From contig NZ_MVOI01000011.1 of assembly GCF_002283555.1 (NCBI RefSeq), positions 1 to 64,000 of the forward strand: a stretch of DNA of 64,000 nucleotides. The letters run 5' to 3'. The notes beneath the pieces are model-generated. The model did no database searches. It saw only the letters and a list, made by a program, of their open reading frames with translations, and was not told the DNA's origin. The stretch comes from Rubrivirga sp. SAORIC476 (lineage in GTDB: Bacteria > Bacteroidota > Rhodothermia > Rhodothermales > Rubricoccaceae). This document shows positions 1 to 64,000 of the stretch, piece after piece. Within the stretch, counting starts at the first letter, position 1. Every line of letters starts with the position of its first letter. Position numbers and translations under genes: made by a program.

Positions 1-8
1 TCGGCGCG

Positions 9-138
9 GCATAACTCGCCGCTGTAGGCCGACACGGGGCACCAGCGTTCTCGGCCCGTCCCGGCGCCAACGCCAGTTATAGCTTCGGCCCACCTTCCCG
101 CCCTCAGCCCCGTGCGGCTAAGCGGCTATCTGTTATGC
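9..138 (+). repeat. attC site 1
   Basis: R'' is GCATAAC (9..15) and R' is GTTATGC (132..138). The inner arm ACACGGGGC pairs with GCCCCGTG. The CTGTAGG variant is matched by CTAAGC on the other arm. Confidence 0.93.
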
Positions 139-169
139 CGCTCGCACTGCTACAACTCGGCTCGAACCG

Positions 170-595
170 GTGAGACACGTTCTTGACGCGCTCTGGATCG
201 GGACGGCGGTCTTGCTCGCTGTCCTCGGCATCGTCGCTCTTGGGCCGGCGCAGGAGTACTACGGTGCGGGGGGTTGTCTCCAGTATTCGTACAGCCCCAG
301 TGCTCTCGTCCTGTACGCCGCCGCTACAGCGTTGGCTGCGCGCCCGCTCTGGCATTGGTCGGTTCGAGTCGGTGGGGGGAGCAGGGTCGCACTCGGGATG
401 GCATCGTTCGGTCTGTGCGCTCTCGCGCTCGCTAGCATCCGCTGCGGTTGGCCGTACGCGAGCCTCTTACCGGTGGACCCGGCGTACTTCGGGCCTGCTG
501 CCGGAGCGGTCGGAGTAAGCGTGATCCTCGCGGTTGGCATGGGAGCCGTGTTCGTTCGGTCGCTCTGGAAGCGACGGCGCTCCGGCGCGGCATAA
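170..595 (+). CDS. Cassette 1: hypothetical membrane protein
   Basis: A 141-residue protein of unknown function with about four hydrophobic segments (roughly residues 7-24, 43-58, 75-92 and 107-130) and a basic tail (KRRR), so it is probably an inner-membrane protein. The start is GTG at 170, 31 bases after the R' site of attC 1. The TAA stop at 593..595 lies inside the R'' core of attC 2, so the recombination site supplies the stop codon. I recognise no family. As a lone gene in a cassette it probably depends on transcription from outside or from a weak local promoter. Confidence 0.75.
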   Translation: MRHVLDALWIGTAVLLAVLGIVALGPAQEYYGAGGCLQYSYSPSALVLYAAATALAARPLWHWSVRVGGGSRVALGMASFGLCALALASIRCGWPYASLLPVDPAYFGPAAGAVGVSVILAVGMGAVFVRSLWKRRRSGAA

Positions 596-718
596 CCCGC
601 GCTTGCAGGCCGACCGAGAGGGCCAGCGTTCTCAGTTCGCCTGAGCAGCGCCGCCAGTCTACCTTCGTCCCACCGCTGCGCCGTCACCTCTCGGCGGCTG
701 AAGCGCCCACTGTTACAC
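590..718 (+). repeat. attC site 2
   Basis: R'' is GCATAAC (590..596) and R' is GTTACAC (712..718). The arm variant GCGCTTGCAGG is matched by CTGAAGCGC. The inner arm ACCGAGAGG pairs with CCTCTCGG. Confidence 0.93.
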
Positions 719-738
719 CGCGCCTCCTTCGATGCACG

Positions 739-921
739 TCAGGCGGTGAGCGTCATCTCCCGTTCGGGGGTCTCCACGCGCGGACCGAGGCGGGCGGCTC
801 CGGCCCCACGCTCCGCTCGGTCGGCCTCTGCACCGCGGTCGGCAGGGTAAGCGGTTCGGGGCGGCTCGCCCGGGGCACCGCTCGGGCCTCGGCTCGTTGT
901 CCAGCCGTCGGCGGTCGCCAT
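739..921 (-). CDS. Cassette 2: small reverse-oriented ORF, uncertain
   Basis: The cassette between attC 2 and attC 3 has only about 210 bases outside its attC and no convincing forward gene. The best reading is a 60-residue reverse ORF starting ATG at 921 and stopping at 739..741. It would encode a charged Gly/Ala/Arg-rich protein with no recognisable motif. Reverse genes in integrons usually carry their own promoter, and I cannot identify one here. The cassette may be non-coding or have a regulatory role. Confidence 0.3.
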   Translation of the reverse strand: MATADGWTTSRGPSGAPGEPPRTAYPADRGAEADRAERGAGAARLGPRVETPEREMTLTA

Positions 922-931
922 CGCGGGCGCG

Positions 932-1056
932 GTGCAACTCGCCGCTGCAGGCCGACGAAGGGCGTCGGTCGCGTTGCGGGCTCGCGGGGCCGTCGCGTAC
1001 GTTGCGCGTCCCCAGCCGCTCGGTGCCCTTCGCGGCTGAGCGGCCCCCTGTTCTAC
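932..1056 (+). repeat. attC site 3
   Basis: R'' is GTGCAAC (932..938) and R' is GTTCTAC (1050..1056). The inner arm ACGAAGGGC pairs with GCCCTTCG. Its R'' differs by one base from the perfect complement of its own cassette start (GTTACACC). Confidence 0.92.
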
Positions 1057-1223
1057 GGCGTGTCCAGCGTCGCCAATCGCGCGGGCGGCTCGCCCGTCAA
1101 CTCGCGGCGCAGGCGCTCGGCGCTCCGGTGGTCGCCGGACTGCGCGAGGTTGTTGTGCCAGTGAGTCACGTACTTCCGCACGCGCTCAGCGTCGCCCGCC
1201 AGTCCCGCGCGGATGATCTGCAT
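1053..1223 (-). CDS. Cassette 3: small reverse-oriented hypothetical protein
   Basis: A 56-residue reverse ORF fills the cassette between attC 3 and attC 4. It starts at ATG 1223 and its TAG stop at 1053..1055 is the complement of CTA in the R' core GTTCTAC. The product is helical and charged, with a stretch IIRAGLAGDAERVRKY near the N-terminus. The frame stays open upstream through attC 4, so a longer version starting inside the next attC cannot be excluded. That part would be lost whenever the cassette moved. The function is unknown. Confidence 0.45.
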   Translation of the reverse strand: MQIIRAGLAGDAERVRKYVTHWHNNLAQSGDHRSAERLRRELTGEPPARLATLDTP

Positions 1224-1251
1224 GACCTCTGTTGGGATGCGATGCTCGGCC

Positions 1252-1385
1252 GTAGAACCCGCCGTCGCAGGCCGACCTTGGGCGCGGGCGTCGTCATTCG
1301 TCTGAATCGTTTCCATCGTCGTGTGCGCTCTCGCGCGGTTGGTGAATAGTGCCGCCCAAGGCGGCTGAACGGCCATCCGTTACAC
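1252..1385 (+). repeat. attC site 4
   Basis: R'' is GTAGAAC (1252..1258) and R' is GTTACAC (1379..1385). The inner arm ACCTTGGGC pairs with GCCCAAGG. The unusual CCGTCGCAGG arm is matched by CTGAACGG, a compensated change. Confidence 0.92.
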
Positions 1386-1407
1386 CGCGCTCCCTTAGCA
1401 TCAGACC

Positions 1408-1692
1408 TTGCGCACCGCCTTCCTTGCCGCTGCTGTTCTCGGGTGCCTTGCAGGCGTCGCCTTGAACGTCTATGCTGGCCCCCCTTGCAAGAGGTACAAC
1501 TATCTCATCGACGCGGGCGCGACGGAAGAGGAGAACCGTCGGGGGATGGAACAGGTCGCCAGGACCCAGCAGTGGGCGTGCTCACACCCGTTCCTGTACC
1601 GCGCCCTCTTGCTCTCGGTCGGGCTGGTACCGTTCCTGATCGTGACTGCGGTGGGGGTCGGCGTGGTCGCCCTCGTCCGCCGCGCGGTGTAA
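1408..1692 (+). CDS. Cassette 4: small membrane/exported hypothetical protein
   Basis: A 94-residue protein starting at TTG 1408, 22 bases after R'. It has an N-terminal hydrophobic segment (about residues 3-23), a soluble middle with two cysteines, and a second hydrophobic segment (about 68-90) ending in Arg-Arg. This suggests a two-pass membrane protein with its central loop outside the cytoplasm. The TAA stop lies inside the R'' core of attC 5. No family is recognised. Confidence 0.65.
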   Translation: MRTAFLAAAVLGCLAGVALNVYAGPPCKRYNYLIDAGATEEENRRGMEQVARTQQWACSHPFLYRALLLSVGLVPFLIVTAVGVGVVALVRRAV

Positions 1693-1815
1693 CCCGCCGC
1701 TGCAGGCCGACAAAGAGCGGCTACGTTTCTGCATTGGCCGAGCGCGGCGTATCCTCTCGCCAGTTTCGTCCCTCGTGCCGCCAGCTCTTTGCGGCTGAGC
1801 GGCCGTCTGTTCTGC
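1687..1815 (+). repeat. attC site 5
   Basis: R'' is GTGTAAC (1687..1693) and R' is GTTCTGC (1809..1815). The inner arm ACAAAGAGC pairs with GCTCTTTG. Confidence 0.93.
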
Positions 1816-1830
1816 GTCACCTCCGCTCCC

Positions 1831-2283
1831 GTGATACCAACCGCCTACAAGTGGGAGCTATCGAGCCTGCTCTCGTACCCGCTCGGAGCGAAGAACATCT
1901 CTGATGCGCTGGCGGGCGTCCCGCAGTTCGACGCGCTCTCGATTCGGTTCTCGCCGGACCAAGACAACCCGCACCGGGCCGAGAGTCCCTTCTTGGTCCT
2001 TCGCGTCAACTACCGAAACAGCGTGCCGGGGCGCTCCGCTTCGAACAACATGATCGAGGAGGGCTGGTACGACCCGAAGTGGGAGATCAGTGTCGGCGCA
2101 GTCCCGCGCACTCTCCGTCACTCGGTCAAGACTGCGTTGCTGACAGAGGCGCTGCCGAAGGTTCGCCAGTGGCTCCTGAACAACGCGGATGCGACCGGGC
2201 GCGAGGGGCACTCCTGGGTCCGGGTTCGGTACGACGCGGATCAAGAGCGGCTCACCTACGAAACCTCGTCCCGGCTCCGGTGA
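1831..2283 (+). CDS. Cassette 5: hypothetical soluble protein
   Basis: A 150-residue soluble protein of unknown function. The frame opens inside attC 5, but GTG at 1831, 15 bases past R', is the first start that belongs to the cassette itself. The stop TGA at 2281..2283 immediately precedes R'' of attC 6. There is no signal peptide or membrane segment. Single-domain proteins of this size and Trp/Tyr content are common integron cargo, but I recognise no family. Confidence 0.7.
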   Translation: MIPTAYKWELSSLLSYPLGAKNISDALAGVPQFDALSIRFSPDQDNPHRAESPFLVLRVNYRNSVPGRSASNNMIEEGWYDPKWEISVGAVPRTLRHSVKTALLTEALPKVRQWLLNNADATGREGHSWVRVRYDADQERLTYETSSRLR

Positions 2284-2284
2284 C

Positions 2285-2413
2285 GCAGAACCCGCGGCTG
2301 CAGGCCGACAACGGGCTCCAGCGCTCTTGCTTCGGCCGGGTCTCGGCGTCTACGTTGCCTTTCTCACCGTTCGCGGTCGCTGCCCGTTGCGGCTGAGCCG
2401 CAAACTGTTCTAC
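2285..2413 (+). repeat. attC site 6
   Basis: R'' is GCAGAAC (2285..2291) and R' is GTTCTAC (2407..2413). The GCGGCTGCAG arm is matched by CTGAGCCGC. The inner arm ACAACGGGC pairs with GCCCGTTG. Confidence 0.93.
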
Positions 2414-2441
2414 GGCGCTCCCGCCAAGGCCGATCGCCCTC

Positions 2442-2813
2442 ATGGCCGTCTACCGAGTCGATGTGCTAGCCGCCGAGCCGCAGCCGGTCTTCGACTGGAT
2501 CAAGGCAAACGTACCCGAGGACCAAGTCGTCCGGGTCGTTGCCTTCGAGTCGGTCAAGGGGCACTACTTCAAGTGCGTCTTCCGGCGACAGTCCGACGCA
2601 GAGTTGTTCAACCGATGGTGGCGTCCCGAGGTGGAGGACCCCACGGTCAACCCCTTCGGTCACGGTCCGTGGCCCACTCCCTCCATCGCCGAACGCCGCG
2701 CCGTAGAACCCACCGCTGCAGGCCGACGAAGGGCGCCAGCGTTCTTGCGCTGGTTTGGCTTCGGCGTCTACGTTGCCCTCACCACCGTTTTGCCGTCGGC
2801 GCTTCGCGGCTGA
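2442..2813 (+). CDS. Cassette 6: hypothetical protein with attC-encoded C-terminal tail
   Basis: The ATG at 2442 opens a 123-residue frame. About the first 85 residues look like an ordinary small soluble protein resembling the ribonuclease-inhibitor or antitoxin size class, with no clear family. The R'' core of attC 7 (GTAGAAC) is not read in a stop frame here. Translation therefore continues through attC and ends at the TGA inside the GCGGCTGAGCGG arm (2811..2813). The last 37 or so residues are thus encoded by the recombination site, and the same kind of tail occurs on the gene at 3562. Confidence 0.7.
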   Translation: MAVYRVDVLAAEPQPVFDWIKANVPEDQVVRVVAFESVKGHYFKCVFRRQSDAELFNRWWRPEVEDPTVNPFGHGPWPTPSIAERRAVEPTAAGRRRAPAFLRWFGFGVYVALTTVLPSALRG

Positions 2814-2830
2814 GCGGTCAACTGTTCGCT
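2703..2830 (+). repeat. attC site 7
   Basis: R'' is GTAGAAC (2703..2709) and R' is GTTCGCT (2824..2830). The inner arm pairs CGAAG/GGCGCC with GGCGC/TTCG with a one-base bulge. The site is translated as the tail of the gene at 2442. Confidence 0.92.
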
Positions 2831-2844
2831 GTACTCCGTCCCGA

Positions 2845-3402
2845 ATGAAATTTGGCTGGCTCGTTCTCGCCCTCTTCGTCTCAGGGTGCGGAGTAGAACC
2901 CACACCAGCACCCGAAGTGGCGCCCGCGGTTGAGCGGTCTACCTCCACCGACCCCGCTCCCTCCGCATCTCCTTCGCCGTCGGTCTACCGCGTCGTCGGC
3001 GACTTCGACGGGGACGGGCGCGACGACTACGCGGTGGGCGAGGCGTGCGGGGTCCACGGGGCGTGCGAGTTCGCGGTCTTCCGGGCCGCACCTGACGGGC
3101 GCCGCCTCGCGGTTGGCTCGGTGCTGGCGACGTACGACGAGATCAGGCTCTGCCCTGGCGAACCGCCCCGCCTCGTCACTACGGTTCGGCAGGGGACAGC
3201 GTACACCCGGGCCGAGTACGTCGTCGGTCTGGACTCGGCCTGGGCTGTCCGAGCGGACACGTCGTCGCTGGAGGGGGGCGGCCCACCCGACTCGTGGTGG
3301 ACACGGGAGTGCTCCGGGGGCTTGGACTTCTACGAGGCGACCGAGGCCGACGTGGACGCGCGAGGGGACTCGGCGTGGCAGCCGGTCGCGTTCCCGTCTT
3401 AG
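2845..3402 (+). CDS. Cassette 7: lipoprotein with FG-GAP/VCBS-like repeat
   Basis: A 185-residue predicted lipoprotein. The start ATG at 2845 gives a signal peptide with lipobox VSGC (Cys about residue 16), followed by a Pro/Ser/Thr-rich linker to about residue 50. The segment VGDFDGDGRDDYAVG that follows matches the calcium-binding FG-GAP/VCBS motif (DxDGDGxxD). The mature protein is probably anchored in a membrane facing the periplasm or cell surface. An upstream in-frame ATG within attC 7 is rejected because it would bury the signal peptide. The stop at 3400..3402 is 18 bases before attC 8. Confidence 0.8.
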   Translation: MKFGWLVLALFVSGCGVEPTPAPEVAPAVERSTSTDPAPSASPSPSVYRVVGDFDGDGRDDYAVGEACGVHGACEFAVFRAAPDGRRLAVGSVLATYDEIRLCPGEPPRLVTTVRQGTAYTRAEYVVGLDSAWAVRADTSSLEGGGPPDSWWTRECSGGLDFYEATEADVDARGDSAWQPVAFPS

Positions 3403-3420
3403 CGCGTTGCCACTCCGTAC

Positions 3421-3549
3421 AGCGAACCCACCGCTGCAGGCCGACCGAGAGGGTCAGCGTTCTCGGCTCGTCCGACCGCCCGCGCAGTCATAGCTTCGTT
3501 CCAACGCTCTGCCCTCACCTCTCGGCGGCTGAGCGGTCAACTGTTCTAC
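3421..3549 (+). repeat. attC site 8
   Basis: R'' is AGCGAAC (3421..3427) and R' is GTTCTAC (3543..3549). The inner arm ACCGAGAGG pairs with CCTCTCGG. ACAGCGAAC exactly complements the start of its own cassette (GTTCGCTGT). Confidence 0.93.
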
Positions 3550-3561
3550 GGCCTCGATCCC

Positions 3562-4101
3562 ATGAGCACTCGAACCTGGGTTGCCGAAGGCTTCCTGAAC
3601 GAACCCGACCGATGGCAGCACGTCGTGGAGTGGGCGCTCCCGCTCGCTGACGCGGTCGAGTTCAACGTCCTGTTCGAAGGCGAGGAGGCGGAGCGGATGG
3701 TCGAGGGCATCGACGCGGCGCCGCAACCGCTGCCGACGGCGAAGCGGATGTACGCGCACAGCCAGCGGCTCCGGTTCGCGCTCACGGACGACCTCCGACG
3801 GCGCCTGCTGTTCGAGCCTTTCATCGGTTGGTACAACGGGCCGCTCGAAGACCCGTCCCTGTGGGCTGGGGACCGGCCGGTCATGGAGACGATCACGCAC
3901 GAGGGGTACGTCTACGCCCGGCTGTCCGAGACCGAGCGTCAGGCCATGCTCGAAGCCGGGATCGACTTCCAGTATGAGGTGCCGGGGGCCGTAGAACCCG
4001 CCGCTGTAGGCCGACGATGGGCGTCAGTGTTCTTGCGCTGGTTCAGGCTCGGCGTCTACGTTGCCCTCACTACCGTTTTGCCCTCAGCCCCTCGCGGCTA
4101 A
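3562..4101 (+). CDS. Cassette 8: hypothetical protein with attC-encoded C-terminal tail
   Basis: ATG at 3562 opens a 179-residue frame. Residues 1 to about 142 are a soluble protein with an alpha/beta composition and no recognised family. From there the frame enters attC 9 without a stop and ends at TAA (4099..4101) inside the GCGGCTAAGCGG arm. The attC-encoded tail shares the pattern VEPAAVGRR, FLRW, GVYVALTTVLPSA with the tail of the gene at 2442. Frame relative to R'' decides whether a cassette gene stops at attC or is extended by it. Confidence 0.7.
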   Translation: MSTRTWVAEGFLNEPDRWQHVVEWALPLADAVEFNVLFEGEEAERMVEGIDAAPQPLPTAKRMYAHSQRLRFALTDDLRRRLLFEPFIGWYNGPLEDPSLWAGDRPVMETITHEGYVYARLSETERQAMLEAGIDFQYEVPGAVEPAAVGRRWASVFLRWFRLGVYVALTTVLPSAPRG

Positions 4102-4118
4102 GCGGCCACTCGTTATAC
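3991..4118 (+). repeat. attC site 9
   Basis: R'' is GTAGAAC (3991..3997) and R' is GTTATAC (4112..4118). The CTGTAGG arm is matched by CTAAGC. The site is translated as the tail of the gene at 3562. Confidence 0.92.
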
Positions 4119-4123
4119 GCCCT

Positions 4124-4690
4124 CTGACTCTGGCTACTGATACCGCATTCCCGCTGCTCGTTCTCGACCTTGACGAGACGTTGCTCCATGCGTCAGAAGC
4201 CCCGCTAGACAGGCCGCCAGATTTCAGACTCGGGCCGTACCACGTCTACGAGCGGCCCCATGTCCGCAACTTCCTCACGGGGGCTTCCGGTTCGTTCCGC
4301 CTTGCCGTTTGGACCTCGGCAACATCGGGCTTTGCGGTCCCGGCCATTCACAGGATCAGACCTCTAGGCGTCAGCTTCGAGTTCGTCTGGACGCGTGAGC
4401 GCTGTACCCGACGCCTTGACATGGAGACGGGCGAGACCGTCTGGGTAAAGGATCTGAAGAAGGTGAAGCGGCGCGGCGACCGTCTCGAACGGGTCTTGAT
4501 GGTGGACGACACGCCCGCGAAGCTGGCGCGGCAGTACGGCAATCTCGTTCGCGTGTCTCCCTACCTCGGGGCCGAGGCGGACGATGAGTTGCCGGACCTG
4601 CTTTCCTACCTTCTGAGCATCCGAGACGAACCAAACTTCCGCCGTATTGAAAAGCGGGGTTGGCGCTCGCAAAAACCGCCGGGCGTATAA
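4124..4690 (+). CDS. Cassette 9: HAD phosphatase of the FCP1/NIF (CTD small phosphatase) type
   Basis: The N-terminus holds LDLDETLLHA, the DxDx(T/V) catalytic signature of HAD phosphatases in the form used by FCP1/NIF-type phosphatases. Farther on, VWTSA and MVDDTPAKL match the second and last HAD motifs. The family hydrolyses phosphoesters, typically phosphoserine, with an aspartyl-phosphate intermediate and Mg2+. The TAA stop at 4688..4690 lies in R'' of attC 10. The start is unclear: there is no ATG, GTG or TTG between R' and the catalytic motif, only CTG at 4124 and 4130. The next upstream candidate is TTG 4061 inside attC 9. I list CTG 4124 tentatively, giving about 188 residues. Confidence 0.8.
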   Translation: MTLATDTAFPLLVLDLDETLLHASEAPLDRPPDFRLGPYHVYERPHVRNFLTGASGSFRLAVWTSATSGFAVPAIHRIRPLGVSFEFVWTRERCTRRLDMETGETVWVKDLKKVKRRGDRLERVLMVDDTPAKLARQYGNLVRVSPYLGAEADDELPDLLSYLLSIRDEPNFRRIEKRGWRSQKPPGV

Positions 4691-4813
4691 CCAGCCGCTG
4701 CAGGCGGACCGAGGGCGCCAGCGTTCTCGCGCTGTTGGAACGGCACCACTTCCAGCGCTCCGGCCTACCTTCTTGCTGTCTGCCCTTGGCCGCTGAGCGG
4801 CCATCCGTTACAC
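4685..4813 (+). repeat. attC site 10
   Basis: R'' is GTATAAC (4685..4691) and R' is GTTACAC (4807..4813). The inner arm ACCGAGGGC pairs with GCCCTTGG. The arm reads GGCGGAC instead of GGCCGAC and the partner is GGCCGCTG. Confidence 0.92.
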
Positions 4814-4822
4814 CGCCTCGCG

Positions 4823-5257
4823 ATGTCGCTCCCGCCACGGGTTCAGAACTCGCTCCGCCTCGGGCGTGATCTCGCAGCGGAAGCGCCGCCCCTTCAGTCG
4901 AAGCGGAAGGCTTGGGTTCACGTCCGGCCTGTGCTCGACGGTCCCGACTTCGATTCGGTTCAGGAGGCCCGGAACCGGGATCGCGTTGGGAAGCGCTACG
5001 ACTCCGTCCCTATCCGCTTCGTCCTCCGTCGCGTCGAGCTGTCGCCGTGGCATCTACAGGAGGAGTGGGCGGACGACCTCGATGTGGCGATGAGCCAACG
5101 ACCGGTCCCGGACGAGACTCGCGTCGTGGACACCGAGGCGGACGTACTCGCCGCGCTGGCGGAGTGGGGCGTGGATCCGGAAGCGCTGCGGCTGCCCGTG
5201 ACCGTTGATTACCCAGAGCCGCCGCCCACGCTCGGCGCCAGCCCGTCGGCGGTGTAA
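4823..5257 (+). CDS. Cassette 10: hypothetical soluble protein
   Basis: A 144-residue protein starting at ATG 4823, ten bases past R', with its TAA stop inside R'' of attC 11. The middle is rich in Arg and acidic residues and the end is Pro-rich. No signal, membrane segment or known motif is seen. A reverse ORF of 81 residues (5053 down to 4808) also has good codon use and stops within R' of attC 10, so a reverse-oriented gene is a real alternative. The forward frame spans the whole cassette, so I prefer it. Confidence 0.55.
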   Translation: MSLPPRVQNSLRLGRDLAAEAPPLQSKRKAWVHVRPVLDGPDFDSVQEARNRDRVGKRYDSVPIRFVLRRVELSPWHLQEEWADDLDVAMSQRPVPDETRVVDTEADVLAALAEWGVDPEALRLPVTVDYPEPPPTLGASPSAV

Positions 5258-5380
5258 CCCGCGGCTGCAGGCCGACGCGGGGCTCTAGCGACCTCGATTC
5301 GTGCGGGCTTCGGCGTCTACATTGCCTCGTCCCACCCTCCCGGCGTCAGCCCCGCGCGGCTGAGCCGCAAACTGTTATGC
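5252..5380 (+). repeat. attC site 11
   Basis: R'' is GTGTAAC (5252..5258) and R' is GTTATGC (5374..5380). The GCGGCTGCAG arm is matched by CTGAGCCGC. The inner arm ACGCGGGGC pairs with GCCCCGCG. Confidence 0.93.
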
Positions 5381-5799
5381 GCCTACTCGTCGTTGTCACC
5401 CTCGCGTTGCTTGGGGTCGCGCCAGCAGCAGCGCAGCAGCCCGTGGAGTCGTGCGGCGCTTGGGGCTCGTTCGACTGGCGGGTTCACTTTGGTTTCGGGT
5501 CGGACGACTTGGTCTACATCCCGGAGTTCATGCCCGAACCGGTTTCGGACGCCCTCCTCTCTCGTGTCCCGCCTCGGGGGGCGCAACCGGAGCCCGAGTC
5601 TTTCTCAATCGCCGTAGCGGTTGTAGACACAGCAGGCGTTGCGACGGACATCGACATCGCGTGCGCTCCTTCTGTGGCGGTCGCGACCGAAGCCGAGTCG
5701 CTAATCCGACGCTCCGAGTTTTCCCCGGCACGAGACCGAGGCCAACCGATCCGGCATTTCGTCGTCGTCCCGCTATTGGCTCCTAAACAGCGCGAATAA
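5377..5799 (+). CDS. Cassette 11: exported protein with TonB C-terminal-like fold
   Basis: A 140-residue protein with a clear Sec signal peptide (hydrophobic to about residue 15, then APAAAQQ). Its last third reads like a TonB_C-type domain: SFSIAVAVVDTAGVATDIDI, then a helix with ESLIRRSEFSPA and RGQPIRHFVVVPLL at the end. The ATG at 5377..5379 is part of the R' core (GTTATGC), so the start codon belongs to the recombination site and travels with the cassette. The mature protein is probably periplasmic. The lipoprotein in the cassette at 9371 has a similar fold. Confidence 0.7.
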   Translation: MRLLVVVTLALLGVAPAAAQQPVESCGAWGSFDWRVHFGFGSDDLVYIPEFMPEPVSDALLSRVPPRGAQPEPESFSIAVAVVDTAGVATDIDIACAPSVAVATEAESLIRRSEFSPARDRGQPIRHFVVVPLLAPKQRE

Positions 5800-5806
5800 C
5801 GCTACG

Positions 5807-5937
5807 GCGCATAACTCGCGGCTGCAGGCCGACAACGGGCTCCAGCGCTCTCGCTTCGTCCGTGCCTCGGCGTCTACGTTGCCCTTCCTACCATCCGCGG
5901 TCGCTGCCCGTTGCGGCTGAGCCGCAATTTGTTACAC
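5807..5937 (+). repeat. attC site 12
   Basis: R'' is GCATAAC (5807..5813) and R' is GTTACAC (5931..5937). The inner arm ACAACGGGC pairs with GCCCGTTG. The GCGGCTGCAG arm is matched by CTGAGCCGC. Confidence 0.92.
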
Positions 5938-5949
5938 CGCCCCTCGCAC

Positions 5950-6390
5950 GTGTCTGATCGGCTCCTCGCTGCTGCTCTCTTCGGCGGAGCCGCTTGCCTG
6001 CTCGCCGTCGGTTTCTGGGCCGTCTTCTGGGCTGACGTCGCGGCGTTCGGGGCCGCTGTCGGCGTTCCCGCTGCGGCCGTCATCGGTGCGCTCGCGGCTC
6101 CCCGTCTCGCCGCTCACGCTGCCACGTCCAGCGGCCCTACGCGGGCGGCCCGGGACGGGGCGGCCGTTGCGATCTGGGCCTACGTGCTCGGAGCGTTCGC
6201 GCTCGCGGTGTTCGTGGCGGTTACGGATGGTATTGGGTTTGGCGGGATCGTCCGAGGCTTCGCGCTCGGCCTCCTGTTCTCTCTCGGCTACGGTGCCATC
6301 GCGCTCGTTCCAGCACTCATTCTCGGGGCCGGGGCCGGGTGGCTGTTCTACGTCCTCAGGACGAACGCCTCGCCCGCCGGGGCGGTGTAA
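5950..6390 (+). CDS. Cassette 12: hypothetical membrane protein
   Basis: A 146-residue, strongly hydrophobic protein with four likely membrane spans (about residues 6-30, 32-50, 72-92 and 108-137). It is rich in Ala and Gly. The start chosen is GTG 5950, 13 bases past R'. The frame also opens farther back in attC 12, but those residues would not belong to the cassette. The TAA stop is within R'' of attC 13. No family is recognised. Confidence 0.7.
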   Translation: MSDRLLAAALFGGAACLLAVGFWAVFWADVAAFGAAVGVPAAAVIGALAAPRLAAHAATSSGPTRAARDGAAVAIWAYVLGAFALAVFVAVTDGIGFGGIVRGFALGLLFSLGYGAIALVPALILGAGAGWLFYVLRTNASPAGAV

Positions 6391-6513
6391 CCCGCGGCTG
6401 CAGGCCGACCCAGGGCTCCAGCGTCCTCGGCTCGTCCGGGCGCCAGCGCTACTTTCGGCTCGTTTTACCATCGCGGTCGCTGCCCTGGGCGGCTGAGCCG
6501 CAAACTGTTCTAC
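6385..6513 (+). repeat. attC site 13
   Basis: R'' is GTGTAAC (6385..6391) and R' is GTTCTAC (6507..6513). The inner arm ACCCAGGGC pairs with GCCCTGGG. The GCGGCTGCAG arm is matched by CTGAGCCGC. Confidence 0.93.
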
Positions 6514-6535
6514 CGCGCCGTCGATTGGAAGGCCG

Positions 6536-6760
6536 GTGGGGTGGGGCACCGAAGCCCGCGCCAGCGATCCGCTCGGGGAAGTCCGCGCTCGACTGGCGAT
6601 TGGTTTCGATGTCGTCGGTGCCGCTCGGGAGCGCCGCCAGCGCGGCGAGAACTCCGTTCCGGTCTGGGTCGGAGAGATGAGCGGAGGGTGCCACGCGGTG
6701 GGTCCGGTGTCTGCGCTTCGGATGTCGCTTGCGGTGGCCCGTCGGTGTGTGGCGCGGTAG
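6536..6760 (+). CDS. Cassette 13: small ORF, strand uncertain
   Basis: The cassette has about 245 bases outside its attC. Forward, GTG 6536 opens a 74-residue frame whose TAG stop (6758..6760) lies in R'' GTAGAAC of attC 14. In reverse, ATG 6694 opens a frame containing LSDPDRNGVLAALAALPSG that looks equally protein-like. That frame runs out into attC 13 and stops at 6449. Both have high-GC third positions. I cannot decide between them from sequence alone, and neither product is recognised. Confidence 0.35.
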   Translation: MGWGTEARASDPLGEVRARLAIGFDVVGAARERRQRGENSVPVWVGEMSGGCHAVGPVSALRMSLAVARRCVAR

Positions 6761-6884
6761 AACCCACCGCTGCAGGCCGACGAAGGGCGCGAGCGTCGTT
6801 GCCTTTTTGGGAGGTCACAGCGTACGTTGCTCGTCCATACCTCGCGCCGTGAGCCCTTCGCGGCTGAGCGGCCAACTGTTATGC
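6757..6884 (+). repeat. attC site 14
   Basis: R'' is GTAGAAC (6757..6763) and R' is GTTATGC (6878..6884). The inner arm ACGAAGGGC pairs with GCCCTTCG. Confidence 0.92.
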
Positions 6885-6909
6885 CGCAGGTCCTAAGCCG
6901 CCGCCCACT

Positions 6910-7236
6910 TTGATCTTCCGCGTCTTCGGATTCGCCTTCGCTCACTTCGTCTTACAGCTCGGCGTTTTCGCCATCACCTTCGCGCTCGGCATGGGCAGGT
7001 TCGACACGGGGGAGTCAGCGGGACTATTCGAGAAAGCGCTGGGTGGAGTCTCGGATCTCCTAATGCTGCCGCTCGCTCTCCCGCTCGTTCACTGGTGGCC
7101 GTTCGGCGCGACAGGATTCCCGCTCGAACACCTTCCCTTCATCCTCAACAGCCTCCTCTGGGGAGTGGGTTTAGCGTACTTGTGGCGCTGGAAGAGAGGC
7201 ACCCCCGACGCTTCTCCTCAACCGCCTGCGGCATAA
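6910..7236 (+). CDS. Cassette 14: small hydrophobic membrane protein
   Basis: A 108-residue membrane protein starting at TTG 6910. Hydrophobic stretches lie at about residues 3-24, 47-65 and 75-93, followed by a short basic/Pro-rich cytoplasmic tail. The aromatic-rich pattern (PLVHWWPFG, LLWGVGLAYLWRWKRG) resembles small integral-membrane proteins of unknown function. The TAA stop lies in R'' of attC 15. Confidence 0.7.
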   Translation: MIFRVFGFAFAHFVLQLGVFAITFALGMGRFDTGESAGLFEKALGGVSDLLMLPLALPLVHWWPFGATGFPLEHLPFILNSLLWGVGLAYLWRWKRGTPDASPQPPAA

Positions 7237-7359
7237 CCCGCCGCTGTAGGCCGACGAAGGGCTTTCGGGTTCTCGCTTCTCCATGAGTTTGGTGTTTCTG
7301 GTGATCGTTCCAATCGTCGTGCCGTCAGCCCTTCGCGGCTAAGCGGCCTTCTGTTATAC
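7231..7359 (+). repeat. attC site 15
   Basis: R'' is GCATAAC (7231..7237) and R' is GTTATAC (7353..7359). The CTGTAGG arm is matched by CTAAGC. The inner arm ACGAAGGGC pairs with GCCCTTCG. Confidence 0.93.
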
Positions 7360-7387
7360 GGCCACCCCGAACCTGATCGCCCTACCG

Positions 7388-7759
7388 ATGGACCTCTCTG
7401 TCATCTGCCGTGACTGCAAGGAACCGTCTCGGGTTAAGGAGAACGCCCGGGACCGCTTAGTCCTGTCGAAGTCGCTGGGCCGGGAGTTCCAGCACCGGTG
7501 TGAGAAGTGCGGTGGCCGGGCGACGTACCACATTGACGATGTGACCGCATCGGCAGCACGGACGAAGCTCTATGGTCTGGTCGCCGCTGTCGCCGTCGCT
7601 GGCGTGGCGACGGTCGTGCTCTGGAACCTCGGCTGGGTCAGCACGCTCACCTTCATCCTGTTCGGCGGGATCTACTTCGCGATCCAGCAGGGCGCTGAGA
7701 CTAAGGCGAAGGCGTTCAATAGCTACAAGCTCGGCCGGTCCCCTAAGGTGGCCGTATAA
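7388..7759 (+). CDS. Cassette 15: zinc-ribbon membrane protein
   Basis: A 123-residue protein with an N-terminal zinc ribbon: two Cys pairs, ICRDC (about residues 7-10) and RCEKCGG (about 38-41). Two membrane spans follow (about 61-80 and 84-100) and a basic C-terminal tail. It would sit in the inner membrane with the ribbon in the cytoplasm. Start ATG 7388; the TAA stop lies in R'' of attC 16. The domain layout is clear, but I know no assigned function. The zinc ribbon could bind nucleic acid or a partner protein. Confidence 0.8.
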   Translation: MDLSVICRDCKEPSRVKENARDRLVLSKSLGREFQHRCEKCGGRATYHIDDVTASAARTKLYGLVAAVAVAGVATVVLWNLGWVSTLTFILFGGIYFAIQQGAETKAKAFNSYKLGRSPKVAV

Positions 7760-7882
7760 CTCGCCGCTGTAGGCCGACACGGGGCATCAGCGTCTTCGGC
7801 TCGTCCGAGCTTCAGTGCTCCAGTAGCTTCGGCCCACTGTCCTGCCCTCAGCCCCGTGCGGCTAAGCGGCCACCTGTTCTAC
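7754..7882 (+). repeat. attC site 16
   Basis: R'' is GTATAAC (7754..7760) and R' is GTTCTAC (7876..7882). The CTGTAGG arm is matched by CTAAGC. The inner arm ACACGGGGC pairs with GCCCCGTG. The 13 bases ending R'' exactly complement the start of its cassette. Confidence 0.94.
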
Positions 7883-7892
7883 CGCGCTCCCA

Positions 7893-8549
7893 ATGGCACG
7901 AGAAAGAAGTCGCCCTCGATCTCATGAGCAGCCAGACGAGGGCGAAGTAGAGTCGCTGGAATTCGCATTCCAGCACAGTCACGACGGAGTGCCTACGGAT
8001 CAGCGAGACAGCGCTGAGGAGCCAACTCATCCATTCGGAGAGCTGACACCATTCATAGGTCTTGAAAACCATGCCGTGCTAGCGGAAGACAATCCAGTGC
8101 TGACCGAGTTGAAAGACGACTTTGAGGCGATCATTGCCGACTTCAACAAGCTCAATATGTCCATCGTCAACCGCTACATTCCGAACGATCCCGGCAGAAA
8201 GGAAGGCAGGACTTACGAGCATCTCTCCCGAAAGGTAGACGCACTCCAAATGAGAATGCTCGAATGGCGAGCGGCAGCGTTTCGGTACATGAGCGCCCCC
8301 AACATCGTCGTCGCCTCAATTGGCGAGTCTGACCGCGACATGGTGCTACTGCTTGAAAACCGAGCCCTGAACCTGATTACCACCCTGCGAAGCGACCTGT
8401 CGATCTACCAGTCAACGCTCGCTAGCAATCACCAAATCATGGTCTCGACGGCGGTGGCTAATAAGAGCTTTACCGTAGCAATGAGGGCTTACTACATCAC
8501 GGCGGCAGGGCTCGTAGCTGCTGTGATTGGAATCCTGATGGCTCTTTAA
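7893..8549 (+). CDS. Cassette 16: hypothetical tail-anchored membrane protein
   Basis: A 218-residue protein: an acidic, His-containing N-terminal region to about 65, a long helical region rich in Leu, Arg and Glu (about 75-190, probably coiled coil), and one C-terminal membrane span (about 197-217) ending at the stop. This layout suggests a tail-anchored inner-membrane protein facing the cytoplasm. Codon use is less GC-biased than in neighbouring cassettes, hinting at recent import. The stop TAA at 8547..8549 lies 24 bases before R'' of attC 17. No family is recognised. Confidence 0.75.
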   Translation: MARERSRPRSHEQPDEGEVESLEFAFQHSHDGVPTDQRDSAEEPTHPFGELTPFIGLENHAVLAEDNPVLTELKDDFEAIIADFNKLNMSIVNRYIPNDPGRKEGRTYEHLSRKVDALQMRMLEWRAAAFRYMSAPNIVVASIGESDRDMVLLLENRALNLITTLRSDLSIYQSTLASNHQIMVSTAVANKSFTVAMRAYYITAAGLVAAVIGILMAL

Positions 8550-8573
8550 GAACCCAGCTCCGGCCACCGCGCG

Positions 8574-8701
8574 GTAGAACCCACCGCTGCAGGCCGACCC
8601 CAAGCGCCAGCGCTTTCAGTTCCGCCAGCCGTCGGGGTATCCTGCGCTTCGCCCCACCCGCCAGCCCTCAGCTTGGGGCGGCTGAGCGGTCAATGTTACA
8701 C
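8574..8701 (+). repeat. attC site 17
   Basis: R'' is GTAGAAC (8574..8580) and R' is GTTACAC (8695..8701). The inner arm ACCCCAAGC pairs with GCTTGGGG. One C before GTT is missing compared with sister sites (CAATGTT for CAACTGTT), which creates an ATG across the crossover point. Confidence 0.92.
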
Positions 8702-9247
8702 CGCCTCGCATCGTCCCGTTTGCCGAACGTCGAGCCAGAGTCGATTCTAGAGGCCGTCGTCCTTCGAGGCGGCGCCCCGACCCTTGAGCAACTGGCGGGA
8801 CCTGAACCTGGCCGCGCGCTTCTCGACCCAACCACGCTCGGCAGCAGGCTCACTAGCCGAAGACTCGAAGCGTGTGGCTACGAACTGATGTTCTGGGACC
8901 TCAGGCTGGACGGTGATTCGGTCTCATCGGTAGACGTTCAATTCCGCCGCCCCTCTGGCTTCTCGGCGCTGCTCTGGAGCCCAAACCGAAAGCTCCTGGC
9001 GCGATTGAGGAAATGGGCTGACGGGAACCTCGGACGGCTCTCGTGCCACCGGGTCTCCGGCGGTGACGGTGTACAGTACCACTACGGGGCGTCTCGCAAC
9101 TTCGCCCCTATGACTGCGCTTGATAGGTGGGACAGCCAGTTCGCTATCGTCGAGGAGCGCCATTCGTCGGGGCAAGTCTCGGAACGGTCAACCTCTACTC
9201 GGAACGACTTTGTGATCGTCCGCTTTCGCAGACCCCCGGCGGTGTAA
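8693..9247 (+). CDS. Cassette 17: hypothetical soluble protein
   Basis: An open frame of 184 residues with no signal or membrane segment. The ATG at 8693..8695 straddles the attC crossover point: its G is the G of GTTACAC. It therefore exists only because of a one-base deletion in the upstream attC. The first start fully inside the cassette is TTG 8720 (175 residues). Helical N-terminal half and a beta-rich C-terminal half ending FVIVRFRRPPAV. The TAA stop lies in the altered R'' GTGTAAT. The family is unknown. Confidence 0.65.
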   Translation: MLHRLASSRLPNVEPESILEAVVLRGGAPTLEQLAGPEPGRALLDPTTLGSRLTSRRLEACGYELMFWDLRLDGDSVSSVDVQFRRPSGFSALLWSPNRKLLARLRKWADGNLGRLSCHRVSGGDGVQYHYGASRNFAPMTALDRWDSQFAIVEERHSSGQVSERSTSTRNDFVIVRFRRPPAV

Positions 9248-9366
9248 TCCGCGCTTGCAGGCCGACCGCACGCTCCGGCGTCGTTGCCTCGTCTAAGCGT
9301 CAGCGTATCCTTCGCCTCGTCTCACCGCCCCGCCGCGTGCGGCGGCTGAATCGCAAATCGTTAGCT
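9242..9366 (+). repeat. attC site 18
   Basis: R'' is GTGTAAT (9242..9248), the only complete site lacking the final C of AAC. R' is GTTAGCT (9360..9366). The GCGCTTGCAGG arm faces CTGAATCGC. The inner arm ACCGCACGC pairs with GCGTGCGG. Confidence 0.9.
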
Positions 9367-9370
9367 GCCT

Positions 9371-9808
9371 ATGCAAGGCCTCGCTCGTCTCGCGCTCACT
9401 TCTCTCCTCGTGGCCTTGGCGGCCGGGTGCGACTCCCAGCCTAGCCCAGACGTGGTGTATTCGCTCGACGAGGTCGCCATGAGACCGACCCCTCTCATCG
9501 GATGGTCGACCGCCGCCCTCCTCTACGACTACCCCGAGTTCGCCAGTCGTGCAGGGATCGACGGCGCGGTACGGGTATCCGTCGTGGTCGGGCCGGACGG
9601 CACGAGCCAAGACCCGAGGATCGAGTCGAGCCCCAACGAGCTCCTCAGCGAACACGCCCTCGCGACGGTACGGGCGTTGGTGTGGGAGCCCGGCGAAGTG
9701 AACGGAGCGGCCGTGCGGGTCCGTGGTGACGTCTGCGTACGGTACGAGTTGGAGGGCACGGGGGTCGAGGCCGTGGGGAGCACCGTGTTCGGGTGGTGCG
9801 GCAGCTAA
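9371..9808 (+). CDS. Cassette 18: lipoprotein with TonB C-terminal-like domain
   Basis: A 145-residue predicted lipoprotein with signal peptide and lipobox LAAGC (Cys about residue 20). The mature part follows the TonB_C pattern: a YPEFASRAGIDGAVRVSVVV strand pair with a glycine turn, then VGPDGTSQDPRIESS, a helix with HALATVRALVWEPGEVNG and a final beta strand. Such free-standing domains resemble the C-terminal part of energy-transducing TonB but lack the membrane anchor and Pro-rich arm. Start ATG 9371, right after R'. The TAA stop lies in R'' of attC 19. Confidence 0.75.
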   Translation: MQGLARLALTSLLVALAAGCDSQPSPDVVYSLDEVAMRPTPLIGWSTAALLYDYPEFASRAGIDGAVRVSVVVGPDGTSQDPRIESSPNELLSEHALATVRALVWEPGEVNGAAVRVRGDVCVRYELEGTGVEAVGSTVFGWCGS

Positions 9809-9930
9809 CCAGCCGCTGTAGGCCGACCGGGGGCGCCAGCGTTCTTGGCTCGGCCAAGCAGCGGCGTCTACTTTCGCTCGTCTACCCGCCGCGCCGCCAG
9901 CCCCGGCGGCTAAGCGGCCATCCGTTCTGC
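9803..9930 (+). repeat. attC site 19
   Basis: R'' is AGCTAAC (9803..9809) and R' is GTTCTGC (9924..9930). The CTGTAGG arm is matched by CTAAGC. The ten bases ending R'' exactly complement the start of the cassette (GTTAGCTGCC). Confidence 0.93.
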
Positions 9931-9952
9931 GGCCTCGAACGCCTCGCCATCT

Positions 9953-10450
9953 GTGACTGTCAGGATCGCCCCCGCACAAGGCTCCATCGTTGAAGTCGGC
10001 AGCGAGGCTGTCCGGTTCACCGATGCGGAAGGGAATTCTGGTGTCGCGAACCTCCGCCCGCTCCGACCAGAGTCGCGGAAGATCGTCGGAGAGCACAACT
10101 TGAAGGAGACGCCGTGTTGGGTACAACTCGACGGCGTCCGCTTCGAGTTCGAGACCCGCAAGTCTGCTTATGAGGAGCTTGTCGATCCGATGCTCCGACT
10201 CGACCGCCACACGCGCAAAGGACGGAGGTTCGCGCGGTCAGAAGGCAAGCTCTTGATCCCGGCGGACAGCCGCTGGAATCACGCCCTGTTGGCCGTCGCG
10301 ATCTGTTTGGTCGTGCTGACGGGGCTGCTGGCGGTGCTGACGGACCAATGGTGGGCGATATGGCTCGCCGTCGCCGCGCTGCTTCGGGCGGCATACGACG
10401 GGGTGGTTCACCTGAAGAAGAAGTGGGACGGCAAGAGCGGGGTTCTCTGA
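9953..10450 (+). CDS. Cassette 19: hypothetical membrane protein
   Basis: A 165-residue protein starting at GTG 9953. The N-terminal 100 or so residues are a soluble, beta-rich domain. Two close membrane spans follow (about residues 107-127 and 130-148), then a basic tail. It would be an inner-membrane protein with the large domain in the cytoplasm by the positive-inside rule. The stop TGA at 10448..10450 lies 16 bases before R'' of attC 20. No family is recognised. Confidence 0.7.
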   Translation: MTVRIAPAQGSIVEVGSEAVRFTDAEGNSGVANLRPLRPESRKIVGEHNLKETPCWVQLDGVRFEFETRKSAYEELVDPMLRLDRHTRKGRRFARSEGKLLIPADSRWNHALLAVAICLVVLTGLLAVLTDQWWAIWLAVAALLRAAYDGVVHLKKKWDGKSGVL

Positions 10451-10466
10451 CTCCTTGCTCAGGGCC

Positions 10467-10595
10467 GCAGAACCCGCGGCTGCAGGCCGACGCGGGGCTC
10501 CAGCGTTCTCAACTCCAGCGGGCATCGGCGTCTACATTGCCTCGTCCCACCCTCACGGCGTCAGCCCCACGCGGCTGAGCCGCAAACTGTTACAC
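10467..10595 (+). repeat. attC site 20
   Basis: R'' is GCAGAAC (10467..10473) and R' is GTTACAC (10589..10595). The GCGGCTGCAG arm is matched by CTGAGCCGC. The inner arm pairs apart from one mismatch. Confidence 0.92.
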
Positions 10596-10631
10596 CGCCA
10601 GCCCGAACCGTTGTCGCTCAGTAACGATCTG

Positions 10632-10820
10632 ATGTACGGGGTCCTCGCAATCGTGGTCGGTCTGGCACCACTCGCATATATCGTCTTTCGATTCCTGAGA
10701 GCAGCGTTCCGGTACGACCCGCAGGACCGTAGGAAAGCGGGAGACCTGGCAGCAGACTTCTACCGCTTGATCATTGGAGGTCTGGTCCTAGCGGCCTGGG
10801 GAGTGACGCAGATTCCGTAG
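10632..10820 (+). CDS. Cassette 20: small two-span membrane protein
   Basis: A 62-residue hydrophobic protein from ATG 10632, or 69 residues from TTG 10611. Membrane spans lie at about residues 2-20 and 43-59, separated by a charged loop containing DPQDRRKAGD. Both ends would be on the same side. The stop TAG at 10818..10820 is 15 bases before the R'' region. Small two-span proteins are common in integron cassettes. The function is unknown. Confidence 0.6.
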   Translation: MYGVLAIVVGLAPLAYIVFRFLRAAFRYDPQDRRKAGDLAADFYRLIIGGLVLAAWGVTQIP

Positions 10821-10841
10821 CCGCACACGCACACGCTGGCG

Positions 10842-10970
10842 GTGTAACTCGCCGCTGCAGGCCGACGATAGGCTCTAGCGTTCTTGGCTTCGGCGGGGCT
10901 CGGCGCTTACGTTGCCCGTCCCGACCGCCAGCGCCTCAGCCTCTCGCGGCTGAGCGTCCAACTGTTATGT
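10842..10970 (+). repeat. attC site 21
   Basis: R'' is GTGTAAC (10842..10848) and R' is GTTATGT (10964..10970). CTGGCGGTGTAAC complements the 13 bases starting its own cassette. It opens the large ParB/Dam cassette. Confidence 0.93.
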
Positions 10971-11060
10971 GGAGCACCGACCGCCTGCGCTTCATGCTAA
11001 TTCGGTTGGCCATATGAGTGTAGCTTTAGCCAGAGCCATTGCCTCTCCCCCCTCCGTCCG

Positions 11061-12407
11061 ATGAGCACTCTACCGTCCCTGAAAATCATCGATGTCCATC
11101 AGTTGCTCTTGGATGTTGAGAATCCCAGGTTACCCGCTCACGCCCCTGACCAGCCTAGCACTATCCAGGCCATGGCGGGAACCCAGGGGAAGAATTTGGT
11201 CGGAATGGCAGAGCACATCTTGGAGCACGGTCCCAGCCCTGCTGACCTGCCAATTGTCATGCCTGCGGCAAACGGCAGCTACATAGTTCTTGATGGCAAC
11301 AGGAGGCTAACAGCCCTAAAGGCTTTGGAGAGTCCGAGCCTGATCGACGGCGCGGTTCCTTCGGCTGTCCTTAAGCAAATCAAGGAACTGTCGAAGCAGT
11401 ACCACAAGAATCCTGTAGACAGCCTCCGTTGTTTCGTGGCCGCTGACCGTGTTGAGGCCGACCCATGGATTCAGAATCGGCACAGGGGGCTGCGCGGAGG
11501 TTCTGGTCTCGACGAATGGGACGGATACGTAGCTGCTCGTTACGACGCCTTGACTGGCGACAAGTCAATAGCGCTCCAGGTAATTGACTTTGTGACTGGT
11601 CAATCCAAGCTCTCCGAAAAGTCCCTTACTCGTATTCGCTCAGGGAAATTCCCTGTAACGACACTAGAGCGCATACTGAAGACGCCGTATGTGCGAAGCA
11701 AGCTAGGTTTTGACATCAAGAAGGGAGATGTTACGACACAGCTGCCGACTAGCGAAGTCGTCAAAGGATTGGCAAGGATAGTGGAGGATGTTGGATCTGG
11801 TGACGTGACCGTCACAGATGTCAAGAAGGTGGATCAAAGGATAAAATATGTAGACAGTTTTGTAAAGGAGGATTTGCCTGATCTCACGAAGTCATCTGGC
11901 AAGCCTAGGCCTGTTGATGAAGAGCCCCCGATAGCAAAGAAGAAACGCAAGCGCCCTCAGCCTAAGCCCCGGACCAGAACGACTCTCATCCCTCCTGGCC
12001 TCAGCACTGGAATCTCTCAGCACCGAATCCAGGCGATAGCCGAGGAGTTACAGTCCCTCAACGCTGACAAGCACCCAAACGCGGCGGCGGTGATGATGCG
12101 AGTCCTCATTGAGTTGAGCCTTGACCACTTCCTAGAGCAAACCGCTGGCTGGTCTGAACAGAAGGTGGACGGCTCCCACCTGGCCCAAAAGCTGACGGCG
12201 GCTGCGAATCACTTGAAGCAGTCCGGCGCCATGTCAGATCAACAGCTTGCGCCAGTGAAAAAGGCCGCTGCAGGTCAGACCCTTCTCGCCGCTTCGATCA
12301 GGACCATGCACGGGTACGTCCACAATCGCTATTTTTCAGCTGTGGCCTCGGAGCTGAAGACGGCATGGGATGACCTCCAAATGTTCATGACCAAAATCTG
12401 GTCTTAG
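11061..12407 (+). CDS. Cassette 21a: ParB/Srx-fold nuclease-like protein
   Basis: A 448-residue protein. The N-terminal third follows the ParB/sulfiredoxin fold: VHQLLLDVENPRLP near the start, then LPIVMPAANGSYIVLDGNRR (about 66-85), the GxxR core that binds nucleotide in this superfamily. The middle (about 280-310) is a Lys/Arg/Pro-rich linker. The C-terminal domain (about 315-448) is helical, with AAAVMMRVLIELSLDHFLEQ and a conserved-looking MHGYVHNRYFSA. I infer a defence role because it shares one cassette with a DNA adenine methylase 33 bases downstream, like a nuclease/methylase pair. Base composition is AT-richer than neighbouring cassettes. Confidence 0.75.
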   Translation: MSTLPSLKIIDVHQLLLDVENPRLPAHAPDQPSTIQAMAGTQGKNLVGMAEHILEHGPSPADLPIVMPAANGSYIVLDGNRRLTALKALESPSLIDGAVPSAVLKQIKELSKQYHKNPVDSLRCFVAADRVEADPWIQNRHRGLRGGSGLDEWDGYVAARYDALTGDKSIALQVIDFVTGQSKLSEKSLTRIRSGKFPVTTLERILKTPYVRSKLGFDIKKGDVTTQLPTSEVVKGLARIVEDVGSGDVTVTDVKKVDQRIKYVDSFVKEDLPDLTKSSGKPRPVDEEPPIAKKKRKRPQPKPRTRTTLIPPGLSTGISQHRIQAIAEELQSLNADKHPNAAAVMMRVLIELSLDHFLEQTAGWSEQKVDGSHLAQKLTAAANHLKQSGAMSDQQLAPVKKAAAGQTLLAASIRTMHGYVHNRYFSAVASELKTAWDDLQMFMTKIWS

Positions 12408-12440
12408 GCCAAATTATCCAGCGATGCGCTCGCTAAAATC

Positions 12441-13334
12441 ATGTCCCATTTTCTTTCTCCGCTCAGATATCCCGGCGGCAAACGTAAACTTTCTAACTTT
12501 GTCAAACTAGTTTACAGACAAAACAACCTCTTGGGAGGTATTTATGCCGAGCCCTATGCAGGCGGCGCAGCGGTTGCGCTATCACTTTTATTTGGAGAAT
12601 ATGCGAGAAATGTATATATAAATGATATTGACAGGTCAATTTATGCTTTCTGGAAATCTGTATTGGACCATACTGATGAGCTGTGTCGACGCATTGACAT
12701 GGCCGAGGTCTCAGTCGAGGAATGGGAGCGACAGCGATCCGTCCAAGATGCCGAAAGCCCATCGCTAGCCGACCTTGGGTTTTCAACATTTTATCTTAAC
12801 AGGACCAATAGATCTGGAATAATCAGGGGCGGCGTTATCGGGGGCAGGGAGCAAGATGGGGACTGGAAGATTGATGCCAGATTTAATAAGGCCGATCTGA
12901 TCAAGCGCATCAAGAAGATAGCTCGGTACAAAAGCCGCATCACACTGTCCAATCTCGATGCGACGATCTTCTTAGAAGGCCTTCGTCCTGTCCTTGATAG
13001 CACATCGCTTGTGTATCTCGATCCTCCCTATTATGTCAAGGGAGGTGATCTCTATGAAAACCATTACCGTCACGAGGACCACGAGCTGATTGCTAGGCTT
13101 ATCATGTCTTTCGAAACACCGTGGCTTGTCACTTACGATGATGTGAAACCGATTTGTGATATGTATCTCGATTCGCCGAGTCTCAATTATGGACTTAGTT
13201 ATTCGGCGCAGGACAGGTACAAGGGCTCGGAGGTGATGTTTTACTCTGACGGGCTATTGCTTCCTGAGGTTGAGGACCCCGCCCGGATTCGTAAACAGGA
13301 TTTCAATGTGCTGCAGAAAGAGATGCAATTCTAG
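12441..13334 (+). CDS. Cassette 21b: DNA adenine methylase (Dam/M.DpnII type, D12 class)
   Basis: A 297-residue N6-adenine methyltransferase of the D12 class (PF02086). RYPGGKRKL near the N-terminus and AEPYAGGAAVALSLL (about 32-46) form the AdoMet-binding motif. LVYLDPPYYVKGGDLYE (about 191-207) holds the catalytic DPPY motif. Length matches the family. The target site cannot be predicted from sequence here. The gene is notably AT-rich for this window and follows the ParB-like gene in one cassette, so the two probably form one transcription unit. It may protect host DNA from its partner or mark it. Confidence 0.9.
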   Translation: MSHFLSPLRYPGGKRKLSNFVKLVYRQNNLLGGIYAEPYAGGAAVALSLLFGEYARNVYINDIDRSIYAFWKSVLDHTDELCRRIDMAEVSVEEWERQRSVQDAESPSLADLGFSTFYLNRTNRSGIIRGGVIGGREQDGDWKIDARFNKADLIKRIKKIARYKSRITLSNLDATIFLEGLRPVLDSTSLVYLDPPYYVKGGDLYENHYRHEDHELIARLIMSFETPWLVTYDDVKPICDMYLDSPSLNYGLSYSAQDRYKGSEVMFYSDGLLLPEVEDPARIRKQDFNVLQKEMQF

Positions 13335-13353
13335 TCGCAATATTGCCAGCTCC

Positions 13354-13482
13354 ACATAACCCGCGGCTGCAGGCCGACCCAGGGCTCCAGCGTCCTCGAC
13401 TCGTCCGGGCGTCGGCACTACCTTTGCCTCGTTCAACCATCGCGGTCGCTGCCCTGAGCGGCTGAGCCGCAAACTGTTATGC
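13354..13482 (+). repeat. attC site 22
   Basis: R'' is ACATAAC (13354..13360) and R' is GTTATGC (13476..13482). GCTCCACATAAC complements GTTATGTGGAGC at 10964, showing that the 2.5-kb two-gene segment is one cassette. Confidence 0.94.
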
Positions 13483-13504
13483 CGCACTCCCACCCCTTCT
13501 CCTC

Positions 13505-13918
13505 ATGCCGGTAACGATCTCGTACGACCTCCGCGAGGTCACCAACAACCAACGCACGTATATCCGTAGCATGTTGGAGCGCTTCAACTGGAAGCGTTTG
13601 GGCGGGAGTGTTTTCCGCTACGACGGCGTCCTGCAAGAGGACGGAACCCTATATGAGGACTGGTTCAACCATGTTGTACCGTCCCTAATGTTCATGCGTT
13701 CGTACGCTCTAGCAAACGATATTCAGATTCGGTTCTTTACTCTAGATGCTGCTGGAAACACCTTCATCGATCTGAGCGATGAGGACCTTCCCTACGGTGA
13801 GTCGCCCACGGATGGACCCAATCTCCCGCTCGTAGAGCCGACGAATGTTCAATCAGCGGTTGGGACTATTCGCGATTTTGTAGATGCAGCTACCAACTCT
13901 GCTAACGGTGCGGCATAA
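13505..13918 (+). CDS. Cassette 22: possible Cas2/VapD-fold protein
   Basis: A 137-residue protein. The N-terminal half reads VTISYDLR, a helix with YIRSMLERFNWKRL, then GGSVFRYDG. This order (strand ending YDL, helix, Gly-x-Ser-Val-Phe strand) resembles the ferredoxin fold of Cas2 and VapD ribonucleases, where the first Asp is a metal or catalytic residue. The C-terminal half is acidic with no match. The resemblance is from pattern only; no search was possible. Start ATG 13505; the TAA stop lies in R'' of attC 23. Confidence 0.65.
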   Translation: MPVTISYDLREVTNNQRTYIRSMLERFNWKRLGGSVFRYDGVLQEDGTLYEDWFNHVVPSLMFMRSYALANDIQIRFFTLDAAGNTFIDLSDEDLPYGESPTDGPNLPLVEPTNVQSAVGTIRDFVDAATNSANGAA

Positions 13919-14041
13919 CCCACCGCTGCAGGCCGACAGCACGCGCGGGCGTTCTTGCCTCGTCCGAACAACGGCGTATCCTGCGGCTCGTCCTACCCGC
14001 CAGTCGTCAGCGTGCTGCGGCTGAGCGGTCAACTGTTAGCA
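13913..14041 (+). repeat. attC site 23
   Basis: R'' is GCATAAC (13913..13919) and R' is GTTAGCA (14035..14041). The inner arm ACAGCACGC pairs with GCGTGCTG. Confidence 0.93.
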
Positions 14042-14063
14042 CGCTGCCTCTCGCACCGAACCT

Positions 14064-14474
14064 CTGGCTCGTTTCGTCCTCACCTTGCTTGCCTTCTGCG
14101 GGCTCTGCGCTTGCGGCGATCCCGACCCGGAGTGCAAGCGGGTCGCCGGGCTGATCCAACAGTGCAACGTCTATGATGACCGCGCGCACGAGGTCTACGT
14201 TGCTGGGACCGTAGACGCACCGCCGTCGCAGGACTACATCCGCCTGCTGGCTCGGGGCGTGACTGGCGGGCCGAACGTGGTCGCCGTCGATACGTGCGGA
14301 GCGAGGAAGCGGGTGTACCTGCTGGAAGGGTTGTTCGACGTCGACACGACGGCGGCGCCGTTCGACGTGGAAGACATGACGGGCAACTTCGCGGGGACCC
14401 GGGAGTCAGTCTTCGCCAAGCGCGACAGCCTATTCGCGGCCCGACCGTCGTGCTTCGTCCGAGACGAGCGGTGA
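14064..14474 (+). CDS. Cassette 23: lipoprotein, probable CTG start
   Basis: Reading from CTG 14064 gives a 136-residue protein with a textbook lipoprotein signal: LARFVLTLLAFCGLCACGDP, lipobox LCAC. An in-frame TAG at 14037 closes the frame upstream and no ATG, GTG or TTG lies between it and TTG 14085. That TTG would cut the signal peptide to under ten hydrophobic residues with no basic N-terminus. CTG initiation is therefore the best reading. The mature part is a small soluble domain with cysteines that could pair, probably periplasmic. The function is unknown. Confidence 0.65.
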   Translation: MARFVLTLLAFCGLCACGDPDPECKRVAGLIQQCNVYDDRAHEVYVAGTVDAPPSQDYIRLLARGVTGGPNVVAVDTCGARKRVYLLEGLFDVDTTAAPFDVEDMTGNFAGTRESVFAKRDSLFAARPSCFVRDER

Positions 14475-14505
14475 GTGCGCTCGCGCTCCGTCCAGCCGGG
14501 CAGCG

Positions 14506-14634
14506 TGCTAACCCGCGCTTGCAGGCCGACCGTGAGGGTCAGCGCTCTCGGCTCGTCCAAACGTCGCCGCATTCAAAGCTTCGTCCCACCGCTGTGCCGT
14601 CACCTCTCGGCGGCTGAATCGCCATCCGTTATGC
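14506..14634 (+). repeat. attC site 24
   Basis: R'' is TGCTAAC (14506..14512) and R' is GTTATGC (14628..14634). GGCAGCGTGCTAAC exactly complements the 14 bases that start its own cassette (14035). The GCGCTTGCAGG arm faces CTGAATCGC. Confidence 0.94.
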
Positions 14635-14653
14635 GCCTACCGAACCGATAGCG

Positions 14654-15223
14654 ATGTCCGAAGAGACGCAGCATCTTGTCAAGGCGCTTCGCCGCATCAG
14701 AGAGAAGCCGCTCGATTCGACAGATGATCTGGCGGTTCGGAGGGGTGAGTTCGTGAGTGTGCTGAACAGGATCTATGGCCCCGGAAGTCCGCAGGAGCAG
14801 CAGGTCAATCGAATCAAGTACTACCGACGGGTGGGCTCGGGATCGATTAGCATGGGCGGTGCGGTCAGCGGCTTTGCGGTCTCCGAAAACTTTGCGGAGT
14901 GCAAGAAGCGACTCCACGGGCTGATCGACGGCGCGGTTGAGGAACTAGAATCCTTGGGCCTCCCTACTAAGCCGTCACCCGCGAGCAGTGGCCTGAGCGT
15001 CTCAGTAAACCAAACCGTGAACCTCAACGTCGTGATTGAGGCTGTCAAGGACGAGTTGACTGGTCAGCAGCTGAAAGAGCTAAGAGAGGCTCTTTCCGAG
15101 CCGGGCACGCCTGAGCAGAAACGGTCCAGGGTGCTGGAAAAGGCCAAGTCGTTTGGTAGTGACGTGGCGTCAAACATCCTTGCCGGCATCATCACTAACC
15201 CTCAGATTTTAGGCTCCATATAG
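14654..15223 (+). CDS. Cassette 24: hypothetical protein, last cassette of the array
   Basis: A 189-residue soluble protein. The first 95 or so residues are helical and charged. A short Ser-rich linker follows, then SVSVNQTVNLNVVIEAVKDE (about 116-135), a helical stretch and a C-terminal glycine/alanine segment. The layout resembles small helical proteins often seen next to defence genes, but I assign no family. It lies in the most distal cassette, whose attC is truncated at 15248, so this cassette probably can no longer be excised. Confidence 0.7.
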   Translation: MSEETQHLVKALRRIREKPLDSTDDLAVRRGEFVSVLNRIYGPGSPQEQQVNRIKYYRRVGSGSISMGGAVSGFAVSENFAECKKRLHGLIDGAVEELESLGLPTKPSPASSGLSVSVNQTVNLNVVIEAVKDELTGQQLKELREALSEPGTPEQKRSRVLEKAKSFGSDVASNILAGIITNPQILGSI

Positions 15224-15231
15224 TCAACGGC

Positions 15232-15248
15232 GCATAACCCGCCGCTGC
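15232..15248 (+). repeat. attC site 25, truncated; end of array
   Basis: R'' GCATAAC (15232..15238) and the first bases of the left arm are present. Then the sequence changes abruptly into dehydrogenase coding sequence. No L' or R' follows, marking the distal breakpoint of the integron. Confidence 0.88.
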
Positions 15249-15572
15249 GCAGATCGGCGCGTCGATCCGGGGGACGGTCTGCAGGACATCGGCCGCGGCC
15301 TCGCGCACGCTGGCCAGCGAGGCGAGGTCCGTGCGGATGAACGACACGTCAGCGCCCTCACCGAGTTCTCCCTTCAGCTCTGCGACCGCCGCCCGCGACT
15401 TCTCGACCGAGCGGTTGAGCATCACGACGGTGGCCTTCTTCTTCAGGAGCGTCCGCGCCGCCTGGAAGCCGGCGCCGGAGTTCGCGCCGGTGATGAGAAA
15501 GGTCTTGCCTGCGAGGGAGCCGAGGCGATCGGGTGTCCAGCCCTTTGGGCCGAATGGGTTCGTAGTGTTCAT
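15243..15572 (-). pseudogene. Short-chain dehydrogenase, 5' fragment only
   Basis: Reading leftward from ATG 15572, the first 100 or so residues are a good NAD(P)-dependent short-chain dehydrogenase/reductase N-terminus: GKTFLITGANSGAGFQAARTL holds the TGxxxGxG cofactor motif, and TDLASLASV is the usual Asp turn. Coding similarity fails after DAPIC, where the family normally continues with the NAG motif and the YxxxK active site. At that point the sequence runs into the truncated attC. The gene was cut by the integron end and cannot be functional. It was probably the target gene of the divergent AraC-type regulator. Confidence 0.88.
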
Positions 15573-15705
15573 GGGTCAGAGGGCGGCGTCAAGATCTGCA
15601 CTGTACCTCCGCAGCTGAGGTCTGGGTGCTCGACATTCCACCTCAAACACGCCTGATTCCCTCAACGGTGTATGATCGGGCACGCGCTCGCAGTACCCTT
15701 CCGGC

Positions 15706-16632
15706 ATGATCGAACTGCCCGCCCTGGTCGCCCGACACCTCCCTGCACCGGGCCTTCTCGACACCCCCCTCGACGGTGTCCAGTTGTTCCGGGCCGACGC
15801 CGCCATCCCCCGTGTGAGCGCCGTGTACCCGCCGAGCCTGTGCGTCATCGTGCAAGGCACGAAGCGAGCGTACCTCCAGGGGGAGACGCACGCGTTCGAG
15901 GCCGGCCAGGTGCTGTGCGTAGCGATGTCGATCCCCATCGAGACGGAGGTTACGGCGGCCACGCCGGAAGTCCCCCTCCTGGGACTGATGGTGAGCCTGG
16001 AGAGCCGCGTCGCCGCTGAGACCCTCGTCGCGTGCCAGGCCGCGCGGACATCGGCCGCCTTCGACGCCGACAATGACACCATGGAGTGTTCGGTCGGCCT
16101 CGGAGTCGCGCGTGTGGACGAGGCCCTGGCGGACGCACTCGGACGAATGCTCCACCTCCTCAGCGCCCCCGAGGCGGCCCGGGTCCTGGGGCCGGGACGC
16201 GTCCGGGAGGTCCTCTACGCCGCCGTTCGGGGCGAGGCCGGTACGTTCATTCGGAACCACCTCGGCGGAGGGCAGGAGATCGCGCGCGTCGTGGGCTACG
16301 TGCGCGACCACGTCCACGAGCCGATCTCGGTCGATGACCTCGCGCGGCGCGCGGGGATGAGCCGGTCGGCGTTCGACCGCCGGTTCAAGGAGGCCACGAC
16401 CTACGCCCCGCTGCAGTTCGTCAAGGCGATGCGGCTGGGCAACGCCGCGCTGAGGCTCCGACAGGGCGCCTCGGTGGGGGAGGCTGCGTACGCCGTGGGG
16501 TACGCGAGCGCGTCGCAGTTCAGCCGCGAGTTCCGGCGCCACTTCGGAGCGTCGCCGCGGGCGTGGGGCCGCGCTCACGAGGGCGATGGGTCGGAGTCCC
16601 TGTCCGTCTCGTTCCCCTCCGTCGCGGGCTGA
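15706..16632 (+). CDS. AraC-family transcriptional regulator
   Basis: A 308-residue regulator. Residues about 20-170 form the AraC-type N-terminal domain (PF06719-like: VSAVYPPSLCVIVQGTKRA, cupin-like effector-binding). Residues about 200-295 hold two helix-turn-helix units, with ISVDDLARRAGMSRSAFDRR as the first and VGEAAYAVGYASASQFSREF as the second recognition region. It is divergent from the broken dehydrogenase gene 133 bases away, a common arrangement in which the regulator activates the dehydrogenase. That target is now lost, so the regulator may be orphaned. Confidence 0.9.
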   Translation: MIELPALVARHLPAPGLLDTPLDGVQLFRADAAIPRVSAVYPPSLCVIVQGTKRAYLQGETHAFEAGQVLCVAMSIPIETEVTAATPEVPLLGLMVSLESRVAAETLVACQAARTSAAFDADNDTMECSVGLGVARVDEALADALGRMLHLLSAPEAARVLGPGRVREVLYAAVRGEAGTFIRNHLGGGQEIARVVGYVRDHVHEPISVDDLARRAGMSRSAFDRRFKEATTYAPLQFVKAMRLGNAALRLRQGASVGEAAYAVGYASASQFSREFRRHFGASPRAWGRAHEGDGSESLSVSFPSVAG

Positions 16633-16790
16633 GCCGGTGTGTAGGCGAGAGCCTCACAATGCCGCAGACCCCGCCGCTGCCGACCGACGCCACGCGTGAG
16701 CGTCCTCGTCACGCCTTGGCTTCTGTATTGTCGGATGCGGTCCGCCAGTGGGTAGCGCGCCTCGGCACCGGCGCGCGCCGCCCGAACATC

Positions 16791-16826
16791 AGGAGGGCCG
16801 TCGAGATCGCTCTCAACGGCCCTCCT
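16791..16826. terminator. Hairpin next to the left att site
   Basis: AGGAGGGCCGT (16791..16801) pairs with ACGGCCCTCCT (16816..16826). It stands where the terminator of tRNA-Leu would have been before the islands inserted. There is no clear T-run, so it is a terminator by position and stem only. Confidence 0.55.
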
Positions 16827-16829
16827 GGG

Positions 16830-16842
16830 GTGCCCGAGACTG
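16830..16842 (-). repeat. Attachment core, left end of island 1 (attL)
   Basis: GTGCCCGAGACTG is identical to the 3' end of the tRNA-Leu gene at 50278..50290 and to 38346..38358. It marks the original chromosomal end of the tRNA, displaced by island insertion. Confidence 0.85.
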
Positions 16843-16945
16843 AAACATAACACCGTTTCAGCTGAGACGACTTGAACGCAAAAGCACCGTTTCTGAATCA
16901 GAATGACCGATTTGACGGGAGGTGGCGGGACCTGGAACGGGTTGA

Positions 16946-16972
16946 CACCTTTGGCACCTTTGGCACCTTTGG
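16946..16972 (+). repeat. Three tandem CACCTTTGG repeats, probable integrase arm sites
   Basis: Three perfect 9-base copies lie between the attachment core and the integrase start. Related copies (AACCTTTGG at 38265, CACCTTTGA at 38277) occur at the other end of the same island, as expected for arm-type integrase binding sites. Confidence 0.65.
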
Positions 16973-17004
16973 CAAACTTGGCGTCGCATCAACCCCCCTC
17001 TCCC

Positions 17005-18228
17005 ATGCCCGCAGTCACCCCCGTCCTCTGGCACTACCGGACGAACAAGGACGGCCTCTCCCCCATCTACCTCAGGCTGGCCGACGGTCAGAAAACCCGG
17101 TACCGCTCGCTGAAGGTGTCCGTACGTGAGGGCCAGTGGAACGACCGCGCCTGCCGTGTGAGCGGGCGCCACCCAAACGCGGCCGAGATCAACAAGATGA
17201 TCGCCGATGAGGTCCAGCGGGCCGAGGACGAGGTGTTCCGCCGGACGGCCGTCGGCGAGCGGACCGACGCCGACGCCGTGGCCCGGTCGCTCACCGTCCG
17301 TCCGACCGACGACAAGCCCGGCCAGTCCGACTTCTTCTCGTTCGCCGACGAGTTGGTTGGCGGGTACAAGACGCGGGGCCAGATGTGGACCCATGACCGG
17401 TACGTCTCGGTGCTCAAGAAGATGAGGGCGTACACCGGTGAGCCGTTCGCCTTCTCCGGGCTCACTCCCGCGTTTCTCCGCCGCTACGAGGCCCACCTCG
17501 CCAAGGAGTACGGGAACACCGTGAACACCATCGCCACGAACCTCTCGACGATCAAGACGGTCATCCGCCGGGCCATTGCGGAGGGGCTTATGGAGTATGG
17601 GGCAAACCCCTTCCTATCCCACTCGATCCGTACGGAGCCGACGGCACCCGTCCGATTCACACTCACGGAGGTCCGTGCGCTGGAAGCCCTCAACCTCCCG
17701 TTTGGCACGCCGCTCCGTGTCGCCCGTGACACGTTCCTCCTCCAGTTCTACAGCGGAGGGGCTCGGTTCAGCGACGTGGCCGACCTACGCTGGGGTTCGG
17801 TCCAATCAAAAACCATCAGCTACCGGGCGTCAAAGACGAAGAAGGTAGTCGAGGTCCCGCTCCTGCCCCAGGCCGAGACCGTCATCGCCCCGTATCGCAC
17901 GGACAGTTCAGGGCCGCGAGACCACGTGCTCCCGCACCTTGCTGGCCGCGACCTTTCCACACCGGAGGCCCGCAAGAAGGCGGTCCGCTCGTGCACGACG
18001 CTGACGAACAAGGCACTCAAGGAGATCGCGACCATGGCCGAGATCGACAAGAACCTGACGACCCACGTGGCCCGTCACTCGTTCGCCGACCACTGCCGGA
18101 CGATGGGCCTGAGCGTCTACGACATCTCGAAGGCCATGCGACACTCGTCGATCAAGATGACTGAGCGGTACCTCGCCCGACTCGACACCGGCAGCCTCGG
18201 GGACAAGATGGCCGAGCTGTTCTCGTAA
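17005..18228 (+). CDS. int: Island 1 tyrosine recombinase (integrase)
   Basis: A 407-residue site-specific tyrosine recombinase of the Bacteroidota integrase type. The N-terminal arm-binding region has WHYRTNKDGLSPIYLRLADG and a SAM-like core-binding domain lies at about 115-215. In the catalytic domain the first Arg is in SGGARFSDVADLRW, then THVARHSFADHCRTMG (HxxR) and HSSIKMTERYLARL with the nucleophilic Tyr. ATG 17005 is preferred over 16903 because the earlier frame would translate the CACCTTTGG repeats. It lies directly beside the att core, as integrases of tRNA-targeting islands do. Confidence 0.93.
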   Translation: MPAVTPVLWHYRTNKDGLSPIYLRLADGQKTRYRSLKVSVREGQWNDRACRVSGRHPNAAEINKMIADEVQRAEDEVFRRTAVGERTDADAVARSLTVRPTDDKPGQSDFFSFADELVGGYKTRGQMWTHDRYVSVLKKMRAYTGEPFAFSGLTPAFLRRYEAHLAKEYGNTVNTIATNLSTIKTVIRRAIAEGLMEYGANPFLSHSIRTEPTAPVRFTLTEVRALEALNLPFGTPLRVARDTFLLQFYSGGARFSDVADLRWGSVQSKTISYRASKTKKVVEVPLLPQAETVIAPYRTDSSGPRDHVLPHLAGRDLSTPEARKKAVRSCTTLTNKALKEIATMAEIDKNLTTHVARHSFADHCRTMGLSVYDISKAMRHSSIKMTERYLARLDTGSLGDKMAELFS

Positions 18229-18328
18229 ACCGGGACGACAGTGTCCTCGGCTCCCATCGAGACCGACAGTTTGAACCACAGCCCCCCGCCTCAGATCTTG
18301 CGGCTCCGCTCGAAGTCAGACTCCACAG

Positions 18329-19729
18329 ATGGAACCGCTCTACTCCGAAGTGGCCCTAATCAACGGCGTCCCCACTGGCGCCGTCATCGGAGTGGCGTAC
18401 GGCGACGTGAGCGGACTGGAGTGGACCGGGCCGCTCCCCTCGGCCTGGGCCACCCCTCCGGTCCTTGAGAGCGAGTTCGAACGGTACTGGCAGCGGTTCT
18501 ACCCGGGACTCCCTGTCGATGCCACACAGCGCGCGCTGACGCTGTTCTCGTCGCCGTCGCTGGTTTCGCTCGCAGAAGCGGCCGTCAGCGCTTTGGGTGC
18601 GCGGCAGGTGAGGTCCGACGTGGCCTCCCGCCATCAAGAGGCGGCTAGCGATCTCCTTCGGACCGCCGAGGCGGGCCTCCGAGAGGCCGTCCAGGCCCAC
18701 GCGTCGCTCCTCGACCACCTCCGCCGCTCCCTATACGCCATCGCTGAGCTAGGCGATGGGGTTAACGGCTGGGCCCTCCTCGAATGCTGGCAGCGTGCGC
18801 TCGGACTCTACATCGTCGGGTTCGAAAGCCCTAGACGGAGCGTCATGGCCCAAGCCGCCTACGACAAGTCAGAGCCCTACGAAGCGACCGCTCGCCGGTT
18901 GATGGCCTCGACCGCCGACGTGCCCGACAGCCCGCCCGGTCCGAAGAACACGGTCGGCGTCGTCTTCCACCTTCTCCGCTCCCGAGACGAGTCCGTCGCG
19001 AGGGGCGAGCGGGCATTGGCCGACGTGGTCATCGCCCACAAGCTCCAGTCTGACTCCTGGGGCGGTCGGAAGTGGTCCGAGGTCGAACCCGTAGACCTCC
19101 TCCCCTACCCCTTCGACGTGTTGAGCCTGCCCAGTCGGGAGGAGGGGACGAGAGAGGCCGACCGGGAATCGGTCGTGGCGGGCCTGCTGGCGACGACCCT
19201 TCTCCACCACGGGCTCTACGGGCCGGGCGCGCTCCCATGGGACCTCGTGGTCGGTGTTGCCGACGGCGGACCAGGCCTGTCGTTCAGGTCGGTCCGAGCC
19301 GGTCGAGACATCGAGGGCTACGCCCCCACGGACCCCGTCTCTTGTTCGAGGGCGTTGGGTCCGTACAGTCTCACCCGTGGGCTGGAACTGGAAGAGTTGT
19401 CGGCAGGCGACCTGTTCGACCAGATGTCCGAGTCGTGGTCGGGCGTGATGCGGGATGCGACTGGGGACTCGTTGAGGAAGCTCTGGTCGGGCGCGGTGAA
19501 GTCGGGGCGGCTCGACATCCCGATGGCCCACCTGCGCCTCCACCATAGAGCAGCAGCAGAGGCGCTGGGGCTGCCCCCACCAGCGGCCGACCTCTACGAT
19601 ACCCGGTCCTTCCGGTACGCGTCGAGCGCGGCACGCTTCGTCTTCGCCGCGCAGGCCGTCGCACGGTGGGCCCGGACAGCAGGTGCCGACGACCAGACGG
19701 GGGGTCCCGGAGCGAGACTCCCCCAGTGA
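18329..19729 (+). CDS. Island 1 hypothetical protein
   Basis: A 466-residue protein of unknown function, starting at ATG 18329 about 100 bases after the integrase. It has no signal or membrane segments, is rich in Ala, Leu, Arg and acidic residues, and has a helical region about 85-165. The C-terminal half contains GVADGGPGLSFRSVRAG, with no motif I can assign. It lies between the integrase and the excisionase-like gene on the same strand, so it is probably island cargo or a mobility accessory. Confidence 0.75.
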   Translation: MEPLYSEVALINGVPTGAVIGVAYGDVSGLEWTGPLPSAWATPPVLESEFERYWQRFYPGLPVDATQRALTLFSSPSLVSLAEAAVSALGARQVRSDVASRHQEAASDLLRTAEAGLREAVQAHASLLDHLRRSLYAIAELGDGVNGWALLECWQRALGLYIVGFESPRRSVMAQAAYDKSEPYEATARRLMASTADVPDSPPGPKNTVGVVFHLLRSRDESVARGERALADVVIAHKLQSDSWGGRKWSEVEPVDLLPYPFDVLSLPSREEGTREADRESVVAGLLATTLLHHGLYGPGALPWDLVVGVADGGPGLSFRSVRAGRDIEGYAPTDPVSCSRALGPYSLTRGLELEELSAGDLFDQMSESWSGVMRDATGDSLRKLWSGAVKSGRLDIPMAHLRLHHRAAAEALGLPPPAADLYDTRSFRYASSAARFVFAAQAVARWARTAGADDQTGGPGARLPQ

Positions 19730-19829
19730 CAGGCCAGAGGTTCTCTCAAACAGGGAGAAACCGTCGCGGTTGCGAAAACAGATCTGGAGGGGGCTGATCG
19801 GGTCTGAGAGGCCCTATTCGCTCCCAGTG

Positions 19830-20144
19830 ATGAGCCCGAACGACCGCGACCTCCTCGCACAGACCTTCGCCGTAATGCTCGACCAGCTCGCCGACGAGCT
19901 GGCCCCGAAGGTCGCCTCGCGCCTTCCGTCCGCGACCGGCACGGCGACACGTACGGCACCCCTCCCCGACGTGCCGGAGCGCGAGTTCCTCGTCCAGCGA
20001 GAGGCGGCCGAGTGGACAGGAATCTCGGTCTCGGGTCTCCGCCGGGCTCGGAAGAACGGCCTCCCGTGGACGATGGCGCTCGGGCAGGTGACCTACCGCC
20101 TCTCAGACCTCCGCGATCTGATGAACGGGCGCTACAACGACTGA
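19830..20144 (+). CDS. Excisionase-like helix-turn-helix protein
   Basis: A 104-residue protein from ATG 19830 (an upstream in-frame ATG at 19683 lies within the previous gene). The C-terminal 60 residues form a MerR/HTH_17-type winged helix: REFLVQREAAEWTGISVSGL, a basic RRARKNG turn, then VTYRLSDLRDLMNGR. This is the fold of excisionases and DNA-binding directionality factors. The helical N-terminus resembles that of the island 2 counterpart at 40942. It probably controls integrase direction or expression of downstream genes. Confidence 0.8.
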   Translation: MSPNDRDLLAQTFAVMLDQLADELAPKVASRLPSATGTATRTAPLPDVPEREFLVQREAAEWTGISVSGLRRARKNGLPWTMALGQVTYRLSDLRDLMNGRYND

Positions 20145-20220
20145 TACCCGACGGCCCTGGCATCCAGCTGGGGGCTCGTCCCTCCGGTGCCCTTCCCTTC
20201 TCAATCCACCTTCTCAGTCC

Positions 20221-21738
20221 ATGCAACACCAGACGACGGTCTCCCCCTGGATCCAGTCCCACCTGCTCGGTACGCGCCGACAGCTAACGGTGATCGACCA
20301 CGCCACAGCCGGCCTGGGTGACGACACCAAACGACTCCTCCTCCACGTCATCGCCTCCACCGTAGGAAAGCTCCGCGTGCCACGGCGCAACGGCGTCTCC
20401 GAACACCCAGAGTTGGACATCCCGACGATCCCGATCTGTGCCACCTTCATCGATTGGCATTTCCCGCACGCGCTCTGGAAGATCCTCGTTGAGCGCGGCC
20501 ACCTCGCCTTCGTGGGCCATGACCGGCGGGCCCAATTGTCGCGGGAGATGCAAGTGACGGAGGCGCTCCTCACCGAGATCATGGACGCCGGCCCCCGAGT
20601 GGGAGACGTCGAGTCCGGCACGCTCGTCAACCTGTTCACGGGCGTCCCCTCGGAGCGGCGTGTCCGGTCGAATCTGTCAGATCGAACGTGGGGTCGTTCT
20701 CCCAGGCTTGCCGTGGAAGCCGCCCACTCGATCCGCAGGTCCCCGTTCAACCCCGCAGCCGTTGAGCGCCACTTGGAGGCGCTGAGGACCGCCTGCAGCA
20801 CGGCCGTGACGGAAGGGGACCGGCTCGTCGCCCGGATGCGGCTGTGGACGGACCAGGCCTGCTACTGGACCGTTCTGGGTCAGGCCCCCCGGCTCACCGA
20901 TGAGTTGGGCTCGCTCGCGGGCGAACCGATCTGGGAGTACACGCCCGCCTACTCGGTCCAACGGTTCGGCCGGCTCACCGAACGCGGGGGTGGGCTCCAG
21001 TCCTGCAGCGGGCGGATGAAGGCGGCAGCACGGGAGGGCGTCGCGGACTGGCGGAACTACGATCTGTCGGACTCCCAGGCCCGGCTCCTCGTCGTGCTCA
21101 TGGAACGCGCGGGAATCGAGCCGGTCGCGCTCCGCCAGTACCTCTCGGACGGGTCAAAGGAGGCCTACGCCGAACGGTGCGGCCTGAGCGTGCGGGCGTG
21201 GAAGAAGGCGCTGTACGCGGTCCTGATGGGTGCGCGTGTCCCGACCCCAACCGGGCTCGCGCATTCGTCAGGAAGCTTGGCGAAAGTCATCCGGCAGGAC
21301 GTGGGCGGCGACGCCCTTCTGGACACCTACGGCCGGTTCTTGGTGGAAGTCGAGCCTCTCGCAAGCGAAGCTTCGCGCTGGCACGACCACCTCGTCGACA
21401 AGTGGTCAAAGTCCGAAGGGTTCTACATGGCGGTCCACAAGAAGACCTACGTCCGGAACGCCGTAGGGAGCACGGCCGCACTCGAACTCCTTGCCCAGAA
21501 CCGAGAACGTCACCTCCTCGCGTCAAGGCTCGCTGCGTTCTTGCTCCAGGGCCTGGAGGCGTCGTTCGTCCACCGGCTCGCCATCCTCGGTGCCTCCTAC
21601 GGGTTCGAGCCCGTCAGCCACGAGCACGACGGCCTCGTGACCATCGGTGAGATCCCACGCGCAGCCGTGGAAGAGGCCCGGGGCTTGGCAGGGCTCCCGC
21701 CTGGCGCCGTCATCGTCGGGGAGAAACCGTTTGTCTAA
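20221..21738 (+). CDS. Putative divergent family-A polymerase-like protein
   Basis: A 505-residue protein. Three blocks in order resemble the palm motifs of family A polymerases. About residue 258, FGRLTERGGGLQSCSGRMK is followed by NYDLSDSQARLLVVLMER (about 279-296), like motif A DYSQxELR. WKKALYAVLMGAR (about 327-339) resembles the K...F/Y...YG of motif B. HEHDGLVTI (about 465-473) resembles motif C HDE, with Gly for Glu. No exonuclease domain is seen. With the primase/helicase-like gene at 24299 it suggests the island carries replication genes. The match is remote and needs profile comparison; an unrelated replication protein is possible. Confidence 0.5.
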   Translation: MQHQTTVSPWIQSHLLGTRRQLTVIDHATAGLGDDTKRLLLHVIASTVGKLRVPRRNGVSEHPELDIPTIPICATFIDWHFPHALWKILVERGHLAFVGHDRRAQLSREMQVTEALLTEIMDAGPRVGDVESGTLVNLFTGVPSERRVRSNLSDRTWGRSPRLAVEAAHSIRRSPFNPAAVERHLEALRTACSTAVTEGDRLVARMRLWTDQACYWTVLGQAPRLTDELGSLAGEPIWEYTPAYSVQRFGRLTERGGGLQSCSGRMKAAAREGVADWRNYDLSDSQARLLVVLMERAGIEPVALRQYLSDGSKEAYAERCGLSVRAWKKALYAVLMGARVPTPTGLAHSSGSLAKVIRQDVGGDALLDTYGRFLVEVEPLASEASRWHDHLVDKWSKSEGFYMAVHKKTYVRNAVGSTAALELLAQNRERHLLASRLAAFLLQGLEASFVHRLAILGASYGFEPVSHEHDGLVTIGEIPRAAVEEARGLAGLPPGAVIVGEKPFV

Positions 21739-22514
21739 GGATCATTTTAAACCCATTTTAGCCATGGCAACTCTATCTGCCAGACTAAAGGGCCCCTCTC
21801 CTGCCTTCCTTTTTTTAGAGGATCTAAAATCAGAAAGTATCACTTTGTAAGACAATGACTTAAGCCCTACCATTAACAATCTTGTATAAGTAAATCCAAG
21901 GTCGAACGCACGAATTCATCAGCGCCGACATCGAGCGCGCGTGAGAGCCTGTACAGGGTCGAGATCGCGGCATGGTTGATCCCAAGCTCGGGTTTCGCAA
22001 CGAAGCTCCGACCGCCTCCGCTCTGTCATCTCAGGTCGGGTCCTCCGAGAGGAGAGGATGGGGGGCATTCACGCTCTCGTCTGGCGATTCACGGACGAGA
22101 CCGGTGCCGTATGCGAGTTGGAGGTCAACATTGGCTCGGTCACGCAGTCTTGCCGGCTACTGGGTGACTGTAGAGGAGGCTGGTCTCGCTGAACAGTGGT
22201 GTCTCCCGTGTGGACCGTGGGTCGAGGGCAAGCCGGGCTAGAGACCCGACGAGCGGCCAGGGTCTACACTTCGGTGGCCGTCTGGAGAGGAAGGGCACGG
22301 GGTGGGGAATACTCGCCCCACCGAGCGACCGATCTTGTCACAATCGGCGATTCTGACCTCTATTGATAGGGGGCAAAAAAGGATGTCGGGGTCCAGACCC
22401 TGACATTTCCGAGAGGCGTGTGCCGAAGAGGGGGCGCAATCGGTGCCGCGATCCGGAGACCATAGGCGTGAAGCGGATCCCCTGCTTCCCTGTCACTCCT
22501 CCTCACTGCACGCC
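21739..22514. other. Gene-poor stretch with AT-rich segment
   Basis: No convincing intact gene. From 21740 to 21900 the sequence is much more AT-rich than the rest of the island, including a T-run at 21809 and CTTGTATAAG at 21880, which could be a promoter or origin-like region. A reverse-strand remnant of a helix-turn-helix regulator lies at 21873..22003. Confidence 0.6.
21873..22003 (-). pseudogene. Remnant of an XRE-type helix-turn-helix regulator
   Basis: Reading leftward, the frame ending at TAA 21873..21875 gives ELGINHAAISTLYRLSRALD followed by a short Val/Glu/Leu-rich tail. This matches the end of an XRE-type DNA-binding domain (GxN..IxTLxRLxxAL). A TGA a few codons upstream closes this frame and the remaining N-terminal helices are not found in it, so I call it a broken gene. 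Confidence 0.5.
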
Positions 22515-22652
22515 ATGTCCTCCGACACCCCAGACACCGGGCCTCCCCCCATCCACCCTGACGGCGACGGCCTCCGCCGACTCGCCGCGCTCGTCGCCGA
22601 GGCCGCCCTTGCGGTCTTCGCCTTCGTTCGCACACTAAAACGCCACCGCTGA
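22515..22652 (+). CDS. Small ORF with C-terminal hydrophobic helix
   Basis: ATG 22515 opens a 45-residue frame: an acidic, Pro-rich N-terminus (SSDTPDTGPPPIHPDGD) and a hydrophobic Ala/Leu/Val helix followed by a basic TLKRHR end. It looks like a small single-span membrane protein. The evidence is codon bias and position before the DUF932 gene only. Confidence 0.4.
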   Translation: MSSDTPDTGPPPIHPDGDGLRRLAALVAEAALAVFAFVRTLKRHR

Positions 22653-22724
22653 TCGCTCTCGCAAGGACAGCCTGACCCGAGCACAAGATCAGGTTTAAAA
22701 GCTGTCTCATCTGACACACGAAAA

Positions 22725-22764
22725 GAAAGAGTCGTTCTGCCAACTACGGCAGGGCGACTCTTTC
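22725..22764. promoter_or_regulatory. Long hairpin before the DUF932 gene
   Basis: GAAAGAGTCGTTCTGCC (22725..22741) pairs with GGCAGGGCGACTCTTTC (22748..22764), a 17-bp stem with one G-T pair and a six-base loop. It lies 26 bases before the DUF932 start, so it may be a terminator of the upstream unit or a 5' leader control element. Confidence 0.6.
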
Positions 22765-22790
22765 CGTATCCCCCTTGCACGAACACATCC

Positions 22791-23720
22791 ATGGAACTCT
22801 CCCGCTTCAACCAACTCCGCGACACCGCCGCCCGCGTCCAGCACCGGGACATCGGCGCCATCGCGGCCAACCAGGTCATCGACGGGCTCCCCGTCATCAA
22901 CCGCACCAAAACGATGATCTCGCCCTTCGCCGAGATCGTCAAGACGCCGACGCACTCTGAGAACTCCGGCCAGCACACGGGCTACGCCATCGAGATCGAG
23001 GACGACGCGGCCCCCCACGGCTACCGTCACCTCGGCAACGTCTCCGAGCGCTACTTGCTCATGACGAACGCCGAGGTGTACGACCTCGCGCAAGAGGTGG
23101 CCGAGGGCTCGGGCCTCCCGTGGCAGCCCGGCCGGGCCTTCTGGGACGGCGGCAAGTTCGCCGTCGTGCTCGACTTCGGCGACGAGGTCAGCCAGGACGT
23201 ATCGGCTTCCGGCGACGGTTCCGACCCCGTGGGCCTGAGCCTCGTGTTCCGGACATCGTACGACACGACATGGAGGTTCGAGGCCGCTCTCATGGGAAGG
23301 CGATTCGCTTGTGATAATGGCCTCCTATCGGGCGAGTTCTTCGGCCGCGTGAGCTTCAAGCACACGACGGGGTCGGCCTCGGACGACTGGCAGGGCGTGG
23401 TTCGTCAGGGCCTCAAGCTCGTCCACCGGGCGCCCCACGACCTCGCCGTGTTCGTCCGGGCGCTCCGCCGCCTACGGGAGGCGCAGACCTCGGACAAGCG
23501 GCTTCGAGAGGTGCTGTCGCTCTTCCCGCAGTTCGGCGATTCGCTCGTTGGGAAGGTGATGCGCCGGTACGCTGAGCACGAGGAGGCCACCCTCTTCGGG
23601 CTCATGCAGGCCGGGACGAACGTGCTGTGGCACGACCCCAAGCAATCGGCCGCCTCGTGGGCGCACAACGACGCGCTCGTGTCCGGGCTCGTCCAGTACG
23701 CCCAGGACCGGCTGAACTAG
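22791..23720 (+). CDS. DUF932 (plasmid/phage-like) protein
   Basis: A 309-residue protein from ATG 22791 with the features of the DUF932/TIGR03299 family found on plasmids, phages and islands: an alpha/beta N-terminal half with the central MGRRFACDNGLL and FGRVSFKHT blocks (about 162-190), and a helical C-terminal half ending SWAHNDALVSGLVQYAQDRL. The biochemical role of the family is not established. Its position between replication-like genes is typical. The gene is followed by a strong hairpin terminator at 23746. Confidence 0.8.
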   Translation: MELSRFNQLRDTAARVQHRDIGAIAANQVIDGLPVINRTKTMISPFAEIVKTPTHSENSGQHTGYAIEIEDDAAPHGYRHLGNVSERYLLMTNAEVYDLAQEVAEGSGLPWQPGRAFWDGGKFAVVLDFGDEVSQDVSASGDGSDPVGLSLVFRTSYDTTWRFEAALMGRRFACDNGLLSGEFFGRVSFKHTTGSASDDWQGVVRQGLKLVHRAPHDLAVFVRALRRLREAQTSDKRLREVLSLFPQFGDSLVGKVMRRYAEHEEATLFGLMQAGTNVLWHDPKQSAASWAHNDALVSGLVQYAQDRLN

Positions 23721-23745
23721 ACGCAGACCCCGATCACCAACCGAG

Positions 23746-23771
23746 GGGGGCTGGCAGCGATGCCAGTCCCC
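23746..23771 (+). terminator. Terminator after DUF932 gene
   Basis: GGGGGCTGGCA pairs with TGCCAGTCCCC around a GCGA tetraloop, followed by TTCTC. It lies 26 bases after the stop at 23720. Confidence 0.65.
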
Positions 23772-23796
23772 TTCTCGCTGTTCCCTTCTCGCTGTT

Positions 23797-24165
23797 ATGG
23801 ACAACCTTGAACACGCGGCTGAGGCGCTATGGTCGGACCTGTCAGCCGCCGCGCTTCAGCCAATCGAACTCTCCGAGATCGTGGACCTGTTCGCCGTGGT
23901 TACGCGCGGCGCGGAATCGCCGGAGGTGGCCAGCCGCCTCGGGGACGCCCACGCGGTCGTGGACCTGGCAGGGTCGGTCGTTGCGGGCCGCCGGACGCTC
24001 TCCCCGGAGCGATCAGCTCTCGTCGTGGTCGTCGCGGCCTACCTGTGCAGCCCGTCGCTATCGGAGCGATGGTTCGGGTACTCGGTCGAAGTCAGTGAGA
24101 CGGCCCTGATCAGAGCTCGTGCGCTCGCAGAGTTCGGCACCGACCTCGGCGGCGACCTCGGCTAG
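23797..24165 (+). CDS. Island 1 hypothetical protein
   Basis: A 122-residue acidic, mostly helical soluble protein from ATG 23797. Composition is Ala/Leu/Val/Glu-rich with no cysteine cluster, signal or assigned motif. It is followed by a strong terminator and then the convergent ATPase gene at 24299. The function is unknown; the acidic character would fit an inhibitor or DNA mimic, but that is speculation. Confidence 0.65.
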   Translation: MDNLEHAAEALWSDLSAAALQPIELSEIVDLFAVVTRGAESPEVASRLGDAHAVVDLAGSVVAGRRTLSPERSALVVVVAAYLCSPSLSERWFGYSVEVSETALIRARALAEFGTDLGGDLG

Positions 24166-24183
24166 CCAGCAGGTGCAAGTCTG

Positions 24184-24226
24184 GCAGGAAGGGAACGGCG
24201 TTATCGCCTGCCCCTTCCTGTTTTTG
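24184..24226 (+). terminator. Intrinsic terminator between convergent genes
   Basis: CAGGAAGGG (24185..24193) pairs with CCCTTCCTG (24212..24220), followed by a run of five T. It ends the forward unit before the reverse-oriented ATPase gene. Confidence 0.75.
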
Positions 24227-24298
24227 CCCCCGAACGTTTCTGGCCGCTCGAACGGGCGCAGACCGTGAGAGCTCATTCGTGGCCGTGGGAACCCGCTT

Positions 24299-26164
24299 TC
24301 AGCTTTCGACGTCCGCGTTCCCGCGGACGTCGGAGGTCTCCGAAAGGGGATCTTGGAACCCCCGGCCCAGCGAGTAGAGGTTGCGGATTCCGTCGTGGTC
24401 GCAGGCCACCTCGCCCCGCTTCTCGAGGCGCCCGAGGGTCGTTCGGAGGGTCGTCTGCTTGATCGTGCGGCCATCGGAAGTCTTCACGGCTTTCAGCAGG
24501 GCTTTCACGCTGAACGACTCCCCTGGCGACTCGTTGAGGAAGCGGAGGACGGCCTCTTCTCGCGCGGCGTCGTCCCTGATAACTCCGGCGGCCCCGTCGG
24601 CGGCGGGACGGGAGCCGGACGGAGGGCGCTTCACGACCCCGTTGCCCGTCCACTCGACGATCATGTCCGCGTTCTCCGTCATCCGACCTCGCACCTGCAT
24701 ATGGCGTAGTCCGTTCGCCCCTTCGACGACCGAGTAGACCACGACGTGGTCAGCCTCCCCGGCGAACGCATGAGACCCGGACCCGGCGGCGGACACGGAC
24801 AACGTCCGCCCCTGGGCCCCGCGCTTCGTCGTGTGCCGGACGAGGACGACGGCCACGCCTCCCTCGCAGAGCCGCCCCCGGACCTTCGCGAAAAGGCGGC
24901 GGACGGACGGGGCCGACGCCATCCGCCCACCTAGCTTCGCGACGGCTGCGAGCGTGTCAATCACGACGAGCCGGGCACCCGTCTCACGAACGATCCTGTA
25001 GACGTCGAGGAGGACTTCGTCGAAGCGGAGGTCCCAGTGGTCCTCCACTGTCAACGCGATCACGTCTTGCGTCATCCATCCCATCCGGTCGAGGGTCCCA
25101 CGAAGCGAGGGTTCGGACTGCTCGGAGACGTAGACGACGGGCCCCTTGACAGTCGGCTCGCCGAGAAAGTCCCGTCCCTCCGCGACCGCACGGGCGGCCT
25201 CGAGCGCCAGCGTGGTCTTGCCAGCTTTGGGCTCGCCGATCAGGTCTGTCACGGTCCCCGACGCCGCCAGCCCAGGAACCACCCACTCGACAGGATCCCC
25301 CTCTGCGATCTCGAGCAGGCTCTTCCCTCGGCGTTTCTCGGGCCGGGCCTTCTCAGATGGGAGGACGTGGGGAGACTCGTGCCGGACACGCCCTCTCTCA
25401 GCTTTGGCGAGCAAAAAGTGCTCCAGGGAGCCCCCTCCACCGTGTCCCCCGACCTTCTGCAAGAACTCTGCGGACTCAAGGTGGGGGGCCTCAATGACCT
25501 TGCTGAACAGACCTTTCAGGAGGCTGGCGCCCTCCGGACTCAACTTGGCCGTAGTGTCGGCGACGATGAGCACGACCTCCGGTTCATCGAAGGGTGTGAG
25601 GACCCCTAGGTCGAGGAGCGAGCGGAGCGCGTCAGCAGAGCAGAGCGTGCGCGCTGGGCTCTCGAACGCGCACGCCCGGATCCCGAGGCTGTCGAGCACG
25701 ACGGCGGTGACCGGAGAGCGGACGGCCACGACGAGACGTCCTGTCCAGTTGAGGGGGGCGGTCGGGAACGGGGTCGGGAGGTCTGCGAGTCCCACCCCAC
25801 GGTTGGCTTCAACTGTAGACCGAGAGAACAGGACCGGGCCGTGCCCCTCCCAGGGCGGCTCTACTTGAAGCGCGATGCCCCGGACGGAAAGGAGAGTCCC
25901 TCGGGAATCGACAGCCGGGACGAGGAGGACCTCAGGGTGGAACGGGTCCGACGAGTCGACGCGCCAGTCCAACGCCCCTGGGAGGGGACGCCCTCCAACT
26001 TGGCCGGTTTGCGGCGGCTGGATGGTGAGGAGAAAGTCTTCGAGCTCAGACCCACCTTCCATGGGGTCAGAGTATCCTCCCGAGCTCCGGGACAGGTGTT
26101 TGTAGCGCCAGACGAGGTTGACGGCCCTTGGGAGATCGCCGAAATCGAAACCGGAGTATTCCAT
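24299..26164 (-). CDS. Primase/RepA-like helicase fusion (AAA ATPase)
   Basis: A 621-residue protein. The N-terminal 230 residues have Toprim-like features (VDSRGTLLSVRGIALQ, then LRACAFE... and VVLIVADTTAKLSPEGASLL). The central RecA/RepA-like ATPase (about 295-480) holds Walker A GEPKAGKTTLA (about 305) and Walker B RLVVIDTLAAV (about 397), with a VRHTTKRG sensor-like loop. The C-terminus (about 540-605) is a winged helix with SVKALLKAVK and LGRLEKRGEV. The layout is that of phage and plasmid primase-helicases that unwind DNA and prime replication. Together with the polymerase-like gene at 20221 it suggests autonomous replication of the excised island. Confidence 0.75.
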   Translation of the reverse strand: MEYSGFDFGDLPRAVNLVWRYKHLSRSSGGYSDPMEGGSELEDFLLTIQPPQTGQVGGRPLPGALDWRVDSSDPFHPEVLLVPAVDSRGTLLSVRGIALQVEPPWEGHGPVLFSRSTVEANRGVGLADLPTPFPTAPLNWTGRLVVAVRSPVTAVVLDSLGIRACAFESPARTLCSADALRSLLDLGVLTPFDEPEVVLIVADTTAKLSPEGASLLKGLFSKVIEAPHLESAEFLQKVGGHGGGGSLEHFLLAKAERGRVRHESPHVLPSEKARPEKRRGKSLLEIAEGDPVEWVVPGLAASGTVTDLIGEPKAGKTTLALEAARAVAEGRDFLGEPTVKGPVVYVSEQSEPSLRGTLDRMGWMTQDVIALTVEDHWDLRFDEVLLDVYRIVRETGARLVVIDTLAAVAKLGGRMASAPSVRRLFAKVRGRLCEGGVAVVLVRHTTKRGAQGRTLSVSAAGSGSHAFAGEADHVVVYSVVEGANGLRHMQVRGRMTENADMIVEWTGNGVVKRPPSGSRPAADGAAGVIRDDAAREEAVLRFLNESPGESFSVKALLKAVKTSDGRTIKQTTLRTTLGRLEKRGEVACDHDGIRNLYSLGRGFQDPLSETSDVRGNADVES

Positions 26165-26399
26165 CGTTCAGAGACGAGAAAGGTTCAGGGACGAGAAACG
26201 CACGGGATCGAACGACCTGCACGGACCACCGTTCTCCGACGCACGCTGTCCCCAATGGGTGTCTCGTGGGTGTGACCCGCTCCAGGCTTCCCAGACACCG
26301 GGCATAGGGTACGCAGCGAGGCAGAGCGCCTGCTGCTCGTGATGCAGATGTAGGCGTCCCCGTTTTCCGGCCCACCCAAAACTAGAAAGCGGGGTTCAG

Positions 26400-27186
26400 G
26401 ACAGGGCGGCCACCGAGGTCCGGTAGCCGAGGGATTTGTGAGGGCGGTGATGGTTGTAGTCGTGCTGACAGTCAAGGGCCTTCCGACGGACCTCGTCGAG
26501 GGTCCGGAAGATGTAGGCGTCGAGGAGCTCGCGGCGAACGCTCCCGTTCAGCCGCTCGATGTAGGCGTTCTGCGGCGGCTCGCCGTGCTGGATGTAGGCC
26601 AGCGTGACGCCGCGATCCTGGCACCACGCGTCGAGCCGGTGGCTGATGAACTCCGGCCCTTAGTCGACGCGGATCATCCCCGGTAGCCCTCGGCTCTCTT
26701 CGAGTTGCTCCAGGACGCGGGTCACCCGCAGGGACGGGAACGACGTGTCGACCTCGATCCACGTGTCGACCTCAATCCATAGGACTTGCCGGTTGAAGTC
26801 GTCGATGACGTTGAAGAGCCGGGACGGGCGGCCGTCCCAGAGGGTGTCGCGCATGAAGTGGGGACAGGCCCCGGCAGGCTCCACACCTCGTTCGGGGCCT
26901 CCGGCGTGAAGAGCCGCTTCTTCGCCCGGCGCCGGATGTTGAGCCTCATGGCCGTGTAGACCCGGCGGACCCGCTTGTGATTCCACGCGTGGCCGGCCAG
27001 GCGGAGCCGGTGGTACGACTGCCAGAACCCGATCGAAGGGTGGGCCTCGACGAGCGCTGAGAGCGCCTCGGTGACCGGCCCGTCGGCATTCGGGCGGCGC
27101 ACGTAGCGGTACGTGCTCCGGGGGAGGCCGACGGCCTCGCAGCCTCGACGGACGCTGACCCCGTGCTCGGTGTGCATCTCGTTCAC
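26400..27186 (-). pseudogene. IS3 transposase OrfB (DDE domain), broken
   Basis: Reading leftward, the HTH_21-like start (GLPRSTYRYVRRP, then VEAHPSIGFWQSYHRLRLAG) and NEVWS are in one frame. The frame shifts near 26870. FMRDTLWDG, NVIDDFNRQVLWIEVDT and LEESRGLPGMIRVD continue in another frame, ending at a TAA near 26660 where the family has D-x-G-P-E-F. EFISHRLDAWCQDRG and HGEPPQNAYIERLNGS then follow beyond the stop. An in-frame tandem duplication (IEVDTWIEVDT) lies in the middle. With a frameshift and a stop in the catalytic core it cannot make transposase. Confidence 0.85.
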
Positions 27187-27209
27187 GATGGCGCGTTTCG
27201 CGTCGGGGC

Positions 27210-27476
27210 TCAGGCTTTTATTGCGACGGCCTCCTTCAGCGCCTCGTGGACCAGGGAGAGGTCGGCGTACATCCGCTTGGGGCGAGCGTTCTCCACCTCG
27301 AGATCCTTCATGCGACGGAGCATGCTGGCGCCCATGCCGCCGTACTTGGCCTTCCAGGCTTAGAACGTCGGCTCGCTGATGCCAAGGTCGCGGCAGATGT
27401 CGCGGGCCTTCTCGCCCTGCTCCTGGCGGCGGAGCGCGGCGACGATCTGGGTCTCACTGAAACGGGACTTCCTCAT
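27210..27476 (-). pseudogene. IS3 transposase OrfA (HTH), broken
   Basis: Reading leftward from ATG 27476, RKSRFSETQIVAALRRQEQG and ARDICRDLGISEPTF are the IS3 OrfA helix-turn-helix. Codon 39 is TAA (27360..27362), where functional relatives continue with Tyr/Trp-x-x-K. The downstream frame KYGGMGASMLRRMKDLEVEN is intact to TGA 27210. It is a single nonsense mutation. Confidence 0.82.
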
Positions 27477-27561
27477 GCTCGAAAAGTAGGCTGGGCCTCT
27501 ACTTCCGAGTGGGCGGAGAATGGGGACGCCTACATTAGCTTCGCTCACCGATCATCTTAGC

Positions 27562-28107
27562 ATGGCCAGCCACAGAATCAAGATCGTCTGCGAGGCTGGG
27601 ACCGACCCATTCGACGGCACCCAGCTCGATCGCGCTGAGGAAGTCCTCGAAGTCGACGCCCCCTCCCTTTGGGAAGCTAGGACGGCGGCGACCCGCCAGA
27701 TGGCGCTGAGCCCAATGGGCCGGCTCCTTAAATTCTACGACTCGGACACGGGGAAAGAGATTGCCTCCCGTCCACCCGCCCCACTACGTGAGGCGGTGTT
27801 CGCCCTCGACGGCCTACCAGGCACCTACCAGGGCTTTACACGAGGCGAGTCCTGGAACGGGTTTGCAGTCCCGTACTTCCTGCTCCCGGTCGCGAAACGC
27901 GTCGCGAGCGATATCGCAGCCCATACCAGTAAGGGGCAGTGGGCATACGAGGCCGCCGAAGACGTCATCCGCACTTTTGACCCGATAGAGGGTGAGTGGG
28001 AGGAGTGGCGGAGTACGCCAGGGGGAGAGGCACCCCTCTACGGGGTAGGTGCAAGGGCCTGGACATGGGAGGAGAAATTGTGTGCGCCAGGCCCCTCGTC
28101 GGACTAG
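27562..28107 (+). CDS. Island 1 hypothetical protein
   Basis: A 181-residue soluble protein from ATG 27562. The start of the open frame at 27520 is inside the IS end and is rejected. The N-terminal half is alpha/beta, and the C-terminal third has [20 protein letters not shown]. No known motif. It converges on the helicase gene druE: the two stop codons overlap by four bases (28104..28107). It may have been separated from its original upstream neighbour by the IS element. Confidence 0.7.
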
Positions 28108-31100
28108 GTCAGCTTCTTGAGGTGCCAACTCATGCGGCGCGTGAGGTTGAACGTATCGAACGCGTGTACGTCGTAACGCCCCCCGTGGCGGGCTTCTTCC
28201 AGTGCCTGAGAGACGATGCCCGAGGGGGACTCTGTTTCCCAGAGCGGGTGGACGACGACGACTCGGAGCCGCCGGTCACTTAGTTCGAAACCGGGGAGCC
28301 CTCCGTAGTCACCGGCCGAGACGCCGAAGGAGGAACAGAACACGTCCCGCAGGCCCGCTGCGCGGCCGACCCACCCCTCCAAGCTCGCCCCGACGAACTC
28401 GCCGTCTAGACCGCAGTTGTAGCCCGGGTCCTGGAGAACGCGTAGGAGGTCCAACCCCAAGCGCCAGTCGAGGAGGCCGTGGTACGTCATGTTCCTGAAC
28501 CTCCGGAGGCAGTCGTAGCACGAGGAATCGCAGGTCTCCCGGTGGCTCCGAGCTTGGACAGAGGCGGGGAACGACTCGTCACTCTGAGGGCTAAGGACAG
28601 CGCTGAGTAGGTCCCTCCATTCATGACGGAGCCGACGGGTGAACCCGGAACCGTTCGGCAGATAGTCGCTGATGACGAGCTCGCCGGCGGCCCCGTCGCC
28701 CACGCTCACCTGCCGGACCCCACTGATCTCGAACTCCTCCGGGTCCACGTCCAGGACCTCGCTGAAGGCGTAGGTCAGGAGAAAACCAGCCGAGTAGTAC
28801 GCGGCCTTGACGGCCCCGGCATGGCGGACCGGGTCCAAGACCAACCCCGGGGCGACGGAGGTGGGCCTGAGATACAGGACGTCGGTGGTCTTGGGTGCGA
28901 CAATCCCCACCTCCTCCAGCGCGCCGGTCGACTCGAAACGGAACTTTGTGTCGTGGCGGACCTCTTCGCTGTGGTAGCGTTCCTCGATCCACTGGTCCTC
29001 GATGGTCCTGCCGAGCTGCGTGGTCTTACCAACGCTACCCCGGAAGAGGTGCCCCCGGTTGTCGTTCAACCGGTAGACCCGGCCGGAGCCCACTAGGCTG
29101 GCACTGGTGTTCGTGCCGGTTACGGTTTCGAAGTCCGCATCCGTTGAGCGACCGGCGAGAGCCGACGCCCCCGAGCCCGAGTACTCCTCCACGGCATCCT
29201 TTCCCGGGCCGAGCGAGGTCCTATAGCCGGCCGGCGTGGCTATCTGGAAGACCCTGAAGTCCTCCGCCTCCGCGCACTGTGGGCACGAATTGAGGTGGGG
29301 CCGGGCTCGGTCGACGTCCGTGAACTGGCACTTACCGCACCGGGACATCCACTCCCTCCCGATCAGGGCAGCCCCGCGCGCCCCGATTCCGCCCCCGTGC
29401 TTTTTGAATAGAGGGGCCGTGAAGCCAAGCGCTTGGTGCACTCGCTTGTCCTTCGTCCGCTCCGCCCCAGGAGCAAACTCGCTCACCGAGAGGTCGAGGT
29501 CACGGTCGATCGTCCGGAATCCCCTCGGCCACTTCACACCGTGGTAAAGGTCCCGGACCCGTGATGGCATCCCGTACATCGGCAGGACTCCGCCCTCAGC
29601 CAGCCTCTCGGCGAGCCCCTCCCCAGACAGCGCTTCATCGTTCGCAGCCGCGTCGACCTGGTAGAACAGCTGCTCGCGGATGTACGCCACAAGTGAGGGC
29701 TTGTCGATCCCAGGCACTCCAAAGGACACCGCAGCGACGACGTTGGCGACCTCGCCGCTCTCGAGGAGCCACGCACGAACCGCCTCTCTCCGATCTGCAT
29801 TGCCCCGCCATGTCGCGACGTCCCCGAACTCGCCGTGAGAGTCGGGCGGGCGTTCGACCTCGTGCCACCTGGCGCCTGCGGCATGGAAGGCCCGACGGAG
29901 GGCCTCCTTCGCTGTGAGTCGCCGGACGATGTCCTCCTGGCCCATCGAGAGGAAGGGGACGGGGGACTCCTCGCCGGTGATCCGTCGGGGGTGCTTATAG
30001 TAGTACTCGTCGTGGCTCCTCCCCCTGCAGAGCGTCAACGCGGCCGAGTATGCTTGGCCCCGTCGGCCGGCCCGACCGGCCCGCTGCTGGTAGTTGAACC
30101 TCATCGGGGGCATGTTCGCCATCGCGACAGCCTGGAGGCTGCCGATGTCCACCCCGACCTCCATCGTGGTCGTCACGCTCAGGAGGTCGATCTCGTCGAC
30201 GACCGGGACTAACGTGCGCTCCTCGTCCCCCAGATTGACGACGACGTTCCGGAAATGGCGCTGGCGCTCCGCCTGGTCGTCGGTCTGCCCCGTCAGTTCC
30301 TCGCAGTGGAGTCGGAACGGTGCGACCGAGTCGAGCGCGCTGTCGGCGTAGTAATTCGTCGCCTGCAGGTCCGCGCACCGGAGCCCCGGACTAGACGGGA
30401 GGAGCTGCAGGCAGTTCGTGCAAACGCCCCCCGACCGGTGGAGGTGCGGACGGGTGCAGGAGGGGCAGGCCCAGACCGGGTCTTCCGCATCGGAGACCCG
30501 GACCGCCAGCCGAGGCACTCGGAGAATGAGCCCCTCGTGCCCCCCCTCCTCCGCGACGGCTTTCCAAACGGCTTCTTTGAGCTGCTCTGCGTCCACCCCA
30601 AGCGCCTCGGCGCACGTCTCTACATACCTGCGGATCACACTCCGGGCCCCGCTGAAGTCTGCCCAGGCGGGCTTGCCGTACTTGCTATCCGCCTCCTCGT
30701 ACCGGTACCGCTGGCCCAACGCGCGGACGAACCCGGTGCAGACCTCGGCGAACTGTTCGCCCCGGAGCCCGACGGCTCCCCCGAGCTGCGCGAGCCTCTC
30801 GGCCGGGAGGTCAAGGCGGACCGTGCCCAGCCCTGCTGCTTCGAACCCGAAGTAGAGCCTACCGAAGAGGGCGGACGCCACCTCCCCTCTCAATTTTGGG
30901 AGCAGTTTATTCCGACCGGCCTCCCTGGCGTCCTCGCTAAGCCCTTCGCGCAGCCCTCCCCCCTCGAACTCGAAGAGCTCCGTCCAATGACGCCAGGCCC
31001 CGTCAAACTTGAACCCCTGATACCTCCGGTCCACGCCCGCAGGGTTGACGCCCAAGCGCACCAGTCCACGTACTAAGGGGCCATCCGACTCGACGAGCGG

Positions 31101-33821
31101 GGCGAGCGGGACGGTCTTCGTCTCGTGGAGGGCGCGGAGAGCGGCGAGCCCCTTGATCGCATCTGCCTTCTGGGTCTGGATACCATCCTGGGCAGCTTCA
31201 GGCAGCGCTCTAATGAACTCGTCTGAGAAGGCGGCCAGCTCTATGAGCCGAGCCAACTCTCGTTCTCGGGGCCCGAGGGCCTCCTTGTCGTCCGGGATGC
31301 CCTTCCTCTCTAGATCAGCGAGGAGCGTGGGGTCTCCTTCGAGCGCTTGCCGCACCTCGGCTGCGATCACCTCGCGGACCAAGTCCTGATAGTGGGCCCT
31401 CTCCATCCGGTTAGCCACCGACGCCGCGTCTTCCCGGCTGTCAGAGAAGATGACGAGCTTCCGGTCCTCCGGCGTCAGTCGCTCGAACAGCTCCTTCGAC
31501 AGGAGCTGGCTCACCTTCGAGAAGCCGGTCCGAAAACCACGGACCGGCGACCGGCGCGTCTGCCCCCATGACCTGTCAGTCCCACAACAGGGGCAAACGG
31601 CGGGAAGAGCTCCGAACGAGTCCGCCCTCTCGCTCCCCACTGACGTGTCTAGGACCCTGAAGAGGTAGCCTGCGACGTAGTCTTCAGGGGGCCTATCCAT
31701 CGTTACACGACCCGAAGCAGGGGACAGAAACGCTGGCACCCACGCCCCAGTGTCGGGGTCTTCCCTCGGGTCGCGAGGCGGGGGGTGTGGTTGGCGCCAC
31801 TCGTTCTCTTGGGGAGAATCCGAGGAGGGCCAGAACACCGCGTAGTCGCTGTACTTCTGCTGCTCGACAAAGCGGGCGGGGCGACGGTCCGGGATCCCTT
31901 CGATGTCGGGGTCGAGCGGGACGAGCTCGACGCCGGCGTTGTCAGGGAGGGGCACCCTCCTCCCCCCGAAGAACATCGTCCCGCACTGCTCGCAGTAGAG
32001 GGTCTCCAAGACGCGGTGCCTCTCGGGCGCGTCGCAAGTGATCCGCCCCCCGTCCGCGTACAACTTGCCTACGGGCCGGTCACCCGCCGTCGGGTCGCAC
32101 CCGCACCCCGGCTTCGTGCACGCCCAGAGGCCCTCTAGATTGCGGAAGAGCCAGTGCATGCGGAAGCTGGGGAGGGCGCCAGAGCCGCAGAGTCCCCGAG
32201 CGATGAGCGCGCCTCGGACGGCGGTGCGGGCGGCGTCCTCACCTGCGTCCGGAAAAAGGCGCCGGGCCAACGACGTAAGCGAGACGGCCCTGGACTTACC
32301 GTCCTCAATGCACGCGCTCCGTAGTCTCGCACCTAGGGAAACTTCGGAGGAGGACAAGCCCCTCAGGAGCGCGTCGACCGGGGGTTCCCCTGCCGCTGGG
32401 GGGTAGCCCAGCGACGCCGCAGCTGCCCCGGCCGCTTGCCCAGCTATACTTCCCTCGCTACCGCCCGGCAGGTTAGCGAGGGCCTCAGACAGCTCTACGA
32501 ACGGACCAGAGTCAAGCGGGGGTAGTGATTCGGTGTCCGGAACGGGGGCCAGGTTCCCCTCGATGATCTGTCCGCCCTGCCACTCGGTGCCTGTAAAGTC
32601 GCTCAGGAACCTCAGGCTCTTGTTGCTCCCGGGCTCCAATGAGGCGCTGGACGCGAGGACTCGGAGTTTAGGGTGGCCCGGGTACAGGCCGAGGCGGTCC
32701 AACAGGAGTCGGAGTAGGTACGCCACCTCCGTCCCCGCCGTCCCTCGGTAGAGGTGGAGTTCGTCCACGACGAGGTGGAAGACGCTACCGTCCTCCTCTA
32801 GCCACCTCCTCGTCGCCGCGAAGATCGGGCTGTCTACGTCCCTCATCAGCATGATGCTGAGCATGCTAAAGTTCGTGATGAGGATGTCAGGCGGAGCGTC
32901 CTGCATGTCCCACCGAGAACGCATCTCAGACCCGTCGAGGCGGGGGAAGAAGTACCTCACGTCTTCGTCCCCTCCCCCACGGACGTACTCGTCGATGTAG
33001 GCGGCGGCGCGGTCTGCGGCTGTGAGCGCAGAGGCGAGCGCCTCGAGCTTCGGCTTGTTCGGATTCCCCGTGGCTTTGTACTCGTGGCCGGGGACCGGCG
33101 TGACCCCGTTGTAGCGCCCGAAGTAGAGCCGATTCCCGCTCCTGCTCCGCTCGAACCACTCGCGGGCGGACGGCGAGTCGAGGGCCCGCCGCAACCGCGT
33201 CATCTGGTCCTCCACGAGTGCGTTCATAGGGTAGACGAGGAGAGCTCTCACCCCCGCCTTCCTCGTCTCGTGCCCCCTCTGGGACACCCGGTAGGAGCCG
33301 GTAAGCTTATTGTTCTTGTCCTTGAACGAGGCCTTCCACGCGCCGTCCTTCCACCAGTCGTTGGCGTGGGGGGCTGGGTCCGTCGGGGACGCCCACCCCG
33401 CCGACTCCTTGGCCAAGTACGCGAACAGCGGGAGCAGGAATGATTCCGTTTTTCCCGAGCCCGTCCCCGACGTCACTACGCAGTCCTCACCCGCCGATGC
33501 CTGCCGGAGCATCTGAGTCTGGTGGGAGTAGAGCGCAAAGTCTCCGACGAGCCCGCTGGACGCGAGGCCCTTGAAGTCGTCGAGTTCGGCGTCGGTGAGC
33601 CCGGGCACGTCGTCCTTCGATAGCGCGGACAACGGGCGGTCCTGTTCGTAGACAGGGATCGGCTCTATCCAGGGCTCCTGCCGGAAGACGGCGGCCTCCC
33701 GGTCTCGGAGGAGCGCCTCGCGCTCCGCCTCTACAGACGGGAACTGGGTCCCGAACGCGGTCTTCAGGTACGTGATGAACCGGTCGCCGATGCCTTCGAA
33801 CGTTCCTACTGGGTCGACCAT
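28104..33821 (-). CDS. druE: DruE-like DEAD/DEAH helicase with DUF1998 C-terminus (Druantia)
   Basis: A 1905-residue superfamily 2 helicase. Walker [12 protein letters not shown] lies at about 117-127 and the DEAH-type box [11 protein letters not shown] at about 348-358. [14 protein letters not shown] precedes it. A zinc-finger-like cluster ([12 protein letters not shown]) is at about 1110-1130, and motif VI is [12 protein letters not shown] (about 1247). The C-terminal DUF1998 region ends with [14 protein letters not shown] (about 1764). This size and order match DruE of Druantia anti-phage systems. It follows druG by 20 bases in a reverse operon druF-druG-druE, with a cytosine methylase gene diverging. 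It probably translocates on phage DNA during defence. Confidence 0.85.
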
Positions 33822-33841
33822 GGTCGGGTGTCTTGTTTTCG

Positions 33842-34855
33842 TCAGTGGAGGATGTCGATCTCGCAGTCAACAGGCCGCTGGCTGACCCTAATGGCCACCG
33901 CTTCAGCGAGGCTGGGTGGGACCCACCGAAAGAGAAGGTGGACCTGTCCGGCATAGGGGGCTCCTGGTAGCGACCTCTCTACGGCGGGCGCGTACCCAGA
34001 GCAGAGGCACAGAGACCGGGCGAGGACGCGCGGGAGCGGTAGACGCGCGGGCACGCCCAGGATGAACCGGCGCCTGTCATAGGCCAGCGCCCGGGCGCCC
34101 GTTGCGGAGAGCGCTGCGTACCGGCCCCAATCCTTGTCGACCTCCTTTCTAGTCGAGCCTTCCCAGAGGAAGAACCGGGTGCGTTGGCTGATGGGTTCGA
34201 CGTGGCGGCCGAGGACTCGAGACTCGGTGGGGGCCCACACCCGGACTGGATTGAAAGCGAGCCGCTCTGGATCAAACGTCGCCGAGGCCCACTCCGAGAG
34301 TGCCCCGGTTCGGGGGGGCCGGGAGGCGACGTAGTCACCGACGTCCCCGCCCATAGAGGCGAAGTGCCAGGCGGGCGGGGCATTTACGTAGCCGACTCCT
34401 GACGCTACCGCCACCCGCTCCAGGGTCTCCTCCGCGTCGGCCCTCACGACGACGCGGGTCGGGAGCAAGGCCGTCCCCGCACTTTGGTGGCCGGTCTCAA
34501 TATGCCCACCTGCCTCCTCGGCGGCTTCGCGTAGACGCTCAACAGTCCTCACGGTCCGAGCGCCGCACAAGACCGCCTGCGGGAGCCCTCCCATAGGAAG
34601 ACGAGCCAATGTAGGCGGCGCTACGTGGACCGCCCCCTTCCCTCCCTCAAAAGCGAGGTCAACGTGCCCCAGTACGTCGAGGGCCCGAGCGGCACCGTAT
34701 GGGCCTCCCGCTGATTCACCGGCCGAACGTTCGGGGAGCGCCGCCAGAAGCTGGCTGTAGGCCCGCTTGTAGGAGTCCCAACTCAGCGATGACCGCGCAG
34801 ACGCCACGTAGAGGAGGGCGTCGTCCGGTGGGATTGTGGACATTGTGCTAGACAT
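33842..34855 (-). CDS. druG: DruG-like protein of Druantia type II
   Basis: A 337-residue protein. ATG 34855 is chosen because it overlaps the stop of the upstream gene within ATGTCTAG, a coupling arrangement. The longer frame from 34984 would overlap druF by over 130 bases. The protein has no recognised domain, which fits the published description of type II accessory proteins. It is rich in Arg, Ala and Pro, with [20 protein letters not shown] in the second half. Assignment to druG rests on operon order, not on sequence motifs. Confidence 0.65.
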
Positions 34856-36896
34856 TTCTAGCAAACGATACGTACTCCTTCCACGCTTTTCCAAGTCCAT
34901 TCTGCCGTGGAGGATCGATCTTTTTTCGCCACTGATAGAGCCATTTCTTCCATTCCTTCGCTTTGCGGAGATTGGCGCCTGCACGCCGTTGGGGGGAGGG
35001 GACGGATTCCGTTGGCCCGCAGTAGGCCGCGCGGCCCCGCTTCTCTACTGGGACTGTCCAGATGGCGGCCCACCCCGTCGGCAGCGGCTCCTTCGGCCAC
35101 ACCGCGACCTCACCGACCCCCCGCCCGAGCAGAACGACCCTCCGGGAGGTGAACGACGGGAGCTCGGGGAGGACGTTAAACGAACGGGGGCTCGGAGGCG
35201 TGGGGTGTACCGTGACCCCCCGGTATACTGTCCCGTTGGCCCCTCCGGAAACTTCACCGTAAACGTTGAACTGTGGCCCCTCCGACGGCGCGAGGGCAAA
35301 CTCATCGTGGACGAAGAACTCCCTCGCCTTCACCACTTCGTCGCCTTCAACCACCTCAACCCGGATCGCGCCCGCCGAAAGCACTGCAGGTGGTATCGAG
35401 AGGGTGCCCGTCTCGACTGCTTCGCCGACCACCGTTGACCCGACCCTGACTGTCACTGGGCGCGCGCTCTGAACTCTGAGGGACGGGGGCGAGAAGCTGA
35501 AGTACTCAGCGGTACGGCCGAGCCGCACCCCGCCTACGAGACTGAGTTGGACAGTCTCCGGGGCGGACAGGGCGCTGAAGTGCATCCCCACCCCCTCGTC
35601 CGAACGGGCGGCGTCGGCCCTATACAGTCCCCACCCCTCGGGCAGCGACTGAGCGAATACCCCCTTGAAGCCGTCGCAGCTGGCGCTCCCCCACTCTTCG
35701 ACTGCAGCGGAAGAGGCCCCCTCTACGGCTACAAAGAAGGGCTCCCCAAGCGGAAGCCTGTTCGATTCCACATACCCGTCGACCCCGACGGACTCGCCGC
35801 TCACGAAGAGGACTACCCTGGACCCGGCCCGCCGGAACGTGACACCGTGTCCGTCATCCGCCGCCGTGATTGGGGAGGTCCAATCGAGCAGAGCGGGACT
35901 GAGAGCGCCGTCGTCCGCTTCGACTGCGGTCGACCACCCCGCCGCCGCCTCCACGCACGCCCCCCTTCCCAGCTTAGGAACCACAACGTCCCACCCCTCC
36001 TCGGGCACCGTCCCCGACGCCACACACCGGAGAGAGACTCTAGGAGCTCCGAGCAAGGGGACATGGAGCGAGAGAGCGAGCGCTCCGCTCCGAGACCGAC
36101 GAAGTGCGTCCCCGTCATCTCGTGCTACGGCGACTCCATCCCAATCCTCCAGCTCGTCGGAGATGGCTTCGAGGAGGGCGATCCTCAGCTCCTCGTCCGG
36201 CGTGTCTGGATGAAGGAGTCGGCGGGTCCGGGGTCGGAGGTCCGTGCCGACATGCTTCAGAGCGATAGCTCCGAGTACGGACTCGACCGGCGGGAAGCTC
36301 GGCTGGAGGCCGACAGCCGCGAAGGCCCTCTTTAGGGCTTCCCGCTCGCGCTCTGCGAGGAGCGTTTGCGCGATGGGGATCCCGACGTGCACCCTGTTGC
36401 TCGACGTTGTCAAGACGCGGAACGTCCCCAGCCTCCCCCGCTCATCAATGTTTGCCCACCGCTCCAAGTCGAGCCAGACGTCTCGGAGCTGATCGAAGTG
36501 TGGGTACCCGCCCGGCACGGGCCTCTCGCCCAGTAGGTCGAACAGTCTGGGGTAATACGACGCTGTACTGAACTCGCTCTCTCCACCGTGGCCCGCAGCG
36601 AGGACCGAGAGAGCCAGATCGGGGATGTAGGGCGGGTACCGATACATCTCCGGATCATTAAATCTCAGGTTTCGCCACCGATCAGCCCACCTGGCAGCGC
36701 CGACGAATAGTGGGTAGTTGCTCCCAAAACCCCGCCCTTCGCGAACCACCTCGATGAACTCCTCTTGGGCGTCGCCCCGCCCACCAGAGAGTTGGACGAG
36801 CAAGTCACGGGTCACACAGAGGTACACCCTCCGCCCCGACTGCCGAGGAGTAAAAAAGTGTCCAGCTAGAACCTCGTTCCACTCTTCGTAGGTCAT
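34848..36896 (-). CDS. druF: DruF-like protein of Druantia type II
   Basis: A 682-residue protein, first gene of the reverse operon. The N-terminal third is helical with aromatic residues (WNEVLAGHFFTPRQSGRRVY), and the C-terminal half is beta-rich with RVGSTVVGEAVETGTLSIPP, resembling Ig-like or sandwich folds. It ends with a Lys/Arg-rich helix (KEWKKWLYQWRKKIDPPRQ). No catalytic motif is seen. The assignment as druF rests on context: first in the operon before druG and druE and divergent from a C5 methylase. ATG 36896 lies 182 bases from the methylase start, leaving room for divergent promoters. Confidence 0.65.
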   Translation of the reverse strand: MTYEEWNEVLAGHFFTPRQSGRRVYLCVTRDLLVQLSGGRGDAQEEFIEVVREGRGFGSNYPLFVGAARWADRWRNLRFNDPEMYRYPPYIPDLALSVLAAGHGGESEFSTASYYPRLFDLLGERPVPGGYPHFDQLRDVWLDLERWANIDERGRLGTFRVLTTSSNRVHVGIPIAQTLLAEREREALKRAFAAVGLQPSFPPVESVLGAIALKHVGTDLRPRTRRLLHPDTPDEELRIALLEAISDELEDWDGVAVARDDGDALRRSRSGALALSLHVPLLGAPRVSLRCVASGTVPEEGWDVVVPKLGRGACVEAAAGWSTAVEADDGALSPALLDWTSPITAADDGHGVTFRRAGSRVVLFVSGESVGVDGYVESNRLPLGEPFFVAVEGASSAAVEEWGSASCDGFKGVFAQSLPEGWGLYRADAARSDEGVGMHFSALSAPETVQLSLVGGVRLGRTAEYFSFSPPSLRVQSARPVTVRVGSTVVGEAVETGTLSIPPAVLSAGAIRVEVVEGDEVVKAREFFVHDEFALAPSEGPQFNVYGEVSGGANGTVYRGVTVHPTPPSPRSFNVLPELPSFTSRRVVLLGRGVGEVAVWPKEPLPTGWAAIWTVPVEKRGRAAYCGPTESVPSPQRRAGANLRKAKEWKKWLYQWRKKIDPPRQNGLGKAWKEYVSFARNV

Positions 36897-37078
36897 GAAC
36901 AGATCTAGACAAAAACGCGGGAACGCGCCAAAAGGATTTACGGGACCCGGACGGCAAACGACTTAACAACAACGATTTGCACACAATCGAGCAACGGCCG
37001 ACACTTTGCGTTCTCGACTGCTGACCCCATAACTTAGTTGCACCAACCTACATACACTCGCTCGGCCTGCGCCCCTTG
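36897..37078. promoter_or_regulatory. Divergent promoter region druF / druM
   Basis: An AT-rich spacer between divergent starts. Forward, TTG near 37013 is followed 24 bases later by TAACTTAG, resembling the Bacteroidota -33/-7 layout. A reverse candidate includes TTTTGG near 36930. No repeats strong enough to call an operator are seen. Confidence 0.45.
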
Positions 37079-38143
37079 ATGGAATCTCTCTCCCCCGCCC
37101 CTCGGATCGTTAGTCTCTTCTGCGGCCCTGGTGGCATGGACGAGGGCTTCCAGTCCGCCGGGTTTGAGACGTGGCTGGCATATGATTCCGCCCCGCACTG
37201 TGTACGGACCCACCGCCACAACCACGAGCGAGCAAAGGCGCTTCAGGGTGACCTCGCCGTGGTATCGCCGACGGAGATGGCAACTGAGTGGAGGAAGAGG
37301 TCGCCGGGAGTTCCCCCCCTGGGGATAGTAGGCGGCCCTCCCTGCCAGGCCTTCTCGTTCGCAAACGTCCACAAGCGGGATTCGGACGATCCTAGAGCGT
37401 CGCTTGTCGACCACTACGCGCAGATCATCGAGGGCCTGAGCAACGAGTTTGCTGTCGGCTTCTTCGTGTTCGAAAACGTACGAGGCCTCCTAAGCGATCG
37501 GCACGTTCATTACCTGGAGGAGTTCGAGTCCAGGGTTGACGACGCGGGATTTACCGTGACTCGCCACCGCCTCAACGCTCTACGTTTCGGCGTTCCCCAG
37601 CACCGTGATCGCGTGTTCGTGGTCGGCGTCAACCGGACCCTCCACGGAGGCGTCAAGTTCTCACCCCCCTTAGGAGACGACCGAGAGACGCCCGTCAGCG
37701 AGGTGCTCGATGGCCTCCCCCCCCCTACCCACTACCAGCGGGGCCTGGACCGGGACTCCCCCGACGGCTGGCACCCGAACCACTGGTGCATGGCTCCGAA
37801 ATCTAGGCGGTTCACAGACGGGTCCATCGTCCCCGGCGATTCGACGTCGAGCCGTTCGTTCCGAGCACTCCACCCGGACAGGCCCAGTTACACGGTCGCT
37901 TACGGCAACCGCGAGGTCCACGTCCATCCCAGCGGCACGAGGCGACTCAGCGTGTACGAGGCCATGCGCCTCCAGGGGTTCCCTCACGACTACGTGCTCA
38001 AGGGAACTCTCTCAGAGCAGTTCAGCATGGTCTCCGACGCGGTAGCCCCCCCGGTCGCTGAGGCCCTCGCCCGTGCCATCGCTGATCAACTAGCCTACTC
38101 TCAAAGGTGCAGCCCCATCGTTGGGTCCGGCGGGTCCAGTTGA
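37079..38143 (+). CDS. druM: DNA cytosine-C5 methyltransferase (DruM-like)
   Basis: A 354-residue C5 methylase with the motifs in order: VSLFCGPGGMDEGF (motif I, about 11), GGPPCQAFSFA (motif IV with catalytic Cys, about 83), FVFENVRGL (motif VI ENV, about 128), QHRDRVFVVGV (motif VIII, about 177) and VSDAVAPPVAEALARAI (motif X, about 320). The target-recognition region is short. It diverges from druF-druG-druE, which is the gene set of Druantia type II, so it probably marks host DNA so that the helicase complex spares it. ATG 37079 is preferred over TTG 37076. Confidence 0.9.
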   Translation: MESLSPAPRIVSLFCGPGGMDEGFQSAGFETWLAYDSAPHCVRTHRHNHERAKALQGDLAVVSPTEMATEWRKRSPGVPPLGIVGGPPCQAFSFANVHKRDSDDPRASLVDHYAQIIEGLSNEFAVGFFVFENVRGLLSDRHVHYLEEFESRVDDAGFTVTRHRLNALRFGVPQHRDRVFVVGVNRTLHGGVKFSPPLGDDRETPVSEVLDGLPPPTHYQRGLDRDSPDGWHPNHWCMAPKSRRFTDGSIVPGDSTSSRSFRALHPDRPSYTVAYGNREVHVHPSGTRRLSVYEAMRLQGFPHDYVLKGTLSEQFSMVSDAVAPPVAEALARAIADQLAYSQRCSPIVGSGGSS

Positions 38144-38264
38144 GTCCTGCCTGTCTCATCTGAACTCTCCGCTTTCAGCAACTCACTTGGAAAACTGGGG
38201 GGCGAGGCCGAAAGTTGCGATGATCGCGAAGCATCCAGTGCCGGGGGGTTGCTGAGGCGACCAC

Positions 38265-38285
38265 AACCTTTGGCACCACCTTTGA
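38265..38285 (+). repeat. Right-end arm-type repeats of island 1
   Basis: AACCTTTGG (38265..38273) and CACCTTTGA (38277..38285) match the three tandem CACCTTTGG copies at the left end of the island (16946..16972). Confidence 0.55.
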
Positions 38286-38302
38286 CGCCCCACAACAGAA
38301 AA

Positions 38303-38358
38303 GCCCCTAAGTCGTTGAGACTTAGGGGCCTAGCCCGAAGGCTCTGTGCCCGAGACTG
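38303..38358 (-). repeat. 56-bp island-end repeat with hairpin and att core
   Basis: It is identical to 50235..50290 except for one base in the hairpin loop. It contains a terminator-like hairpin (CCCCTAAGTC paired with GACTTAGGGG) and ends in the 13-base tRNA core GTGCCCGAGACTG. Each island thus carries a replacement terminator and tRNA end. Confidence 0.88.
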
Positions 38359-38470
38359 TAGCACAACGGGAGATCAGGGGAGACCGCACGGGGTCCTAAT
38401 CACCCTTCCCGATTCGTACGGGGCGGTGTGACACTCATTGACACCGCGTGATTCTAACATAGGCCTACGA

Positions 38471-38492
38471 AACCTGTACCCAGGCCTGTACC
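38471..38492 (+). repeat. Left-end CCTGTACC repeats of island 2
   Basis: AACCTGTACC and GCCTGTACC occur 4 bases apart. The same arrangement is found at the right end of island 2 (50198..50219), so they are probable integrase arm sites. The second copy ends two bases before the integrase ATG. Confidence 0.65.
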
Positions 38493-38493
38493 T

Positions 38494-39813
38494 ATGGCGA
38501 CCGTCACCCCGATCCTCCGCACCCCCAAGGCGAGGCCGGACGGTCACGCCCCCCTCTGGCTCCGGTTCACGGACACCCGCCGGACAGTGTACCTCTCACT
38601 CGGCGTGTATCTCCACCCGCGCCACTGGAACGACCGGAAACAGGAAGTCCGCAAGGGGCACCCCCACGCCGAGCGGATCAATGGACTCATCGCCAAGCGG
38701 CTGGCGGAGGTCGAAGACGAGCGGCTCCGCCTCTTGATGGACCGCGAGCCGATTACGCTAGAAGCGCTCCGCGAAGCCGTCGCCCCGGCTCCACCGCAGG
38801 AGGATCGTTCCACCGGGTGCTTCCTCGCCTACGTCGAGCGGTTCTTGGAGGGTGTGGGCAAGGGGGGCAACGTCCGCAGGGTCCGTCGTGAGTCCGTCGT
38901 CGTCGGGAAGCTGCGGGAGTTCGCCGAGGCGAGCGGGGCCGCTCTCCCCTTCGAGCGGATCACGCCCGAGTTCCTCCGCGACTTCGAGGCTCACCTCCTC
39001 GGGGTGAAGAAGAACAAGGCGTCCACGGTCCATGCCAACATCGGCGTCATCAAGATCCACTATCGGCGGGCGATCCGCGAAGGGCTCGTGCCGCGGGAGT
39101 CGGACCCGTTCTTCGCGTACACACCTGCCCGAGCACAGCGACCAGAGCGACCGAAGTTGACCGTGGAGCAGCTGCGGGCCATCGAGCGCCTCGACCTCGG
39201 GCCGAGCGGCGCCGGGGCCGGCCTGGACACCCGTACGCGTGACGCCTTCCTGTTCTCGCTGTACGCGGCAGGCATCCGGTTCGGGGACGTGGCCGGGCTA
39301 CGGTGTGGCGACGTATCACAGGACCCTGACGCCGAGGGCGCCCTCCGTCTCACGTATCGCATGGGCAAGACGAAGAAGCGAGTGGCCGTCCGCCTCATCC
39401 CGCAGGCCGCCGCAATCGCGCGGGCCTACGCCACCGACGCCGACGGTGCCCCGAAGCCACCCGAGGCGTTCCTGTTCGGAATGCTCGACGGGTACGACCT
39501 CTCGACGCCCAAGGGGATGCTCTCGGCAGTAGCCAGCCAGAACGCGCTCACGAACAAGTACCTCAAGCGCGTGGCGAAGCTGGCGGCTACCGCCGACGTG
39601 CCCATGCCCACCAAGCTCTCGTTCCACATCGCGCGGCACTCGTTCGCGGACCTCGCGCGAAAGGCAGGGTGGGACGTGTACGCGATCTCGAAGGCGCTTG
39701 GTCACTCCGGGCTCAACATCACGGAGCACTACCTCGCAGGCTTCGACGGAGCTGCCCTAGATGCCAACCTCGATCAACTCTTCGCCGCTGAGAAGAATGG
39801 ACAGTCCTCTTAA
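38494..39813 (+). CDS. int: Island 2 tyrosine recombinase (integrase)
   Basis: A 439-residue tyrosine recombinase. The arm-binding N-terminus has PLWLRFTDTRRTVYLSLGVY and a SAM-like core domain lies at about 105-215. Catalytic motifs: YAAGIRFGDVAGLRC with the first Arg (about 252), SFHIARHSFADLARKAG (HxxR, about 383) and LGHSGLNITEHYLAGF with the nucleophilic Tyr (about 417). It resembles the island 1 enzyme in layout but is clearly a different protein. It lies next to an identical att core and probably uses the same tRNA-Leu site. Confidence 0.93.
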   Translation: MATVTPILRTPKARPDGHAPLWLRFTDTRRTVYLSLGVYLHPRHWNDRKQEVRKGHPHAERINGLIAKRLAEVEDERLRLLMDREPITLEALREAVAPAPPQEDRSTGCFLAYVERFLEGVGKGGNVRRVRRESVVVGKLREFAEASGAALPFERITPEFLRDFEAHLLGVKKNKASTVHANIGVIKIHYRRAIREGLVPRESDPFFAYTPARAQRPERPKLTVEQLRAIERLDLGPSGAGAGLDTRTRDAFLFSLYAAGIRFGDVAGLRCGDVSQDPDAEGALRLTYRMGKTKKRVAVRLIPQAAAIARAYATDADGAPKPPEAFLFGMLDGYDLSTPKGMLSAVASQNALTNKYLKRVAKLAATADVPMPTKLSFHIARHSFADLARKAGWDVYAISKALGHSGLNITEHYLAGFDGAALDANLDQLFAAEKNGQSS

Positions 39814-40813
39814 GCGACGCTCGCTAGAGCGGACGGACCTACGCACGTGGACGGAAATCTCAGAGTTACTGAACGTCCGCCGAGGCATTGTCGTACCGTT
39901 CTGGGTGACACAAGACGCGAAGACGACCGATGATTGGTCCTCCGCCTACTCTGCGTTTGTGCGCCCACAATGGGATGCGTACGCGAACAGGTTGATGCGC
40001 GGGGGATATGCAGAGCTCGTCGCAGTTCGGGAGGGACTCCATTCGGATGCGGCTATTCAGAACGAACTCACACAGGAGGCCAGTCGGAATGCGTCCAGCT
40101 TCAGAGCAGGACTGGACCTAGTCTCAAGACTGGGAAACAAATATGGATTTGATACTACCGGAAATCAGCTCCTTGACCTGATTAATGAATCAAATATTGA
40201 AGTAGTTGCACCCGGGTGGTCATTTAGCTTTTGGGCATCAGAGCAAATAAACGGCCAAAACATATCTCCCTTCGGAATAACATTTCACATAACCAAAGGA
40301 GGTCCGCACGCGAACCATGTGAACCCGACCTTGGCAACGACGCGGATAGCACATTCCACAACAGTACGCGAGAGGGCCGAGAAGCTGGCGAGCAAGTCCA
40401 CAGAATCGGAGTACGCCGTCGATCTCTTCGAGCGAACACAGTCAGGATTTATGTTTCAGATACACCTTCTTGAGGCTGTTCTGGCGGAATTCCGCCTTCT
40501 CGGCACCGTTGAACCATGGGAGTCACCCCGATGGAGGACGGAGACACAGAGGGCTCAGTCGCTACCGCCATCTCTGACTCGAGCGGATGTGATACGAGCC
40601 GACCGCCGAAAGCTGCACGCACCGTTTAAGTCCTGGATCATCCAGACAGCTCGATTCTACATCGACGTGAAGGGCATGTCGAAGAGCCAAGCAGCGGCTG
40701 CCGTATCGGAACGGCACCTTGATGTCCACGGACCGATCATCGACGAGTGGTCACCCGGCTACGACAAGGACCCATTCCACACTATCCTCGGATACCTTGA
40801 CGGGATCGCATGA
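39797..40813 (+). CDS. Island 2 cargo protein, unknown
   Basis: A 338-residue protein. ATG 39797 overlaps the integrase end by 17 bases, so the two may be co-transcribed. The middle (about 40140-40320) is far more AT-rich than the flanks and has rarer codons, indicating separate origin from the integrase. Features include WDAYANRLMRGGYAELVAVREG, IEVVAPGWSFSFWASEQING and FEVLFERTQSGF-like segments, without a motif I can name. The C-terminal helix region contains FYIDVKGMSKSQAAAAVSER. The place between int and the excisionase-like gene is typical for cargo. A defence role is possible but unsupported. Confidence 0.7.
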   Translation: MDSPLKRRSLERTDLRTWTEISELLNVRRGIVVPFWVTQDAKTTDDWSSAYSAFVRPQWDAYANRLMRGGYAELVAVREGLHSDAAIQNELTQEASRNASSFRAGLDLVSRLGNKYGFDTTGNQLLDLINESNIEVVAPGWSFSFWASEQINGQNISPFGITFHITKGGPHANHVNPTLATTRIAHSTTVRERAEKLASKSTESEYAVDLFERTQSGFMFQIHLLEAVLAEFRLLGTVEPWESPRWRTETQRAQSLPPSLTRADVIRADRRKLHAPFKSWIIQTARFYIDVKGMSKSQAAAAVSERHLDVHGPIIDEWSPGYDKDPFHTILGYLDGIA

Positions 40814-40941
40814 TCCCCGCGCCGAGGCGACGGGCAGATACCGTAGTGCAGTTCGGAGCATTCTTGAGCATTCTCGGACAATATGCTCTGTAGACATGCG
40901 AGCGTGGTCACGGGTTCTTGGGTCATTCCCCCCCCGGACCC

Positions 40942-41253
40942 ATGGAACCCGTCATCGTCACTTCCGAAAGCAAACTCCGCGGCTTCATTGACGCCGCCGT
41001 CGAAGCCGCAATGAGCCGACTGGCTCCGCGCCTGTCTCCAGCGGAACAGGACCGCCCCGCCAAGAACTGGCTCACGAATCGAGAGGCACAGGACTACCTC
41101 GGACTAAGCAAGGCCACACTGGCCCGCTACCGCGCGGACGGCACGCTCCCGTACTCGAAGGTCGGGGCGAGCGTCTTCTACAGGCTCTCCGAGGTGGAGG
41201 CCCTCCTAGAACGCTCTGGGGCCTCCGCTCCTCCCCATAGCAAGGCTGCATGA
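40942..41253 (+). CDS. Excisionase-like helix-turn-helix protein
   Basis: A 103-residue protein from ATG 40942. Residues about 44-95 form a MerR/HTH_17-type winged helix: WLTNREAQDYLGLSKATLAR, then YRADGTLPYSKVGASVFYRL and SEVEALLER. The N-terminal helix (FIDAAVEAAMSRLAPRLSP) resembles that of the island 1 protein at 19830. It is probably the recombination directionality factor and/or a regulator of the replication gene 28 bases downstream. Confidence 0.82.
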   Translation: MEPVIVTSESKLRGFIDAAVEAAMSRLAPRLSPAEQDRPAKNWLTNREAQDYLGLSKATLARYRADGTLPYSKVGASVFYRLSEVEALLERSGASAPPHSKAA

Positions 41254-41280
41254 CTGCTGCAATCCAGACACGATGCAGCC

Positions 41281-42138
41281 ATGTTCGACACCTTGCGCAT
41301 CTTCTGGGAGACCCCTCACGCCGAGGGTGTACTCTGCCGAATCGAGCACGTCGAGCGGGAGACGTGGAGGGGTCGCCCTGCGTGGCGTGGCCCCATCGGG
41401 CACCTCCGCGTCTTCGTCTGTCCCCCCCTCGTGAGTGTGAGCTTCGAGGTCGGCCGGATCGTGGGCGCCAGGGAGTTCGACACCGCGACCGCTCACAGGC
41501 TCATCGACTTCGTCTCGGACGAGGTCGGGGAGAGCGTCCACGATGCCTCACTGACTCGCGTTGACACGTCTGCGAACCTCGACGTAACCGAGCCCGCTGA
41601 GCATTACCTCGGGCTGCTGATCTACGCGCCTCACCTTTCACTGCATCGGGAGGCCCCAGCGAGCGTCCGGCTGTCCAACAAGACGAGGGCGCTCCTCTAC
41701 TACGACCCGTACCGGAAGCGCGGAATCGAAAGCGGCGCTCACGTCGTCCGGGTTGAGCACCAGGTCAAGAAGAACGTCGGCCGGGTGCTGAAGTGGGATC
41801 GGCCTCGACTGGCGACGCTGGCAGACCCCGCGTTCCGCGCCCTCTGCGCCGAGCGCCTCGATCTAGCTCACCGACTCGTCCGGGCCGTTCCTGGGGTGCG
41901 GAGGTTCGACGGAGTGGAGGACGTGCGAGACGTGGCCGCCGCGAACTACTTCGCCGGATGCCCCGAGGACGTGCTCCGGGCGCTCGCGGCGGTCGATGCC
42001 GCCCCCCTGTCCCTGTCGCGGAAGCGACGCCAACGCGACCGGATCCTGTCCGCACTTCCCCGTCCAAGTGAGCCGCACCGTCACCCCTTGCTCTGTGAGC
42101 TAGACCATCTCGTTGCGACTGCTACGTCGAGCATGTGA
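41281..42138 (+). CDS. gpII-like replication initiation protein
   Basis: A 285-residue protein from ATG 41281. The region VRLSNKTRALLYYDPYRKRG followed by AHVVRVEHQVKKNVGRVL (about 128-165) matches the pattern of phage/plasmid replication initiators of the gpII/CRI type, where a K-x-x-x-x-Y-D block precedes an R-x-E-x-Q/L block. The N-terminal domain with HVERETWRGRPAW and VDTSANLDV fits as well. The tyrosine-type nicking enzyme would start rolling-circle replication. This suggests the island can replicate when excised. No search was possible, so the family is a pattern-based call. Confidence 0.7.
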   Translation: MFDTLRIFWETPHAEGVLCRIEHVERETWRGRPAWRGPIGHLRVFVCPPLVSVSFEVGRIVGAREFDTATAHRLIDFVSDEVGESVHDASLTRVDTSANLDVTEPAEHYLGLLIYAPHLSLHREAPASVRLSNKTRALLYYDPYRKRGIESGAHVVRVEHQVKKNVGRVLKWDRPRLATLADPAFRALCAERLDLAHRLVRAVPGVRRFDGVEDVRDVAAANYFAGCPEDVLRALAAVDAAPLSLSRKRRQRDRILSALPRPSEPHRHPLLCELDHLVATATSSM

Positions 42139-42155
42139 CCGTATGGAAAAGAAAA

Positions 42156-42186
42156 CGCCGCCTCCCGAATCATCCGGGAGACGGCG
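42156..42186 (-). terminator. Hairpin terminator, T-run on reverse strand
   Basis: CGCCGCCTCCCG pairs with CGGGAGACGGCG; AAAAGAAAA on the left gives a T-rich tail for reverse transcripts. It could also stop the forward rep gene. Confidence 0.65.
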
Positions 42187-42201
42187 GGGTGACGTTGTCC
42201 G

Positions 42202-42400
42202 TCACAAAGAGGGCCCCAGCATCATCGACCCCAGAGCGCTCGTCCCGACGGCCCAGAGGGTACTGAGAACGTTCGAGGTGAGAGAGAGCGCGAAGATGTT
42301 GCAATCCGTGATGGCTGTAGTGGTCATAGCATCGAGGGTCATTGGCACCGTGAGGGTGCTGAGCAAGGACAGGGCGATGACCGCCAGGACGAACGCGCAG
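42202..42400 (-). CDS. Possible small hydrophobic protein, start unclear
   Basis: A reverse frame ending at TGA 42202..42204 reads as two hydrophobic stretches, CAFVLAVIALSLLSTLTVPM and LSTLWAVGTSALGSMMLGPS, joined by a Thr-rich loop. It lies just upstream of the reverse-oriented terminator at 42156. No ATG, GTG or TTG precedes the first hydrophobic stretch, so the start is unresolved (a CTG within it is possible). It may be a real small membrane protein or chance. Confidence 0.3.
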
Positions 42401-42591
42401 GGGCTGAGCTGGGACTCTCCCTCTCTCGGGGAGAAACTCGGCCGGTATGGAAAGAACGATGGGCCTTATACGGACTGCCGCACCGACGGTTGCAAGAGCA
42501 TTTGTCCCGCCTCGACACCGGGGCGGAGCAACTGGAGCGGGCACGGACGAGACGCCCGCACGATCTTGCGGCCCGATCTGCACCCTAACCC

Positions 42592-45500
42592 GTGACCGAC
42601 GACGCCCGCGAGCCCCGTATCGACGTAGACGCCTTCCTCGCCGACGCCGCCAAGTCTGGAGGTGCCGAGCGGGCGAACGCGCAGACCTTCCTCAACGGAC
42701 TGGCGGACGTGCTCGGCGTGGCCCGGCCGGACTTCACGACGGGCGACCCGCGAGCCGACACCTACGTCTACGAGCGCCCGCTCGACTTCCGCGACGGCCG
42801 CCAGTCCAAGGGCTTCATCGACCTCTACAAGCGGGGGGCGTTCGTGCTGGAGACGAAGCAAGGCGCCGACGCGAAGCGCACCGAGGGGGGGCAGAAGCTC
42901 CGCACCGGGCACGGCAAGCGGGGCACCCGGGCGTGGGAACAGACGATGGAGGCCGCGCGGAATCAGGCCGAGGGCTACGCGCGCAACCTGGAGGCCGCCG
43001 AGCCGCCGCCGCCGTTCGTCGTCGTGTGCGACGTGGGGTTCTGCTTTGACCTCTATTCGGACTTCTCGGGCTCGGGACGTCTCTACAAGCCCTTCCCCGA
43101 CGCGGGCTCGAACCGAATTCCGCTCGACGCCCTCCGCCAGCCGGAGACGCGCGCCATGCTGGCGGCGGTGTTCGAGGACCCGCTCTCGCTCGACCCCGCC
43201 CGGCGGCAGGCCCGCGTGACCGTGGACCTCGCCGGACGCCTCGCCACGCTGGCGACCTCGCTCGACGGGGCCGTCGATGCCCACGGGGCGCCGATGGACG
43301 CCGAGGCCGTCGCGGGCTTCCTCTCGCGGACGCTGTTCTCCATGTTCGCCGAGGACGCCGGGCTCATTCCCGAGGGCGCCTTCACGCGGCTCTTGGAAGG
43401 CTACACCGACGACCTGGAGCACCTCCCACACGCGCTCTCGGACTTCTTCCGCAAGATGGACGAGGGCGGGTACGTCGGCGAGGTGCGGGAGAGCGTGCGG
43501 CGCTTCAACGGGCTCCTCTTCAAAGACACCCGGACGCCTCGGCTCGACGCCAACCAACGGGCGGCGCTCCTCGACGCGGCGCACGCGGACTGGAGCGAGG
43601 TCGAGCCGTCCATCTTCGGGACGCTCCTGGAGCGGGCGCTCGACCCGGCGGAGCGTCACGCGCTCGGGGCGCACTTCACGCCCCGCGCCTACGTCGAGCG
43701 GCTCGTCGGGCCAACGATCCTGGAGCCGCTCCGGGAGGAGTGGGACGGCGTGCGGGCGGCGGCGTCGCGGCTCGTGGATCAGGCGGAGGCCGCCTCGGGC
43801 GCGACGCGGACCCGGCGACGGAACGAAGCTCGGGCGGTGCTGGCGGGCTTCCTCACGCGGCTGGCGACGATTCGCGTGCTCGATCCCGCGTGCGGGTCGG
43901 GAAACTTTCTGTACGTGGTGCTCTCGGGCCTGAAGGCGCTGGAGGACGAGGTGCGGAGCGTGTCGAGTCGGCTCGTCGGCGAGTCCGTCGGCGAGGGGTT
44001 CGGGGTGACGCCCCGCCAGATGCGCGGGATCGAGTTGAACGCGCGGGCGGCGTCCATCGCGGACCTCGTGCTGTGGATCGGCTACCTCCAGTGGCACCGC
44101 CGCCGGTACGGCACCGCGCAGCCGCTCCCGGAACCGGTGCTGGAGGGGTACGGGCAGGTGGAGCACCGGGACGCCGTGCTGGCCGACGATGGGACGCCCG
44201 CGCCGTGGCCCGAGGCCGACTTCATCATCGGCAACCCGCCGTTCATCGGCAACAAGCGGATGCGAGACGCCCTCGGCGACACCTACACCGAGGCGCTCCG
44301 GGCCGCATACCCGACCGTCCCCGAGTCCGCGGATCTCGTCATGTTCTGGTGGGATCGCGCGGCCGAGGCGGTCCGCCTCGGGCATGCCGAGCGGTTCGGG
44401 CTCATCACCACGAACTCGCTCCCGCAGACGTTCAACCGGCGTGTGGTCGAGCGGCACCTCGGCGCGGACGCCGACCCACTGGCATTAACGTTCGCCGTGC
44501 CGGATCACCCGTGGGTGGACTCCGCCGACGGGGCGGCCGTCCGCGTGTCGATGACCGCAGGCGCGCGGGCTACCGACTACGATCCGGGCGCCGGGCGGCT
44601 CGTCGTGGTGACAGAGGAGCGCGACGACAACGGCGACGGGATCGCCGAGGTGGACGCAGAGGAGTTCGCCGGGCGGATCAATGCTGACCTGACGGTAGGA
44701 GCTGACGTAGCCGAATGTGGCCCGCTCGACTCAAACACGGGTATCAGCAAGCGTGGGATGAGCTTGGTAGGCCGAGGGTTTGTCATCTCGGAATCAGAAG
44801 CAGAGTCTTTCGGACGCTCTACCCTTCTCGATGGCAAACGATTTCTACGCCCCTTCCGAAGCGCAAGAGACTTGGTCACCCAAGCACGGGGCGTTATGGT
44901 GATCGATCTATTCGGACTAGACACGCAACAAGCCCGAGAGCGCGTCCCGCTGGCTTTCGAGCACGTCATCAGAACCGTCAAGCCTGAACGAGACAAGAAC
45001 AGGGATAAGGGACGCAGAGAAAACTGGTGGCTGCACGGCAGATCTAACGAGACGCTTCGGAAGGCACTCGCCGGAGTCTCTCGCTACTGCGCCACCCCTT
45101 ACGTCTCGAAACACTGCTTCTTCCAGTTTCTGGACGCTGAGATACTTCCCGACGATGGTATCGTCGCTATCGCGCTGGAGGATGCGTTCCACCTTGGCGT
45201 TCTCTCCAGTCGTCTCCACACGGAGTGGGCGCTGGCCGCTGGTGGTCGCCTTGGTGTAGGAAATGACCCTCGTTACAACAACTCCAGCACGTTCGACCCC
45301 TTCCCCTTCCCGGACGCGACCGACGCGCAGGCGGAGCCCATCCGCCAACTCGGCGAGGCCATCGACGCGCACCGCAAAGCCCGCCAGGACGAGACCGGCG
45401 TCGGGCTGACCGACCTCTACAACGCCGTCGAGGCGCTCCGCGCGGGCCGCGCCCTCACGGCCAAGGAAGAGCGCTCCGCAGACGACGGGCTCGCGCACAC

Positions 45501-45948
45501 GCTCCTCGACCTTCACCGCCAGCTCGACCGCGCCGTCCTCGACGCCTACGGCTGGAGCGACCTCGACGCCGAGGCGCCCACCTTCCGCGCCGCCGTGCTC
45601 GACCGGCTCGTCGCCCTCAACGCCGAGCGCCGAGCCGAGGAAGAGGCCGGGACCGTCCGCTACCTCCGGCCCGCGTTCCAGAACCCGGGCGCGTCCGGTC
45701 AAGCCGGGCTCGACCTTCGCACCGTGGCCCCCATCGAGACCGCGCCCGAGGTGGTCACCCGGCCGTGGCCCGAGGCACTCGCCGCGCGCACCGTCGCCGT
45801 CCGCCAGGCCGTCGCCGCTGGAGCGCAGACGCCCGAGGCCGTCGCGGCGCGGTTCGAGGGCGCCCGCCTCGGGGCCGTCGCCGAGGTGCTCGACGCGCTC
45901 GCCGAGTTGGGGCTGGTGCACGTCGCGGACGGTGTGTTCTCGCCCTAG
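42592..45948 (+). CDS. MmeI-like single-chain restriction-modification enzyme (type IIG/IIL)
   Basis: A 1118-residue fusion. The N-terminal PD-(D/E)xK nuclease has FIDLYKRGAFVLETKQG with the D...ExK residues at about 79-93. A helical spacer follows, then the methylase: LDPACGSGNFLYVVLSGL (motif I, about 431-448) and FIIGNPPFIGNKRM (motif IV NPPF, about 544-557). The target-recognition region is about 700-910. PRYNNSSTFDPFPFP is typical of the family and a winged helix ends the protein. Such enzymes modify adenine on one strand and cut at a distance. The TRD part (44690-45290) has lower GC than the rest, consistent with domain exchange. Start GTG 42592. Confidence 0.9.
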   Translation: MTDDAREPRIDVDAFLADAAKSGGAERANAQTFLNGLADVLGVARPDFTTGDPRADTYVYERPLDFRDGRQSKGFIDLYKRGAFVLETKQGADAKRTEGGQKLRTGHGKRGTRAWEQTMEAARNQAEGYARNLEAAEPPPPFVVVCDVGFCFDLYSDFSGSGRLYKPFPDAGSNRIPLDALRQPETRAMLAAVFEDPLSLDPARRQARVTVDLAGRLATLATSLDGAVDAHGAPMDAEAVAGFLSRTLFSMFAEDAGLIPEGAFTRLLEGYTDDLEHLPHALSDFFRKMDEGGYVGEVRESVRRFNGLLFKDTRTPRLDANQRAALLDAAHADWSEVEPSIFGTLLERALDPAERHALGAHFTPRAYVERLVGPTILEPLREEWDGVRAAASRLVDQAEAASGATRTRRRNEARAVLAGFLTRLATIRVLDPACGSGNFLYVVLSGLKALEDEVRSVSSRLVGESVGEGFGVTPRQMRGIELNARAASIADLVLWIGYLQWHRRRYGTAQPLPEPVLEGYGQVEHRDAVLADDGTPAPWPEADFIIGNPPFIGNKRMRDALGDTYTEALRAAYPTVPESADLVMFWWDRAAEAVRLGHAERFGLITTNSLPQTFNRRVVERHLGADADPLALTFAVPDHPWVDSADGAAVRVSMTAGARATDYDPGAGRLVVVTEERDDNGDGIAEVDAEEFAGRINADLTVGADVAECGPLDSNTGISKRGMSLVGRGFVISESEAESFGRSTLLDGKRFLRPFRSARDLVTQARGVMVIDLFGLDTQQARERVPLAFEHVIRTVKPERDKNRDKGRRENWWLHGRSNETLRKALAGVSRYCATPYVSKHCFFQFLDAEILPDDGIVAIALEDAFHLGVLSSRLHTEWALAAGGRLGVGNDPRYNNSSTFDPFPFPDATDAQAEPIRQLGEAIDAHRKARQDETGVGLTDLYNAVEALRAGRALTAKEERSADDGLAHTLLDLHRQLDRAVLDAYGWSDLDAEAPTFRAAVLDRLVALNAERRAEEEAGTVRYLRPAFQNPGASGQAGLDLRTVAPIETAPEVVTRPWPEALAARTVAVRQAVAAGAQTPEAVAARFEGARLGAVAEVLDALAELGLVHVADGVFSP

Positions 45949-45961
45949 GACCTTTAGGGAC

Positions 45962-45978
45962 CAGACCCTCTCGGTCTG
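45962..45978 (+). terminator. Weak hairpin after the RM gene
   Basis: CAGACC pairs with GGTCTG around a five-base loop, followed by CTTTCC. It lies 14 bases after the stop of the restriction-modification gene. Confidence 0.4.
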
Positions 45979-46020
45979 CTTTCCACCTGACCCGTCCTGA
46001 TCCGTAATACTGTCGATACG

Positions 46021-46179
46021 ATGAACCGTCACCCTCTCGCTCTGCCGATCTACGTCCTCGCGGCGGCGATTGCTCTCTCGGCTTTCCTGTTCTCTTGTGG
46101 CCGTCGGTACGAGATGATTCAGCGGCGTGTAGGCCCGCCCATCGTATTCGACCACTGGACTGGCGAGCGCGTCGATTGA
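46021..46179 (+). CDS. Small membrane protein or lipoprotein, 52 residues
   Basis: ATG 46021 to TGA 46179. Residues about 5-25 form a hydrophobic segment (LALPIYVLAAAIALSAFLFS) directly followed by Cys-Gly. It would be a single-span protein, or a lipoprotein if FSC serves as lipobox. The soluble part ends with FDHWTGERVD. It lies between the restriction-modification gene and the gene at 46353. The function is unknown. Confidence 0.6.
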   Translation: MNRHPLALPIYVLAAAIALSAFLFSCGRRYEMIQRRVGPPIVFDHWTGERVD

Positions 46180-46352
46180 CCTTCTCACATCCTCATCCGC
46201 GATCCAGCGCGCCCCCCGCTCCGTCGATGAGTCTGCTTTGAGGCCCGTTCTAGCATGCGCCTGTGTGCCCGTACGACGGGCCGGGGCATATCGCGGGACT
46301 CGTCACTCAAACGGCCGTAGAATGCCGCCCTGTGCCGCCTCCCGTCCCTCCC

Positions 46353-46757
46353 ATGCCCCGCCGCCCGTCGCCGATCCCGCCCGACTGGAATCCGCTCGAC
46401 TCGCTCTCCGCCGAGCGCCGCGAGCGGTTGACACCGGAAGGCCGCCGCACCGTCGCTGACCTCGGTGCGAGCATCCAGCGGAAGACGCGCGAACGTGCCC
46501 GTGTCGGACTACCCGGCGGTGCCCCCTGCCCGCCCTTCCTCCAGCGTGCCGAGACGGCCGCACCCGGCGCGGCCCGGTTCTACCTCGCGCTCGACGGGGA
46601 GCGGTTCACGGTGGCGCGGGCCGTCGAGGCGGGCGCGTACCTCCAGCTCGACGCCGACGCGGTCGCCTCGGTCCTCGATGCGCTCCGCCGGGACGAACTG
46701 ATCGGCGACGGCCCCGGCGGGATGCTGACCCTTCCGCCGGGCGGGGTCCCGTTCTAG
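46353..46757 (+). CDS. Island 2 hypothetical protein
   Basis: A 134-residue protein from ATG 46353 (the longer frame from 46263 is unlikely). It begins with a Pro/Arg-rich stretch and WNPLDSLSAERRERLTPEGR. After a Gly/Pro linker it has a winged-helix-like end: TVARAVEAGAYLQLDADAVA, LDALRRDELI. It may be a DNA-binding accessory. A strong symmetric hairpin follows the stop. Confidence 0.6.
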   Translation: MPRRPSPIPPDWNPLDSLSAERRERLTPEGRRTVADLGASIQRKTRERARVGLPGGAPCPPFLQRAETAAPGAARFYLALDGERFTVARAVEAGAYLQLDADAVASVLDALRRDELIGDGPGGMLTLPPGGVPF

Positions 46758-46763
46758 CGGACA

Positions 46764-46787
46764 CCCGCCCCGGATCGCCGGGGCGGG
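46764..46787. terminator. Bidirectional hairpin between convergent genes
   Basis: CCCGCCCCGG pairs with CCGGGGCGGG around ATCG. It lies seven bases after the stop at 46757 and just beyond the reverse gene ending at 46798. Confidence 0.7.
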
Positions 46788-46797
46788 GCCGTTCGGC

Positions 46798-47748
46798 TTA
46801 GTCGGTCTCGGCGTCGATGTAGGCGACGATCCCGGAGCCGTAGGCGGCTTCCTGTGCCGCCTCCCGTGCTTCGGCGCGGAGGGCGTCCCGGATGGCCTGA
46901 GCCGCCCCGGTGAAGACGATGTTGCACCCGTGCGTCGGCTTGCCGGGGGTGCCTCCAGTTACGGCCGTGACGTAGACGCGGATCGACGGGACGGCGTCCG
47001 TCGTGACGTTGTGCTCCCCGGTGCGGAGGATCGGCCGAATCCACGCCTCGTGCTTGGGCTGAATCTGCCCGATGACCTCCGCCGTCATGGGGTCGCCGGG
47101 GACCATGTCCGCGAGGACCATCAGGCAGTTGTCCCCCCGGTGGATGCGCGCCGGGTAGTAGGCGCGGGGGTGGATGACCTCCGCGAGCGTGGCGAGGTTG
47201 TCCTGAAAGACCGTCGTCGCCGCGAGCTTCGACGGGATGGCGAGCGCCGAGCCGCCCGCGGCCATCGTGTAGGTCTCCGCGTCGTCCACCTTCGCGGCAG
47301 CGTCGAAGCGGACGCCAACCGCTTCCATGTGAGCGACGACCTCCACGGCATCGGCTGCGATGGCGAGGGCGCGGGACTGGAAGGGAGTCACGGCGCCGAG
47401 ATCGGCGTAGGGGGCGATGGCGTAGGCCTCCGCCTCCATCGCGTCGGCCTCCAGGGAGGCCGCGAGATCGTCGGCCATGTACCGGCATTCGCGGGCGAGA
47501 TCGTCGGCGCTGACGTTCTCGGCGATCTCCGCGAGGGCCGTGTAGGCCTTCTGCACGTCGTCGGCCGTCCAGGCGTGGGGATCGTCGGCGTTGGCGCCGG
47601 ACTCGTCGCAGACGCGAACCCAGAGGGCATCGGCGGTGCGGGCGCCGCCGTCGCAGATCGCGCCGGACACGCGGTCGAAGTCACGGGCGAACTCGTCGCG
47701 GAGGTCGTCGAGGTTGAGCGTGGAGGCGGGAGCGGTCGTGTTGGTCAT
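46798..47748 (-). CDS. Island 2 hypothetical protein
   Basis: A 316-residue acidic, Ala-rich protein from ATG 47748. The frame extends upstream to 48384 but that part overlaps the divergent gene and its promoter, so it is rejected. The N-terminal 200 residues are helical with DDLRDEFARDFDRVSGAICD. The second half has ARIHRGDNCLMVLADMVPGD and IRVYVTAVTGGTPGKPTHG, beta-rich. The function is unknown. Its promoter mirrors that of the divergent gene at 47923 with shared GTACAGCC operator-like sites, so the two are probably co-regulated. Confidence 0.7.
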   Translation of the reverse strand: MTNTTAPASTLNLDDLRDEFARDFDRVSGAICDGGARTADALWVRVCDESGANADDPHAWTADDVQKAYTALAEIAENVSADDLARECRYMADDLAASLEADAMEAEAYAIAPYADLGAVTPFQSRALAIAADAVEVVAHMEAVGVRFDAAAKVDDAETYTMAAGGSALAIPSKLAATTVFQDNLATLAEVIHPRAYYPARIHRGDNCLMVLADMVPGDPMTAEVIGQIQPKHEAWIRPILRTGEHNVTTDAVPSIRVYVTAVTGGTPGKPTHGCNIVFTGAAQAIRDALRAEAREAAQEAAYGSGIVAYIDAETD

Positions 47749-47785
47749 CGTGGGGTGGGCGTGAACCCGGTTGGTTTGTGACTCC

Positions 47786-47898
47786 AAGGTACAACCCCTG
47801 GCTGTACTTGTCAAGTCCTTGGCTGTATTTATTTCAGCCCTAGGCTGAACCAATTTCGATCTGACAGCTTGACTATGTACAGCCACCCGCTGTACCTT
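47786..47898. promoter_or_regulatory. Mirrored divergent promoters with shared operator-like repeats
   Basis: Forward: TTGAC at 47869, GTACAGCC overlapping it and TACCTT at 47893, 24 bases apart. Reverse: TTGAC (47814..47810), GTACAGCC and TACCTT near 47790, 23 bases apart. The two 30-base promoters match in all these blocks. Between them CCTGGCTGTA, CTTGGCTGTA and CTAGGCTGAA recur every 22 bases. A common repressor or activator binding GGCTGTAC is likely. Confidence 0.7.
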
Positions 47899-47922
47899 CT
47901 CTCCACAAACCAACCCCGCCCC

Positions 47923-48318
47923 ATGACTCCCCGCCCTCCGTCCCTTCGCGGACTCGATGATCCCGACGACCTCGCCCGTTACCTCGATCTCCGGGAGGAA
48001 CGCGACCGGATCGACGCCGAACTGTCCGCCCTCGCTCCCGTCATCCTCCGCGCCCTGGAGGATGAAGACGACGGCCGGTTCTGCGTGCGCGGTCTCACGC
48101 TGGAGGCTCGCGTCCGCCGGACGTACGCCTACTCTGAGGAGGAGCGTGAGACGGCTCAGTACCTCTCTGACCTCCGCGCCGCCGAGCGTTCGCGCGGGCT
48201 GGCAACGGTGACGGCCGCGACCGGGTACGTCCGCGTCTCGAAGACGCCCGCTGTCGAGGCCGACCGTCTCCGCGCCCTCAGTGCCGAGGCGGTGACGGCC
48301 GCCCGTGCTGCTGCCTGA
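47923..48318 (+). CDS. Island 2 hypothetical helical protein
   Basis: A 131-residue protein from ATG 47923. It is strongly helical and charged (LARYLDLREERDRIDAELSA) with coiled-coil character, then YAYSEEERETAQYLSDLRAA and a C-terminal Ala-rich helix. Such proteins occur in phage-related gene clusters (gam-like or single-strand binding accessories), but no family is recognised. First gene of the forward unit after the mirrored promoter. Confidence 0.65.
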   Translation: MTPRPPSLRGLDDPDDLARYLDLREERDRIDAELSALAPVILRALEDEDDGRFCVRGLTLEARVRRTYAYSEEERETAQYLSDLRAAERSRGLATVTAATGYVRVSKTPAVEADRLRALSAEAVTAARAAA

Positions 48319-48398
48319 CTGTCTCGCGTCGCGTACCCTGCCGACCTCTCGCCTGATTCGGCGGGCGACCTCTCCCGACCACACACCCCCCCGCTCCC

Positions 48399-48683
48399 AT
48401 GTCTACAGGTCCCCTCGCCCCCGCTCCAGAGCGGGGGAGCTACCTCGACTACGAGGGCCTCCGCGACGCCGCCGCCGAGGCCATCAAGGCCGCCCGGCTC
48501 AAACAGGCGGAAGCCGCCGCTGCCGTCGCCGAGTTCAACCCTGACCGGCAGAAGCCGCCGACCGTCTCTGCGATCTCGAACGCCGTCCGCGAGACCGGCC
48601 CCAGCGTCGCCGCGCTCCAGCTCGACATCATCGGCGCGTTGACCGGGGCCACCCTCAGCGGCCCCCTCTACCGCGTCGAGTAA
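48399..48683 (+). CDS. Small helix-turn-helix-like regulator
   Basis: A 94-residue protein from ATG 48399. The stretch AIKAARLKQAEAAAAVAEFN, then PPTVSAISNAVRETGPSVAA and LQLDIIGALTGATL has the helix-turn-helix spacing of XRE-type DNA-binding domains, with an enlarged loop in the middle. It is a plausible candidate for the factor that binds the repeats in the divergent promoter at 47786. Confidence 0.6.
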   Translation: MSTGPLAPAPERGSYLDYEGLRDAAAEAIKAARLKQAEAAAAVAEFNPDRQKPPTVSAISNAVRETGPSVAALQLDIIGALTGATLSGPLYRVE

Positions 48684-48860
48684 CCCCATGAACGCGGAGT
48701 AACCCCATGAACGACGAACGGCCCGCGCCCCGTGAGGGATGCGAGCCGAACGCCGACAAACCAACCTGAGACGGCCCGTGAGGGCGCGTCCCCGATTGAC
48801 CCCGACAAGGTACCGCGTCCCCGGCCGTCTGCGGCCTGTCACCGTCTTCCCCCCGGACCC

Positions 48861-49490
48861 GTGAGCACCCTTCCCGTCCCTGCGTTCGACGCGCAGTTCA
48901 ACCCCGACGACCTCGCCGAGTGGCGCGAGTCCTTCGTCGGCTACGTCGCCGACTTCACCGCCGAGGACAACCCGGACCCGGTAGGCGAGACGCTGGACGA
49001 GATGATCGCCGCGTTCGACTTCGAGCCCGAGCCCACGCGGGCCGACCTCGACCGTTGGCGGGCCGAGCTTGACGCCGAGATCGCCGAGGCCCTGCCCGAC
49101 GCCATCGCCCGCGTCTCGCTCGACCGCGCCGCGTCGGCATTCGAGGAGATGCGCGCGAAGGGCCGGACGGTCGCCTCGATTGCCCGTTCCCTCGGGCTGG
49201 CTCCCGAGGCCGTTGCCCTCCTCGCCGCCGACCGGTGCGGAGAGTTGAGCCGCAAGCGCACCCGCGCCGCGCACGCCGTCCGCGCCGAGGACCGGGCACA
49301 CCGCCAGCACCGGGCACGGACGCGCTCACTCGGGAAGCTCCAGGGCAAGGTCGAGGCCGCACTCGACAAGGCCGATTTCACCGCCCTCCCGGCCGACAAA
49401 CTCGCCGATTTGCTCATCCGACTGGCCGAGTTGGCCCGCACAGACGAGCCCCCGGCTCTCGCCGTGAACGTCGGGGGGCGGACTATCTGA
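48861..49490 (+). CDS. Terminase-small-subunit-like helix-turn-helix protein
   Basis: A 209-residue protein from GTG 48861. The N-terminal 100 residues are acidic and helical. GRTVASIARSLGLAPEAVAL (about 105-124) is a helix-turn-helix. The C-terminal LGKLQGKVEAALDKADFTAL and KLADLLIRLAELARTDEPP resemble terminase small subunits and related phage DNA-binding proteins. It may direct DNA packaging or processing, but no large subunit is present. The function remains uncertain. Confidence 0.55.
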   Translation: MSTLPVPAFDAQFNPDDLAEWRESFVGYVADFTAEDNPDPVGETLDEMIAAFDFEPEPTRADLDRWRAELDAEIAEALPDAIARVSLDRAASAFEEMRAKGRTVASIARSLGLAPEAVALLAADRCGELSRKRTRAAHAVRAEDRAHRQHRARTRSLGKLQGKVEAALDKADFTALPADKLADLLIRLAELARTDEPPALAVNVGGRTI

Positions 49491-49574
49491 GCCGTAGGGG
49501 CCGGTCCGCCTCTGGGCACCCCGACACTCGACAAAGGATTTTGGAGAATCGACCGCGCCGCGAGCGCTACAGGC

Positions 49575-50153
49575 ATGGGAGGCTACGGGTCCGGCTGGCA
49601 CCGCTACGATAAGCGCCAGTGCGTCGAGGACGGGCTGACGCTCCGCGCGTCCGGCTACAAGCCGTTCGTGGCAGAGGCGCACGCGGAGGGCTGCCTCGTC
49701 GGCGGGCGCTCGACCTGGGGCCGTGCTGGGCAGGTCACGGACCGCATCGGGTTCACGTACACGCCCGAGGCCGCCGACCTCGACGGACTCGCCGAGGCGG
49801 GCGGAGGCATCGCCGGGCGGGTGGAGTTGACGTACGACTGCATCAAGGGGACGGAGCGGGAGTCCGTCACGTACCCTCTCGCCGTCGAGGTTCGCCCGTG
49901 TCGCTTCGGCGGCTGGCGGGTGTACGTCCGATGCCCGTTGTCCCGGAACGGGCAGGCGTGCGGGCGCAGGTGCGAGAAGGTGTACCTGCCACCGGGCGCG
50001 CGGTACTTCGGGTGCCGGACCTGCCACGGGCTCACGTACCGGTCGGCACAGGAGGCCCACCACTTCGACGGGCTGTTCAAGCGCCTCGGGAAGTCGATGG
50101 GGATGAATCCGCGCGACGTGGAGCGGGTGCTCTCGGCGCGGTACTGCCCCTGA
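49575..50153 (+). CDS. Zinc-binding island protein of the GGYGSG family
   Basis: A 192-residue protein from ATG 49575 starting GGYGSGWHRYDKR, a start often seen in conserved proteins of plasmids and prophages. The C-terminal half has Cys residues in CPLSRNGQACGRRCEKV and FGCRTCHGLTYRSAQEAHHF, a probable zinc ribbon. Unknown function. Last gene before the right end of island 2. Confidence 0.7.
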   Translation: MGGYGSGWHRYDKRQCVEDGLTLRASGYKPFVAEAHAEGCLVGGRSTWGRAGQVTDRIGFTYTPEAADLDGLAEAGGGIAGRVELTYDCIKGTERESVTYPLAVEVRPCRFGGWRVYVRCPLSRNGQACGRRCEKVYLPPGARYFGCRTCHGLTYRSAQEAHHFDGLFKRLGKSMGMNPRDVERVLSARYCP

Positions 50154-50197
50154 AACGAATGGGCACCTCGACCGCTCGGGTTCGGTGTTCCGTTCAA

Positions 50198-50219
50198 AAC
50201 CTGTACCTGAGCCTGTACC
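50198..50219 (+). repeat. Right-end CCTGTACC repeats of island 2
   Basis: AACCTGTACC at 50198..50207 and CCTGTACC at 50212..50219, with the same spacing as the left-end pair at 38471..38492. They are probable integrase arm-type sites. Confidence 0.65.
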
Positions 50220-50233
50220 CCAGAAAGCAGAAA

Positions 50234-50263
50234 GGCCCCTAAGTCGTTGTGACTTAGGGGCCT
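50234..50263 (-). terminator. Terminator of tRNA-Leu (carried by island 2)
   Basis: GGCCCCTAAGTC pairs with GACTTAGGGGCC. On the reverse strand it is followed by TTT. It lies 16 bases past the 3' end of the tRNA. The stem is also present at 38303. Confidence 0.8.
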
Positions 50264-50278
50264 AGCCCGAAGGCTCTG

Positions 50279-50362
50279 TGCCCGAGACTGGAATCGAACC
50301 AGCACGTCCGTAAGGACACACGACCCTGAATCGTGCGCGTCTACCAATTCCGCCACTCGGGC
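50279..50362 (-). tRNA. tRNA-Leu (CAG anticodon)
   Basis: An 84-nt reverse-strand tRNA. The acceptor GCCCGAG pairs with CTCGGGC, the anticodon loop is TTCAGGG (anticodon CAG, reading CUG), with a long variable arm as in class II tRNAs and the T-loop TTCGATT. The encoded 3' end is A followed by CAC, so CCA is added after transcription. Its last 12 bases are the attachment core used by both islands. Confidence 0.95.
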
Positions 50363-50497
50363 GCGGAGATCCAAGGTAGCCCGCCTCGGCGGGGTCGTCC
50401 AGCGAGGCGGAGATCTCCACAGTGTCTCCACCGGTCGGGGCGAGCGGCAGCGCTCCAGGTCGGCGTTACCCTGTCCTGCGTTCCCCCCTGCTCCTCG

Positions 50498-52510
50498 ATG
50501 CTCTCCAGACCGATCCTCGCCGCCGCCCTGGCCCTTGGCCTCGCAGCTGGCCCTGCCGCCCAGCGCGTCCTCCCCTACCCCGTGACGCCACCGCCCCAGT
50601 TCGAACGTGCCATCGCCAGCGGCACGCGGACGCTGACCGGTAGCCCCGGCCCCGCTGCCTGGGCCAACCGGGCAGACTACAGCCTCGACGCGCGCCTCGA
50701 CGCTGACACGCAGACGCTCTCGGCGGAGGGCGTCATCACCTACACCAACGAGTCGCCCGACGCACTGGAGGTGCTCGTGCTCAAGCTCCGCCAGAACGTC
50801 CACGCGCCCGGGGTCCCCCGCAACCGCCCCGTCGCCGTCACCGGAGGGCTGACGCTGGAGCGCTTCGTCGTCGACGGCCAGCCGTACGAGGACGTGTCGG
50901 TGGCTGAGACGCCCGGCTCCTACCGCGGCTCGGCCGACGAGGGGACCTACGTCATCCAGGGCACCGTGATGACGGTCGGGCTGACCGAGCCGCTGCGACC
51001 CGGCGACACGGTGTCGCTCGATCTCGCCTGGCGGTTCATCGTGCCACCCGCGACGGGCTCGTTCCGGCAGGGGACTGACGGAGAGGTCTTCTACCTCGGC
51101 TACTGGTACCCCACCGTGGCGGTGTACGACGACGTGTACGGTTGGCACGTCGATCCGTACCTCGGCATGGGCGAGCACTACCTAGAGTTCGGCGACTTCG
51201 AGGTCTCCCTGGATGCCCCCGCGGACATGCTCGTCTACGGTACCGGCGACCTCACGAACGCCGACGAGGTCTACACCGAGGAAACCCGTGCCCGACTGGC
51301 CGACGCCCTCGCTTCCGGTGACATCGTGCACGTGGTGACCGAGGCCGAACGGGGCTCCGCACTCACGCCCAGCACCGATGGCCGACGCGTGTGGCGCTTC
51401 GAGGCACAGGACGTGCGCGACGTGGCGCTCTCGGCCTCTGCCGCGTACGTCTGGGACGCCACGCGGGCGCTGGTCGACCGAGACGAAGACGGCGAGGCCA
51501 CCGACGCGGTGCTCATCAACAGCTTCTACCGGCCCGGCACGGCATCCTGGGAGCGCTCCGCCGAGTTCGCGTCGTTCGCCATCGAGCATCTCTCCGAGAC
51601 CCTCTGGCCCTACCCCTGGCCACACATGACCGCCGTGGAAGGCCTCATCAGCGGCGGGATGGAGTACCCGATGATGACGCTCATCGGCGGCGACCGCACC
51701 GATCCGTCGCTGTTCTCGGTCACCTACCATGAGATCGCCCACATGTGGTTTCCGATGATGGTCGGCTCCAACGAGAAGGCGTTCACGTGGATGGACGAGG
51801 GGCTCACGTCGTACAACACCAACCAGGGAATCGCCGCCTTCTGGGATGGCTCGTCGCCAGACCGCGAGAAGATCGATGCCTGGGCGCGGCTTCGCCAGTC
51901 GCATTACCTGCTTGCCGGCTCTGGCTACGCGATCCCCGCGATGCGTCACAACGACCGATACCCGATTGGAGGCGGCACTCGGCAGGTGGATCCCGTCGGC
52001 GGCGCCGCGCGCGGCGTGGCGTCCTACTCGACGCCCGCCGTCGCCCTGCACGCGCTCCGCGGGATCTACGGCGACGAGGCCTTCCTGGACGCCTACCTGG
52101 AGTATGGGCGTCGCTGGCAGGGGGGCCACCCGTACCCGTACGACCTCTTCAACACCTTCGAGGACCGCCTCGGCGAGGACCTGGACTGGTTCTGGACGCC
52201 GACCTTCTTCACCACCTGGACCGTAGATCACGCGGTCGGCGCGGTGATGCCGTCAGAGGGCCAGCCGACGAGCGTCCAGATTCTGGACCTGGGCCGCGCC
52301 CCCATGCCCGCTCTCGTGCGCGCCACCTACGCCGACGGCACCTCGGCGGACGCTCGTGTCGAGGTCGCCGAGTGGCTCGGCGGCGCCACTGAGGCGGTCC
52401 TCCAGTTCCCCGCTGGCGACCTCGTCCGCGTCGAGATCAACCCGGACGGCTACATCGTCGATGCGGACCCCTCCAACAATCTCTGGACCGCTCCGATGGC
52501 CGACGAATAG
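50498..52510 (+). CDS. M1-family metallopeptidase, exported
   Basis: A 670-residue aminopeptidase-like protein. ATG 50498 gives a signal peptide (LSRPILAAALALGLAAGPAA). The M1 catalytic signature HEIAHMWFPMMVGSNEKAFT followed by WMDEGLTSY lies at about 410-440: HExxH with a Glu 18 residues on binds zinc. GGMEYPMM just upstream replaces the GAMEN substrate motif. Residues 55-250 form the beta-sandwich domain. It cleaves N-terminal residues from peptides, probably in the periplasm. The end of the gene faces the tRNA-Asn terminator. It lies just outside the island, on core chromosome. Confidence 0.9.
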   Translation: MLSRPILAAALALGLAAGPAAQRVLPYPVTPPPQFERAIASGTRTLTGSPGPAAWANRADYSLDARLDADTQTLSAEGVITYTNESPDALEVLVLKLRQNVHAPGVPRNRPVAVTGGLTLERFVVDGQPYEDVSVAETPGSYRGSADEGTYVIQGTVMTVGLTEPLRPGDTVSLDLAWRFIVPPATGSFRQGTDGEVFYLGYWYPTVAVYDDVYGWHVDPYLGMGEHYLEFGDFEVSLDAPADMLVYGTGDLTNADEVYTEETRARLADALASGDIVHVVTEAERGSALTPSTDGRRVWRFEAQDVRDVALSASAAYVWDATRALVDRDEDGEATDAVLINSFYRPGTASWERSAEFASFAIEHLSETLWPYPWPHMTAVEGLISGGMEYPMMTLIGGDRTDPSLFSVTYHEIAHMWFPMMVGSNEKAFTWMDEGLTSYNTNQGIAAFWDGSSPDREKIDAWARLRQSHYLLAGSGYAIPAMRHNDRYPIGGGTRQVDPVGGAARGVASYSTPAVALHALRGIYGDEAFLDAYLEYGRRWQGGHPYPYDLFNTFEDRLGEDLDWFWTPTFFTTWTVDHAVGAVMPSEGQPTSVQILDLGRAPMPALVRATYADGTSADARVEVAEWLGGATEAVLQFPAGDLVRVEINPDGYIVDADPSNNLWTAPMADE

Positions 52511-52535
52511 GCCCAGGGTCTGCAGCAAACGAAAA

Positions 52536-52564
52536 AACGCCCTCTCCAACTCGGAGAGGGCGTT
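52536..52564 (-). terminator. Terminator of tRNA-Asn
   Basis: AACGCCCTCTCC pairs with GGAGAGGGCGTT around AACTC. On the reverse strand it continues into a T-run (A-run at 52532..52537 on the + strand). It also faces the end of the peptidase gene. Confidence 0.88.
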
Positions 52565-52569
52565 CTGTG

Positions 52570-52641
52570 CGGGCCCGGTAGGATTTGAACCTACGACCGT
52601 CCGGTTAACAGCCGGATGCTCTACCACTGAGCTACGGACCC
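52570..52641 (-). tRNA. tRNA-Asn (GTT anticodon)
   Basis: A 72-nt reverse-strand tRNA. The acceptor GGGTCCG pairs with CGGGCCC, the D-arm is GCTCAGTGGTAGAGC, the anticodon loop CTGTTAA (GTT) and the T-loop TTCAAAT. No CCA is encoded. Confidence 0.95.
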
Positions 52642-52798
52642 GATGCGCTGCCAGCCGCGAGCGACGGAAGCGGAGCGAAGGTAGAGCCGCCGTCGGGCAG
52701 GGGTCAAGGAGACCGGCGGCTGCGGGTACCTCTTCACTCCGCGTTCTCGCCACGCGCGCTTCGGAGTCCATCCGGGCCCGGCGCACCGTCGCGAGGAC

Positions 52799-53338
52799 CT
52801 ATGCGACCAGCTTGTCGAGGTACAGCGTCCGGAGCTTCGACACCTTGGGCGCGATCACCGCCTGGCAGTACGGCTGGGCCGGGTTGCGGGCGAAGTAGTC
52901 CTGGTGGTAGTCCTCGGCCGGGTAGAAGGTCTCCAGCGGCTCGATCTCCGTCACGATGGGGTCCGGGTAGGTGCCCTGCGCGGTGATCTCGGCCTTGACC
53001 GCCTCGGCGACCGCGCGCTGCGCCTCGGACGTGACGTAGATGCCGGACCGATACTGCGTTCCGCGATCGCCGCCCTGGCGGTTGAGGGTGGTCGGGTCGT
53101 GGGTGGTGAAAAAGACCGTCAGCAGGTCGTGGAGCGAGATCACCTCCGGATCGAAGGTGACCTCGACGACCTCCGCGTGGCCCGTACGCCCGGAGCACAC
53201 CTCGCGGTAGGTCGGGTTGACGACGTGGCCGTTGGCGTAGCCGGAGACGACGCTCGTCACGCCGCGGAGCGGCAGCATCACTGCCTCGACGCACCAGAAG
53301 CAGCCGCCGCCGAGAACGATGGAGTCCGTTTGTGCCAT
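52799..53338 (-). CDS. msrA: Peptide methionine-S-sulfoxide reductase MsrA
   Basis: A 179-residue enzyme with the MsrA active-site motif [10 protein letters not shown] (catalytic Cys about residue 14), then [31 protein letters not shown] and QYRSGIYV, all conserved. It reduces methionine S-sulfoxide in proteins back to methionine, using thioredoxin. The C-terminal [10 protein letters not shown] supplies a resolving Cys. Length is typical. ATG 53338 is 133 bases from the divergent amidotransferase. Confidence 0.96.
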
Positions 53339-53470
53339 GAGAATCCTGTAGTGTGGATCGGATCAACGACACGGAGCGGACGGGGCTCCGGGCGCGGGCC
53401 GTACTCTGCGGATCTCCGCACGGGACACCCTCCGCGCGCCCGGCGTAGACCCTGCCCTCGCTTCCGACCC

Positions 53471-54229
53471 ATGGCTCCCACCCTCGACTCCGTCCGCGTC
53501 CGCTTGATCCAGATTCGCACCGACCCCGGCGTGCTCGCCGAGGAGCGCCAGAGCTTCGAAGCGCGCTGCGGCCTCTCGGCCGACGGGTTTCAGGTCACGA
53601 ACGCCATCCACGAGCCCCTCTCCCCCGCCCTCCTGGACGGCGTGGATGCGGTCATGATCGGTGGCGCGGGCGCATACTCGGTCACCAAGACCTACGACTG
53701 GACGCAGGCGCTCATCGACGTGTGCCAGGCGTGCGCCGATCGCGAGATGCCGCTCTTCGGGTCGTGCTGGGGGCACCAGTTCATCGCGCGGGCCTTCGGA
53801 GGCGAGGTCATCAACGACCCGGATCGGTCCGAGATGGGGACGCACAGCGTGGACCTGACGGAGGCGGGTCGCGCAGACGCGTTGTTCGGGACGCTGCCCG
53901 TGCGCTTCGATGCACAGATGGGCCACCAGGACCGCGTCGCGCGGCTGCCGGACGGCGCCGTGGAGCTGGCGACCAACGACCGGGCGCCTTACCAGGCGTT
54001 TCGGCTGGGGGACCTGCCCATCTTCGGCACCCAGTTCCACTCGGAGCTCGACGCCGAGACCGAGCGCCAGCGGCTCGTGGCCTACCGGGCCCACTATCCC
54101 GAGATGCAGGACCCGGCGCGCTTCCAGGCCGTGATCGAGGCGCTTCGCCCGTCGCCCGAGGTCGACGGGCTCCTGCAGGCCTTCCTGGAGACGTTCGCCA
54201 CAGAGAACGGGGCCGACCCTGTGGGGTGA
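53471..54229 (+). CDS. Class I glutamine amidotransferase-like protein
   Basis: A 252-residue protein from ATG 53471. The nucleophile elbow is PLFGSCWGHQFIARAFGGEV (Cys about residue 98), and the His/Glu of the triad lie in PIFGTQFHSELDAETERQ (about 183-190). MIGGAGAYSV forms the oxyanion region. Free-standing enzymes of this type take ammonia from glutamine or cleave gamma-glutamyl bonds; the true substrate is unknown. It ends in a repeated GC-rich hairpin element (54202..54262). Confidence 0.9.
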   Translation: MAPTLDSVRVRLIQIRTDPGVLAEERQSFEARCGLSADGFQVTNAIHEPLSPALLDGVDAVMIGGAGAYSVTKTYDWTQALIDVCQACADREMPLFGSCWGHQFIARAFGGEVINDPDRSEMGTHSVDLTEAGRADALFGTLPVRFDAQMGHQDRVARLPDGAVELATNDRAPYQAFRLGDLPIFGTQFHSELDAETERQRLVAYRAHYPEMQDPARFQAVIEALRPSPEVDGLLQAFLETFATENGADPVG

Positions 54230-54262
54230 GCGAACCCGCTCGCCTCGGTGCCGAGATGGGCA
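54202..54262. repeat. Double-hairpin intergenic repeat, copy A
   Basis: ACGGGGCCGACC ... GTGGGGTGAGCG ... CGCCTCGGTGCCGAG resembles the copies at 56530 and 59100. The first half overlaps the last codons of the amidotransferase gene. Confidence 0.6.
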
Positions 54263-54309
54263 GAGTGGACGAGTGCACCGTCTGTTTTGGGACCGTACGC
54301 CATCAACAA

Positions 54310-54338
54310 CGGGACTGACCGTGGGCCGGCCAGTCCCG
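54310..54338. terminator. Hairpin between convergent genes
   Basis: CGGGACTG pairs with CAGTCCCG around a 13-base loop. It lies between the ends of the amidotransferase and exported-protein genes, which converge. There is no T-run. Confidence 0.5.
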
Positions 54339-54353
54339 TGAGGCATAAGAGCG

Positions 54354-56081
54354 TCACTGATCTCCGCTGACGCGATCCAGTTGAGACTGGATCGCCGTCA
54401 ACTGAGACTGAATCTCTGCCAGTTCCCTCGCACGCCGGGCATCGTTGTCCTGGATGGAAGCGGCTCGCTCGACATCGGAGCCCTGGACATCCTCGGCCGA
54501 CGTGTCGCGGCCTTCGGCCCCTGCAAGCGAGTTTGTCGACACCGTGCCATACGCGGTCGGGATGAACAGCAGAGTCAGACTCTGATTCCGGAGTGTCGTT
54601 GTCGCGACCTCGTTGGAAATCCTGCCCATGATGCATACCTCGACAGGACCACCCGTCACCTCGAATAGACCCTGGAACGAAAATGGAAGTCGAGCAACGC
54701 CTTTCAAGATTCCATATTCTATCTTGAAATCCGTACGGAGCGCGGCCGGCGGAGCATCCGAGAAACCACAGTCGGTGGACACGCCCAGTGTTATGATTTG
54801 ACTTTGACCTATGTCCCTGAAGTCAGTTTCGGCATGCAATGACGCAATGGCTAGGACGTAGCCTTCAGACGGCGCCACGATTGTTCGCTTCAGTGAGTCA
54901 TCGAAGTCGTTATCGAGGCTAAAGCTGGTCGTGCGCGTCGCGTATCCGACCCCGGTCTCGGCGAGGGTTTCCGCCGGGCTAATGGCGTCCGCAGGGAGCA
55001 CGACCGCTCCGTCGCCCGAGACGGAATCATTGAACTGTACAGCGCTCTCCCCCTCACCCAGCGTGACGAGACTCCCGAGCCCGCTGTTGTTTCCATCCAC
55101 CGTCAGCGCATTGGTGGAACCAGCGCCTAGGACCTGGAAAAATCCACCGCCGTCGAGATCGGGCGAAAGGGCGGCGTACGTGCCCCCGTCCTTTTCGCGC
55201 AGGAGGAGCGAGCCGCCTCGGCCTCCAAAGTCTTGCACAACGAACGTCGGCACCGTCGACCCGCCTCCTGGCCCAGAGGTCGTGAAAACCTGAAACCCTC
55301 GGAAGGGTGCCGCTGCACTTCCCACGCTAACGCTCTTCCCTTCGAGCACCAGCAAGTCTTCCGCAACGCCCGGGAGCATGAGAAACCCGTCCGCGCCACC
55401 GCCTGTCGCGTCCGTGATCGCGTATGCCCCCGGATGCCGTTCGGGGTTGTTGTTTCCATACACACGGTACTCCCACGTCCGACCGCCCGACACCGACCGC
55501 AGACGGAAGCGCATCAGGTCCTCCGAGATGAACACCGGCGTAATGTCGCGCACGTTGAAGCCTAGGCTCCCCAGCGCGCCCGTGATCTGGAGCGGAGCGC
55601 CACTCGCGACCGTGATGAAGCGGCCATTGTCGTACGAGTTCTGGAGCGAGTTGCCCGGCGCGAACGAGCCCTCCGCCGTGGTCTCCCGGTCGAGGCGCAT
55701 CGGCGCGCTCGCCGGGGCTCCGTCTACTGCCACGGTCAGGTAGTGCGCGTCCCTCGGCACATCAGAGCGCGAACCCAGGACCGTCAAGAAACGCCCCCCT
55801 ACGACGGCCACCTCGTGAGCTTCCTCCCAGGCAGCTGCCGCTCCGGAGAGCGCAGCCTCGGAGGTGGAGTAGCCGCGGAAGACGATCGTTCGCGGACCAT
55901 CGGCCAGGGCGGTGCCCTGCGCGTCGGTCAGAAGGCCCGAATAGGTAAAACGGGTCGGGGCGTCGGCGACAATGGCCTCGGTCGCGCTCAGGTCGCCGGC
56001 GGTTGTGCGGTCTTGCGCAACCGCCACTGGGGTGAAGGTGGCGAACGCGAGCGCGCCGGCGAGCAGGTGTCGAAGAGTCAT
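54354..56081 (-). CDS. Exported tail-fibre-like repeat protein, paralogue 1
   Basis: A 575-residue secreted protein: signal peptide TLRHLLAGALAFATFTPVAV, then TRFTYSGLLTDAQGTALADG (about 40-60), a start pattern found in surface proteins with tail-fibre-like domains. Middle: beta-rich Gly/Ser/Thr segments with DGNNSGLGSLVTLGEGESAV. C-terminus: a short coiled coil (ELAEIQSQLTAIQSQLDRVS). Two paralogues follow at 56617 and 59179 with identical layout. It lacks a T9SS domain of its own; the small protein before it in the operon carries the remnant of one. Probably located at the cell surface or in the extracellular matrix. Confidence 0.8.
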   Translation of the reverse strand: MTLRHLLAGALAFATFTPVAVAQDRTTAGDLSATEAIVADAPTRFTYSGLLTDAQGTALADGPRTIVFRGYSTSEAALSGAAAAWEEAHEVAVVGGRFLTVLGSRSDVPRDAHYLTVAVDGAPASAPMRLDRETTAEGSFAPGNSLQNSYDNGRFITVASGAPLQITGALGSLGFNVRDITPVFISEDLMRFRLRSVSGGRTWEYRVYGNNNPERHPGAYAITDATGGGADGFLMLPGVAEDLLVLEGKSVSVGSAAAPFRGFQVFTTSGPGGGSTVPTFVVQDFGGRGGSLLLREKDGGTYAALSPDLDGGGFFQVLGAGSTNALTVDGNNSGLGSLVTLGEGESAVQFNDSVSGDGAVVLPADAISPAETLAETGVGYATRTTSFSLDNDFDDSLKRTIVAPSEGYVLAIASLHAETDFRDIGQSQIITLGVSTDCGFSDAPPAALRTDFKIEYGILKGVARLPFSFQGLFEVTGGPVEVCIMGRISNEVATTTLRNQSLTLLFIPTAYGTVSTNSLAGAEGRDTSAEDVQGSDVERAASIQDNDARRARELAEIQSQLTAIQSQLDRVSGDQ

Positions 56082-56144
56082 CGTTTCAGGGGAGAGAGTC
56101 CAATGGGCGTCGCCGCGAGCAGACGACGGGTGGGAGAGCGGCCG

Positions 56145-56351
56145 CTAGCGGACGACGGTGAAGCGGGCCGTGCTCACGAAGGCGTCGGCGGTCAGGCGGA
56201 CGTGGTAGAGGCCCAACGCCAGATGCGCCGTGTCCAGCGGAGCCGTGGCGCAGAGATCGGCGGCCGGAACGACGACGTAGGACTGCGCCGCGACGGGGAG
56301 GACGAGGGCGAGTCCCGCCCCGAGCGGGAGCCGCTGCGAGAGCCAGCACAT
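56145..56351 (-). CDS. Shortened T9SS-type protein of module 1 (internal deletion)
   Basis: A 68-residue product from ATG 56351: signal peptide (LSQRLPLGAGLALVLPVAAQ) joined almost directly to the last 30 or so residues of a T9SS sorting domain, LALGLYHVRLTADAFVSTAR then FTVVR. The full-length paralogues at 58376 and 60967 have 183 residues, with about 115 more in the middle. The copy is in frame but lacks everything between signal and sorting end. It is a deletion derivative, possibly non-functional. Confidence 0.75.
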   Translation of the reverse strand: MCWLSQRLPLGAGLALVLPVAAQSYVVVPAADLCATAPLDTAHLALGLYHVRLTADAFVSTARFTVVR

Positions 56352-56529
56352 GAGCGGAGAGGGATGAGCGTGTCCCACGCGAGGGTGGTCGGGCCACACC
56401 ACGGGGTGCAGGAATCGAAGAGGCAGCGCGGTCGGTTCGCCGCCCTGTCCCGTTCGTTCGCAAAAGCGAGACCCTGCGTGTCATCCGCCGGGCACTCTCC
56501 TCCTCCGCTCTGCCCCACCGTCTCCAAAC

Positions 56530-56606
56530 GAATACGGGGCCGACCGCGGCGCGGCCGACCCCGTGGGGTGAGCGAATCCGCCCGCCTCGGTACCGAGGCG
56601 GGGCGG
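56530..56606. repeat. Double-hairpin intergenic repeat, copy B
   Basis: ACGGGGCCGACCGCGG and its complement form one stem (56534..56566), and CCCGCCTCGGTACCGAGGCG (56579 on) a second. It lies ten bases beyond the stop of paralogue 2 and probably acts as its terminator. Confidence 0.75.
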
Positions 56607-56616
56607 GTGAGTGCTG

Positions 56617-58332
56617 CTACCGGCTGTTGCCGTTCTCCAGGAGTGCCTGGATCTCGGCGAGGCGAGCCTCCATCTCCTGCAGTTCGGTGCGCATCCGGGC
56701 CGCGCTGACCTGCTCGGCCTCTGCATGCTCGGCCGCGATGGCTCCCTCGGAAAGACCAGCCACGGGCGCCTCGTCGCGCTCCACGCCCCCTTCGGTGAGG
56801 TTCGACACGACCGAGCCGTAGGCCGTCGGCACGAAGATCAGGCTGATGTTCTGGTCGTCGATCGACGCGGAGCCGCTCGTGACATTGACGTAGGCGCAGA
56901 AGGTGGTCGTTCCCGCAGCAACGTCGAAGACACCCTGCACCGTCGATGGGACGCGGTACGTACCTGTAGCGGCCCCCGTCGGCAGACCGTAGTTGGTCTG
57001 CTGCGTGAGCGGTGCCGTCGGCGAGGCGTCGCAGTCCCGCGTGACCGAGTACTGGATCGTCGAGGTCGAACCGGTCGTGTGGTTCAGGATGAGCTCGCCG
57101 GTCGCGATGGCGAGGACGTAGCCATCCGTCGGCGCCGTGATCGAGCGCGAAATCGTGACCGTCGCGCCGCTCGGCGTCGAAACGGGCGAGCCGGAGGCGT
57201 TGTTTGACACGCCTGCCTCATCGAGAATCTCGGTGTCCTGGATGGCGTTGGTCGGGAGCAAGACCGAGGAGGTACCGGACGCTCCCGTATCAAAAACTGT
57301 CGCCGTCGTGCCACCTGCCATCGTGATGCGCGCGCCCGAGCCCGTGTTGCCATCGACCGTGAACGCGTTGCCGGCGTCGGCGAGGACGCGGAAGTAGCCG
57401 CCTTCACCATCGATGTCCGGCTGGAGCTCGCCGAGAGCGGACCCGTTCTCCTGGTAGAGGCTCAGGCTGGCTCCCTCCCCGAACCAGTCGTAGATGCGAC
57501 CGCTGACGAAGCCATTCGAGGGGTCGGCGGGGTTGGCTGTCGAGTAGACCGACAGGTCGGCCGGGTTCTCGGCCTCACCCACCGACGCCGTGTTGCCCGC
57601 CAGCGACAGCACACCTTCGCTGACGCCCGGCGCCATGACGAGCGCGTCCGAGCCGCCGCCGGTCGCGTCCGCGATCGAGAACGTCCCCTGCGGACGCGAC
57701 CCGCTGGCACCATAGACGCGGTACTCCCAGATCCGGCCCGCGCCACCCGTCGAGGTCAGGCGGAAGCGCGTCAGCCCCGTCGTCGTGAACACCGGCGTGA
57801 TGTCGCGCACGATCAGACCGATCGAGTTGAGCGCCCCGCGGATCTGCATTGCGCTGCCGGTGATGTCGATGATCCGGCCGTTCTCGTACGAGTCCTGTAG
57901 CGTGTTGCCCGGCGCGAACGAGCCCTCCGCCGAGGCGCCGCGGTCGAGGCGCATCGGCGCGCTCGCCACCTCCCCGTCGACCGAGACGGTGAAGTACTCC
58001 ATGTCGGCGGGCACGTCGTCCTGCGAGCCCAGCACGGTCAGGAACCGGCCGCCCACCACGGCCGCGTTGTGGCTCTCCTCCCAGGTCGGCGCGGCGCCTG
58101 CGCGGGCATCCTCGGCCGAGGCGTAGCCCCGGAAGACGAGCGCGCGCGGCCCGTCGGCGAGCGCGGCGCCCTCGGCGTCGGTCAGCACACCGGAGTAGGT
58201 GAACCGCGTCGGGGCGTCGAGCACGGTCTCGGAGGCCGTCAGGCCCTCGGCGGCGGTGCGGTCCTGCGCGGAGGCGGACGGGATCAGGAAGGCGAGCGCG
58301 AGGGCCGCCAGAAGCAGGTGTCGAAGAGTCAT
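56617..58332 (-). CDS. Exported tail-fibre-like repeat protein, paralogue 2
   Basis: A 571-residue secreted protein with the same plan as its neighbours: signal TLRHLLLAALALAFLIPSAS, then TRFTYSGVLTDAEGAALADG, VVGGRFLTVLGSQDD, a long beta-rich middle and a C-terminal helix (ELQEMEARLAEIQALLENG). The first 150 residues are almost identical to those of the copy at 59179, while the later part diverges. This points to recent duplication or gene conversion of the 5' end. It follows a 183-residue T9SS-type protein in the operon. Confidence 0.8.
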   Translation of the reverse strand: MTLRHLLLAALALAFLIPSASAQDRTAAEGLTASETVLDAPTRFTYSGVLTDAEGAALADGPRALVFRGYASAEDARAGAAPTWEESHNAAVVGGRFLTVLGSQDDVPADMEYFTVSVDGEVASAPMRLDRGASAEGSFAPGNTLQDSYENGRIIDITGSAMQIRGALNSIGLIVRDITPVFTTTGLTRFRLTSTGGAGRIWEYRVYGASGSRPQGTFSIADATGGGSDALVMAPGVSEGVLSLAGNTASVGEAENPADLSVYSTANPADPSNGFVSGRIYDWFGEGASLSLYQENGSALGELQPDIDGEGGYFRVLADAGNAFTVDGNTGSGARITMAGGTTATVFDTGASGTSSVLLPTNAIQDTEILDEAGVSNNASGSPVSTPSGATVTISRSITAPTDGYVLAIATGELILNHTTGSTSTIQYSVTRDCDASPTAPLTQQTNYGLPTGAATGTYRVPSTVQGVFDVAAGTTTFCAYVNVTSGSASIDDQNISLIFVPTAYGSVVSNLTEGGVERDEAPVAGLSEGAIAAEHAEAEQVSAARMRTELQEMEARLAEIQALLENGNSR

Positions 58333-58375
58333 CGGTCTAGGAGTGTGGTGTCGAGAAGAGGTCGGGGCGTCGTCT

Positions 58376-58927
58376 TTAGCGGACGACGGTGAAACGGGTC
58401 GCGCCGACGAAGGCGTCGGCGCTCAGCCGCACGTGGTAGACGCCCGGCGCCAGCCGTGCCGCGTCGAGCGGCGCGGTGTGGAAACCGGCCTCGCGCTCGC
58501 CGTCGGCGAGCACGGCCACCTGGCGGCCGAGCGCGTCGTAGACCGCGAGGCGGACCGTCGCGGCGGCGGGCAGCTCGTACGGGATCTGGGCGCGGGTCGC
58601 GAGCGGGTTGGGGTAGACCGACCGGAGCGCGATCTCGGCCGGCAGCGCCGCCGAGAGCGGCGCGGCGGCGGCCGGGGCGACGGGCACCTCGTCGAGCAGC
58701 ACCGAGGCGCCGCGGACGGGCTCGACGGTGGCCCAGATGGCGACGGCGCCGGAGCGGAGGGCCTCGGCGGGCGTGGCGCGCGCGGCGAGGCGGTAGGGCC
58801 CGGAGGCCATCTGTGGGGTGCCGGCGTAGAGGTCGACGGTCGAGAGGACGACGTCGGCCTGCGCCGAGGCGGGGAGGACGAGGGCGAGTCCCGCTACGAG
58901 CGGGAGGAGCTGAGAGAACCAGCGCAT
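58376..58927 (-). CDS. T9SS sorting-domain protein of module 2
   Basis: A 183-residue exported protein. ATG 58927 gives signal peptide RWFSQLLPLVAGLALVLPAS. Residues about 105-183 are a type IX secretion C-terminal sorting domain: SVYPNPLATRAQIPYELPAA, then VYDALGRQVAVL and GVYHVRLSADAF ending in FTVVR. The short N-terminal part is a beta-rich domain. It should cross the outer membrane by T9SS and stay attached to the surface or be released. Nearly identical to the protein at 60967. Confidence 0.88.
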   Translation of the reverse strand: MRWFSQLLPLVAGLALVLPASAQADVVLSTVDLYAGTPQMASGPYRLAARATPAEALRSGAVAIWATVEPVRGASVLLDEVPVAPAAAAPLSAALPAEIALRSVYPNPLATRAQIPYELPAAATVRLAVYDALGRQVAVLADGEREAGFHTAPLDAARLAPGVYHVRLSADAFVGATRFTVVR

Positions 58928-59099
58928 AAGCGGAGAGGGGGGTTGAGCAGCGCACACGCAGTGCCGGAGCAGTCAGGATCCGCTGCGACGAACACGAAGT
59001 GGGGCGGTCGGCGAAGCGGGTCGTCCGACCGTTCCCACCTCTCCGTACGCGAAACCTCAGTTTGACGTGTCACGCGACGGAGCCCGATCCCTTCCTCCC

Positions 59100-59168
59100 A
59101 AAGCGACGGGGCCGACCGCGGCTGCGGCCGACCCCGTCGGGTGGGTCCGCCTCGGGACCGAGGCGGGC
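59100..59168. repeat. Double-hairpin intergenic repeat, copy C
   Basis: ACGGGGCCGACCGCGGCTGC with its complement forms a long stem (59103..59138), followed by CCGCCTCGGGACCGAGGCGG. It is placed ten bases after the stop of paralogue 3, as copy B is after paralogue 2. Confidence 0.75.
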
Positions 59169-59178
59169 GAAGTGGGTA

Positions 59179-60900
59179 CTACCTGTCGTTGGTCATCGTC
59201 GCCTGGATCTCTGCGATCCGCGCCTGCATGGCTGCGAGTTCGGACGCCATGCGAGCCTGGTTGGCCGCGACAGAGGCGGCACGCTCGGACGCGATGTCAC
59301 CCGTCGACAGCGCGGCCACCGGAGCGAGGCGGTCGTCCTCATCCTCCCCCTCACCCAGGTTCGGGGCGACGGTCCCGTACGCCGTCGGAACGTACATGAG
59401 CGTCAGCTGCTGGTCGTCGATGGAGCCGGCCGTCGAGGACACCAGCTGCACGAAGGCGCAAAACGTCGTGGTCCCGGCAGGCACGGAAAAGAGGCCATGC
59501 ACCGCGCCAATCTCGCGGTACGTCGCCGTCGGCAGGACCGACGGGATCTGGAGGTTGGCCTGCTGTGAGGTCGGCGCCGTGGGCGACGCATCGCAGTCCG
59601 TCGAGACGGCGTATTGAACCGTCGACGTGGTCCCGGTCGTGTGATTGACGATCAGCTCCCCCCCAGCGTAGGCGACCACGTACCCGGGTGCGGGCACCGT
59701 GATCGAGCGCGAGAGCGTCAGGTTGGCGCCCGATGACAGAGCGACCACCGACGAGTTGAACGCGTTGGCCGCGCCCGCCTCATTGAGGATCTCTGCCGCG
59801 CTGACCGAGCTGGTGGGGAGGTTCACCGAGGCGTCCTCAATCTCGCCCGTGTTGAAGGACATCGAGGACGTCCCGCCGGCGATGGAGACCGTGGCGCCCG
59901 ACCCCGTGTTGCCGTCGACCGAGAAGGCCGAGCCCGAGCCCGAGGCCCCCGCGACTTCCAAGAAACCGCCCGTGCCGTTGATGTCTGGCTCGATGCGGGT
60001 GTGATTCAGCCCATCCTCGGTGATGAAGCGAGCCGCGCCGCCCTCACCCGACCAGTCCCAGAGCCGAACGTTGACACGCCCATTGGCCGGGTCGGCCGGG
60101 TTGGGGGTCGTGTAGGCCGCCAGCGCCGCCTGGTTCTCCAGGCTACCCAGCTGCGCCGTGTTGCCCGTCAGCGTCAGCACGTCCTCCCCCACTCCCGGCG
60201 CCATGATGAATCCGTCGGAGCCGCCGCCCGTCGCGTCTGCGATCGAGAACGTCCCCTGAGGACGCACGCCCGCGTCGCCGTAGACCCGGTACTCCCAGAT
60301 CCGACCCGACCCCGCCGACGACGTCAGGCGGAACCGCGTCAGCCCGCTCGTTACGAACACCGGCGTGATGTCGCGCACGATCAGACCGATCGAGTTGAGC
60401 GCCCCACGGATCTGCATCGCACCGCTCGTGATGTCGATGATCCGCCCATTGTCGTACGAGTCCTGCAGCGTGTTGCCCGGCGCGAACGAGCCCTCCGCCG
60501 AGGCGCCGCGGTCGAGGCGCATCGGCGCACTCGCCGCCTCCCCGTCGACGGCCACCGTCAGGTAGTGCACGTCCGGCGGCACGTCGTCCTGCGAGCCGAG
60601 CACCGTCAGGAACCGGCCGCCCACCACGGCCGCGTTGTGGCTCTCCTCCCAGGTCGGCGCGGCGCCCGCGCGGGCATCCTCGGCCGAGGCGTAGCCCCGG
60701 AAGACGAGCGCGCGCGGCCCGTCGGCGAGCGCGGCGCCCTCGGCGTCGGTCAGCACACCGGAGTAGGTGAACCGCGTCGGGGCGTCGAGCACGGTCTCGG
60801 AGGCCGTCAGGCCCTCGGCGGCGGTGCGGTCCTGCGCGGAGGCGGACGGGATCAGGAAGGCGAGCGCGAGGGCCGCCAGAAGCAGGTGTCGAAGAGTCAT
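59179..60900 (-). CDS. Exported tail-fibre-like repeat protein, paralogue 3
   Basis: A 573-residue secreted protein. ATG 60900 is chosen because it gives the same signal peptide as paralogue 2; the frame opens farther upstream at 60960. Layout: signal, TRFTYSGVLTDAEGAALADG, beta-rich middle with FSVDGNTGSGATVSIAGGTS, then LTLMYVPTAYGTVAPNLGEG, and a terminal coiled coil (ELAAMQARIAEIQATMTNDR). The middle differs from paralogues 1 and 2 while the ends are conserved, as in proteins under diversifying selection. The role is unknown; adhesion or matrix is possible. Confidence 0.8.
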   Translation of the reverse strand: MTLRHLLLAALALAFLIPSASAQDRTAAEGLTASETVLDAPTRFTYSGVLTDAEGAALADGPRALVFRGYASAEDARAGAAPTWEESHNAAVVGGRFLTVLGSQDDVPPDVHYLTVAVDGEAASAPMRLDRGASAEGSFAPGNTLQDSYDNGRIIDITSGAMQIRGALNSIGLIVRDITPVFVTSGLTRFRLTSSAGSGRIWEYRVYGDAGVRPQGTFSIADATGGGSDGFIMAPGVGEDVLTLTGNTAQLGSLENQAALAAYTTPNPADPANGRVNVRLWDWSGEGGAARFITEDGLNHTRIEPDINGTGGFLEVAGASGSGSAFSVDGNTGSGATVSIAGGTSSMSFNTGEIEDASVNLPTSSVSAAEILNEAGAANAFNSSVVALSSGANLTLSRSITVPAPGYVVAYAGGELIVNHTTGTTSTVQYAVSTDCDASPTAPTSQQANLQIPSVLPTATYREIGAVHGLFSVPAGTTTFCAFVQLVSSTAGSIDDQQLTLMYVPTAYGTVAPNLGEGEDEDDRLAPVAALSTGDIASERAASVAANQARMASELAAMQARIAEIQATMTNDR

Positions 60901-60966
60901 CGGTCCAGGGGTGTAGAGTCGAGTAGGATGCAGGTCAGGGAAACCGTCGCTAGCAGACAAGGAGGT

Positions 60967-61518
60967 CTAGCGGACGACGGTAAAGCGGGTCGCGCCGACG
61001 AAGGCGTCGGCGCTCAGCCGCACGTGGTAGACGCCCGGCGCCAGCCGTGCCGCGTCGAGCGGCGCGGTGTGGAAACCGGCCTCGCGCTCGCCGTCGGCGA
61101 GCACGGCCACCTGGCGGCCGAGCGCGTCGTAGACCGCGAGGCGGACCGTCGCGGCGGCGGGCAGCTCGTACGGGATCTGGGCGCGGGTCGCGAGCGGGTT
61201 GGGGTAGACCGACCGGAGCGCGATCTCGGCCGGCAGCGCCGCCGAGAGCGGCGCGGCGACGGCCGGGGCGACGGGCGCCTCGTCGAGCAGCACCGAGGCG
61301 CCGCGGACGGGCTCGACGGTGGCCCAGATGGCGACGGCGCCGGAGCGGAGGGCCTCGGCGGGCGTGGCGCGCGCGGCGAGGCGGTAGGGCCCGGAGGCCA
61401 TCTGTGGGGTGCCGGCGTAGAGGTCGACGGTCGAGAGGACGACGTCGGCCTGCGCCGAGGCGGGGAGGACGAGGGCGAGTCCCGCTACGAGCGGGAGCAG
61501 CTGAGAGAACCAGCGCAT
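60967..61518 (-). CDS. T9SS sorting-domain protein of module 3
   Basis: A 183-residue protein, nearly identical residue for residue to the one at 58376, with substitutions only around residues 70-80. Signal peptide RWFSQLLPLVAGLALVLPAS; T9SS sorting domain about 105-183 ending FTVVR. ATG 61518 is selected by comparison with the sister copy, and the longer frame to 61575 is not supported. First gene of the third module, 66 bases before the start of paralogue 3. Confidence 0.88.
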   Translation of the reverse strand: MRWFSQLLPLVAGLALVLPASAQADVVLSTVDLYAGTPQMASGPYRLAARATPAEALRSGAVAIWATVEPVRGASVLLDEAPVAPAVAAPLSAALPAEIALRSVYPNPLATRAQIPYELPAAATVRLAVYDALGRQVAVLADGEREAGFHTAPLDAARLAPGVYHVRLSADAFVGATRFTVVR

Positions 61519-61699
61519 AAGCGGAGAGGGCTGGGCCGAGCGCGCCGCAGGCGAGAGAGCCGTGAGACACGACACGACGTTCGGAAAGCGGAGGCACCAG
61601 GGGTCGCACGACGCAGAGCAGCCTCCACCTATCCTTACGCGAATCGGCGACTTGGCGTGTCACGACCCGCCCTCTCGTGCCGTATCGCCCTCTATCGAT

Positions 61700-61760
61700 C
61701 GAAAACAGGACCGGTCCCGGCGCGGCCACCTCCGCGAGCAGGTCCGCCTCGGTACCCCGC
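61700..61760. repeat. Double-hairpin intergenic repeat, degenerate copy D
   Basis: CCGGTCCCGGCGCGGCCACC and GTCCGCCTCGGTACCCCGCG resemble parts of copies B and C but the stems are eroded. It lies just beyond the stop of the hydrolase at 61777. Confidence 0.4.
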
Positions 61761-61776
61761 GGACGGGATGGGTGGG

Positions 61777-62748
61777 CTACGGAGCGACGCCCTGAGACGC
61801 ATCGAGGAAACGCCCGACGACGTCCTCCGACCAGAACACGCCCCCCCGTTGCATGAACCCGACGTGCCCCCCGTGCGAAGGCATGAGCAGGGTTAGGTTC
61901 GGATTCGCAAGCGCCGCCTCGGCCGGAAAGCAGGTCGGCCCCAGAAACGGGTCATCGAGGGCATTGAGGAGCAACGTTGGGATGCCGATGTCGGGGAGAC
62001 CGGGGAGCGACGACGCCCGCGCCCAGTAGTCCTCGGCGCTCCCGAACCCGTGGACGGGCGCCGTGAACAGCCCGTCGAACTGGCGGAAGGTGCGCGCGGC
62101 ACGAATCGCCTCCAGGTCGAGGTCAGCATCGAACTGGTCTGCCTTGGCCGCCACCTTCCCCGAGAGCGAGCGCATGAAGCGGAGCATGTAGATGCGTCGG
62201 CTCCACACCTCCATCGTTTCCGAGGACGACGCGAGGTCGACCGGCACCGAGACGCCCGCGCCCGCCACGAGCCGAGGGTCGATGCCCGCGCCCTGCTCGC
62301 CGAGCCACTTCAGCGTCAGGTTCCCGCCGAGGCTGAACCCGACGACCGCCACCGCCTCGGCGCCGAGGTGGAGCACGTGGCGTACGACCGCGTCGAGGTC
62401 CTCGGTCGCCCCGCTGTGATAGGAGCGGAGCAGCCGGTTCGGCTCGCCGGAGCACCCCCGGAGGTTCCACGCGCAGACCGTCCATCCCCGCCGCGCCAGT
62501 TCGCGGGCCATCCCGCGGACGTACGCCCGGTCACTGCTGCCTTCCAGCCCGTGCGCGACCACGGCCACGCGCGAGCCCCCGGCCGTGCCCACCCAGTCGA
62601 GGTCCAGGAAGTCCCCGTCGTCCAGGTCCAGCCGCTCGCGGCGGTAGGCGACGCCGTCGACCTGCCGGAAGAGCGTCGGGAGGATGGTCTGGAGGTGGCC
62701 GCTGCGCAGCCAGAGCGGAGGCCGGTAGGCGGGGACGTGCAGATCCAC
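61777..62748 (-). CDS. YheT-type alpha/beta hydrolase
   Basis: A 323-residue alpha/beta hydrolase of the YheT/ABHD1-3 group. [20 protein letters not shown] near the N-terminus is characteristic. [20 protein letters not shown] holds the oxyanion region, [15 protein letters not shown] the nucleophile Ser (GxSxGG), and the final SHGGHVGFM the catalytic His, with Asp in NALDDPFLG. It probably hydrolyses a lipid or ester; the substrate is unknown. GTG 62748 is preferred because the frame start at 62790 lies within the tRNA-Arg terminator hairpin. Confidence 0.9.
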
Positions 62749-62775
62749 GGGGCGAGCGGGACGGGGCCACAAAAA

Positions 62776-62809
62776 AACGCCCTCCGCCAAGCGTGAGGCG
62801 GAGGGCGTT
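62776..62809 (-). terminator. Terminator of tRNA-Arg
   Basis: AACGCCCTCCGCC pairs with GGCGGAGGGCGTT. Seven A on the left give the T-run of the reverse transcript. It isolates the tRNA from the hydrolase gene. Confidence 0.9.
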
Positions 62810-62810
62810 G

Positions 62811-62884
62811 TACGCCCGAGAGGATTCGAACCTCTGACCTTTGGTACCGGAAACCAACGCTCTATCCAACTGAGCTACGGGCGC
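62811..62884 (-). tRNA. tRNA-Arg (CCG anticodon)
   Basis: A 74-nt reverse-strand tRNA. The acceptor GCGCCCG pairs with CGGGCGT, the D-arm is GCTCAGTTGGATAGAGC, the anticodon loop TTCCGGT (CCG, reading CGG) and the T-loop TTCGAAT. No CCA is encoded. Confidence 0.95.
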
Positions 62885-62976
62885 GGCGTGAGGGCAAGAT
62901 ACGGTCGGTCCGAGGGCAGGCAAGCGGCTCCGCGCTGCAAGACCTCGTGAACCGCCGCGCAGGCGCCCCCTCTCCG

Positions 62977-64000
62977 CTACCGAACCACCGTCAGCGTGCG
63001 CGACACGACCTGGGTGCCCGCCTGGACGCGGACGACGTACAGACCGGTCGGGGCCTGCGTGAGGTCGAGGGCCACCGACTGGAAGCCCGCCCCGAGACGT
63101 CCCGCCTCGACGGTCGCCACGTGGCGGCCCAGCGCGTCGAACACGTCCGCTCGTACGTCGGCCGCCTGACCGAGGTCGAGCGCCAGCGTGGTCCGGCCGC
63201 GCGTCGGGTTGGGGAACACCTGGGCGTCGAGCCGGAGCCCGCCATTCGGAAGGCCCTCTCCGGAGGTCGCCACCGTAGCCGACGACTGGCCGCCGTTCAG
63301 CGAGCCGCGCGAGTGGCCCGTCGGGCCCGTCCAGGTGAAGTCGGCGTAGGTCTCCCCGGAGCCGATCAGCTGGAGCGACTGGGTGGCGCCCGTCGAGCCG
63401 GTCTCGGACACGCCGATGTCCTCCGACAGCACACCGGACGCCGTCCCGCCCGAGGCCGTCAGCGTTCCCTCGTAGGAGAGGAACTGGACGAGCGCGCCGT
63501 CGCCGTCGACCAGCGCGAGCCCGTCGGGGGCGCCGTTCTGGATGCCTGCCTGGGCGAACCAGAGCGCGCCGAGGCCGAGGCCCTCGTCGTCGATGGTGCC
63601 CGAGAGCGGGAGCGTGGCATAGACCGCTCCGTTGGAGCCGTTGACGAACTCGACGCTCCAGCCGGAGAGGTCCAGCCCGGCCGTGCCCGCGATCTCGACG
63701 CCCTCGTCCACGTCGGTGCTGCTGTTGTCGTAGTGAAGCTCGTTGATCCAGGCCACTGCGGGCGCCGCGCCGACGAACGTCTGCCCGACGTTGGGCTGAC
63801 CGGGCGTGGAGACGGTCGGGTCCTGCCAGGCGAAGTCCTCCGCGGCCGACCCGGTGCCGGTCACCTGGAGACTGTGGCCGAGGGGCGTCGTCGTGGTCTC
63901 GGCGACGCCGAGGTCGACGGAGGTAAGCCCGATCGCGGCATCGTCGGTAGCCGTGAACGTGCCCTCGTAGCTGAGGAACTGCTCCACCGTGCCGTCGGGC
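62977..64000 (-). CDS. Lamin-tail-domain T9SS protein, N-terminus beyond the window
   Basis: A 341-codon fragment, open at 64000. It holds at least two lamin-tail-like (LTD) repeats; one begins AWINELHYDNSSTDVDEGVE and runs to LVQFLSYEGTLTA. The previous one ends EQFLSYEGTFTATDD. The C-terminal 80 residues are a T9SS sorting domain (AQVFPNPTRGRTTLALDLGQ, FDALGRHVATVEAG, LYVVRVQAGTQVVSRTLTVVR split at its end). Such proteins are often secreted nucleases or adhesins, but the catalytic part, if any, is outside the window. Confidence 0.85.
   Translation of the reverse strand, partial: PDGTVEQFLSYEGTFTATDDAAIGLTSVDLGVAETTTTPLGHSLQVTGTGSAAEDFAWQDPTVSTPGQPNVGQTFVGAAPAVAWINELHYDNSSTDVDEGVEIAGTAGLDLSGWSVEFVNGSNGAVYATLPLSGTIDDEGLGLGALWFAQAGIQNGAPDGLALVDGDGALVQFLSYEGTLTASGGTASGVLSEDIGVSETGSTGATQSLQLIGSGETYADFTWTGPTGHSRGSLNGGQSSATVATSGEGLPNGGLRLDAQVFPNPTRGRTTLALDLGQAADVRADVFDALGRHVATVEAGRLGAGFQSVALDLTQAPTGLYVVRVQAGTQVVSRTLTVVR

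Follow-up and report, generated by a model that had tools for sequence, protein, structure and literature searches.

What is the gene pair carried by the one long cassette of an integron array in Rubrivirga sp. SAORIC476, and does it represent a new system? The locus was analyzed within a stretch of 64,000 nucleotides (the window) that forms the start of contig C11. The initial annotation had regarded the pair, a ParB-like protein and an adenine methylase, as a candidate new defence system. We find that it is very probably an anti-phage unit, and a known system rather than a new one. Our main reading, to which we assign as a whole a probability of about 0.6, is that a complete PD-λ-5 system sits in a single integron cassette and would act by methylation-gated abortive cleavage of RNA.

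The cassette and its array

The array spans window positions 1-15238. It comprises 24 full cassettes with closely similar attC sites, which are placed between positions 132 and 15238 and have a median length of 454 bp. An attC covariance model was built from 23 of the sites in the window. The following features delimit the cassette of interest.

10837..10974, + strand: upstream attC site, from repeat families and the covariance model (120.8 bits); R' GTTATG at 10964
10964..13360, + strand: two-gene integron cassette, 21st of 24, from R' to its own R'', 2397 bp
10964..11060, + strand: leader before gene A, 97 bases, longer than the leaders of neighbouring cassettes 18-24
13349..13486, + strand: attC site of cassette 21 itself (covariance model, 136.1 bits); R'' at 13358, next R' at 13476

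The R' repeat GTTATG that ends the upstream attC site also supplies the first bases of cassette 21, and the limits originally proposed, 10964-13360, run exactly from the R' to the R'' repeats. With its own attC site included, the inserted unit extends to about 13476. The two flanking sites fit the covariance model with E-values of about 1e-29 to 1e-34, both having belonged to the set from which the model was built. The start of the cassette, GTTATGTGGAGC, is the reverse complement of its end, GCTCCACATAAC, at 12 of 12 bases, and the best other cassette end pairs at 6. Because the start pairs with its own end, both genes would excise together as a single unit; flanking attC sites and start-end pairing together identify cassette 21 as an integron cassette.

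The physical features noted from the letters alone were all reproduced. Cassette 21 is the only one above 705 bp, the length of the next largest, and was rightly singled out as the only large cassette of about 2.4 kb. Its two genes lie on the same strand, exactly 33 bases apart (12408-12440). They are also richer in AT than their surroundings: GC content is 54.3% for gene A, 47.1% for gene B and 51.6% for the cassette, the window as a whole having 66.2%. Such a difference suggests that they were acquired from elsewhere. Cassette 22 is likewise AT-rich (53.4% GC).

Contig C11 belongs to a genome of 4.48 Mb in 19 contigs. Across this genome the covariance model found 44 attC matches, 41 of them above 70 bits, spread over several arrays. 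At least 15 further strong sites lie on contigs C2, C3, C9, C12 and C15 and at the end of C11, several of them at contig ends; the genome therefore has more cassette arrays than the one at the start of C11. Past the last clear cassette, positions 16659-16782 of the window give a weak, degenerate attC match (21 bits, E 0.008), perhaps a decayed array end. A putative integron-type integrase, a tyrosine recombinase of 336 aa (G000:C4:236-1246), adjoins gyrA at the extreme start of contig C4 and points inwards; its class was assigned solely from the expected Pfam domains and an integron-type insert seen by eye. Facing this way, it could continue into the C11 array, the two lying on separate contigs in the assembly.

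Two neighbouring cassettes are worth recording. Cassette 22 (13505-13918) encodes a protein of 137 aa whose N-terminus weakly resembles Cas2 (PADLOC E 1e-3, Pfam E 0.03), and Cas2-like RNases have been mentioned in integron cassettes (PMC3710099). The protein encoded by cassette 18 (9371-9808) ends in a TonB-type domain (Pfam E 2e-15) and has an apparent lipoprotein-type N-terminus.

Identity and linkage of the two genes

The genes of cassette 21 and the catalytic motif of the methylase are as follows.

11061..12407, + strand: gene A (PD-Lambda-5_A), 448 aa; PADLOC PDLC03998, E 8e-134; BLASTP to the A protein of an E. coli P2 prophage, E 7e-42
12441..13334, + strand: gene B (PD-Lambda-5_B), 297 aa, D12-class N6-adenine DNA methylase; PADLOC PDLC04018, E 6.6e-120; Pfam PF02086, E 4e-16
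13020..13031, + strand: catalytic DPPY motif (residues 194-197 of B), unchanged in all 13 relatives compared

Both proteins match the PADLOC models of PD-λ-5 end to end; for A, residues 7-447 of 448 align with model positions 4-464 of 466. The same pair, in the same order, occurs in a P2-like prophage of E. coli strain EC6622 (L200), in the P2 hotspot flanked by the genes for the replication endonuclease and the portal protein. This prophage pair, which may not be the copy cloned in 2022, matches the same PADLOC models. Identity to it is 25% for A (BLASTP, E 7e-42) and 50% for B (E 2e-100). The cassette thus combines full-length homology of A, a B protein with intact D12 motifs, and adjacent, co-directional genes in the order A then B. 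Judged by this homology, the pair is almost certainly PD-λ-5.

PD-λ-5 was recovered by functional phage selection in E. coli, which it protects from phages (Vassallo et al. 2022, PMC9519451). The novelty first claimed for the pair is accordingly lost: the initial annotation knew of no named system with just this pair, and PD-λ-5 is named for the same pair and is included in PADLOC. The system was assayed in a host lacking the mrr region (PMC9519451), which would be consistent with an active adenine methylase. Since then it has been recorded from Actinobacteria, Vibrio and Pseudomonas, where it lies in prophages and islands. We found no worked-out mechanism for PD-λ-5 in the literature.

The assignment of B as a D12 adenine methylase, made at the outset, is borne out by the Pfam match and the intact DPPY motif. 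The PLRYPGGK motif is intact as well, and B is the only D12 methylase found in the host genome.

Recurrence of the pair elsewhere had been proposed as a check, and the pair recurs widely. Among 111 strong relatives of B whose surroundings were uncut, A was adjacent in 87 and an OLD/RecF-type ATPase took its place in 20; these and the following counts are of records, redundant sequences included, and not of independent events. For the best 80 relatives in bacterial and archaeal genomes, A was adjacent in 62 (59 in the order A then B), the ATPase in eight and neither in four, with six cut by a contig end. On 38 viral contigs with a B protein of at least 180 bits, A was found in 25 and the ATPase in 12, with one cut. 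These viral relatives were found with a methylase alignment, a viral scan with a single window protein having given no match. Distant D12 methylases had A beside them in none of 42 cases, nine of which lay near a contig end. In the host phylum nearly every full-length A, found independently, is adjoined by B. The range of the pair includes Bacteroidota, Proteobacteria, Chloroflexi, Actinobacteria, archaeal bins and others.

The alternative partner is an AAA_15/AAA_21 protein of ~570 aa, OLD/RecF-like and resembling PtuA, GajA and AriA, for which PADLOC gave no full-length name. It accompanies about a fifth of PD-λ-5_B-type methylases, as at the following loci.

L086:5253-7855, L115:3166-5855, L195:3992-6704 (E. 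coli 042), L199:1722-4361 and L201:3144-5704: ATPase plus methylase

E. coli also has this variant, located in at least one case (E110019) at that same P2-prophage hotspot. Searches of E. coli DNA with the Yokenella and Providencia pairs led, in the regions read, to the ATPase-plus-methylase variant. The combination resembles a second system of two genes, with the methylase in common.

Some further relatives depart from the common arrangement. At L008/L043 (G179, Roseithermus sacchariphilus) and L007 (G089), a frameshift or stop breaks A into two frames next to a methylase that seems intact; perhaps A is the first to be lost and B persists, or the breaks are sequencing errors. Escherichia phage vB_EcoM-12474III, considered as a source of PD-λ-5, was rejected for its different arrangement of a 372 aa ParB-N protein, a 330 aa protein and a cytosine-type methylase. 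In this P2-type phage (L196:3992-7028), the 372 aa protein matches only the ParB part of A, and the methylase is Druantia-DruM-like and on the opposite strand. The locus, in the hotspot beside the portal gene, is perhaps a split cousin of PD-λ-5. The 330 aa protein has no HEPN match, so a tie to the MAE_28990 loci discussed below is unsupported.

Fold of protein A and a proposed mechanism

Protein A was modelled with AlphaFold2 (mean pLDDT 91.6). Its predicted domains and nucleotide-binding motif are as follows.

11061..11540, + strand: ParB/Srx NTPase-fold domain of A, about residues 1-160 (structure prediction)
11295..11306, + strand: GNRR motif (residues 79-82 of A), corresponding to the P-motif GxxR of ParB/Srx folds; unchanged in all 54 homologues compared
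12009..12404, + strand: HEPN-fold domain of A, about residues 317-448 (domain model, structural matches)

Residues 1-160 align with CTPγS-bound ParB (7bnr) at Z 9.8, with an rmsd of 2.2 over 93 aligned residues. This region also matches sulfiredoxin (Srx), SbnI, SspE (Z 5.5) and BrxU (Z 4.1). In the predicted structure both the fold and the GxxR P-motif are present, which places the N-terminus of A in the ParB/Srx (ParB-CTPase) fold. Nucleotide-binding residues in the ParB-like fold had been named as a point to check, and the invariant GNRR motif provides them. The C-terminal domain, modelled alone, has a pLDDT of 91.8. Its top 19 structural matches are all HEPN or HEPN-like/MNT-associated (Z 6.7-8.5), among them the AbiA and HepT toxins, and the first unrelated row stands at Z 5.7. 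Since helical bundles score easily, the unbroken run of HEPN names carries more weight than the Z value. The C-terminus of A is thus, as modelled, a HEPN helical bundle. Structure prediction therefore supports the original description of a ParB/Srx fold followed by a helical C-terminus, and identifies the helical part. No sequence profile scored above its curated cut-off for HEPN or ParB in A, both assignments being made from predicted fold only. Likewise, no Pfam ParB or HTH domain matched, and a search of solved structures with a profile of A gave nothing credible.

HEPN is the fold of abortive-infection RNases. All 54 homologues share the GNRR motif, W153, R347 and H421 of A without change; R347 (12099-12101) and H421 (12321-12323) both lie in the HEPN domain, on different helices. 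The canonical HEPN motif Rx4-6H is not conserved, being present in the last 60 residues of eight of the 54 homologues, and the arginine at -7 from H421 is variable. By sequence, the putative HEPN active site of A is therefore non-canonical. Any RNase activity would have to draw on R347 from a separate helix; alternatively, the domain may lack activity. HEPN families that retain the histidine while the basic residue shifts are on record (PMC3710099).

From these observations we propose a restriction-modification scheme whose "restriction" step would be abortive RNA cleavage. B would methylate adenines (6-methyladenine) at a short motif across the host chromosome as a mark of self. A would be the effector, its ParB/Srx domain binding nucleotide and sensing the state of DNA and its HEPN domain remaining a latent RNase, inactive on methylated DNA. 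Entry of unmethylated phage DNA, or a phage block of methylation, would switch the state of A. The HEPN domain would then cut RNA, and the infected cell would arrest or die before phage release. For the HEPN-RNase mechanism as such, we put the odds at even or slightly better.

One competing account leaves the PD-λ-5 assignment intact and has A restrict DNA directly, in the style of SspE or GmrSD/BrxU: the ParB/Srx domain or the middle region would nick phage DNA in a modification- and NTP-dependent manner, and the HEPN domain would only dimerise. SspE and BrxU, DNA-targeting defence enzymes with ParB/Srx-type domains, are indeed among the structural matches, DNA nicking by ParB/Srx proteins is on record (cited in PMC12839542), and the Rx4-6H motif is unconserved. 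However, GNRR is a nucleotide-binding motif and not a nuclease motif. In a search for the DNA endonuclease of a classical type II restriction-modification pair, no nuclease domain was matched in A by Pfam, and no HNH or PD-(D/E)XK fold was found among the better structural matches, which barely cover residues about 167-316. Mere dimerisation, moreover, would not need the invariant H421 and R347. We therefore consider direct restriction unlikely. The initial description of the ParB-like domain as nuclease-like is unproven; the HEPN domain is the better candidate for a nuclease, and its substrate would be RNA, not DNA. The pair could also be an addiction cassette akin to a toxin-antitoxin system, with A toxic unless B keeps the host DNA methylated, so that loss of the cassette would kill the cell and stabilise the array, phage defence being secondary. 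Toxin-antitoxin cassettes stabilise large integrons, A and B are strongly linked, and A has close structural matches among the HEPN toxins of MNT-HEPN toxin-antitoxin pairs. Restriction-modification systems are addictive too, so addiction does not separate both readings; as the principal role it seems quite improbable. A role outside defence, as a ParB-like partition or regulatory protein with an epigenetic methylase, is highly implausible. Among solved structures the N-terminus comes closest to chromosome-partition ParB proteins, but a ParB of a ParABS partition system was rejected because the cassette holds only A and B, with no ParA gene, and A has no match to Pfam ParB or the ParB HTH domain. 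The C-terminal HEPN fold and the homology to a tested defence system also speak against it.

A separate question, compatible with our preferred explanation of gene function, is whether the cassette is expressed in its present position. At least 20 cassettes lie upstream of it in the array, and its expression there would depend on either an internal promoter or a move, by shuffling, closer to the promoter of the integron. Cassettes distant from the promoter are frequently poorly expressed (PMC12409362), and a scan of the 97-base leader found no sigma-70-type promoter, though promoters of the host phylum may not fit such a scan. The PD-λ-5 genes could accordingly be stored intact and silent, making no contribution until shuffled forward. 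The leader nevertheless has room for a promoter, both frames are intact and the key residues are conserved. On balance, a silent cassette is possible but rather doubtful. Within the leader, positions 10967-11017 form an open frame of 16 codons, MWSTDRLRFMLIRLAI, which opens 3 bases into the cassette and closes 43 bases short of gene A. It could be due to chance or be a translation leader of the kind that some integron cassettes are known to have.

Our view of the cassette as a compact, mobile, modification-linked defence unit agrees with that first proposed. Going further, we tentatively suggest that PD-λ-5 may be an RNA-cutting restriction-modification system, in which an adenine methylase, instead of an antitoxin protein, would serve as the self-marker restraining a ParB/Srx-gated HEPN RNase with a non-canonical R347 and H421 site. 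Integrons would spread this "methylate or die" module as a single cassette, and the same methylase family, guarding an unrelated OLD/RecF-type ATPase, would be a general self-marker for interchangeable killers.

Relation to known systems

What is new here is the carrier of PD-λ-5, an integron cassette; PD-λ-5 itself and the role of integrons as stores of anti-phage genes are already known. In the accessible parts of the literature, no report tying PD-λ-5 to an integron was found. A figure of the 2022 paper may already contain the HEPN assignment. No other copy in an integron was found among about 90 relatives with the attC model and an inverted-repeat test, the model being host-specific and liable to miss divergent attC sites. 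An experimentally proven anti-phage system, hitherto from prophages and genomic islands, thus turns up in an integron cassette, and in a lineage whose integron-borne defence genes have received little study. The idea of integrons as defence libraries would extend to a two-gene, methylation-based system. The cassette home and the HEPN domain are clues to how PD-λ-5 spreads and works. The invariant R347 and H421 in the HEPN fold make its mechanism open to cheap mutational testing. In addition, the partner swap on the methylase (A or the ATPase) suggests that self-marking and killing are separable modules.

Defence genes within integron cassettes, as here, have been described as anti-phage cassettes (Darracq 2025, Kieffer 2025, Getz 2025; PMC12409362), and Xanthomonas integrons carry known defence genes. 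The accessible parts of the 2025 sources concern Vibrio rather than Rhodothermales and do not name PD-λ-5. They describe cassette defence genes as streamlined to fit, among them type II and type IV restriction genes in shortened form (PMC12409362). Streamlining of A was considered and rejected: at 448 aa it is below the median of its relatives (469), yet five of 53 are shorter, so its length is not exceptional.

SspE, GmrSD and BrxU resemble A in joining an N-terminal NTP-binding ParB/Srx fold (or DUF262-type domain) to an effector domain, with a link to DNA modification (PMC10952713). They differ in that the effector of A is HEPN, not HNH or DUF1524, and the cassette partner would make 6-methyladenine, not phosphorothioate; no sequence profile was found in common with A. 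In MAE_28990-type loci, genes for a HEPN protein, a DNA methylase and a ParB nuclease are arranged as an operon (Anantharaman et al. 2013, PMC3710099). Compared by description only, these loci unite the same three functions in one operon; HEPN and ParB are separate genes there, whereas they are fused in one protein here. PD-λ-5 of E. coli shares with the cassette both families, their order and strand and the invariant motifs, and both proteins align end to end. The two differ in setting, an integron cassette here and a prophage hotspot in E. coli, in the length of A (448 aa against 501 aa), and in sequence, with identities of only 25% for A and 50% for B.
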